This document shows positions 1 to 35,331 of a stretch of 35,331 nt of DNA, in pieces (positions within the stretch are counted from its first letter, which is position 1; each line of letters starts with the position of its first letter). The position numbers and the translations under genes are program-made. The notes below the pieces were generated by a model. That model worked only from the letters and a program-made list of their open reading frames with translations. It ran no database searches and had not been told where the DNA came from. The stretch is from a virus. The stretch is taken from the IMG/VR virus record IMGVR_UViG_3300025767_000068, positions 1 through 35,331 of that record. One strand, written 5' to 3'.

Positions 1-1
1 C

Positions 2-388
2 CGTGAGGGTGAATACATTAGGCCCACCGACTCTAGATTTGCTCGTGTAATAGATAGCTGGCGTGGTGAACGACCTGTGATACATTATTCATACAGTCGT
101 AACGAACACTTGCCCGAAGGCTTCGATCATGTATTGAAACCCGAGATGGCACAACTACTAGCAAATGGTTACAAGAAAGCAAAACTTAGAGCACACAGTG
201 ACTTCTATCCTAATCAGAGTTGCAATGACTGGGCATTGAGCTTTTTACCATACGCAGATATTATGTGCGAATCCAAGATGAAGAATCTTGCTAGTATTGA
301 CTTATATAAATACAAAGAGGAATTAGAACACTATGAGCTATTTAAACACAATGTACAGCAACAAGAGCCAGAGCTCGAAAACGCCTGA
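2..388 (+). CDS. UV-damage endonuclease (UvdE/UvsE-like), 3' end only
   Basis: This frame is open from the first bases of the window, so the gene begins upstream and about 128 C-terminal residues are visible. UvdE enzymes are TIM-barrel, metal-dependent endonucleases that nick 5' of UV photoproducts to start alternative excision repair. The match rests on motifs in order: a 'PVIHYSYSR' strand (UvdE has P-K-hydrophobic-H-x-S), then 'AHSDF' (UvdE HADY), then 'ADIMCESKMKNLA' (UvdE F-D-I-M-x-E-A-K-x-K), whose Glu is a metal ligand in the family. A GTG at 77 could be read as a start, but coding sequence continues upstream and no ribosome site precedes it. The 3' end overlaps the next gene by 56 bases in another frame. 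A light-exposed marine phage would benefit from repair of its own DNA. The assignment is by recalled family motifs. Confidence 0.72.
   Translation, partial: REGEYIRPTDSRFARVIDSWRGERPVIHYSYSRNEHLPEGFDHVLKPEMAQLLANGYKKAKLRAHSDFYPNQSCNDWALSFLPYADIMCESKMKNLASIDLYKYKEELEHYELFKHNVQQQEPELENA
305..312 (+). promoter_or_regulatory. T4-type late promoter box (TATAAATA)
   Basis: The sequence is exactly TATAAATA, the T4 late -10 consensus recognised by the gp55 sigma factor with gp33/gp45. It starts 28 bases before the ATG at 333, a spacing shared with the other late boxes in this window, and lies inside the end of the upstream repair gene. It supports late expression of the gene at 333. Confidence 0.65.
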
Positions 389-626
389 AAAAGCATCAAC
401 AAAAAATCCTAACCGCGTAGCGGGTGGTCTTAAAGGACAAGGTGTTGATCATTTCGTAATGGTATCAGAAGATGGCGCAGAACAACAAATTCCTACACAG
501 CGTTATGTAAATAGCCTGGAAGAGCAGATAAGAAAACAGCGAGGCGCAATTAACGTTTTAGAACGTAAACTGGCTCGCTGTGAATCTAGTATCGATCGAT
601 TAAATTCTTTAAACTCTACTTCTTAG
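333..626 (+). CDS. Hypothetical phage protein with C-terminal coiled coil
   Basis: The product has 97 residues and I do not recognise a family. The first 40 residues are Ser/Lys/Pro-rich and probably disordered ('NKSQSSKTPEKAS'), followed by a short 'GVDHFVMVSEDG' strand-like segment and a charged helix from about residue 57 to 92 ('LEEQIRKQRGAINVLERKL') that looks like a coiled coil. The start at 333 is preferred over the ATG at 351 because an AGAGGA ribosome site lies upstream and a perfect late promoter box lies at 305-312. It overlaps the end of the UvdE-like gene by 56 bases and meets the minus-strand gene tail to tail with an 11-base overlap. Small size and late promoter suggest a minor virion or assembly role, which is inference. 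Confidence 0.7.
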   Translation: MSYLNTMYSNKSQSSKTPEKASTKNPNRVAGGLKGQGVDHFVMVSEDGAEQQIPTQRYVNSLEEQIRKQRGAINVLERKLARCESSIDRLNSLNSTS

Positions 627-636
627 ATAGTTTAAA
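608..636. terminator. Possible bidirectional terminator at convergent gene ends
   Basis: TTTAAACT (608-615) pairs perfectly with AGTTTAAA (629-636). Inside, CTA (616-618) pairs with TAG (624-626), leaving a five-base loop and a two-base bulge. The inner pair are the two opposing stop codons. The hairpin is AT-rich and lacks a GC core or clear U-tract, so termination is plausible but unproven. Confidence 0.4.
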
Positions 637-879
637 TACTTCATCAACTAAGTCAGCTTTTTTCTTTCTCTTATCAATATCAACTTTAAATTCCTTTTTA
701 GCAAATGCTTCAAGTTTATCTTTAGTTAACTTTGCAAGGTCTGCTTTCTTAACAGTCGCCTTTTTAGCTGCAGGTTTAGCTGCTGGCTTAGGGGCTTCTG
801 CTTTCTTAGCAGGAGTTGGAGCCTTTTCAGGTGCTCTATACTCTTCGGTCGAAAAAAGGTTACGTAACCAATTAAACAT
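616..879 (-). CDS. Basic Lys/Ala/Pro-rich protein with SAP/Rho-N-like C-terminal helix pair
   Basis: The product has 87 residues. Residues 1-12 ('MFNWLRNLFSTE') form a short amphipathic helix. Residues 17-46 are a Lys/Ala/Pro-rich tract like a histone H1 tail. Residues 47-85 ('LAKLTKDKLEAFAKKEF', then 'DKRKKKADLVDEVF') have the helix-extended loop-helix pattern of SAP, Rho-N or HeH domains, which commonly bind nucleic acid. A good ribosome site (GGAG) lies 8 bases before the start. It is encoded opposite to its neighbours and converges on the gene ending at 626. A DNA- or RNA-binding role is inference; the low-complexity tract could also mimic a linker in a virion protein. Confidence 0.72.
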   Translation of the reverse strand: MFNWLRNLFSTEEYRAPEKAPTPAKKAEAPKPAAKPAAKKATVKKADLAKLTKDKLEAFAKKEFKVDIDKRKKKADLVDEVFKLSKK

Positions 880-917
880 ATTAATTCTCCATTTTAATAA
901 ATTAACAAGAGTATTTA

Positions 918-925
918 CATAAATA
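918..925 (+). promoter_or_regulatory. Late-promoter-like box (CATAAATA)
   Basis: CATAAATA starts 28 bases before the ATG at 946, the same spacing as other late boxes here. On the other strand the overlapping bases 912-919 read TGTAAATA, a weaker match that could serve the minus-strand gene starting at 879, though its 40-base distance is atypical. Confidence 0.5.
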
Positions 926-945
926 TTACTACAAGGAGACTAATT

Positions 946-1101
946 ATGGTAGAAAAATTAACGTTAGAAAAGATTGATGGACTAAGAATTGACAAGAAAC
1001 CATTCCAACCTATTAACCTTAAAAAAGACACAAAATTACCTGAAAGTAAAAAGTCTATGAAAACAACAGAAAATACTAAACCGGGAGGATACAAATACTA
1101 A
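946..1101 (+). CDS. Small hypothetical phage protein (51 aa)
   Basis: This short gene starts at an ATG preceded by a strong AAGGAG ribosome site and a late-type promoter box. The product begins 'MVEKLTLEKIDGLRIDKKPF' and ends 'KPGGYKY'; it is Lys-rich, has no cysteine or membrane segment and is probably partly disordered. Its TAA shares its last A with the ATG of the following gene (TAATG), a mark of translational coupling. I do not recognise a family. Coding status is supported by ribosome site, promoter spacing and coupling rather than by homology. Confidence 0.6.
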   Translation: MVEKLTLEKIDGLRIDKKPFQPINLKKDTKLPESKKSMKTTENTKPGGYKY

Positions 1102-1265
1102 TGAAAAACTGGATTATAAAAAGACTCGGCGAAAGAACTACACTAGACGGTGCTGTATTAATAGGCGCTGGCATAGCATTTTTAATTTTTAAACCAATCG
1201 CAAGTTTAGTAGCATACGGTGCTATTGCATATGGCGCTTGGACTATTTGGAAAAAAGAAGATTAA
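1101..1265 (+). CDS. Small two-helix membrane protein (54 aa), hypothetical
   Basis: The product starts 'MKNWIIKRLGERTTLDG', a basic amphipathic N-terminus, then has a hydrophobic segment at about residues 18-30 ('AVLIGAGIAFLIF') and a second at 32-50 ('PIASLVAYGAIAYGAWTIW') before a charged KKED tail. The pattern suggests a hairpin of two short membrane helices. A GGGAGG ribosome site lies upstream and the start overlaps the previous stop. I recall similar 'MKNWIIKRLGERTT' proteins of unknown function in T4-like marine phages, unchecked. An inner-membrane role such as lysis control or exclusion is only a guess. Confidence 0.65.
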   Translation: MKNWIIKRLGERTTLDGAVLIGAGIAFLIFKPIASLVAYGAIAYGAWTIWKKED

Positions 1266-1268
1266 TAA

Positions 1269-1520
1269 ATGGCTAGAGAATATACATTAACTGTTGAAAC
1301 ATCTGAAAACACAAGAGAAATATCTGATGGTGTTACTAAAGAACTGTACAATGCTACTATTACTAAAGTAGAAACAGGTCAAACTATATCAATAGTTGAT
1401 GTTGTAAGCACCTACGATAGAGATGATTGGTGTAAAACTGTATTTGAACATGCAAAAGAAGGATTAGACTCAGAAGAAGGTCCTGACTGTTGCTATGTTA
1501 ATGCAAGTTACGTAGACTAA
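1269..1520 (+). CDS. Hypothetical small acidic protein (83 aa)
   Basis: No family is recognised. The 83-residue product is acidic, predicted mostly beta ('YTLTVETSENTREI', 'NATITKVETGQTISIVDVV') with one helix near residue 55 and a Cys pair ('DCC') near the C-terminus. It follows the membrane-protein gene by three bases with only a weak AAGAAG ribosome site, so it is probably co-transcribed from the box at 918. Its stop overlaps the stop of the minus-strand zinc-ribbon-like gene by four bases. Confidence 0.65.
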   Translation: MAREYTLTVETSENTREISDGVTKELYNATITKVETGQTISIVDVVSTYDRDDWCKTVFEHAKEGLDSEEGPDCCYVNASYVD

Positions 1521-1804
1521 AGTTTACTAATAGGGAGATCAGAACTAGCACTCATGTTCCAAACTTGTTTGCGTTCTACTCCCTTTTTTTGTGCAAATTT
1601 CTTACTATCACAGGTCTTACATACGTGAAAGTAATTATTACTTAGTCGCTTTGGATCCATATTTCCTCGCGGCCTATCAAACTCCGTATCACAGTTATCA
1701 CATCTAAGCAAAACAAACGTCTTATTGCGTGTGTAGGGGTGTGTATGACCCAATTTAGACTGTCTTTCGTGCCTGGTTTGCACAATAAATTCTTTAATGA
1801 ACAT
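1517..1804 (-). CDS. Zinc-ribbon-like protein with two CxxC knuckles
   Basis: The 95-residue product has C35-x2-C38 ('CDNC') and C62-x2-C65 ('CKTC') separated by a basic 'RPRGNMDPKRLSNN' stretch with nearby His60. Four such cysteines can bind one Zn, as in ribbon folds of HNH-associated or transcription-factor-like proteins. No HNH catalytic histidine pattern is seen, so an endonuclease is not supported. The conserved-looking tail ('FAQKKGVERKQVWN') suggests a phage family, but I cannot name it. It is transcribed against its neighbours and has a sigma70-like promoter rather than a late box, suggesting early expression and perhaps a role in takeover of host transcription (inference). The ribosome site is weak. 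Confidence 0.68.
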   Translation of the reverse strand: MFIKEFIVQTRHERQSKLGHTHPYTRNKTFVLLRCDNCDTEFDRPRGNMDPKRLSNNYFHVCKTCDSKKFAQKKGVERKQVWNMSASSDLPISKL

Positions 1805-1826
1805 ACATATACTTAGTTACATTCGG

Positions 1827-1855
1827 ATTATAAAACTATTCGATAAATATATTAA
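1827..1855 (-). promoter_or_regulatory. Sigma70-like promoter for the zinc-ribbon gene
   Basis: On the minus strand TTAATA (1855-1850) and a perfect TATAAT (1832-1827) are separated by 17 bases, with the start codon 23 bases beyond the -10. The spacer contains the plus-strand late box at 1842-1849, so the two promoters overlap on opposite strands. Confidence 0.45.
1842..1849 (+). promoter_or_regulatory. Late promoter box (GATAAATA) for Fe-S carrier and giant fibre gene
   Basis: GATAAATA begins 26 bases before the ATG at 1868. The same octamer recurs at comparable distances before other virion genes in the window. It probably drives the unit 1868-11356. Confidence 0.65.
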
Positions 1856-1867
1856 ACAGGAGTATTG

Positions 1868-2242
1868 ATGTTCGTATTGACCATAACAGAATCTGCTAAA
1901 AGCAAAGTAAATGAATTATGTAATGCACAGCCAGACACGTTTGCTGTACATTTAGGCTTAAAAGGCGGCGGCTGCGCAGGGTTTGAATACGAATGGGATA
2001 TGATCGCAAAGGATAAAGTTGGAACTCACGACGAAATAATCAATACAGGTAACGGTAACTTAGTAGTAAACGCAGAAAGTTTAATGTACTTGTTTGGTAG
2101 TGAGATAGATTATTCGAGAGACGTATTTCAAACACAGTTTGTTATTAACAATCCTAACGCTCAAAGTGCATGCGGTTGCGGTGTGAGTATTAATTTTAAC
2201 AACAACATAGAAGACAATATACAAATTTTGGAGCTAAAATAA
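1868..2242 (+). CDS. A-type iron-sulfur cluster carrier (IscA/ErpA/HesB family)
   Basis: A-type carriers bind a [2Fe-2S] or [4Fe-4S] cluster and pass it to target apoproteins. All three diagnostic cysteines are present: C36 in 'GGGCAGFEY' and C102/C104 in 'SACGCGVSINF', spacing and context as in IscA and ErpA. At 124 residues it is slightly longer than the usual 105-115, with an extra C-terminal tail ('NNNIEDNIQILELK'). The ATG at 1868 is chosen over the in-frame TTG at 1865 because AGGAG at 1858-1862 is five bases from ATG but only two from TTG. The gene has a late promoter and is followed one base later by a giant tail-type gene, so it is made when virions assemble. It may serve a host or phage Fe-S enzyme or a metal cluster in the tail; both are inference. 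Confidence 0.93.
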   Translation: MFVLTITESAKSKVNELCNAQPDTFAVHLGLKGGGCAGFEYEWDMIAKDKVGTHDEIINTGNGNLVVNAESLMYLFGSEIDYSRDVFQTQFVINNPNAQSACGCGVSINFNNNIEDNIQILELK

Positions 2243-2243
2243 A

Positions 2244-5200
2244 ATGGCAAGACAAGAAGTAGATATCGGCATTGAAGGTAATGACGGAACCGGTGATAGT
2301 ATTAGAGAGTCGTTTCGTAAGGTAAACGAAAACTTTCAAGAGATATATGCAGTAGTAGGTAAAGGCGGACAGATTACCTTTACATTACTTGCTGACACAC
2401 CCGACGATTTAACACCGTTTAAAGGCGATGGCGTAGATGCATATTTGCCGATGGTATCACAAGACGGCACAGAAATTGAAGTTAGAAAATTAGGCTCCGA
2501 TAGTGATGAAAATGCCGCGGCTGTCGATACAATTAGTATAAATGTTTCCGAAGATGGCAAACTTATACTTAAACTAAATGCTATTTCATTAGAGTCTGAC
2601 CCATCACCAACACTAGGTGGACCATTGAATGCAGCTGGCGTTGCTATTGCTAACATAGGCACAACCAACACTGACGTTACAAATTTTAACAATGTACATG
2701 GTACAAGTTTAACACAAGATGATTTAGTAATTGATAAAAAGTTTGGTGATAAAAATTATATCCGCAGACAAGATCCAGGTGAAACAATTAACGTACCTTC
2801 AGAATTTACAGAAGCTACGTCATACACAAAATCAATTGATTCTATTCAATCTTTACAAATTAATAATTTAGGATACACTGGTATTGCACTAATTCCGTCA
2901 CACGGGTTAACACGTGGTTCAGATGGTTCTGCATATGTATTCAATACAGCAGGCACAGGACTTAATTGGTCAAGACAAGATCCTGCAACAGGCAACACAA
3001 TTAGTAGTACAGATGTCGACTCCAACGGCGCACTAATTTACTCACCAATACAAAACGGTGATACTATATATGTTGGTATACTAGATGCAAACAACTTAGG
3101 ATTCTTTGTATCAGCATCAGACGCTCAATTAGAAGATTTAACAGAAAGAAACAATAGACGTTATACCTTATCAACAACTGATAGTGCAGCTTTAAGCATT
3201 ACTGATGCAGGGTATGATGCAGATTTAGAAGGATTCTTCCTAAGTCATCAAGTTATGCCACGTGATGCTATTACACGTAGACAAGGTGACACAATGGAAG
3301 GGCCACTAACACTACATGATCATCCAGGTGATCTTGCTGGTGCTGGTACTCCAAACGGCCTTGCAGACTTACAAGCGGTATCAAAGCTATATGTTGACAG
3401 TCAGTCAACAGAATCAAGTGCAAACATTTTTGTAAGCTCAGTTGGTAGCGATGACCAAAGTGTTGCGCCTCCAGGTAAGGAAGGTAGTTCATTAGCATAC
3501 GCATATAAAACAATTGGTGCAGCGGCACGTAAAGCAGAGCAGATACAAATTGCATCACCGTTTGAACCTGGTCCATATATGCAAGACATTTTTACTTCAC
3601 GTGTAGTAAGTGAAGGCGAAGCACCAACAATTGAACTTTCACAAGTAACACAAACAGGATTTGCTGTTGGTGGCGGATTAGACAGTAGAGGCAATGCTAA
3701 AACACTTGTTGAAGCAAACTTAAACTATATTATTGCTGAAGTTGTTGCATGGAAAGATGCACAGATTACATCTAAAGCAACTACAACAGTAGGTACAACT
3801 ACTGTAAACTGGACCAATAGAGTTGTTGGAGATAGAGCATTAGAATTAGATCTACGCAAAGGTCTTACAGCGGCATTGTTAGATCATGTTGCTGGTACAC
3901 TTGCACAAAGCCTTAGTGTAAGAGTTGGTGTTGAATTTTACAATGACGAATATACTAGATCACAATCAGGTTTGTTAAAAAATGTTTACGCACACTTATT
4001 AGAAAGAGCAAGAACAGTTACAGCAAGTGTAATTACTAATACTCCGTTTACTTCACTACAAACAATTTACACTCAAGACATAATTACATACGGTTCTAAT
4101 CAACCAGACAGTGATGACGCAGGTAGTATTACAGCAAACTTAGCTGTACAAAGAGACGTTGTTACTAGCGGAGTATTTACAGCACCAGTAGCAAGAACAG
4201 GTAATAGATATGAATTGTTCTTTAGTAACTCAGTAAACGGTGTAACACAGGGTAAAGTAGACCAAGGTGATCCAAAAAATAGAGACTTACGAGTAGGTAA
4301 AGTTATTAGAGGTAAGACAAGTGGTGCTATTGGTAAAATCATTAGATACTTCCCTGGTAACGATAACGTAAATAATCCTGGTTCATTAGACGACCTAGCA
4401 GAACTAGAACTGTTATCAGCACAAGAGTTTACAACAGGTGAACAACTTGAAATGGGTAACATTGTCAACAATAGACAAATTACTGTTAGAATTGAAACTG
4501 GACAATACTTTGAAGACTATCCAATTAAAGTTCCTGCAAACGTATCACTAGTTGGTGACGAATTTAGACGAGTTATTATTAGACCAAAAGCAGAAGTTTC
4601 ACAGTCACCATGGGCAACAACATATTTTTATAGAGACAAAACATTTGACGGGCTAACAGGTGGCAATGACAGTATTACTGGCACAGGTGATCCTAACTTA
4701 CCGACAGACGGTGAAGCATACATCAATCCACTATCAGGCGAAACAGATGGTTACTTTGGTAGACACTACCTTTACAATCCAAACTTAACTAAAAACGTTG
4801 ACAACGGCGGAGCACTTGCAATTACTAACACAGGTCAATATAACGATGCGGCCGTTTTAATTGAGAAGAACAAAGATTTTATTATTGCTGAAAACATTGC
4901 ATACTTAGACTATGCAAAAGCACAAAGCAATGCTGGCGATGCAAACTTTTCAGGGTATGCTGGAGTTGTATGGAGTAACTCAGCAAAAGACAGATATAGA
5001 AGAACAATTGGTAGTTTAGTTGACGCTATTGCAAATGACTTGCGTACAGGCGGAAGCACTAACACACTACACATACAAGGTAGTATATTCTTCGACGGAA
5101 TTAATTATAGTAATGAAGCAACACCAAGATATCAAAGTATTATTGCCGCAGGCGATGTAATACAGAATGTTATTATTAATAATGCGTACAACAACTCATT

Positions 5201-8200
5201 ATATACAGCATACAAAGGTGCAGATCATCCAACACAGTATATAAATGCTAACCTATCAGGTGGCGCATCTATAGCAGGCAATGGTAACTTAGTGTATGAC
5301 TTATTTGAATTACTTAAATGGGGTAATGACAGTACACCTAACGATGACTGGAACCCTGCAAAACGTTCAACTCAATTAGATGCATTCTTAATGAATGATG
5401 CTACTATTTTACGTAACATGACTGTACAAGGTCATGGTGGATTTATGTGTGTGCTTGATCCAACAGGACAAATCCTTACTAAATCACCATACATACAAAC
5501 AGGTTCAAGTTTTTCACAATCACTAAACCAACAAGCGTTTAGAGGTGGTATGCTAGTTGATGCTTTCTGTGCTAACACTCCGATAAAAGTAACGGCTGTT
5601 CAAGCAAATGGCTTTGAACTTCTAGTTACAGCAGACCCAGGAAGTGGTTTATCAATTAGAAAACCACAAACACCTGCACCGTTCTATATTAACGGTATTA
5701 GATATCAAGTTAACGATATAACAGATTACAACGACGGTGGATTACTTGCACCAACAGCAACACTTATACTTGATTCAACATCAGGACCAGTAAGTGATGT
5801 AGACCCAGATGTAACTGTAGGTTGGGACACAGTTGAACTTCCAATACCGGCAGGCGGCTACCCAGTTACACTACAAACAGCAGGTAACAGATCACAACTT
5901 GGTAACGACTTTACACAGGTTAATGACCTAGCTTACGGTCTTGTTACTATCAACGGTGGTTTAAGTGAAATGGTTAGTATGTTTACATACTACTGTCATA
6001 CAGCCTACTATGCAGGTAACGGTGGACAGATTAGATCACTAAACGGCTCAAACGCAAACGGTGTATACGGTCTTGTTGCACAAGGTTCAGATCCAAACGA
6101 AGTACCAGATGACGTTGTCTTAAAAGACGACATGATGCAGAGTGCTAAAACGTTCTCAGCAATCACAGTACTTGAATTAGATCAAAACGTAAGTGTTGCC
6201 GCAGGCGATACTATTGCTAACGCAGCTTCAACTCCAAGTGCTAGTGGTACGTCAGTGTTTGCATCCGTAGGTAAAAAACTTTACTTAGACAGCACAAGTG
6301 GCAGTTTCACTGTAGGTGCTAGTATATTTGTTAACAACGTAGACAGTGGTGCAGATATAACAAAGGTCGACACAACAGGTTACACTAACATTGCAACACA
6401 GTTAAGTGTACATGTATACGACTTAGAACATATTCCAAGTAACAAAGGTGAAATTGATTACTATCATGATGACGGAGTTACACCAACCAACAGAATTGCA
6501 CGTTACGAAGTAGCAAACATTCAAAAGGTAAATGGTATTTTAGTTGACGGTTATACTATTGACAATACAGAATATACATTTACACCTGTAGCAAGAACAC
6601 CAAACGTAAATGGCGTTATTGGTGTTAATGAATTAGGACCAGTAAGTGAAACAACTGAAGCAGTTATTGTTGTTAGCAAAGCAAACAAAGATGGCGGTAT
6701 ATATGGCGTAAGTATATTTGGTACTGAAAGAGGCGATCACTACAAGATAGGCGATACATTTACTATTGCAGGTACACAACTAGGTGGTACTAGCCCAGCC
6801 AATAATGCAACTGTTACAGTAACAGAAATTAATAGAAGTGCAGCTAATATAGACAGCGGTATACAAACTGGTAGCATTAGAAGAATGACTATTAGTGGTA
6901 GTATTAACAGCATTGCAGGATATACTCCAGAGAGAGATGGCCAGGTTTACAAGTTAAACTTTAGTACATCAAATGATCAGTTTGATAATGATGGTCTACT
7001 TGCAGATATTCCAATTAACAAGCCAGTTGATATTAGGAACAACCAAACTCACTTGTTTAGAGATATTGAAAGTGTAGGAAGTTTAACTATTCGTCCTAGT
7101 ACGGCTGTTAACTTTGATGACGATCCGGTCGACACTTACAGATCAATTAGTTTTGGCGTTAACAACAGTGCAGGAGCATTATTAGAAGATGACGAAGCAC
7201 TAACAGGCTTTGATGCTACATATGACTACGTTGGATTATTAGTTGATCCTACATATATTCAAACAGCTGGGTCAACTGTAAACCCTTCTGTAAGTTCAAC
7301 AACACTAGGTAACACACAAGGCGATACAACTATTGCTATTAGTGTACTTACTCAACTTAAAGATATTTGGAGACTAAACAACAACTTTGATACTGATGCA
7401 CAGTTCCAAAGTATTCCTACAGATGATACAGGTAGAGACTTTAGTATCACTTATGAATTACCTAAGGTAATATCATGGAGAGGTAAGAAGCATGTTATAT
7501 GTAACTATAGAGAAGTTAAAATTGAATCTGGTGTTCACAATGTAAAAACTACATTTAGTGAAGATCACACATATGCTCTTGTTGATCTAAAAGAAGTAAG
7601 TGAAGTAAAACTTACATTAAATGAAAAAGCAAGTTGGGATAGAGATGTATTCTTTAACTTAGCACAAAGACAAGTTCTTGTTAGACAGGTTGGTAATACT
7701 AGTGCAAACGGTAAAGTTAAAGTAAAACAAGTTAACGAACAAGTGCTTGATTTATATGACTGGTCAGGTGTTGCATTTAACACAACAGGCGCTCTTGAAA
7801 TAAGTGTAGATGCAGGCGCCAGTTATAGTACAATGACTGACCTTGCAACAGGTTTAGTAAACATTGTTCCAACACTAGTTCAAGTTAAAGATACAAACGT
7901 TACAGGTGTTGCAACAGGTATTTCGCAACCAGTTACACAGGGCTTTAATTCCCCAATTACTCTTAGAGCAGGATTACAAGATGGTGCTCCTGCTAAGATT
8001 ACTATACAAATTAGTACATGTAGAGCAACAGGACATGACTTCTTAGACATTGGTACAGGGTCATTTAACCAAACAAACTATCCAAACGTTATTTTAGGTT
8101 TCCCTGCAAGAGAAGCAGACCAAGCAAACGAAATAAATGAACGTAACAAAGGTAGAGTGTTCTTTGTAAGTACAGACCAAGATGGTTTCTTCCGTGTAGG

Positions 8201-11200
8201 TAGATTCTTTACAGTTGACCAAGGTACAGGTACAGTTACATTTGCGGCAAGTATTGCATTGTCAGATGTAGACGGTATTGGCTTTAAACGTGGTGTTGTT
8301 GTTACTGAGTTTTCAACAGACAGTGCAATGAGTGACAATGCTAATGACACTGTTCCAGTTGAAAGTGCTGTTAGAGGATATGTAAACAGACGTTTAGGTT
8401 ATGATCAACAAGGTGTAGAAGTTAGTAATCCATTAGGACCAAGTGTTATTACACAGAATGGTGCTAAAGCATTTACTGGTGATCAAAGCATGGGGCAGAA
8501 TAACTTAGTTGATCTTGCTCCAGTTGATTTACTATTAACATCAGGTTCAACCGCTGTAAACAAAGATTATGTAGACAGTAGATCAGAAGGTGTTAAGAAA
8601 GCCAAAACACTAAGAGACGTTGAAATTAGTACTGGCGATGCAAATCAAATGTTAGGTTTGACAGGCACGTACTCTTTATACTTAGATGCTAATGCTGGTA
8701 ATGCAGGTGCATTTGTACCAGGTAAAGTTCTTACTAATAGTGCCGCAACAAATAACTTTGGTACTGTTACAGGTAAGTATGACTTTTATGATAGCGGTCT
8801 TGGTGATGTAGTTGTAGTTTACTTTACTAAAGGTCCAGACATTGCTAGTCTTACAGAATATAATTTAAACATAGGTGCTGGAACTATTAGCGGACTAAAA
8901 GCTGGTGCTCCAGATGTTTATTCTAAAGCAAGTGCTGGGTCTGGAACAACAGACGGTCAGTCAAAGTATATTAACGGACCATTCCAAGAAATTATTAACA
9001 TTGGTGAAGAGCCATTCAATACAGGTACACCTGTAAGTGACATTAGTTTTACAACAAGACGTTTAGTTAATGACGATGATCCGAGTAATGTATCACTGCC
9101 AGATAGACCAACAGCATACTTTGATATGCAGATTAACGATGAAGTTATTATTAACGATGATGTGAATCCAACAGCGGCTATTGTACAAAGCAAATTGAAC
9201 ATGAAAGAAGCAGATACTTTTGTAACTGCCGCAGGTGATCAAATTGTAATTTCAGCACAAGAAGTTGTACAAGGATTTACATATGAAGTTGTCCTACAAG
9301 GCACTACAAACTTTGGAGCATTAGGTGCTGGCGCTAGTACACCAGGCACAGTATTTACAGCAACCGCAAGCAATCCAAACATTACTGGTGGCGGTACTGT
9401 TAAAAGAATACAAAGCAACATTGTTGTTAAAGAACTAGTAAACACTGACACTTATACAACTAACCAAGCAAAACTAGGTTTGTCAGCATTTGATGGTGCT
9501 AACTTTAAAGTTACTAGGGGACACGTTGGACTCAAAGACAACGGTATACCTAAATCAAAACTAGAGCAAATTGCTGCAGACACTGTACTAGGTAACTCAA
9601 CAAGTGCAGAAGCAAACGTTGCAGAAGTTGCATTTACTACAGTAGTTGACGAAGGTCAAGGTATACAACACACTGACTTTGCAACAACACAAGCAACAGG
9701 TGTAATGACTAGAACACTTGAAACAGCAGGCTCTGAAACTTACCTAGTAGTTAATGCTACTACAACTGGTGAAGCTAGTAGTTTTGTAAAAACTAATGGC
9801 GCAGGTGTAATTGATGCACAGGGCTATGCTCTAAACAACAACAGTGTGCTAACACAAATTGGCGCAGGAGCATCTGGTGTACTTACAATTACTTCTATAC
9901 AGGGTGGTAAGAGTATACAAGCAACAGGTGGTGACTCAACTACTTCAGCATATACAACTATATTTGGTAACCTAAACGTAGGTGACCTTAAAGATCCAGA
10001 CGGCACTGACCCAGACAGTGATCCAGATATATTTGATCAAAGTGAGTTACATGCGGCGGCTGATGCGGCGTCAATAACAGCGGGCAATGCACCAGCTGGA
10101 ACAGTAACACCATTTGCGGCTTCACAATGGATGTACACAAACTTTATTGAAGCCCAAAACGAAAAAGGTGGTACATCAGCAGGTATTGCAATTGGTGCGT
10201 ACAGTGGTAAAACAGAAGCTGGTAAAGTTGCTATAGTTGTGTCAAACGGAACTACACAAAAGGCTATTACTTTTGGTATGTTTGATTCAACTGGTGATAA
10301 TACTGAGGACACACTTGCAATTACACCAGATGATGACAATACTACTGATATTGGTGGAACAAACTTAAGATTTAAAACTGGTTATTTTGAAAACATGAAT
10401 GTTGCTGCAAGTGTAACATCAGCAGGTATTACAGCAGGTAATATTAAAGTAGGTGAAACTAGTGATAATGAAATTGACACTACATCAGGTAATTTAACTA
10501 TTGATTCAGAAGGTGGTACTGTTACTATTGATGATATACTAAGTGTATCAGGTACTGCATCTTTTAGTAGTACACTAACTGTAACATCAACAACAACACT
10601 CAACGGTGATGTTAACTTAGGTAATGCCACTGGTGATGATATTAAGATAAACGGTAAAGTTAATACAGATATTATTCCAAAAGGTGCTACACATGATTTA
10701 GGTGATGGTACAAATACTTTTGCTAAAACATTTACAAGAGAACTAACAACAGGAGCTTCAGGAACAACAGGTACTATTACAGGTGACTGGAGTCTGTCAA
10801 GTGGTTCTAAATTACAATCAACCTACGCTGACTTGGCTGAAATGTATTCAGCGGACACAGAGTATGAAGTTGGTACTGTATTAGTGTTTGGCGGTGATGC
10901 AGAAGTTACTACAACTGACGCTAAAGGCGATCATAGAGTTGCTGGTGTTGTAAGTGCTGAGCCAGCGTTTGTTATGAATCAAGACTGTCCAGGCATTGCA
11001 ACATGTATTGCATTACAAGGTCGAGTTCCTGTTAAAGTAATTGGTAAAGTACAAAAAGGCGATATGCTTGTTTCAAGTGCTATACCGGGGTATGCTATTG
11101 TTAATAACACACCAAGTGTTGGTACTGTTATTGGTAAGGCAGTTGGTACTAAAGAAGATGATGCCAAAGGTATTGTTGAAGTAGTAGTGGGCAGAGTATA

Positions 11201-11201
11201 A
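2244..11201 (+). CDS. Giant virion (tail fibre/adhesion) protein, 2985 aa
   Basis: The N-terminus carries 'NDGTGDSIRESFRKVNENF', a motif I associate with virion proteins of marine T4-like phages and shared with the gene at 28629. Further segments: 'LESDPSPTLGGPLNA' (about 115); a pectate-lyase-like 'NIFVSSVGSDD' entry (393); beta-helix strands with 'VSLVGDEFRRV' (767); a degenerate 'RRTIGSLVDAIANDL...GG' module (917); 'VQGHGGFMCVLDPTGQ' (1060); 'GGLSEMVSMFTYY' (1238); 'STDQDGFFRVGRFFTVDQ' (1975); and Thr/Ser-rich beta repeats near 2740-2850. The last 130 residues start 'YADLAEMYSAD' and form a compact C-terminal domain with 'ALQGRVPVKV' and a C-x6-C pair. Composition is rich in Thr, Asn, Gly and Asp with few Cys, as in extracellular fibres. 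GGAG precedes the start. It is probably a host-contact fibre or baseplate-attached protein; exact position is unknown. Confidence 0.85.
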   Translation: MARQEVDIGIEGNDGTGDSIRESFRKVNENFQEIYAVVGKGGQITFTLLADTPDDLTPFKGDGVDAYLPMVSQDGTEIEVRKLGSDSDENAAAVDTISINVSEDGKLILKLNAISLESDPSPTLGGPLNAAGVAIANIGTTNTDVTNFNNVHGTSLTQDDLVIDKKFGDKNYIRRQDPGETINVPSEFTEATSYTKSIDSIQSLQINNLGYTGIALIPSHGLTRGSDGSAYVFNTAGTGLNWSRQDPATGNTISSTDVDSNGALIYSPIQNGDTIYVGILDANNLGFFVSASDAQLEDLTERNNRRYTLSTTDSAALSITDAGYDADLEGFFLSHQVMPRDAITRRQGDTMEGPLTLHDHPGDLAGAGTPNGLADLQAVSKLYVDSQSTESSANIFVSSVGSDDQSVAPPGKEGSSLAYAYKTIGAAARKAEQIQIASPFEPGPYMQDIFTSRVVSEGEAPTIELSQVTQTGFAVGGGLDSRGNAKTLVEANLNYIIAEVVAWKDAQITSKATTTVGTTTVNWTNRVVGDRALELDLRKGLTAALLDHVAGTLAQSLSVRVGVEFYNDEYTRSQSGLLKNVYAHLLERARTVTASVITNTPFTSLQTIYTQDIITYGSNQPDSDDAGSITANLAVQRDVVTSGVFTAPVARTGNRYELFFSNSVNGVTQGKVDQGDPKNRDLRVGKVIRGKTSGAIGKIIRYFPGNDNVNNPGSLDDLAELELLSAQEFTTGEQLEMGNIVNNRQITVRIETGQYFEDYPIKVPANVSLVGDEFRRVIIRPKAEVSQSPWATTYFYRDKTFDGLTGGNDSITGTGDPNLPTDGEAYINPLSGETDGYFGRHYLYNPNLTKNVDNGGALAITNTGQYNDAAVLIEKNKDFIIAENIAYLDYAKAQSNAGDANFSGYAGVVWSNSAKDRYRRTIGSLVDAIANDLRTGGSTNTLHIQGSIFFDGINYSNEATPRYQSIIAAGDVIQNVIINNAYNNSLYTAYKGADHPTQYINANLSGGASIAGNGNLVYDLFELLKWGNDSTPNDDWNPAKRSTQLDAFLMNDATILRNMTVQGHGGFMCVLDPTGQILTKSPYIQTGSSFSQSLNQQAFRGGMLVDAFCANTPIKVTAVQANGFELLVTADPGSGLSIRKPQTPAPFYINGIRYQVNDITDYNDGGLLAPTATLILDSTSGPVSDVDPDVTVGWDTVELPIPAGGYPVTLQTAGNRSQLGNDFTQVNDLAYGLVTINGGLSEMVSMFTYYCHTAYYAGNGGQIRSLNGSNANGVYGLVAQGSDPNEVPDDVVLKDDMMQSAKTFSAITVLELDQNVSVAAGDTIANAASTPSASGTSVFASVGKKLYLDSTSGSFTVGASIFVNNVDSGADITKVDTTGYTNIATQLSVHVYDLEHIPSNKGEIDYYHDDGVTPTNRIARYEVANIQKVNGILVDGYTIDNTEYTFTPVARTPNVNGVIGVNELGPVSETTEAVIVVSKANKDGGIYGVSIFGTERGDHYKIGDTFTIAGTQLGGTSPANNATVTVTEINRSAANIDSGIQTGSIRRMTISGSINSIAGYTPERDGQVYKLNFSTSNDQFDNDGLLADIPINKPVDIRNNQTHLFRDIESVGSLTIRPSTAVNFDDDPVDTYRSISFGVNNSAGALLEDDEALTGFDATYDYVGLLVDPTYIQTAGSTVNPSVSSTTLGNTQGDTTIAISVLTQLKDIWRLNNNFDTDAQFQSIPTDDTGRDFSITYELPKVISWRGKKHVICNYREVKIESGVHNVKTTFSEDHTYALVDLKEVSEVKLTLNEKASWDRDVFFNLAQRQVLVRQVGNTSANGKVKVKQVNEQVLDLYDWSGVAFNTTGALEISVDAGASYSTMTDLATGLVNIVPTLVQVKDTNVTGVATGISQPVTQGFNSPITLRAGLQDGAPAKITIQISTCRATGHDFLDIGTGSFNQTNYPNVILGFPAREADQANEINERNKGRVFFVSTDQDGFFRVGRFFTVDQGTGTVTFAASIALSDVDGIGFKRGVVVTEFSTDSAMSDNANDTVPVESAVRGYVNRRLGYDQQGVEVSNPLGPSVITQNGAKAFTGDQSMGQNNLVDLAPVDLLLTSGSTAVNKDYVDSRSEGVKKAKTLRDVEISTGDANQMLGLTGTYSLYLDANAGNAGAFVPGKVLTNSAATNNFGTVTGKYDFYDSGLGDVVVVYFTKGPDIASLTEYNLNIGAGTISGLKAGAPDVYSKASAGSGTTDGQSKYINGPFQEIINIGEEPFNTGTPVSDISFTTRRLVNDDDPSNVSLPDRPTAYFDMQINDEVIINDDVNPTAAIVQSKLNMKEADTFVTAAGDQIVISAQEVVQGFTYEVVLQGTTNFGALGAGASTPGTVFTATASNPNITGGGTVKRIQSNIVVKELVNTDTYTTNQAKLGLSAFDGANFKVTRGHVGLKDNGIPKSKLEQIAADTVLGNSTSAEANVAEVAFTTVVDEGQGIQHTDFATTQATGVMTRTLETAGSETYLVVNATTTGEASSFVKTNGAGVIDAQGYALNNNSVLTQIGAGASGVLTITSIQGGKSIQATGGDSTTSAYTTIFGNLNVGDLKDPDGTDPDSDPDIFDQSELHAAADAASITAGNAPAGTVTPFAASQWMYTNFIEAQNEKGGTSAGIAIGAYSGKTEAGKVAIVVSNGTTQKAITFGMFDSTGDNTEDTLAITPDDDNTTDIGGTNLRFKTGYFENMNVAASVTSAGITAGNIKVGETSDNEIDTTSGNLTIDSEGGTVTIDDILSVSGTASFSSTLTVTSTTTLNGDVNLGNATGDDIKINGKVNTDIIPKGATHDLGDGTNTFAKTFTRELTTGASGTTGTITGDWSLSSGSKLQSTYADLAEMYSADTEYEVGTVLVFGGDAEVTTTDAKGDHRVAGVVSAEPAFVMNQDCPGIATCIALQGRVPVKVIGKVQKGDMLVSSAIPGYAIVNNTPSVGTVIGKAVGTKEDDAKGIVEVVVGRV

Positions 11202-11356
11202 TGGCCGAAAGTAAAAGCACAAAAGGTAAAAGTTCTACAGATGAAAATGGAAAACGATTAACAGTAGTCGCCAATCGTGGACCAAGGTTACAAGTAAAAA
11301 TCAACGGTGATCCAAAAGATACAGCCGCTGAAGCACTTAAAAAAATTAGGCGATAA
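11201..11356 (+). CDS. Small basic hypothetical protein (51 aa)
   Basis: The start shares its A with the stop of the giant gene (TAATG), indicating coupled translation. The product begins 'MAESKSTKGKSS', with a flexible Ser/Lys-rich head, followed by 'RLTVVANRGPRLQVKINGD' (a probable beta hairpin) and a short basic helix ending 'ALKKIRR'. No family is recognised. The next gene's late promoter overlaps its stop codon. Support is positional and compositional; it could be a small fibre-associated or assembly protein. Confidence 0.55.
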   Translation: MAESKSTKGKSSTDENGKRLTVVANRGPRLQVKINGDPKDTAAEALKKIRR

Positions 11357-11359
11357 ATA
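11352..11359 (+). promoter_or_regulatory. Late promoter box (GATAAATA)
   Basis: GATAAATA starts 27 bases before the ATG at 11379 and overlaps the TAA of the preceding small gene. Confidence 0.65.
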
Positions 11360-11378
11360 TAGTAAATAGGATGACATA

Positions 11379-14300
11379 ATGGCCAACAGATTTCCACTAG
11401 TAGTAGACACAACAGCAGGTAACCAGTTTAGAGAATTACCAGATGGTGATAATCTACTACTTACAAACAGTAGCATTGTAAATGCTCTTGATATACAAGC
11501 ATTAGGAACAGTTACAGCATCGCAACTGGTCGTCAGCGGCACTGTATTTAGAAATGACTACAACGACTTACAGAATAAACCTACTATTCCAACTTCGATA
11601 TTACAGTTAGGAATAGGTGACGGTACAAACGGTCAGTTTCTAACAACAAACGGTGCTGGCACAATAAGTTTTCAAAACATTCCTTCACAAGATCCTACAC
11701 TAGGTGGTGAATTATCCGGAACAGCAAGTAATGCTACAATTAATGCAAACTCAATTGGTATTGCACATTTAGATGTAGATGACGGAACTATTGGTCAAGT
11801 TCTTGCTACAGACGGTTCAGGTAACTTACAGTTTATTGATATGACAGGTGGCGGCGGAGGTGGAGGCGGTGCTTCTAACTTCTTAGAGCTATCAGGGCAA
11901 ATTGGATTATCACAAATTGATGACGACTTTATTACTCCAGTAAAACTTAAAGACAACAGTCAAGTACCTACAGCAGGACAATACTTAACTGTATCCGCAG
12001 GCGGTGACTTTGAATATTTAGACATTCCTACAACTAACCCACAATGGAACGATGTACAAAACAAGCCAAACATTCCTGCAACACTTACTGATTTAGGTAT
12101 AGTTGAAGGTAGCGATGGCGATATTCTAAAAACAGACGGTGCAGGTAATTATACATTTACAGCATTTGGTAGTATTGAAAACATAGAATTTAGTGGTACA
12201 ACAATTAGAACTGTACCAGACAATAGCAATTTAAGTATTGATCCTAAAGGCAATGGCTATCTTAGTATAGTAGGCACTAACGCTGTTGTACTACCAGTAG
12301 GTGATACTTCACAAAGAACTCCAAACGTTGCAGGTGCTATGCGTTTGAACAGCCAACTAGGAATATTTGAAGGTTACGATGGTAGTAACTGGAACGGTTT
12401 AGGCGGTGTAAGATCAGTAGACGGACTAACATATGTTAGTGCTGAAACAACACCAGGCGCAAGTGACGATACAATTACTTTTGTTACTAATGGGCAAACA
12501 AGTGCAACACTTACAGAAACTAAACTAGAATTAAATCAAGCTGTTGGTGTAAAAATTAAAAGTACACAATCTGCTGTAGATTTTGAAACAGGCGCATTAA
12601 GTGTAGACGGCGGTGTAAGCATCAAAGGTAACTTAATTGTTAGTGGTGCTGTTACTGTAAACGAAGAATTTAACACAAGTGTTAAAGTTGATGGTACAAC
12701 ATTAAGTGCTACACAAACAAATCAGTTTTCAATAGCACCAGCAGAAATAAACTTCTTTAACACCTCAATGAAAGTAAGAATATTTGGCGCAAGTGCTGAC
12801 AATATTGATCAAGATCAAACAAACTTAGGTGTACAAGTAAGCAGAGTAGGATTTGGTACACCAGATGGAAGCGGCAATGAAGTTACATTTAGTTATCGTG
12901 TTGCACAAATGGATCAAGTTTCAGGTAAGATTAGTGCTGTTACAGCGGCGGCTGATATTACTATAGAGCCAGAAGAAATTACAGATTTTAACAATAATAA
13001 AAACATACAAGTAGTAGTAAGCAGAGCATCAAGTTCACATAACGTATTAATATATAGAAAAGTTGGTGCTGAAGTTGATTACACATTACACAGTGTTTTA
13101 GGACCAAAAGAACTTGGTGTATCTTTAAGCAACATTGTATTCACTGACTACTATGACTTTGATGTTACTCCTTGGAGCAAAAGAACTAATCAAGGATTAT
13201 TTAATGCAAATAGCGGACTAGTACATGTTCCATTAGTAGCGCCAGGCAGTCCAAAATTAGGTTGGGTTGATACTGAAATTACAAATGTCAATTCTGAAAC
13301 AAATACACTTACAGTAGCAAATCAATATTATGCAACAACAAGTACAATTGAAGTTGTTGTCGACGATACTGTAGCTGTACAAACAGCAATTGATGCGGCT
13401 AAAGCACAAAACAGAAACAGCCTAAGTTTAGAAAACAGAACTTACTTTATTAAAAGACTAGAACTACCATCTGGATTTACATTAAAGGGTAGCGGTGACC
13501 AAACAAGAATTATCAAACAGTATTGGTCAACAGAACAAGCAATTGGCGACAATGCTATTGTAAGACCTAAGTCAGGATACGCAAGTTACAGTAACATTAC
13601 AATTAGAGATTTACGTATAGACGGTAACGCACAGAATCAATACTTAGCAAGTGATACAACTAATGACTATTTAAACTATGCTGTATATTTGTATGGTAAC
13701 GATTTGTTATTTGAAAATATAGAATTAGATAATGTTGTAGGTGGCGGTATTTACGCATATGATTCAAGTATTACACAGAACCTTACTGTACTAAACAGTG
13801 AAATTACAGGCGGTGGATTAACTTACAGTTTTGACTGGTTTCCATTGTTTGCTGATGAATGTAGATCAGTTAAAATTGCTCACAACACATTTAGAGATTT
13901 TCCAGGGCCAGTACGTATTAGTGCTGTACAAAAAGGTATAGTATCTCCAAACATTGTTGATAACTGTGGTGAAGGTATTTTTGCATATGGTGCAACAAAG
14001 ATTGTACTAACACCAAACGTACTACTAGGACCTGCAGGTGAGTTTATTGCTAATCCAGATGTGTTGAATTCAGAATACGATAGTGTAAACATACTACTTG
14101 AAAGCGGCGTTGACTTTAATAGTCCACAGTACGTATACCAAGAAAATGGTGCGTTCTTTGACTTTACAGCAAACCAAGGACGTTTAACTGGTATAATTAA
14201 CGAGCTTACTAAAACAAACAATGTTGAAGAATTAAGCACAGATTATTCAGAAACACTAGGTGGTGATGACTACATTGCATTTACAAATGGCGGCGATGCT

Positions 14301-14723
14301 AATGGTGCGTTTGCATTCCGTATTGTAACATCAAGAGTTAGTGACTTACTTAGTAGAGCAAGTTATACACAACTAGTAAATGCTAATGCAAATTCGCAAG
14401 GACTAGTTTATAGAATTGTGGCAACAGAATATGTTCCACAAAAAACAATACAAGGAAACGGTAATCAGTTAGCAGGTAGTCATTATGAAGTACCTCTTAC
14501 TGACGTAAGCGGACTAAACTTAGAGGATGTAGTAAGGTTAGTCGGACACAGTACAACTCCACCCACAGGCGGAGTTGATGGAACGATAAAAACAATAAAT
14601 ACGATAAGCAATACTATTGGTATTGATTTTGGAAGTGCATTTGGTGATATTACTGTAGTAGGTAATGGTGGTCAACTAGCACTACAAAACAATTTCGTAG
14701 TAGCCAAAGGGAAAATTAACTAA
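11379..14723 (+). CDS. Tail fibre/tailspike-like protein with beta-helix domain, 1114 aa
   Basis: The N-terminus 'MANRFPLVVDTTAGNQFREL' is of a type I recall from structural genes of T4-like cyanophages. Two copies of an 'NDxQNKPxIPxxxxxLGI' motif occur near residues 62 and 222, followed by collagen-like or trimerisation-type segments. An eight-glycine run (about 157-164) looks like a flexible hinge. From about 660 ('VDDTVAVQTAIDAAKAQ...RTYFI', then 'LPSGFTLKGSG') to about 880 is the pattern of a pectate-lyase-like right-handed beta-helix, as in tailspikes that bind or cleave surface glycans; no catalytic residues can be assigned. It has AGGA before the start and its own late promoter. The stop overlaps the next start. 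A receptor- or polysaccharide-binding fibre is the best reading. Confidence 0.82.
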   Translation: MANRFPLVVDTTAGNQFRELPDGDNLLLTNSSIVNALDIQALGTVTASQLVVSGTVFRNDYNDLQNKPTIPTSILQLGIGDGTNGQFLTTNGAGTISFQNIPSQDPTLGGELSGTASNATINANSIGIAHLDVDDGTIGQVLATDGSGNLQFIDMTGGGGGGGGASNFLELSGQIGLSQIDDDFITPVKLKDNSQVPTAGQYLTVSAGGDFEYLDIPTTNPQWNDVQNKPNIPATLTDLGIVEGSDGDILKTDGAGNYTFTAFGSIENIEFSGTTIRTVPDNSNLSIDPKGNGYLSIVGTNAVVLPVGDTSQRTPNVAGAMRLNSQLGIFEGYDGSNWNGLGGVRSVDGLTYVSAETTPGASDDTITFVTNGQTSATLTETKLELNQAVGVKIKSTQSAVDFETGALSVDGGVSIKGNLIVSGAVTVNEEFNTSVKVDGTTLSATQTNQFSIAPAEINFFNTSMKVRIFGASADNIDQDQTNLGVQVSRVGFGTPDGSGNEVTFSYRVAQMDQVSGKISAVTAAADITIEPEEITDFNNNKNIQVVVSRASSSHNVLIYRKVGAEVDYTLHSVLGPKELGVSLSNIVFTDYYDFDVTPWSKRTNQGLFNANSGLVHVPLVAPGSPKLGWVDTEITNVNSETNTLTVANQYYATTSTIEVVVDDTVAVQTAIDAAKAQNRNSLSLENRTYFIKRLELPSGFTLKGSGDQTRIIKQYWSTEQAIGDNAIVRPKSGYASYSNITIRDLRIDGNAQNQYLASDTTNDYLNYAVYLYGNDLLFENIELDNVVGGGIYAYDSSITQNLTVLNSEITGGGLTYSFDWFPLFADECRSVKIAHNTFRDFPGPVRISAVQKGIVSPNIVDNCGEGIFAYGATKIVLTPNVLLGPAGEFIANPDVLNSEYDSVNILLESGVDFNSPQYVYQENGAFFDFTANQGRLTGIINELTKTNNVEELSTDYSETLGGDDYIAFTNGGDANGAFAFRIVTSRVSDLLSRASYTQLVNANANSQGLVYRIVATEYVPQKTIQGNGNQLAGSHYEVPLTDVSGLNLEDVVRLVGHSTTPPTGGVDGTIKTINTISNTIGIDFGSAFGDITVVGNGGQLALQNNFVVAKGKIN

Positions 14724-17700
14724 TGTCAAGTTTAAACAATATTAACAACAACGCTTCGGTTGTAAACGTAGGTAGAACTACTCCAGTTACACCCGGCGCA
14801 CAACCTGCATCAAACAGTATTCCTGTTGTAGTTGCTACAGACCAAACAGCGATACCAGTCGTTGAACAAAACAAAATACAATCAGAAGTTGCACTTTCAC
14901 TACTAGGTATACCTAGATCAGAAGTTGCACTAGGTATATTTGCTGACGTTAACACATACGATGTTAACCCAAGTGAGTGGTCCAGTGTTCCAGAAGATTA
15001 TTCCGAAGTTGGAAGTTCAGCAACACAGTACTCAGGTGTTGGAGGTCCGCAAGCATGGGGTATTTTACACTTACCTGAAGAGTCAGGTGCACAAGTTACA
15101 GCACCAGCAGACGAAACAGCAGTACTTACAAGTAAGAGATTTTTTAGATATCAACCAGGACGTGTTTCAGCAGCTACATTTGGTATTAAGAGTTCGTTTG
15201 CTTCAGGCAACGTAGTAGGTGCAGGACAAAGAGCTGCAACAAGAAACCCAGATGTTAAAAAGTATGGTATCTTTGATAAATTTGACGGATACTATTGGGA
15301 AACAAGAGACACAGGACAAGGCGATCAGTTTGCTGTTGTAAGACGTACACAATCTATTATCAGAAAGAACCCTTTGCAATTTGGTAATAGTGCAGGACAG
15401 CAATTAGAAGATCACGCACTAGGTGGTAAAGCACCATCTATTGCTGAAAGTAAATTTAACCAGTATCCTACAGCAACAAAATACTTGACAGAAAACAAAT
15501 TTGATTTAATTGATAAGAGTGTAATTAGTAACACAGCAGTTAAATGTCAAAGAGACTTAGGTTACTTCTTAGAATCTGTTGGTACAGATATTACACTAGG
15601 TACAAACTATGGTTCAACATTCCAAGGTTTAGCAGAGTCTAACTCAAACGAATATCCGTTACCAGTAAGTGTTACTACAGCAATTGATAATTCAGAAATA
15701 CAAGTTAAAGCACTAGCAGGTGTAGATGCTACAGCAGACGCACTTGTTGACACATGGTACAACAATTTAAGAGCTGTTGCTGTTGACGCAGGTACAAGAG
15801 TTGATTATGCAAGTGCAACGCAAGCAGAGCAAATTGCTTTCCTAAAGGCTGTTACATTTACAAATCCAACTAGTGGCGGTTCAGCAAGTAGAGAAGCTGT
15901 TAAAGACCAACTAGTTGCAAACAGAGATTTTATTGCGGCAGAGATTAATGCATGGGTAACAGATAACTATCCAAGTGCAAGTCATAACACAAACAAATGT
16001 ACACGTGATGTATTGTTTGTTCTAAACGCTGTAGCATACGATGTACTATATGGCGGAAACAGTGCTACATATGACGCAGGTAGGTTCTTCTTTTACGATG
16101 GTTTTAGTAAGAGTGATCAAACAGCAGACTACATTACACAAACAGTAGCGGCATACGGACGTTTAGTTGCAATTATTGATGACATTGTTAAAAACGTAAC
16201 TATTACTAAAACAACTGGTAACAGTGAAACACAAAGCACAGGCAACGGTGTAGCGGCACAAGCAGAAGCTGATGCGGCTGTAGCGTTTGCAACAATTATT
16301 AGAGATGTTATTGACGAAGGCGATATACTATTAAGTTTACCAGTAACAAGAACATTGCCAGATACATCATGGGGTGCAGCTTCAGCTACAGCGGCACAGA
16401 CTGCTATTACAGCAGCTACAAAAACTATTGTAGAAACAGTAGCACCTGTAACATTTACAGGCGATGATTTAAAATGTAAGAGAGATTTAGAATTTGCACT
16501 AGATGCTTATATCAACGATTTACGTTGGGGCGGCAACGGTCACATTATAGCAAATGCGGCAACTTACGACACAGCAATACTAACAGATGCAGAGCGTGAG
16601 GGCGAAACACATTACTTCTTTAGAAATAAGTTACGTGAAACACTAGCAAGCATTAACGAAACAGGCGCCAGAACAAAAATAGGCGACCTTGCTAAGTTTC
16701 AAATACAAGCGGTTACAGCAAACGGTGCTACACCATATCCGGCACAGCCAGGACCAGATGGAACTACAGGAGCAATTACAGATGCACAGATTGCTTCTGC
16801 AACATACGGGCAACGTAGTAAAGTAGAAACAATCTTTAGTGTGTACGCATTGTATTACGGTTACCTAATAAGTCAAAGTTTAAATTATGATGCAGTAACA
16901 GAATTGCCAGAGGGTGCTGTTGAAGCAGACTTTGAAAGAGTACTTAAATTTAAATGTATTAGAGACGTTAAGTATGTAATGAATGGTTACGGCAGTGACT
17001 TACAGTATGGCGGCAACGCAGCTACAACATACAACGCATTTAAATACTACAGCGACGGCGCATTAAAAGTTTACTCACAAACAAGTGGAGGAGTTGTTGC
17101 AGAGATTGCTAGACACCAATTCTTAAAAGACCTGCTTACATCAAATAGTTTAGTTAATGTTGAAAGAACAGATTCACAAGTTGTACAAATTAAGAGTTTA
17201 ACAACAAGGTTTGCTTTAACATCAACACAAAGAAATAAACTAATTACACTAACAGATACAATTATTAATAACTTTACAACTGAATACAATGGGTCTGTTG
17301 ATTACGGATCAGCAGGACAGTTTGGTGACTTAGTAATTTTACGTGATGGGTTAATTATGGTACATGCAGGTGTATACGATCCTACACTACTTAAGAAGCG
17401 TGTTAAAACACCAGCACAAATTGACACAACAAATAACACATTGACACTTGCAGAAGGAAGTGTTATAATAGGACAGTATGTAAACTACTATGGTGATTGT
17501 CCAGAACTTACAGATGGTAAAACATACTTTGTAAGTGAAGTACAAGGTCCTAAGGGTAATACAATTACACTAATGGATCCTGCGGTTGCTGACTTTGATC
17601 AGTTTGATGTAACACCAAGTAACAACACACCAATTACACTTACAGGTGCAGGAACTAATCACTTTATTGAAACACCAGTACCGTTTATTCATCCACTAGA

Positions 17701-19462
17701 ATATGCAAAGTCGTTTGGACTTGCAGGTGTTGAAGAACGTTACGATGGCATGTTCCCATACATGTACACATCATCTGGTACGTTACCAGCAGATCCAGCA
17801 GACGTAATTATAGGATATGTTGATACAGCAATCGACACAAGTGTTGATGCGGCATCATTAAGAACACAAATAGATAACTTAAACTTCAAGTATAAAACTT
17901 GGGTAAGAGATCATGTTGATCCAACATACTATTCAGTATATGAATACAGAGTTGGTAGAACTAGATTCTCAGGAGATGCGTTAGACGGAAAAACACGTAA
18001 CAGTGTTTACAGTGATAACGTATTAGATAAAAAAGCAGGTGAACTATTCTTAGGCACAGGCGTGTCAGCACAGGAACAAACATCAGTTTGGGACATGGAC
18101 TTTAGTAAGGTGACCATGCTTAAAGTTGAATTTAGTTGGTATGGTGCTGTTGGTGCATTGTTCTTAGCATATGTTCCAGTAGACAATGGCGAAGCACGTT
18201 GGGTAAGAGTACACCATTTACGTTGTTCAAACCAGTTAAAGATATCTTCACTAGGTAATGCTACACTTCCAATTACGTATCTAGTATACGGTGGTGGTAG
18301 TGAAACACGCTTTGGTGTTCCAAATGCTAATAGGTTGCAAAACCCATATGGTAGTTACTCAGAAAGCCTTGTTAAGTATGGTGCTTCTTACTACATTGAT
18401 GGTGGTGACCGTGGTACAGTTAGATTGTTTAACCATAGTTCCGAAACACCTACAGACATTAGTGGTTCAAAGTACAAATTAGGTGTTACTAATACTAACG
18501 CTAATGACCCAGTTTCTCCGTACTTTACAGTAACTAACTTAGATCCTGATACAACAGGATTTGATGCACCAGCGGCAAGTACATACTACATGAACGCAAG
18601 GATAATTACAGGTAACTCACAAGACCAAAACGTAAAAGTTATTTGGGTAGATGGCAATGATTTATATCTTAATAAACCAGTAAGCCAAGTATCAACATTA
18701 AATGTAATTGTAGATAGACCAGCACTTGTATACGGATTAAAAACAAAAGACAACATTACATCAGGTAATGGCGATGATGTTAGAAACAGAGTACAGGTAT
18801 ATCCAACACGTTTAAGTGTAGGTAGTGATGGTAGCACTAACGCTAAAGTTACACTAATTAAAACACCTTTATTCCAAACAACATTAGGAACTACAGGTAA
18901 TTTTGCACTTAATGCAACTGTAGATATAAATCAACAATACTTACTATCTACAACAAACACAGATTATCTTTCACAAAATGGAGACTTTACTTACGGTTAC
19001 TTCCGTGCAAGTTTAAATGGCTCAGAAACACTTATAAGTGTATTAGGAAGATTAGAGAAAGCAAACGACAACTACTATTTTTATCCATCAGACATATACA
19101 ATGGTACATTAGAATTTGCTTCAGGCACAACATTCTTAAAAGAGGGTGTATTTGATCCAGACGGAACTGTACTTACTTCAAGTGAAACAACTTTTGAAAA
19201 AGAACGTTTAAGTTCAGTTGAAGTTGCACTAAGAGCGCAGACTCCAATACCTGGAACAGGTACTGAACTAGCAAGTTATTACGTTGCACCGGGTGCTGAA
19301 GAATTTGACTTAGCAACTTATTTCGACTATAACAAAGAGTATATAAGTTACCCACTTACAGATCAGCTAGAGACTCTATTCTTAGCAACATTTAGTAATA
19401 ATACTAATAGCAATACACCTTTAGTTTCGTTGAGTGCGAGCTTGACATGGGAGGAGCAATAA
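14723..19462 (+). CDS. Large virion protein with four internal 'C-x-RD...GGN' repeats, 1579 aa
   Basis: The protein is paralogous to the next gene: shared anchors are 'LLGIPRSEV' (59), 'RYQPGRVSAATFG' (142), 'KVTMLKVEFSWYGAVGA' (1129), 'YGASYYIDGGD' (1218) and 'FEKERLSS' (1491). Between 142 and 1129 it carries an insertion of four repeats starting 'CQRDLGYFLES' (272), 'CTRDVLFVLNA' (422), 'CKRDLEFALDA' (581) and 'CIRDVKYVMNG' (741), spaced 150-160 residues, each with 'D-[IVL]-x3-[GT]N'-type ends and often preceded by a helix-rich 'FIAAEINAW' segment. Thr/Ala/Asn-rich, no signal peptide. AAGGG precedes the start, which overlaps the previous stop. Probably a fibre or baseplate-periphery component; no enzyme motif seen. 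Confidence 0.82.
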   Translation: MSSLNNINNNASVVNVGRTTPVTPGAQPASNSIPVVVATDQTAIPVVEQNKIQSEVALSLLGIPRSEVALGIFADVNTYDVNPSEWSSVPEDYSEVGSSATQYSGVGGPQAWGILHLPEESGAQVTAPADETAVLTSKRFFRYQPGRVSAATFGIKSSFASGNVVGAGQRAATRNPDVKKYGIFDKFDGYYWETRDTGQGDQFAVVRRTQSIIRKNPLQFGNSAGQQLEDHALGGKAPSIAESKFNQYPTATKYLTENKFDLIDKSVISNTAVKCQRDLGYFLESVGTDITLGTNYGSTFQGLAESNSNEYPLPVSVTTAIDNSEIQVKALAGVDATADALVDTWYNNLRAVAVDAGTRVDYASATQAEQIAFLKAVTFTNPTSGGSASREAVKDQLVANRDFIAAEINAWVTDNYPSASHNTNKCTRDVLFVLNAVAYDVLYGGNSATYDAGRFFFYDGFSKSDQTADYITQTVAAYGRLVAIIDDIVKNVTITKTTGNSETQSTGNGVAAQAEADAAVAFATIIRDVIDEGDILLSLPVTRTLPDTSWGAASATAAQTAITAATKTIVETVAPVTFTGDDLKCKRDLEFALDAYINDLRWGGNGHIIANAATYDTAILTDAEREGETHYFFRNKLRETLASINETGARTKIGDLAKFQIQAVTANGATPYPAQPGPDGTTGAITDAQIASATYGQRSKVETIFSVYALYYGYLISQSLNYDAVTELPEGAVEADFERVLKFKCIRDVKYVMNGYGSDLQYGGNAATTYNAFKYYSDGALKVYSQTSGGVVAEIARHQFLKDLLTSNSLVNVERTDSQVVQIKSLTTRFALTSTQRNKLITLTDTIINNFTTEYNGSVDYGSAGQFGDLVILRDGLIMVHAGVYDPTLLKKRVKTPAQIDTTNNTLTLAEGSVIIGQYVNYYGDCPELTDGKTYFVSEVQGPKGNTITLMDPAVADFDQFDVTPSNNTPITLTGAGTNHFIETPVPFIHPLEYAKSFGLAGVEERYDGMFPYMYTSSGTLPADPADVIIGYVDTAIDTSVDAASLRTQIDNLNFKYKTWVRDHVDPTYYSVYEYRVGRTRFSGDALDGKTRNSVYSDNVLDKKAGELFLGTGVSAQEQTSVWDMDFSKVTMLKVEFSWYGAVGALFLAYVPVDNGEARWVRVHHLRCSNQLKISSLGNATLPITYLVYGGGSETRFGVPNANRLQNPYGSYSESLVKYGASYYIDGGDRGTVRLFNHSSETPTDISGSKYKLGVTNTNANDPVSPYFTVTNLDPDTTGFDAPAASTYYMNARIITGNSQDQNVKVIWVDGNDLYLNKPVSQVSTLNVIVDRPALVYGLKTKDNITSGNGDDVRNRVQVYPTRLSVGSDGSTNAKVTLIKTPLFQTTLGTTGNFALNATVDINQQYLLSTTNTDYLSQNGDFTYGYFRASLNGSETLISVLGRLEKANDNYYFYPSDIYNGTLEFASGTTFLKEGVFDPDGTVLTSSETTFEKERLSSVEVALRAQTPIPGTGTELASYYVAPGAEEFDLATYFDYNKEYISYPLTDQLETLFLATFSNNTNSNTPLVSLSASLTWEEQ
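14903..14916. repeat. 14-base perfect palindrome, copy 1
   Basis: CTAGGTATACCTAG is fully self-complementary and encodes the LGIPR part of the conserved 'LLGIPR' motif. An identical copy lies in the paralogous gene at 19727-19740. Confidence 0.85.
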
Positions 19463-19465
19463 TAA

Positions 19466-22400
19466 ATGCCTCAAATCAAAATAGGTTTCGACAGAATACC
19501 TATACCAACAGCAAAGAATTTTGTACCTCTTTATGACATTGTAAAAGGTGTTCCGCTTAGAGATTCAAATGGACAGATTATTGTTACGGAAGATGAAGGT
19601 CCGGTAGAAGCTCTTTCCAAAGCAGAAAACAGTACTAGTGTTGTTATAAACAATAGAGTAGTCGAAAACACACAACTAAACATTGTAGAACAGTTTGCTG
19701 AAACATCGCAAGTTAGTACAACACTACTAGGTATACCTAGAGCAGAAGTACAACTTAGTTTGTTCAGTGACGTAAGTACATATGGTGTTAATGAAGAAGA
19801 ATGGGAGTTCTACCAATACAATGGAGTATTTGGTAGACCAGCAGGTTGGTACAACAGACGCAATAGAACATTTGGTAATCATTTCTACACTAGACTAGTT
19901 GAAGAAACAAATGAGCAAGCACTTGTTGTTGAAAGTTTTCCAGTAGCATTTACTTTTCCTCCAGGGCCAAATTATACAAGCGGTGGATACAATCCTGCGG
20001 TATTTGCTAGATTCTTAGCATTTATTGATTTAGGTAACGACTTATATACAACATACGTTGGCAGTAATGAGATTTTTGCAAAAGAAAATTTCTTAGATCC
20101 AGCGTTATGTTTTACACAGGATGGCGATGTTGAATATCCAGATGATGAACAACTAGGATATGATAAGATTGAAAATTGGTGTCAAGCATGGATGAATATG
20201 CGTGATGGTCTTTTGCTAGACCCTAACACTAACACACCTATTAGATTTCCTACAGGATACGATGCAACAAACACAAGACCAGGTGCAAGTGATACAGCAA
20301 ACTACTTTGGGTTACTACAAAGTAAAAAAGCATACAGATATCAACCAGGACGTATTTCAGGATTTACATTTGGTTTTAGAGCAAGCCGAGATGAAGCAAG
20401 TATTGACAACATTATCGAATGGGGTATAGGTAATCCTACAGACGAATATGTTTTCCAAATAAGAGGTCCACAGTTTAATATTGTACGTAGAAGTACAGTT
20501 AGATTGCCTAACGAAGTATTACAACGTATGGGCTTCAACAATACATCACAACAAACTGTAACAAGTAGAGAACCATTTAACGAATCTGAATTTTCTGAGT
20601 TAGTAATTACAAGAGACTTTTTTAACGGAGATCCATTAGATGGTAATGGTAGATCAGGATACTTGTTAGATCCTACTAAAGTTACTATGTACAAAATTGA
20701 ATTTGGTTGGTACGGTGCTATTGGTGCTAAGTTTTATGCTTACATACCAACAGCCACAGGCGATGCACGTTGGGTGTTAATGCACACATTAACTATTGAA
20801 AACCAATTAGGCGAACCGTGTTTACAAGATCCATATTTTAAATTTAGATATCTACAAGATATTAGAAACACAAGTAGCATTAGAGAGCCACAATTCCTTT
20901 ACAAGTATGGTGCTTCATGTTATATTGATGGTGGCGACAATAGTGCAGGCAAATACTACTCATACACAAGTGACGACAAAGTAGTTAACAATGCAAGACA
21001 AACAAGTGTTGCAGGCATATATCCTAAACGTGAAATTAAAAACAGCGACGGTATTGGCAAGCCTAATAAGAAAAATGTTTATCCTGTAGATTTAAAAATA
21101 AACTGTGATCAACTTACTGAAGTACAAGTAGTTGAAATAGACGGATGTCCTGCATTTGGACATCACTATGCACCAAGTTTACACAGTAATACAAATGGTG
21201 TTACAAGAAGTATAAACATCAATGGTGCAGGCAACGAAATTACAACTAACCCGCAACCACAAGTTAACATAACTAATATTAGTCAAGCAAGTTGTGGTAT
21301 TGTAACTACAGATGTTGCACACGGATATTTTACAGGACAAAAAGTTACAATAGAAAATGTTGTAGGCATGACAGAAGTTAACCTACAAACATATTACATT
21401 GAAGTGTTAAGCGATACAGAATTTGCTTTATACAGCAATCCTGAATACGATGCAGAAGTAGATACAAGTGGCTTTGCTGCATATGTAAGTGGCGGCACAT
21501 CAGATGGTGATCCAATATTTAGAGTAAAAGACGACGATAGTAAACTTATTGTACCAGGCATTAATAGTTGCTATGCCGCAAGAACAAGCGAAAGTACAGC
21601 AAACATTGAACGTATTGGTTTTGACGCATTATATGAAAAGAGTTCTACAGGCACTATTGATACACAAGTTATTTTAAATGGACAGTTAGTTGACCGTAGT
21701 ACTGTAGATACTTCCGCTGTACGTTTTACAAGTTACTACGATTCTATTGCAGGTAGTACATATCCTATAACAGGTGACGGATTTGATTGTAACTTTTTAA
21801 ATCCAGTTGCTCAAGAAGGCACACAGTTTTGTGAATTTATTATTGGTGTAACAGAAAACAAACCTGTAATTGTTACACGTAATAATGCACTAGGTACTCC
21901 AATACCAGAAATTAAATTTTTACAAAGTAATGGTATTACAGAAGTAGAACCAGACTTAGATGATATATTATATGCTGAATTTACACACAGTAGTTTGTAC
22001 AGAGACAGAGACGGCTACGAAGAAAGAGAAGGCGATGCACCGCTTGGTATAAAATATGACATTGATTATAGATTACCTCGCCCTACAGGAACTGATAGCG
22101 GCACATGTTCAGGCATTAATGTGTCAATTGAAGAAAGATTAGCATTTACAGTTACGTATAGTTCTACTGATCCAGTAAGCGGAAGTCCGAGTGACGTTGT
22201 TATATTTGACAACGAACCAAGCGAACTAATAAATGGGTTTAACCTTGTTGGCGGTGAGTTTGGAGACGGAGATTCTCCAAGTGGTATTAGATTTACTAGC
22301 ACACTAAAAACATATATTGACAGTAACAACGATGAAAAGTATTATGCAGATATAGACGGTGCTCCTAGTAGTGCAGCATTTACTCTTAAATTAAGTCCTA

Positions 22401-22909
22401 TAAGAATTAAAGATAAAACGATTACAGGTGATCCGTTAAAAGGTGTTAACAAAGTACAAATATTCAGTTTCCAACCTAAGCCATTATATCTAGTTGTGTT
22501 TATGCGTGACAATGCTAAAATGAACAATGTAACTATTACAGAATATATCAATGGAACAACTAGAGCATTTTGTCCAGAGTGGGTAGTAAACAGCGGTATT
22601 GACGTTGTGTTCTCCGGAGGTGCAAGTTCAGGAGTACCTGCAGCTAATTACTTAGAGAAAGAAAGATTAGCAAGTACAAGTGTTGATGTACAAAACTCGC
22701 AACCATTGCGTCCAGGTAAACTAAAAGATACTTTATATGTTGCACCAAATAGAAATAATACTATAGCATTAGATAGTGTGTACGGACCAGATAGGACAAC
22801 TATTACTCCAGGAATATTAAATACAACAGCAACATTTATTACAGCAAGAAGTTTAGAAAATAATGATGTTAACTTAGTAAGTGCAAGTGTGACTACGAAG
22901 GAAGATTAA
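19466..22909 (+). CDS. Large virion protein, paralogue of the preceding gene, 1147 aa
   Basis: It begins 'MPQIKIGFDRIPIPTAKNF' and contains the family anchors 'LLGIPRAEV' (87), 'RYQPGRISGFTFG' (291), 'KVTMYKIEFGWYGAIGA' (405), 'YGASCYIDGGD' (480) and 'LEKERLAS' (1062). It lacks the 'C-x-RD' repeat block of its neighbour. Near residues 615-680 is a segment resembling the 'AHGL-tG-V-i-GV-GMTEVN...Y.V..' module (E1 FCCH-like) found repeated in many phage surface proteins: here 'VAHGYFTGQKVTIENVVGMT'. A strong GGGAGGAG ribosome site lies upstream and the gene is four bases from its neighbour. It is likely to pair with its paralogue in the same tail structure; function beyond virion protein is not shown. 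Confidence 0.82.
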   Translation: MPQIKIGFDRIPIPTAKNFVPLYDIVKGVPLRDSNGQIIVTEDEGPVEALSKAENSTSVVINNRVVENTQLNIVEQFAETSQVSTTLLGIPRAEVQLSLFSDVSTYGVNEEEWEFYQYNGVFGRPAGWYNRRNRTFGNHFYTRLVEETNEQALVVESFPVAFTFPPGPNYTSGGYNPAVFARFLAFIDLGNDLYTTYVGSNEIFAKENFLDPALCFTQDGDVEYPDDEQLGYDKIENWCQAWMNMRDGLLLDPNTNTPIRFPTGYDATNTRPGASDTANYFGLLQSKKAYRYQPGRISGFTFGFRASRDEASIDNIIEWGIGNPTDEYVFQIRGPQFNIVRRSTVRLPNEVLQRMGFNNTSQQTVTSREPFNESEFSELVITRDFFNGDPLDGNGRSGYLLDPTKVTMYKIEFGWYGAIGAKFYAYIPTATGDARWVLMHTLTIENQLGEPCLQDPYFKFRYLQDIRNTSSIREPQFLYKYGASCYIDGGDNSAGKYYSYTSDDKVVNNARQTSVAGIYPKREIKNSDGIGKPNKKNVYPVDLKINCDQLTEVQVVEIDGCPAFGHHYAPSLHSNTNGVTRSININGAGNEITTNPQPQVNITNISQASCGIVTTDVAHGYFTGQKVTIENVVGMTEVNLQTYYIEVLSDTEFALYSNPEYDAEVDTSGFAAYVSGGTSDGDPIFRVKDDDSKLIVPGINSCYAARTSESTANIERIGFDALYEKSSTGTIDTQVILNGQLVDRSTVDTSAVRFTSYYDSIAGSTYPITGDGFDCNFLNPVAQEGTQFCEFIIGVTENKPVIVTRNNALGTPIPEIKFLQSNGITEVEPDLDDILYAEFTHSSLYRDRDGYEEREGDAPLGIKYDIDYRLPRPTGTDSGTCSGINVSIEERLAFTVTYSSTDPVSGSPSDVVIFDNEPSELINGFNLVGGEFGDGDSPSGIRFTSTLKTYIDSNNDEKYYADIDGAPSSAAFTLKLSPIRIKDKTITGDPLKGVNKVQIFSFQPKPLYLVVFMRDNAKMNNVTITEYINGTTRAFCPEWVVNSGIDVVFSGGASSGVPAANYLEKERLASTSVDVQNSQPLRPGKLKDTLYVAPNRNNTIALDSVYGPDRTTITPGILNTTATFITARSLENNDVNLVSASVTTKED
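19727..19740. repeat. 14-base perfect palindrome, copy 2
   Basis: Identical to the palindrome at 14903-14916, in the same codon phase of the homologous motif. Identity extends over 18 bases of codons for LLGIPR. Confidence 0.85.
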
Positions 22910-25293
22910 TGGCAAATATAAAATTTGGTCTAAACGTAAACAGGAGTCTTGCAGACGTTGCAGATCCTGGAGCGGCCTTAGCAAACATAGGGATTAATAT
23001 AAATGACCTTGATATTATTAGGGGAGCAGCTGGTGACTTGGGTATTACAGCAGATGATGTAAAAGCACTAAGTGGACTAGGTGTACCTGTACAAAACTAT
23101 CTAGTTAAACTATATCAAGATACATTACAATATTCAAGTATTATTGACGAAACAGCAGGCACAGGTTCGTCACTAAAAGGTAACTTAGTTGTTAACGGCG
23201 TACTAGGTGCTGGAGCAATTAAATATCAATACATTGACGATGATAATACTACACTTAAATTTGCTGACATTAGTACAAGTCGTGTTAGTAGTTGGAGTAG
23301 TACAGATAGTCCTGCTACAGATACTAGCCCAATTTTTTACGGTAGTCAAATTGAAGTAGACGGACCAATTGAAACTAACACCCTTGAAATATTAAAGCCT
23401 GCAGACTCAGTACGTTTTAGAAGTTCAGAAGTACCAACACACAAGATACAAGCAACCATTGGCGGACAAACTGTATACTTGTATGCTATGAAAGGCATAC
23501 CATTAGTGTTTGACGGGTTCTTTAGAAACTTGGACAGTGACCTTAGACTAGTAACAAGTGGTGCTGTAAGTTGGCGTGTTGTAAACAAACAATTTGATTA
23601 CTTAACAAAAGAATATGAAAACGTAGGCGGCTCTAATACAACACGTAGTTTCTTAAGATATAGAGACACAGGAGCGGCTTCAAAAGCTGTAGAAATATAT
23701 CATAATCCAAACAACATTCTTACACTACCATTATCAGGAATAGGTTTAGCAGAACTTCCATCAGCTGCATTAGAAAACTGTCAAAATTTATATGTTAACA
23801 ACAACATTATAAAAACGTTCCCGGACTTTACACAGTTTGTTCCTAATGTTAGATTATTAGATGTTAGAGAGAATAACTTTACATTAGGTGACGATCCTAC
23901 TTTACGTAAATTTAATTCAAGTGTGTTAGCACGTATACCTACAACAGTTAGAGAAATAAGATTTGGTAATACATTTAATGGAAGTATTACAGCAGACTTA
24001 ACAACACTTACAAACTTACTAACACTAAACTTAAATGGTCACAACAGAGGTGGATCATTTAACTACTATGATCAAGACGGTGAAGATCCTACAGGCTCAT
24101 GTCCTGAAGTTTCCAACACATGTCAAAACTATTTTATCTACAGAAACAGTTTTAATGCTGTTCCACAAAGTGTAAAAGATTTACCAGACCTTAGACAGAT
24201 TAATTTGTATAGCAATACTATTACTGACGATAACATGCAATTTGCAAGTAGTGTTATCAACTATATAAACATAGGCGGTAATCCGGGTATTAACATTCCT
24301 AACTGTGCAAATAAAAATTCACTACAGGATTTTTATGCTCATTACAATAGTGCAGCTAATGTACCTGCAGATAGAAACTTATTTACTACAAGCTCAGGAG
24401 CATATAAGTTTGCAAACTGTGGATCTCTAAGACTTATATACTGTTACGGTAGTGCATATACAGGACCAATACCAAAGTTTGCTGGAAACTCACAATTATA
24501 CTATTTCCAAGGACAATACACAGCACTACGTGGTGGACGTTCAGACACAGAGCAAGATTATGTATTATACGATGATGTATTTGACGATTGTGCAGATGCT
24601 ATGCGTTACTTCCAAGTAGCAAGTAGTAGTTTGTTAAATGCGCCTATGCACCCAGATTGTTTTGAAAAGCCAACAGGTATGATTGGTATTGTGTTTAGAA
24701 GTTTCAATGCAGGAGTAAGTGGTGCGTTCCCAAGTTTAAATACAATGCAGAACTTGCGTTATATTGTAATGCTACAAAATAACTTTACAGGGCCATTACC
24801 AAACTTTTTTAATAACCCTAACTTATATTACTGTCATTTATATGGTAACTCATTTAGTGGTGCTATACCTGTGATACAAAGCAATGCACTAATGTACTTC
24901 TATGTGCATAGTAATCAGTTAACATCATTCGGCGGATTAGAAACACCTAATCTAAGAAGATTGTTTATAAGTTATAATCTAATTACTGGTGCTATTCCTG
25001 ATATGAATAATCTTACATTGTGTTATGACTTTTATATGAATAACAATAACTTTACTGACTACACAGCAGGCGCACTAGTAGCATGTAGATCGTTATACAG
25101 AATTGATATTAGTAACAATCCAAACTTACCAGCGGGTGCGGTAAATAATATTGTAGCAGACCTTGTTGCTAACTACGAAAATAATCCACGTGGTGGTATT
25201 AGTGTAAACTTAGCAAACACATCAACACCTACAGGTGATGCTGTAGAACAAATTGAGTTCTTAAGGTCCAAAGGTTGGAACATGAGGTTATAA
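22909..25293 (+). CDS. Fibre protein with leucine-rich-repeat domain (putative adhesin), 794 aa
   Basis: Residues 1-175 resemble a fibre attachment module ('FGLNVNRSLADVADPGAALANIGI'; 'LKGNLVVNGVLGAGAI'). At about 178 a cap-like 'HKIQATIGGQTVYLYA' motif matches the C-terminal ends of the next two fibre genes. From about 268 to 790 the protein turns into irregular leucine-rich repeats: 'LPLSGIGLAELPSAAL', 'LLDVRENNFTLG', 'LLTLNLNGHNRGG', 'MLQNNFTGPLPNFF', 'HLYGNSFSGAIPV', 'YVHSNQLTSFGG', 'FISYNLITGAIPDM', 'DISNNPNLPAGA'. The recurring N-x-F/L-x-G-x-[IL]-P spacing is like plant-type or bacterial surface LRRs, with Tyr/Phe often replacing Leu. LRRs are protein-binding solenoids, so a receptor-binding role is likely (inference). 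AAGGA precedes the start; the gene overlaps the previous stop by one base. No signal peptide or cell-wall anchor is seen. Confidence 0.83.
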   Translation: MANIKFGLNVNRSLADVADPGAALANIGININDLDIIRGAAGDLGITADDVKALSGLGVPVQNYLVKLYQDTLQYSSIIDETAGTGSSLKGNLVVNGVLGAGAIKYQYIDDDNTTLKFADISTSRVSSWSSTDSPATDTSPIFYGSQIEVDGPIETNTLEILKPADSVRFRSSEVPTHKIQATIGGQTVYLYAMKGIPLVFDGFFRNLDSDLRLVTSGAVSWRVVNKQFDYLTKEYENVGGSNTTRSFLRYRDTGAASKAVEIYHNPNNILTLPLSGIGLAELPSAALENCQNLYVNNNIIKTFPDFTQFVPNVRLLDVRENNFTLGDDPTLRKFNSSVLARIPTTVREIRFGNTFNGSITADLTTLTNLLTLNLNGHNRGGSFNYYDQDGEDPTGSCPEVSNTCQNYFIYRNSFNAVPQSVKDLPDLRQINLYSNTITDDNMQFASSVINYINIGGNPGINIPNCANKNSLQDFYAHYNSAANVPADRNLFTTSSGAYKFANCGSLRLIYCYGSAYTGPIPKFAGNSQLYYFQGQYTALRGGRSDTEQDYVLYDDVFDDCADAMRYFQVASSSLLNAPMHPDCFEKPTGMIGIVFRSFNAGVSGAFPSLNTMQNLRYIVMLQNNFTGPLPNFFNNPNLYYCHLYGNSFSGAIPVIQSNALMYFYVHSNQLTSFGGLETPNLRRLFISYNLITGAIPDMNNLTLCYDFYMNNNNFTDYTAGALVACRSLYRIDISNNPNLPAGAVNNIVADLVANYENNPRGGISVNLANTSTPTGDAVEQIEFLRSKGWNMRL

Positions 25294-25294
25294 A

Positions 25295-26305
25295 ATGGCA
25301 ACATCAGCAGTACAAGGATTTTTAAAATCCGCAAACTTATTAGAAAATACGCAGGACAGACAGTTACTTAATAACTTAGGTGAAGCACCTATTGCTGATG
25401 ATATTAGTTTGTTCATTAACAATAACCAAAACGTATCAAGACTTACTATTGCAGATGCTGAGTATAATTTTATTACAGGACTTGTAACAATAGTAAACAA
25501 TACAGCAGAACAGCAAGCCGCAAGAAGTGGTGTTTTTACAAACGGTGACCCTGTTAAGATACTGTATGTAAATGAGACTGTATTACAAGATGATTTATTT
25601 GTTACACAAAGTAATGGTGAAACAACATTTGGCTTTGCAACTGATGTAGAAGGTGATAGTCAATTTACATTTGATCCTCCTGCAGAAGGGTTTATTGTAC
25701 AACGTTCTGATGCTGTAGTATTAAATAACTTAACATTCTTAGGTGCTGTAGAAGATACAGCAGGATTTAGTAGTGGGCTTGGTGCAGGAGCATCAGGTGG
25801 AGAGCCTGAAGGTGCATCTGGTATCGATACTGATGACACATATGCTAACCAATTTTTAGAAATTTATCAATACTTAGACATTGCAAAATATCAAGCAGAC
25901 AAAAAGTTTGTAAGTGATAAAAATGTTGCAACAGATGATGACTTTAGAATGGAAGGCTCATTTAGTATTAACGACCCTTCTGATATGATTATTACTGAAG
26001 GTGTAAATTTAAACAGCCCGGGTTTATATATTACAAACCCTGCAAGTCCATTAACAAACATTCAACGTATTAGAGCATTTAGTGATACATCAAATCCTTG
26101 GGAAGTTGTAGGCACAGGTGTTAACACAAAATTAACAACACAAGCTGCTTCAGCACAAACTGGCGATTTAAAACTTAACAATGGTATAATAATTGACGGC
26201 GTGTCTCCAATCACAGAAAGTGGAAACGTAAACAACGTTTCTTTCACTCATAAAGCAAAAGTTAAAATAGACGGTATTGATTACTTTTTATGTTTAACTA
26301 GTTGA
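25295..26305 (+). CDS. Fibre-like virion protein, 336 aa
   Basis: The N-terminus 'GFLKSANLLENTQDRQLLNNLG' resembles the attachment modules of neighbouring fibre genes (a helix with N-L-x-D/E then N-N-L-G). The middle is Asp/Asn/Gly-rich beta sequence with a Gly/Ala-rich linker near residues 161-176 ('SSGLGAGASGGEPEGASG'). A helical stretch ('QFLEIYQYLDIAKYQADKKF') follows at about 186. The C-terminus 'THKAKVKIDGIDYFLCL' is the HK...Y cap seen inside the LRR protein, so this gene looks like the plain form of that architecture. GAGG precedes the start. Its last 12 bases overlap the end of the inverted PA14 gene, and both encode Thr-Ser-stop there. Confidence 0.78.
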   Translation: MATSAVQGFLKSANLLENTQDRQLLNNLGEAPIADDISLFINNNQNVSRLTIADAEYNFITGLVTIVNNTAEQQAARSGVFTNGDPVKILYVNETVLQDDLFVTQSNGETTFGFATDVEGDSQFTFDPPAEGFIVQRSDAVVLNNLTFLGAVEDTAGFSSGLGAGASGGEPEGASGIDTDDTYANQFLEIYQYLDIAKYQADKKFVSDKNVATDDDFRMEGSFSINDPSDMIITEGVNLNSPGLYITNPASPLTNIQRIRAFSDTSNPWEVVGTGVNTKLTTQAASAQTGDLKLNNGIIIDGVSPITESGNVNNVSFTHKAKVKIDGIDYFLCLTS

Positions 26306-28564
26306 TGCTAGTACTTTATACACTGTTCCATTAAACGTAATAGGTATTGTTCTATCATACGCTAATGCGTCTCCTAAACTAAGCTCTGTTGTCGTTGTAT
26401 TTTCTGCTACAAAGTCTCTTACTTTAAGTATAGCACTTGCGTTGGTCATTTGAAGCCCAACAGTAGCACCTGTGCCGTCTGTTGTTCTAAGACCATCTAA
26501 GGTACCCACAAATGGCGGTGCTGTGTTTAATGGTATAACACATGCTTCTTTGTCTTGAGTTGTGTTTGAAGGACAAATAACAACGGTAGTACCTGCAACC
26601 ATATCGTCACCTGCTTGTACAGGCTTGTTTAATGTTACTGTATTGTTAATAGGATCAATAGCAATAATTTTAGTTAAAGTGCTAGTGTCAGTAGGATCAA
26701 TTTCTTCTGTGTAAGGTCTACTTTGAAATACATTGTTTAATCCAAAGCCGTCTACATTGTTTAGTGTAAGTACTGTATCACCAGGTACCGCTGTAACAGC
26801 AATTTCTTTACCTACAGTTCCTATACAAAAATTATTAAGACTGTTGTTTTTTAAACCTTTATCACTATAAAAATATACTTGTTCTAATCCACTTAACCCT
26901 AATGCAATGTTTGTAGTGAATTCTCTAATATTTACAATTTCTGTAATTCGTATGTAATCTGTGCCAGCAGGATTATTTTCTGCTACAACAACTGTACCTA
27001 CTTTAAGATCTGCTGTGTCGTCTACAGTAACACTTGTACCAGATGACGTGCCTGCTTGTACATCTAAAAATCCTCTGTGATCCATAAACTTAACAGGAAC
27101 TGTTGCATCACCTGTTGCTGTAGAATTAACAATGATTATATTGTTACGTGATAAATCTGTAACTGTTGTGCCTTTAGTATAAGCCGGTGTAATAACTTGG
27201 TTACCAATTTCAATGTTGTCCGTATACGGGCTAGTTGATGTTGTACTTAATATGTTACTATCTTGTTCAAACGATACTGTATATTCTGCCCGTAACGCAT
27301 TGACAAATCTTCTTGGAGGACTGTATGTTACAGTTAGTGGACTTACACTAAGCCATCTTGCATACTGTGTACTAAAGTTAACATCTTGTGGTCCTATTTC
27401 ACCACCGCCTGTTAAAAGTCTATTATCATAGAATCCTTTAAAACTATCTTCTTCAAACTCATCTGGCACTTGTTGATACAAATACCAATATGGCCAGTCG
27501 CCACTATCTTTAATATTTGTAGATAAGTTACAATCTATATACTTGTTAAAGTAATTCTTAGTAGGATCACTATACCAATATGTTAAACGTATTTCAATAG
27601 GAACGTATTTTTCTAAATCAGATTCAGTATGACTAAATCTAAATGAATCACTACCAATTTTGTTTTTAATACTGTAAGTAAGTTTTGCACCATTAGGAAC
27701 TGTTATTGCTTGGTTAAGAGTAATAGTTGTATTACTAGTGCCGTCTACAAAAAGTCCTGAACTTATTTCTGCTGAAAGTATTGCTACGCCATTTTCATCT
27801 TCTGCGGCAATAACTTCATCACCTATTATTACAGTACGGGCATCAATTGCATCAACAGTAACACTTAGTTCATTATTCATTGCACTTAAATGTTCTATTT
27901 GGCGATCTTCTGCAAATGTATTTTGTACAACTTGAAGGGCACCAAAACGGTCTGCTACTTCAAACATTACTAAACCAGTAGTATCAAAACTAAATGTACT
28001 TGGACCACTAGCATCTGGCACATAAAATCCTTGCCATTGTATTAGTCCGTTTGCTCCACCTAGTGTGTCATCTAGTTTATTACTAAATTCAAATACACCG
28101 TTGTTCCAAAACTGTTTTGTAACTTGAGGTGTTTCGCCTGTTTGTATTATATTAGCACCTGTAGTATTTTTACTTAGACTAGTACTAATTTGATCAGTAT
28201 CATAAAATTTTGCTATAAGGCCATCTCCTCCATTAAAAAATGGTGGATCATTAGTTGTAGCAATAATAGTGTCTAATTGATTTTTAACAGTAATAACTGG
28301 AGAAGCAATTCTATCAACTAATTCACCATCTTCTAATACTGTATTTTTAACAGCAAGTCCTGCCATTAAACCAATATCTCTATTAGTAACTGTACTATTA
28401 CTAATACCTTTAATAGCGTCTAAATCACCGCCTGTAAATACTTTGTTATCAGAACCAACTACAAGGTTGTTTAGAACGTTGTTGAGTGCCTGATCTTTTG
28501 ATGTAAGATCTGCTAGATTTAAATCTCTACGTAGTCCTATGTTCTTAAATGAAGGTCTTGCCAT
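26294..28564 (-). CDS. PA14-like domain fibre/adhesin protein on the opposite strand, 756 aa
   Basis: This is the only large minus-strand gene. Residues 1-75 ('FKNIGLRRDLNLADL...NNVLNNLV') match the attachment module of the plus-strand fibre genes. Residues about 111-340 look like a PA14 domain, a beta-barrel carbohydrate- or protein-binding fold: 'GLIAKFYDT', 'FWNNGVFEFSN', 'IQWQGFYVPDASGPSTFSFD', 'MFEVADRFG' and then 'YVPIEIRLTYWYSD' at about 315. Later parts are Thr/Asn-rich beta repeats, and the C-terminus 'RTIPITFNGTVYKVLAS' is the HK...Y-like cap. A strong AGGGAG ribosome site and a late box in minus orientation precede the start. It probably encodes another receptor-binding fibre. The inversion relative to its block is discussed under findings. 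Confidence 0.8.
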   Translation of the reverse strand: MARPSFKNIGLRRDLNLADLTSKDQALNNVLNNLVVGSDNKVFTGGDLDAIKGISNSTVTNRDIGLMAGLAVKNTVLEDGELVDRIASPVITVKNQLDTIIATTNDPPFFNGGDGLIAKFYDTDQISTSLSKNTTGANIIQTGETPQVTKQFWNNGVFEFSNKLDDTLGGANGLIQWQGFYVPDASGPSTFSFDTTGLVMFEVADRFGALQVVQNTFAEDRQIEHLSAMNNELSVTVDAIDARTVIIGDEVIAAEDENGVAILSAEISSGLFVDGTSNTTITLNQAITVPNGAKLTYSIKNKIGSDSFRFSHTESDLEKYVPIEIRLTYWYSDPTKNYFNKYIDCNLSTNIKDSGDWPYWYLYQQVPDEFEEDSFKGFYDNRLLTGGGEIGPQDVNFSTQYARWLSVSPLTVTYSPPRRFVNALRAEYTVSFEQDSNILSTTSTSPYTDNIEIGNQVITPAYTKGTTVTDLSRNNIIIVNSTATGDATVPVKFMDHRGFLDVQAGTSSGTSVTVDDTADLKVGTVVVAENNPAGTDYIRITEIVNIREFTTNIALGLSGLEQVYFYSDKGLKNNSLNNFCIGTVGKEIAVTAVPGDTVLTLNNVDGFGLNNVFQSRPYTEEIDPTDTSTLTKIIAIDPINNTVTLNKPVQAGDDMVAGTTVVICPSNTTQDKEACVIPLNTAPPFVGTLDGLRTTDGTGATVGLQMTNASAILKVRDFVAENTTTTELSLGDALAYDRTIPITFNGTVYKVLASTS

Positions 28565-28581
28565 ATAATACTCCCTGTACA

Positions 28582-28605
28582 GTATTTATCAGCTTTGATA
28601 AATAC
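28582..28605. promoter_or_regulatory. Palindromic divergent late promoter pair
   Basis: GTATTTATC (28582-28590) and GATAAATAC (28597-28605) are perfect inverted arms with a six-base spacer, so each strand reads GATAAATA. The minus copy starts 26 bases before the PA14 gene start at 28564; the plus copy starts 32 bases before the ATG at 28629. One element therefore serves both genes. Confidence 0.65.
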
Positions 28606-28628
28606 AATATATAATAGGAAACTAACAA

Positions 28629-29318
28629 ATGGCTGTAGAACTAGTAAACATAGGTAGAATTGCAAACGATGGTACAGGTGATGACCTACGTGAAGCATTT
28701 ATCAAAATCAATAGAAGTTTAGAAGATCTAGACTTGCGTATTGACGATAAAACTGAAGGTGTCAACTTAGGCACAGGTGCAGGCGTCTTTAAACAACGCA
28801 CAGGATACAATTTAGAATACAAAAGTCTTGTAGGAAATAACGATATTGTTGTTACAAACAACCCTACAGAGATTGCACTTAGTATAGATACAACCCTAGG
28901 GGCAAGACCTATTGTTGCTGATACTGGTACAGTAACTATACCAGCAAGAGGAACACTTAGATTACAAGGTTCAGGCGGAATTACAACTACAGCAGATGAC
29001 GCAAACGGATCAGTAACTATTGCAGGTAATGCTACTTTAGAATCAGACACTAGTCCGTCATTATCAGCAAACCTTAATGCTAATGGATTTGCTATTACCA
29101 ACGTAGGCACACTTATAGGTAGTAATGTTCAAAGTCTTGTGTATGATGTTGATATCCGCACTATAAACGATTTATATATTAACTTAGACTTTGGCGAATT
29201 TGTAGAGAATACAAATAACTTCGTTGACTTCTTTAAGGGATTAGTTAATGCTGATTACGGCACTCTAACTGGTCCGACATTGATAAACACGGACGACGGG
29301 CTATTACCAACATTGTAA
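28629..29318 (+). CDS. NDGTGD-motif virion protein, 229 aa
   Basis: The N-terminus 'VNIGRIANDGTGDDLREAF' repeats the attachment motif of the giant protein at 2244, followed by a helix ('INRSLEDLDLRIDDK') suitable for trimer formation. The middle contains 'LRLQGSGGITTTADDANGSV' and 'LESDTSPSLSANLNANGFAI', the latter matching 'LESDPSPTLGGPLNAAGVAI' in the giant. The C-terminus is acidic and aromatic ('NNFVDFFKGLV'). AGGA precedes the start. It is probably a tail or baseplate adaptor sharing a docking site with the giant fibre; position in the virion is inferred. Confidence 0.78.
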   Translation: MAVELVNIGRIANDGTGDDLREAFIKINRSLEDLDLRIDDKTEGVNLGTGAGVFKQRTGYNLEYKSLVGNNDIVVTNNPTEIALSIDTTLGARPIVADTGTVTIPARGTLRLQGSGGITTTADDANGSVTIAGNATLESDTSPSLSANLNANGFAITNVGTLIGSNVQSLVYDVDIRTINDLYINLDFGEFVENTNNFVDFFKGLVNADYGTLTGPTLINTDDGLLPTL

Positions 29319-29323
29319 ATTAC

Positions 29324-29331
29324 GATAAATA
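29324..29331 (+). promoter_or_regulatory. Late promoter box (GATAAATA)
   Basis: GATAAATA starts 27 bases before the ATG at 29351 in a 32-base gap between two virion genes. Confidence 0.65.
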
Positions 29332-29350
29332 GCTATGTAAGGATTTTTAT

Positions 29351-32300
29351 ATGGCAAGTATCTGGACACAACCAAACAACTACAAATTAAGAACACTTGT
29401 AGAAAGAGTGAAACTTGAGACAGGAGATTTTATTTTACCTGTGGACTCAAGTGCGACTATAACATTATTAGCAGGTGACTTACCTCCTGGACTAAGAATT
29501 GTCGGTACCGAAATAACTGGTACACCTTTTGAAGTTGAAATAGTAAAAGTATTTAAATTTGTTCTTAGAGCAAAAGTAGGAACTACTGTAGAAGATAGAA
29601 CTTTTACAATAGATGTTACAGGACCAGATGAACCGTTTTGGATTACACAACCAGGACTTTTGCCAATTGGCGCAAACGAAAATTTATTTGTTTTAGACAA
29701 TCAAATTATTGACTATCAGTTCTTAGCAATTGATGCTGATACAGCTGCAGGTCAAACATTAGAATACTATATTGTTCCTGGGGAGGGCACCTTACCGCCA
29801 GGACTTACACTAACAAACACAGGTAGAATACAAGGTGTTGTAGAACCTTTGCTTGCATTAGATAAAGAAGCAGCTAAAGGCGGATTTGACACAAGTCCAT
29901 ATGATGCTTATCCTAGCGATTTTTCAATTAAAGCAGATAGAGGTTTTGATAGTTATTTTTATGACAATGTGCGTTACGATACGCAATCAGATCCACAAAT
30001 ACCAAAGAAACTAAATCGTTACTATGAATTTAAAGTAACTATAAATGACGGTGTAACAGAGAATCCACCTAAAAGAAAATTTAAGATATATGTTGTAGGT
30101 GACGATTTCCTAAGAGCAGACAACACTATCATGAAAGTTTCAAATGGTGTGTTTAAAGCAGACAACACAAACATACGTCAACCTAAATGGTTAACACCTG
30201 CAGACCTTGGATACAAAAAATCAAATAATAATGCTACTGTTTACTTAGATGTTTATACTAGTGATACATTACAAGGTAACTTGTTATACAGTTTAGACGA
30301 TGTTAACAACGACAATAGCGAAAGTATTTTACCACCAGGATTAAAACTAGATACTCTTAGTGGAGAACTAACTGGTCCTATTCCTTATCAGCCACAAAGT
30401 TTTAAAGACTACAAATTTACTGTTCGTGCAACACGTTACACAAACGACATAGATTATGCTGTAGTTACAGGCACATTTTACGAAGATACATTATCAGGCA
30501 AACGATCATTTAAAGTATACAAACTTCCTCTTAATGTACAAGACGGAATAACACTTAATGACGGTATTGATGACCTAAATGATTTAAAAGATCAAAACAT
30601 TACATTAAATGGCAGACCTTACAAAGTAGAGTCAGTAGATGGTTCAGATGACGACTTCGATATAATCACACTCACTGAAACACTACGACCATTCTTAAGT
30701 TTTACTCTGTCACAAGACAGTCAAGCAAACAGTCAAAGTATATTTGTTGAAAAACTAAACAACTTTGAAAGACAACAATGGAAAGATAAAAAACTTGTTT
30801 ACGATAACCAAAGTAGTACACCAGAAACTTACACAATACAAAGTGTATATGGTTACAAGCGTTGGCAGATCGCAAGTGCGACAGGCGATATTTCTATCAA
30901 CTTTGAAGCTGGTGGCACAACGGCATTACCGTTTGGTCAAAACGAAACGCTATCTCAGAGTGTGATAAGAATATTCGAAGGTACAGATTTACCTGTTTTT
31001 GTAGACGCGGGCGCGACAGCAGGAAGTATAACTTTCTGGGCTCCAGATAATGCACTTACAAAAGAAGCAAGAATTAAGACTATCTTTACAGGTAGTGATT
31101 TAGTTTATACATTACTAGATGGTAATAAAGATCTAGTATATTTTGACAAACCATTAGAACCAGGCAGAACTTATATTACAGGACAAACTGTTAGTCTTGC
31201 ATTATATGGAGATGGATTCTTTGAGAAAGAATTAATTACATATGCAAATGCTGATGTAAACAATCCTAGTACACCTAAAACATTTACTATTAGAATACTA
31301 GGTGAAGTAGACAGTGAGATTGAATGGATTACGCCTGCAGACTTAGGAAGCATTACAGCAAACTTTAACAGTACAAAGCGTGTTACAGCAAAAACAAACG
31401 TACCTGATACTAGACTAATATATACTATTGTGTCAGGACGCCTGCCAAACGGGCTTAGATTAGCTTACACAGGCGAAATAATAGGTAAAGTAACACAGTT
31501 TGGTACACTAGAAAATTTAGGACTAACAACATTCGATAATGCTGACTTTAGTTTAGACGGTGGCACAACATCAATAGATAGATCATATACTGTTAAAATT
31601 AAAGCAGAAGATAGATTTGGTTACAGTGCTATTGAAAGAGACTTTGTAATAGATGTAATTGACCAAGACGATACCCTTTACAGTAATTTGTATATTAGGC
31701 CAATGTTAGAGCCTACAATTAGAAAAGAGTTTAAACGTTTTGTAAGTAATCCAGATATATTTCCAACTACATCAATATATAGAGCAAGCGATCCTAACTT
31801 TGGAATACAAACTAAAGTTAATATGTTAGCATATGCCGGTATTGAAACTAAAAATATTGATGAGTATGTAGCAGCTACAGCAAAGAATCATAAACGTAGA
31901 AATTATAAAATAGGTGATGTAAAAACAGCCATTGCAAAAGAACCAGGTAGTAATGATATTGTATACGAAGTTGTATACTTAGAAATTATTGATCCTCGTG
32001 ACAGCAAAAAAGGCAAAGTTGCAAATAACTTTATAGCACACCCGCAACCAGGAATAACAGCAGACAGTGTAGAGTACGAAGTTATTGATGATACAACAGC
32101 ACAAGACAGTGGTTATGATGTTGCAAAAGTCGACGGACGTTTTAGAGATATAGACGTTACACTTGATCAAGGCGATGGGTTTAGCGTTGGTCTGCGTACA
32201 GGTGATGTAATACAAGACGTTGATAATGATGATATTGATGTTACACTTAGAGATGGTGTAACAGAAGTAAATATTGATGTTGATATAAGTGACTCAGAAC

Positions 32301-32710
32301 CTATTAGACAGCGTTTAAGACAGAACGGTACAAATACTGTAAAAGCAGATACCGATGCTGTAATAGTAAACAATGCTAATGAAGTAAACATGTATATTAG
32401 TAATACAACTAATATGCGTGAGCAACTTGAAAAAATTGGCAAGAGCCAAAGACAATACTTACCGTTATGGATGCGTACAGGTCAAGACGGAAGTATTTCA
32501 GAACTAGACTATGTAACAGCAATACCTTTAGCATATTGTAAAGAAGGTAAAGCAAAACTAGTACAACAAAATGTTAAAAATGCACTTACAAATGGCGAGT
32601 TCGATTTTAAACAAATTAACTTCGATGTTGACAGATACATTGTAGACAGTGCAACAGGAATACAAGATGAAAGATATATTGTCTTTCCAAATTATATTTT
32701 TAATGTATAA
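29351..32710 (+). CDS. Virion protein with four putative-Ig (He_PIG-like) motifs, 1119 aa
   Basis: Four copies of the He_PIG signature 'LPPGL-x-[LI]-x-G-x-[IL]-x-G-x-P' occur: near residues 44 ('LPPGLRIVGTEITGTP'), 147 ('LPPGLTLTNTGRIQGV'), 327 ('LPPGLKLDTLSGELTGPIP') and 697 ('LPNGLRLAYTGEIIGKV'). These are cadherin/Ig-like beta-sandwich modules of surface and virion proteins. The first is preceded by 'MASIWTQPNNYKLRTLVERV'. The C-terminal third is different: charged ('AATAKNHKRRNYKIGDVKTA'), with a very Asp-rich stretch around 930-975, then a compact end with 'YLPLWMRTGQDG' and 'FPNYIFNV' that may be the attachment domain. AAGGA precedes the start. A baseplate- or tail-associated structural role is likely. 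Confidence 0.8.
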   Translation: MASIWTQPNNYKLRTLVERVKLETGDFILPVDSSATITLLAGDLPPGLRIVGTEITGTPFEVEIVKVFKFVLRAKVGTTVEDRTFTIDVTGPDEPFWITQPGLLPIGANENLFVLDNQIIDYQFLAIDADTAAGQTLEYYIVPGEGTLPPGLTLTNTGRIQGVVEPLLALDKEAAKGGFDTSPYDAYPSDFSIKADRGFDSYFYDNVRYDTQSDPQIPKKLNRYYEFKVTINDGVTENPPKRKFKIYVVGDDFLRADNTIMKVSNGVFKADNTNIRQPKWLTPADLGYKKSNNNATVYLDVYTSDTLQGNLLYSLDDVNNDNSESILPPGLKLDTLSGELTGPIPYQPQSFKDYKFTVRATRYTNDIDYAVVTGTFYEDTLSGKRSFKVYKLPLNVQDGITLNDGIDDLNDLKDQNITLNGRPYKVESVDGSDDDFDIITLTETLRPFLSFTLSQDSQANSQSIFVEKLNNFERQQWKDKKLVYDNQSSTPETYTIQSVYGYKRWQIASATGDISINFEAGGTTALPFGQNETLSQSVIRIFEGTDLPVFVDAGATAGSITFWAPDNALTKEARIKTIFTGSDLVYTLLDGNKDLVYFDKPLEPGRTYITGQTVSLALYGDGFFEKELITYANADVNNPSTPKTFTIRILGEVDSEIEWITPADLGSITANFNSTKRVTAKTNVPDTRLIYTIVSGRLPNGLRLAYTGEIIGKVTQFGTLENLGLTTFDNADFSLDGGTTSIDRSYTVKIKAEDRFGYSAIERDFVIDVIDQDDTLYSNLYIRPMLEPTIRKEFKRFVSNPDIFPTTSIYRASDPNFGIQTKVNMLAYAGIETKNIDEYVAATAKNHKRRNYKIGDVKTAIAKEPGSNDIVYEVVYLEIIDPRDSKKGKVANNFIAHPQPGITADSVEYEVIDDTTAQDSGYDVAKVDGRFRDIDVTLDQGDGFSVGLRTGDVIQDVDNDDIDVTLRDGVTEVNIDVDISDSEPIRQRLRQNGTNTVKADTDAVIVNNANEVNMYISNTTNMREQLEKIGKSQRQYLPLWMRTGQDGSISELDYVTAIPLAYCKEGKAKLVQQNVKNALTNGEFDFKQINFDVDRYIVDSATGIQDERYIVFPNYIFNV

Positions 32711-32715
32711 TACTA

Positions 32716-32723
32716 GATAAATA
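32716..32723 (+). promoter_or_regulatory. Late promoter box (GATAAATA)
   Basis: GATAAATA starts 27 bases before the ATG at 32743, followed by an AGGAGA ribosome site. Confidence 0.65.
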
Positions 32724-32742
32724 ATATACCAGGAGAAAACAG

Positions 32743-33336
32743 ATGGCCAGTAATATAGTAGATACAACAATTGACGAAACATATCCTGTCGCAGGTGTCG
32801 ACAACGATAGTCAAGGATTTAGAGATAATTTTAATATTATCAAAGCAAACTTTGTATCGGCAAAAGCCGAAATTACAGAGTTACAAAGTAATGCGGTTCT
32901 TAAGAGTGCATTAACAGGTGAAACATTAGATAACGACTTTGGCGGTAATGAAGTTACAAATGCAGTGTTTAAAGATTGTGCAGAAGGCGTAAGTGCTAAC
33001 GGTACTATTAACACACTACAGAACATAAGTTACTTAAATGGTGGATATCAAACAGGTACTGTTACAGGCAATCTTACTCTAACACTTGCTGATTGGCCGT
33101 CAGCTGGATATGCTAGAATGGTTGTAGAACTAGCAAGTGATACTAGCGATGCTAGAACAATTACATTTAGCGGTGAAAACACAGCACAGTTTAAGAAAAT
33201 ATCTACTGACTCTTGGGCATCAACAACAGCAACTGGTGTAGTAGCAACAGTTACACAGTCTAAAGAAATTTACGAATTTTGGACACACGATGGCGGATCA
33301 AACATCTATGCTAAAATTGTAGGAACGTTTATTTAA
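32743..33336 (+). CDS. Small virion protein with fibre-type N-terminal module, 197 aa
   Basis: Residues 14-40 ('YPVAGVDNDSQGFRDNFNII') are a variant of the NDGTGD...RE-F attachment motif: Asn-Asp, then an aromatic/Arg helix, then 'KANFVSAKAEITELQ', a likely coiled coil. The rest is a beta-rich domain ('TGNLTLTLADWP', 'ARTITFSGENT', 'EFWTHDGGSNIYAKIVGTF') resembling the small tail-tip or fibre-cap domains of marine T4-like phages. Strong ribosome site and late promoter precede it, and the stop overlaps the next start. It probably uses the same docking site as the giant at 2244. Confidence 0.78.
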   Translation: MASNIVDTTIDETYPVAGVDNDSQGFRDNFNIIKANFVSAKAEITELQSNAVLKSALTGETLDNDFGGNEVTNAVFKDCAEGVSANGTINTLQNISYLNGGYQTGTVTGNLTLTLADWPSAGYARMVVELASDTSDARTITFSGENTAQFKKISTDSWASTTATGVVATVTQSKEIYEFWTHDGGSNIYAKIVGTFI

Positions 33337-33569
33337 TGTTTAATCCTTTAGTTGATGACTTCTCACTTCTATCAGATAGAGAAGTAGAAGAAAAACTATT
33401 TGATTTAAAAAGAAAATACTGGCAGACGCGAAACCCTTCCGTTCAAGAACAAATTTCAGTTATCATGAATATGTATTCAGAAGAAATGCATGTACGTAGT
33501 GCAAAAGCAATGCAAAAAACTAATGATGATTCGGAAAAAGGACTTGACAATCTGATTAATATCAGTTAA
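33336..33569 (+). CDS. Conserved-looking hypothetical helical protein (77 aa)
   Basis: The product 'MFNPLVDDFSLLSDREVEEK...' is almost entirely helical and charged, with 'LFDLKRKYWQTRNPSVQEQI' followed by 'MNMYSEEMHVR'. I recall short 'MFNPLxDDFSxLxD' proteins of unknown function in T4-like marine phages, unchecked. It overlaps the previous stop by one base and is probably co-transcribed with the small virion gene. The promoter of the next gene lies in its last codons. Confidence 0.7.
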   Translation: MFNPLVDDFSLLSDREVEEKLFDLKRKYWQTRNPSVQEQISVIMNMYSEEMHVRSAKAMQKTNDDSEKGLDNLINIS

Positions 33570-33572
33570 AAT
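33544..33572 (+). promoter_or_regulatory. Strong sigma70-like promoter
   Basis: A perfect TTGACA (33544-33549), 17-base spacer and TAAAAT (33567-33572). A start of transcription about seven bases beyond would fall on 33579, the first base of the next ORF's ATG. The -35 is inside the previous gene, so coding constraint also shapes it. Confidence 0.6.
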
Positions 33573-33578
33573 ACTTGT

Positions 33579-34109
33579 ATGCTTATGAAAACTGACGACT
33601 TAGGAATTCCACGATTCTCTAATAAGGATCTAATAGACATGATATACAGCGGCAACGCTGATAAGTGTCATGTTGTTCTATGTGAGCAATCGGACGATGT
33701 AGACAAGTTCAATGCCGCTATGGAAGAACAAGGCTTTGACAAACTCCAAAAGTATATCCCACTAGATGTAGATCAAAAGACTTTTGACAATGTATGTCAA
33801 AGTGAATGGTTTATGCCTGATGGATATAAAGAGCTAGATGTTGAAGCACATTTATTAGGTAAGATAGGCGACAACCCTCTGTTACCAGAGTGGGCCAGAT
33901 GCTTAGAAGAATTAGAAGCATATAAACAACGTGATATGTATCCACTACTACGCTATATGATATATCTTGTAGACTATATGCGTGAGAATGATATTGTTTG
34001 GGGAGTAGGTAGAGGTAGTTCAGTAGCAAGTTATGTGCTATATTTGATAGGTGTACACAAAGTTAATTCAATTCAGTTTGACCTGGATTGGCGAGAGTTC
34101 TTAAGATAA
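33579..34109 (+). CDS. DNA polymerase III alpha (DnaE, C-family)-like protein lacking the catalytic aspartates, 176 aa
   Basis: The C-terminal 60 residues align by eye with the start of the DnaE palm: 'YPLLRYMIYLVDYMRENDI', then 'GVGRGSSVASYVLYLIGV' (DnaE V-G-P-G-R-G-S-x2-G-S-x-V-x-Y-x-L-x-I), then 'FDLDWREFLR' (DnaE Y-x-L-L-F-E-R-F-L-N). In DnaE the next residues are P-D-F-D-x-D-F, which supply two catalytic Asp; here the protein stops instead, with TAA. It also lacks a PHP domain of normal size. It therefore cannot polymerise alone. The ORF ends cleanly and the next gene follows after a late promoter. No Shine-Dalgarno precedes either ATG (33579 or 33585), and the sigma70 promoter suggests a leaderless early transcript. 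Role unknown; interference with or recruitment of the host replisome is speculation. Confidence 0.8.
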   Translation: MLMKTDDLGIPRFSNKDLIDMIYSGNADKCHVVLCEQSDDVDKFNAAMEEQGFDKLQKYIPLDVDQKTFDNVCQSEWFMPDGYKELDVEAHLLGKIGDNPLLPEWARCLEELEAYKQRDMYPLLRYMIYLVDYMRENDIVWGVGRGSSVASYVLYLIGVHKVNSIQFDLDWREFLR

Positions 34110-34112
34110 ATA
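34105..34112 (+). promoter_or_regulatory. Late promoter box (GATAAATA)
   Basis: GATAAATA overlaps the stop of the Pol III alpha-like gene and starts 30 bases before the ATG at 34135, switching the downstream genes to late control. Confidence 0.65.
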
Positions 34113-34134
34113 CGTATATAATAGGAGAGTTATT

Positions 34135-34551
34135 ATGGCAATGAGACAAAAAGGTCAAAAGACCTACACAACAATGCAAGGCAAACAAGTTGATATGGAT
34201 CTGTTGCGTAAGAAGAATGAACTTACTCCTGCAGTAGGAAATGCTCGTGTAAATGCACGTGGCGATGAACTAGGCGCAGGTGGTAAAATTGTTCGTAAGC
34301 GTGAACAAGTAATTAAAGATTATTACAAAGGATCTATGCCAGTAGCCGAAGAACCTACCATCAGTGTAAGTAATGTTGTTGCTGAAGAAGCACCTGTAGC
34401 ACAAAAGGCTGTAAAGTCTAAAACTACTACAAGAGCACAGCAAAAAGTAGAAGCTGCACAACCAACAGAAACTGAACTCAAAGAGTTTGACGACATGGAA
34501 GATGGTTGGGTAGAAGACGAAGACGGCAACTTTGTACAAAAAGGTGACTAA
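34135..34551 (+). CDS. Conserved-looking hypothetical protein, basic head and acidic tail (138 aa)
   Basis: The N-terminal 65 residues are basic ('MRQKGQKTYTTMQGKQVDMD', 'NARVNARGDELGAGGKIVRKR') and look conserved; I recall this type from T4-like marine phages without a known function. Residues 70-115 are Ala/Val/Glu/Lys-rich and probably disordered. The C-terminus is acidic ('FDDMEDGWVEDEDGNFV'). This charge layout resembles small scaffold or head-associated proteins but no fold is assigned. Strong AGGAGA ribosome site; stop overlaps the start of the co-chaperonin gene (TAATG), so the two are co-translated. Confidence 0.75.
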   Translation: MAMRQKGQKTYTTMQGKQVDMDLLRKKNELTPAVGNARVNARGDELGAGGKIVRKREQVIKDYYKGSMPVAEEPTISVSNVVAEEAPVAQKAVKSKTTTRAQQKVEAAQPTETELKEFDDMEDGWVEDEDGNFVQKGD

Positions 34552-34952
34552 TGGCTAAGAACATTAATAAAATTATAGGCACACCCCAAGCGATTGGTAA
34601 GCGTCTACTTATAACCGAAATGGACTTCGGTGAACAAGTTACAGAAAGCGGTTTAATTATCGCAGGTGACGATGGTAAGACTAGAGGCATTTATCCTCGC
34701 TGGGGTAAAGTATATTCTAAAGGCCCTAGAAATACAGATGAATACGAAGTAGGACAATGGGTATTAGTCGAACACGGTCGTTGGACAAGAGCATTAGATG
34801 TCGAAACACCTGAAGGTGAAATTACATTTCACATGGTAGACGAAGATGGCGTTCTAGGCTATTCAGATGAAAAACCCGGTGGACTACGTATAGGCTCAGA
34901 ATATACAGACGGTCCTGCAACAATTGATCCTGGATCATTTATTACACAATAA
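34551..34952 (+). CDS. gp31/GroES-like co-chaperonin
   Basis: Phage co-chaperonins replace host GroES on GroEL to fold the major capsid protein. The product has 133 residues (GroES 97, T4 gp31 111). A beta-barrel start 'IGKRLLITEMDFG' is followed at residues 30-37 by 'VTESGLII', identical to the T4 gp31 and GroES segment bordering the mobile loop (GroES ...T-x-S-G-x-I). Next comes 'RGIYPRWGKVYSKGPRNTDEYEVGQWVLVEHGRW', matching GroES 'G-x-V-x-A-V-G-x-G...V-x-V-G-D-x-V'. The C-terminal 40 residues ('LRIGSEYTDGPATIDPGSFI') are an extension. Translationally coupled to the preceding gene, with AAGG before the ATG. The gene is under the late box at 34105. Confidence 0.82.
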   Translation: MAKNINKIIGTPQAIGKRLLITEMDFGEQVTESGLIIAGDDGKTRGIYPRWGKVYSKGPRNTDEYEVGQWVLVEHGRWTRALDVETPEGEITFHMVDEDGVLGYSDEKPGGLRIGSEYTDGPATIDPGSFITQ

Positions 34953-34960
34953 GGTAGAAC

Positions 34961-35314
34961 ATGACAAACGTATTTAGAGACATTGATACATTCGCTGTGG
35001 CTTGTGACCAACCACCAAGTGAAGCAAACTACAAAATGTATCTTGATTTAATTCGAGAAGAAGTAGGCGAACTAGAAGACGCTATTGCGGACAACGACAG
35101 AATCGAACAGTTAGATGCACTAATTGATATTCTAGTTGTTACACTAGGCGCTGTTCGAGCAGGAGGCTTTAAAGGCCAAGAGGCTTGGACTGAAGTAATG
35201 GACACAAACTTTGCTAAAATAGATCCAACTACAGGCAAAGTTATCAAACGTGAAGATGGTAAAGTACTAAAACCAGAAGGCTGGAAAGCCCCTGAACTTA
35301 CCAAATTTATCTAA
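34961..35314 (+). CDS. MazG-like nucleotide pyrophosphohydrolase
   Basis: All-alpha NTP pyrophosphohydrolases hydrolyse (d)NTP or related nucleotides to monophosphate and pyrophosphate using Mg bound by Glu/Asp helices. The motif is intact: E33-E34-x2-E37 ('REEVGELEDAI') then E49-x2-D52-x3-D56 ('EQLDALIDILVV'). The C-terminal 'NFAKIDPTTGKVIKREDGKV' and 'KPEGWKAP' are typical of the phage version. At 117 residues it is a single-domain form. Phage MazG has been proposed to alter (p)ppGpp or dNTP pools in infected marine hosts; substrate is not shown here. AAGG lies before the start, eight bases after the co-chaperonin stop. Confidence 0.85.
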   Translation: MTNVFRDIDTFAVACDQPPSEANYKMYLDLIREEVGELEDAIADNDRIEQLDALIDILVVTLGAVRAGGFKGQEAWTEVMDTNFAKIDPTTGKVIKREDGKVLKPEGWKAPELTKFI

Positions 35315-35323
35315 AAAAAACAC

Positions 35324-35329
35324 TTGACA
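35324..35329 (+). promoter_or_regulatory. TTGACA -35 box cut by the window edge
   Basis: A perfect TTGACA lies just after the MazG-like stop, following a run of eight A. It may be the -35 of an early promoter whose -10 lies beyond the window. Confidence 0.4.
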
Positions 35330-35331
35330 TA

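Follow-up and report, generated by a model that had tools for sequence, protein, structure and literature searches.

The 35,331-nucleotide stretch of DNA analysed here, from an uncultured phage (the window; IMG/VR record IMGVR_UViG_3300025767_000068) carries at 22909-25293, on the plus strand, an uninterrupted open reading frame running from an ATG at 22909 to a stop codon at 25293, which encodes a 794-residue fibre-type protein with a leucine-rich repeat (LRR) profile and predicted fold. The first-pass annotation had described a fibre-type N-terminus followed by a cap motif near residue 178, and both the reading frame and the motif, which begins at residue 178 as HKIQATIGGQTVYLYA, are present. 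The N-terminal module (residues 1-175; 22909-23433, plus strand) consists of helices followed by the family motif DISTSR.S.W...YG, with invariant alignment columns; its AlphaFold pLDDT is mostly below 60, so it is not confidently modelled, as would be expected if its folding needs an oligomer. The module aligns with the N-terminus of the protein encoded at 26294-28564 (hhalign 2.4e-4, probability 44), and no T4-fibre Pfam or PHROG match was found for the 794-residue protein. The hairpin (THKI...YLYAMKGIP) and a beta-rich stretch follow (residues 176-275; 23434-23733, plus strand), with predicted strands at 179-274 and a pLDDT by block that rises from 68-73, through residue 200, to 86-93 beyond it. 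The family consensus across the hairpin region is YAMKGIP..F.GFFRN, and the beta-rich stretch, at about 179-275, is a separate element between the hairpin and the repeats. The LRR solenoid (residues ~285-741; 23761-25131, plus strand) is succeeded by a C-terminal cap (residues 742-794; 25132-25290, plus strand), which in the AlphaFold model comprises a helix and final strands ending in LRSKGW, and in which W790 and G789 are invariant or nearly so in the family.

The hairpin recurs in the next gene (25295-26305, plus strand), whose 336-residue product terminates in the same motif, FTHKAKVKIDGIDYFLCLTS, as the first-pass annotation had noted. Among 45 genes directly 3' of family fibre genes, 36 have the hairpin within their last 45 residues; of the other nine, one (L088) has it slightly further in, three (L078, L080 and L090) carry the variant SFKL...INGE, and in five (L034, L079, L092, L093 and L097), some of which may reach a contig end, it is missing. 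The fibre N-module profile matches the downstream-family profile with an hhalign E of 7.7e-5, at a probability of only 62 in a single comparison.

The surrounding genes follow the order of the cultured phage S-TIM5, in which gp120, gp119 and gp118 correspond to 14723-19462, 19466-22909 and 22909-25293, respectively. The 1579-residue product of the first of these (plus strand) is a gp120 homologue (2.7e-136) with matches to PHROGs head/packaging and tail fibre families, while the 1147-residue product of the second (plus strand) is identified as a gp119 homologue by its matches to phrog_1645 (1.8e-36), a family in the PHROGs head and packaging category, and to gp119 itself (3.6e-79), and by synteny. 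The convergent gene at 26294-28564 (minus strand, 756 residues) corresponds in relative position and in orientation to S-TIM5 gp116, to which its profile aligns by hhalign (3.2e-6, probability 88), although hmmsearch gave no match; a counterpart of gp117 is unconvincing (probability 19). The gene at 28629 has a gp9/gp10-type N-terminal match that falls under the Pfam cut-off.

The repeats pass a curated LRR model, LRR_4 (E 4.5e-12; 46.2 bits against a Pfam cut-off of 27), while LRR_8 (23.5) and LRR_1 (12) score under their cut-offs, and phmmer aligns the protein with the FLS2 ectodomain at 6e-20. Within residues 263-794 one LRR pattern is found 6 times where shuffled sequences average 0.8 (a count reached in 0 of 2000 shuffles), a looser pattern 7 times where they average 1.6 (1 of 2000), and a plant-type LRR motif 3 times where they average 0.006 (0 of 2000); no excess of LRR motifs over shuffles was found in residues 1-262. 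The N-x-F-x-G-x-[IL]-P spacing that had been reported for the repeats in the first-pass annotation holds strictly at two places only (624 and 647), with one variant at 690, but the repeats themselves stand: about 18, at a spacing of 21-35 residues, are counted on the AlphaFold strands. The AlphaFold model, with a pLDDT of at least 90 at 499 of 794 residues, is a parallel-strand solenoid whose top PDB matches by Foldseek and VIA are LRR ectodomains (best VIA match Z 29.5 over 499 residues at 4.4 A). On this predicted structure the solenoid has an LRR fold rather than a beta-helix or a disordered one. The model of a sister protein (L072) likewise has a good solenoid, with a poor N-module and C-terminal insert.

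The LRR protein belongs to an old family that also occurs in cyanobacterial viruses. The family profile matches gp118 (YP_007006107.1) of cyanophage S-TIM5 and its counterpart (UYE97282.1) in S-TIM54, likewise a cultured cyanophage, at 1.8e-72 and 4.1e-69, and gp118 aligns as a colinear homologue along almost the entire length, including N-module, neck and LRR (hhalign 5.1e-19). It is also the best fold match in BFVD (2.6e-17; TM 0.53 over the query, rmsd 24.9 A), as entry H6WFW9, which was identified with gp118 by length and name. Both homologues occupy the same position after a gp119-type structural protein, are longer (1193 and 1217 residues) with more degenerate repeats, and share about 22% identity with the 794-residue protein in the alignment; LRR_1 exceeds its Pfam cut-off in gp118, and LRR_4 and LRR_1 do so in the S-TIM54 protein. 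Their records name a virion structural protein only, without mention of LRRs, that of gp118 reading 'virion structural protein and packaging', and the S-TIM5 record gives Synechococcus WH8102 as host. Relatives extend down to 28% identity. Among 50 diverse family members, LRR_4 and LRR_8 each match 46 (E up to 0.01), while PHROG families 21719 and 6688, neither with an assigned function, match 17 and 30. In tblastn searches of 50,697 phage records, the 794-residue protein and the sister fibre L093 had no match, and neither of the sister fibres L088 and L080 found a family member, the former giving one short match to P-HM1 gp7 (1e-3) and the latter Listeria phages at E of at least 0.09. The relationship to S-TIM5 is detectable by profiles and fold but not by tblastn.

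Of the 69 related contigs that extend far enough to include it, 64 encode the LRR protein 3' of the upstream structural gene seen here, and the tree of the LRR protein is congruent with that of the upstream gene (Mantel r = 0.95). The GC content of the gene is similar to that of its surroundings. Purifying selection acts strongly on the full-length protein, which within its clade is no more variable than its neighbours, unlike a typical hypervariable tip. The DNA polymerase and gp6 of the window's clade resemble those of rhizobial jumbo phages, which are without the LRR cassette, while psbA-bearing contigs have it; in the DNA polymerase comparison, psbA is present in two of four sister contigs. 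It is likely, then, that a whole multi-gene cassette was transferred between phage backbones, so that of the acquisition by transfer suggested earlier this form survives and a one-off LRR graft does not. No psbA-type match was found in two long records of this clade, which may be fragments, and no hli-type match in 11 records, again possibly fragments; the hli search matched four records, only one of them above the Pfam cut-off. No match to RVT_1, the reverse transcriptase that would signal a diversity-generating retroelement (DGR), was found in 11 records, two of this clade and ten of them metagenomic and perhaps fragments, and the search for DGR repeats in 19000-30000 found short imperfect repeats only.

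The composition and evolution of the concave face were assessed with the repeat register, which defines the concave, core and remaining classes, taken from the AlphaFold strands. Tyrosine occupies 18 of 72 exposed concave positions but 10 of the 298 remaining solenoid positions outside the core (Fisher 6e-8), and in 39 of 41 family members aromatic residues are more frequent on the concave face than at those remaining positions, the other two showing no excess. In the window's clade the concave face is nearly frozen, with 7 of 72 positions variable, compared with 93 of 298 elsewhere in the non-core solenoid (p 1e-4), and it is similarly slow in the pair L034/L042 (1/72 against 70/297; p 1e-6). 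It is faster than the rest in L075/L084 (23/71 against 28/284; p 1e-5), L072/L091 (19/71 against 29/287; p 7e-4), L055/L069 (p 0.017) and L046/L049 (p 0.016), four close pairs in which the concave substitution frequency is about 2-3 times that of the rest. Seven of 15 sister pairs differ significantly between the concave face and the rest, four faster and three slower, and eight do not. When the register was shifted as a control, the true register was the most extreme for the highlighted pairs except L046/L049, where shifts of +3 and +5 equal or slightly exceed it. Across clades the concave face is the most divergent class (entropy 2.24 against 2.03; p 0.049), and a concave dN/dS above 1 was found in none of the 11 of 15 pairs for which it was computable, dS being saturated in the other four. 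Judged from these comparisons, the inner face appears to evolve as expected for a receptor-binding surface.

The gene at 22909-25293 probably encodes a myovirus virion adhesin whose LRR concave face binds a host-surface molecule. This reading draws on the LRR fold, the tail-fibre PHROG matches of the gene at 14723, the gp9/gp10-type N-terminus encoded at 28629, conserved synteny, congruent inheritance, the virion-annotated S-TIM5 homologue and the differing pace at which the concave face has evolved in different lineages, from which we infer that the protein is present in the virion, sits on the tail, is exposed and binds a receptor; the assignment of phrog_1645 to head and packaging leaves the tail placement presumptive. 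The N-terminal module would dock the protein in the fibre or baseplate apparatus beside the proteins inherited with it, a neck would be formed by the hairpin and the beta-rich stretch, and the solenoid would point outward, its Tyr/Asn-rich concave face binding the host-surface molecule. Recognition would shift by substitutions in that face on a vertically inherited scaffold, the longer sister variants having added beta-type segments at loops and at the C-terminal cap rather than swapped tips. The first-pass annotation had specified a protein receptor, but a glycan ligand would fit as well.

A structural role, in which the protein would be an arm or clamp of the virion whose concave face grips another virion protein and not the host, is unlikely but deserves weight: co-inheritance with the upstream structural gene and the label of that gene's family, purifying selection on the whole protein and the near-frozen concave face of the window's clade are all consistent with it, whereas the four accelerated pairs would be unexpected for an internal contact unless the partner co-varies, and the concave face is the class that diverges most across clades. 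LRRs bind many kinds of ligand, and an adhesin for mucus, particles or grazers, holding the phage near its hosts, could draw on that versatility; it is improbable, since concave divergence varies by phage clade instead of being uniform, although an LRR protein of a Vibrio phage tail module is discussed in a coral context (PMC10945359). The recent addition of an LRR payload, perhaps eukaryotic or bacterial, to a standard fibre module, a reading close to the one first proposed, in which LRRs were noted not to be usual in T4-like tail fibres, is very improbable, for although neighbouring proteins have the hairpin and end there, and plant receptor ectodomains are the nearest solved structures, the latter may reflect the abundance of solved plant LRRs, and the breadth and cyanophage membership of the family, its synteny, congruent tree, purifying selection and unexceptional GC, and a scan of 84,980 species genomes by two short peptide patterns that found two relatives only, both on MAG contigs, argue against it. 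Recent grafting is therefore largely refuted, an ancient fusion is possible, and what stands of that proposal is the joining of an LRR to a fibre-type N-terminus, with an adhesin as the best reading.

More broadly, and with rather more doubt than confidence, these proteins may constitute an unnamed class of phage receptor-binding proteins, in which an LRR with a Tyr-rich concave face travels in a cassette between the backbones of cyanophages and of rhizobial-type jumbo myoviruses while host recognition is retuned on a conserved scaffold. If so, an LRR adhesin across cyanophages and their jumbo relatives would be a new recognition scaffold, and the residues expected to set host range would be readable from sequence. 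S-TIM5, a cultured phage with a homologue, makes the proposal directly testable. No account of a family of LRR fibres from such phages was found in the open-licence literature; some phage LRRs have likely been listed already, given that PMC10945359 cites a study by Matsushima (2021) of LRRs in dsDNA viruses.

Among other phages, ORF287 of Vibrio phage pir03 is annotated as a BspA-type LRR (PMC7765460). In Vibrio phage P. lipares the protein that varies most among the strains, encoded by an ORF of the tail module, carries an LRR annotation that rests on a 10% hhpred probability (PMC10945359), and a BFVD entry of Siphoviridae sp. ctJLl6 combines an LRR annotation with a weak fold match (1.7e-3); what these three share with the 794-residue protein is the LRR annotation. 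The ectodomains of plants (BRI1/BRL, FLS2, PXY and HAESA) and bacteria (Leptospira LIC12759; Listeria InlF and InlJ) have the same solenoid fold as that predicted here, at 12-20% identity in structural alignment, but the phage protein has a fibre-type N-module in place of a receptor kinase or surface anchor. The usual recognition parts of phages are trimeric fibre tips and beta-helix tailspikes, mostly trimeric beta structures. The protein shares with modular receptor-binding proteins the arrangement of an N-terminal anchor and a C-terminal specificity module, but an LRR solenoid replaces the fibre tip or tailspike, and change apparently proceeds by substitution and insertion rather than by swapping. 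The proposed class may be likened to the variable lymphocyte receptors of lampreys, in which recognition is effected by the concave face of an LRR.

The open reading frame at 22909-25293 encodes a protein of 794 aa, and the leucine-rich-repeat (LRR) domain proposed for it by the first-pass annotation is borne out by Pfam LRR_4, by an excess of repeat motifs over shuffled sequences, and by an AlphaFold model and fold searches. LRR_4 matches at 4.5e-12, over its cut-off, and LRR_8 and LRR_1 each fall under their own; among proteins of known structure, plant LRR receptor ectodomains come closest in sequence. Within residues 263-794 an LRR regular expression occurs 6 times against a shuffle mean of 0.8 (0/2000 shuffles reach 6), a looser expression 7 times against 1.6 (1/2000), and the plant-type motif 3 times against 0.006 (0/2000), while in residues 1-262 LRR motifs are not above shuffles. 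As claimed, there is a hairpin motif at residue 178 and the next gene (25295-26305) ends in a similar way; the hairpin lies within the last 45 residues in 36 of 45 genes at that downstream position. The model, built with 41 sequences, has a mean pLDDT of 82.5, with 499 residues at 90 or above, nearly all of them past residue 200 as judged from block means, and values mostly below 60 in residues 1-160; as read from it, a strand comes every 21-35 residues between 293 and 733, which makes about 18 repeats. Nearly all of the 50 matches listed by Foldseek against the PDB are LRR proteins, as far as the entries can be identified, BRI1 being among them (E 3e-11), and VIA-align gives Z up to 29.5 across 499 residues.

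The LRR block had also been taken for an added payload, possibly acquired by transfer, but it is not a recent graft, because homologues accompany the upstream gene and LRR-part distances track those of the upstream protein (r = 0.95; 43 loci; 0/2000 permutations). A search from the upstream gene (19466-22909) kept 77 loci out of 113 relatives, and an LRR-protein homologue (E <1e-6) is found in 64 of the 69 such loci with at least 1 kb downstream. Four of the other five (L094, L098, L099 and L100) carry an S-TIM5-type protein at the same place, matched by phmmer with gp118 of the cyanophage S-TIM5 at 1e-48 to 5e-80 and by the family model at 1e-7 to 1e-16 (four-sequence search); at the fifth, L086, the upstream-gene match reaches the contig end. 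Close relatives occur at 15 loci; 14 of these align without gaps over their full length, at 87-100% identity to the window protein, and together with it they make up 10 distinct sequences. A profile-guided scan took 153 pattern hits to 132 relatives, 80 of them kept, and 84,980 species genomes yielded two contigs with relatives, both in MAGs; an ORF matching the family model is present in all 82 kept contigs, though contig ends cut some. The two MAG contigs with the fibre (L197 and L198; Cellulomonadaceae TMED98 and Opitutales) are perhaps phage contigs binned with bacteria. LRR_4 matches 46 of 50 diverse members, as does LRR_8; the four distant S-TIM5-type members give no LRR match above cut-off, and their repeats are therefore degenerate or absent.

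Leaving aside those that a contig end cuts short, the non-redundant members range from 788 to 1641 aa; the L079 entry has only 610 because its first 36 residues sit in another frame. In sisters of 1043-1641 aa, inserts, many of them glycine-rich by eye, lie at solenoid loops after window positions of about 361, 420, 493 and 546, and also after 775, within the C-terminal cap. The window protein itself is near the minimal form. A GGSGY..GD-like motif was seen by eye in several of the glycine-rich inserts, at the same few loops and the cap; such inserts were noted in L072 (residues about 798-1092), L088, L085 and L077, and a stretch of P-HM1 gp7 resembles part of L088.

When exposed concave positions are assigned from the repeat register, tyrosine occupies 18/72 of them in the window protein against 10/298 other non-core solenoid positions (p 6e-8), a signal that drops when the register is shifted. 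Across 41 members the mean aromatic fraction is 0.28 on the concave face and 0.10 elsewhere, the concave value being higher in 39, with little or no tyrosine excess in L072, L075, L081, L084 and L091. Across clades the concave face is the most variable class (mean entropy 2.24, against 2.03 for the rest, p 0.049, and 1.33 for the core), whereas within the window clade it has the fewest variable positions (7/72, against 93/298 for the rest and 19/90 for the core), although a register shift of +4 gives variability almost as low. Outside the window clade, eight close pairs have a solenoid difference below 20%; in six of them the concave face has changed more than the rest, in L060/L064 about as much, and in L034/L042 far less (1/72 against 70/297). 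Of 15 pairs chosen for testing, concave and rest differ at p <0.05 in seven, and four survive Bonferroni correction, two of them fast (L075/L084, L072/L091) and two slow (L034/L042, L028/L031); no pair for which dN/dS was computable exceeds 1. This fast-or-slow pattern speaks, indirectly, more for a surface that sets specificity than for a contact with a scaffold.

The window-clade DNA polymerase (G004, G005) is 48-54% identical, in pieces, to those of the rhizobial jumbo phages Atu_ph07 and Phosso and only 28-31% identical to those of four sister contigs. Two of these sisters, G010 and G011, have psbA; three further records with psbA (G016, G017 and S-TIM5) give no match in this comparison. 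Of 11 records, 5 have photosystem reaction-centre genes, and neither of the two window-clade records searched is among them. The upstream protein is present in 11 of 13 records, the two without it being Atu_ph07 and Phosso. A gp6-like wedge protein of G005 is about 36-37% identical to those of Atu_ph07 and Phosso, with a single short matching stretch in G010 and no match in the other sisters or in the own-clade fragment G004. Most simply, the cassette would have moved from one of two phage backbones to the other; it may instead have been lost from the rhizobial phages, the polymerase may have been replaced, or genes may be hidden because records are fragments. Within the window clade, the LRR part of L011 and L013 is 94% identical to that of the window and their N-module 88-89%, a hint of local recombination inside the gene.

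Nearby, a segment (about 1210-2079) of the 2985-aa protein at 2244-11201 resembles tail fibre proteins from cyanophages and from Pelagibacter phage Mosig, residues 612-678 of the upstream structural protein match Pfam E1_FCCH (35.1 bits, cut-off 29.5), and the 1119-aa protein at 29351-32710 has putative Ig (He_PIG) domains and is partly related (28.5% over 23%) to a protein of Atu_ph07 whose annotation is protease. A minus-strand ORF run in the window-clade contig G005 (L021:2072-16318), with cysteine-rich and Rossmann-like starts by eye, possibly comprises radical-SAM or surface-sugar genes.

All indirect signs point to a well-conserved LRR protein that is part of phage particles and most likely an adhesin; that it belongs to the tail and not to the head we can only infer, because PHROGs places the upstream protein's family under head and packaging. 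It has a sequenced, cultured relative. The top match in a viral fold library, above giant-virus LRR proteins, is S-TIM5 H6WFW9 (2.6e-17, but with a large rmsd, 24.9 A), annotated 'Virion structural protein and packaging'. A family model made without S-TIM sequences finds gp118 at 2.2e-36 and its S-TIM54 counterpart at 2.4e-39 (two-sequence search), and the 41-row alignment alone matches gp118 at 5.1e-19 over 757 columns (hhalign). A 50-row profile, which takes in four distant members bridging to S-TIM5, gives 1.8e-72 and 4.1e-69 against whole records, and no match in Atu_ph07, Phosso, Mosig, S-CAM1 or S-RIM2. Judging by the open-licence literature that was searched, this kind of phage adhesin has not been described before. 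Its setting is shared with S-TIM5, in which the gene order gp120-gp119-gp118 is the same as in the window.
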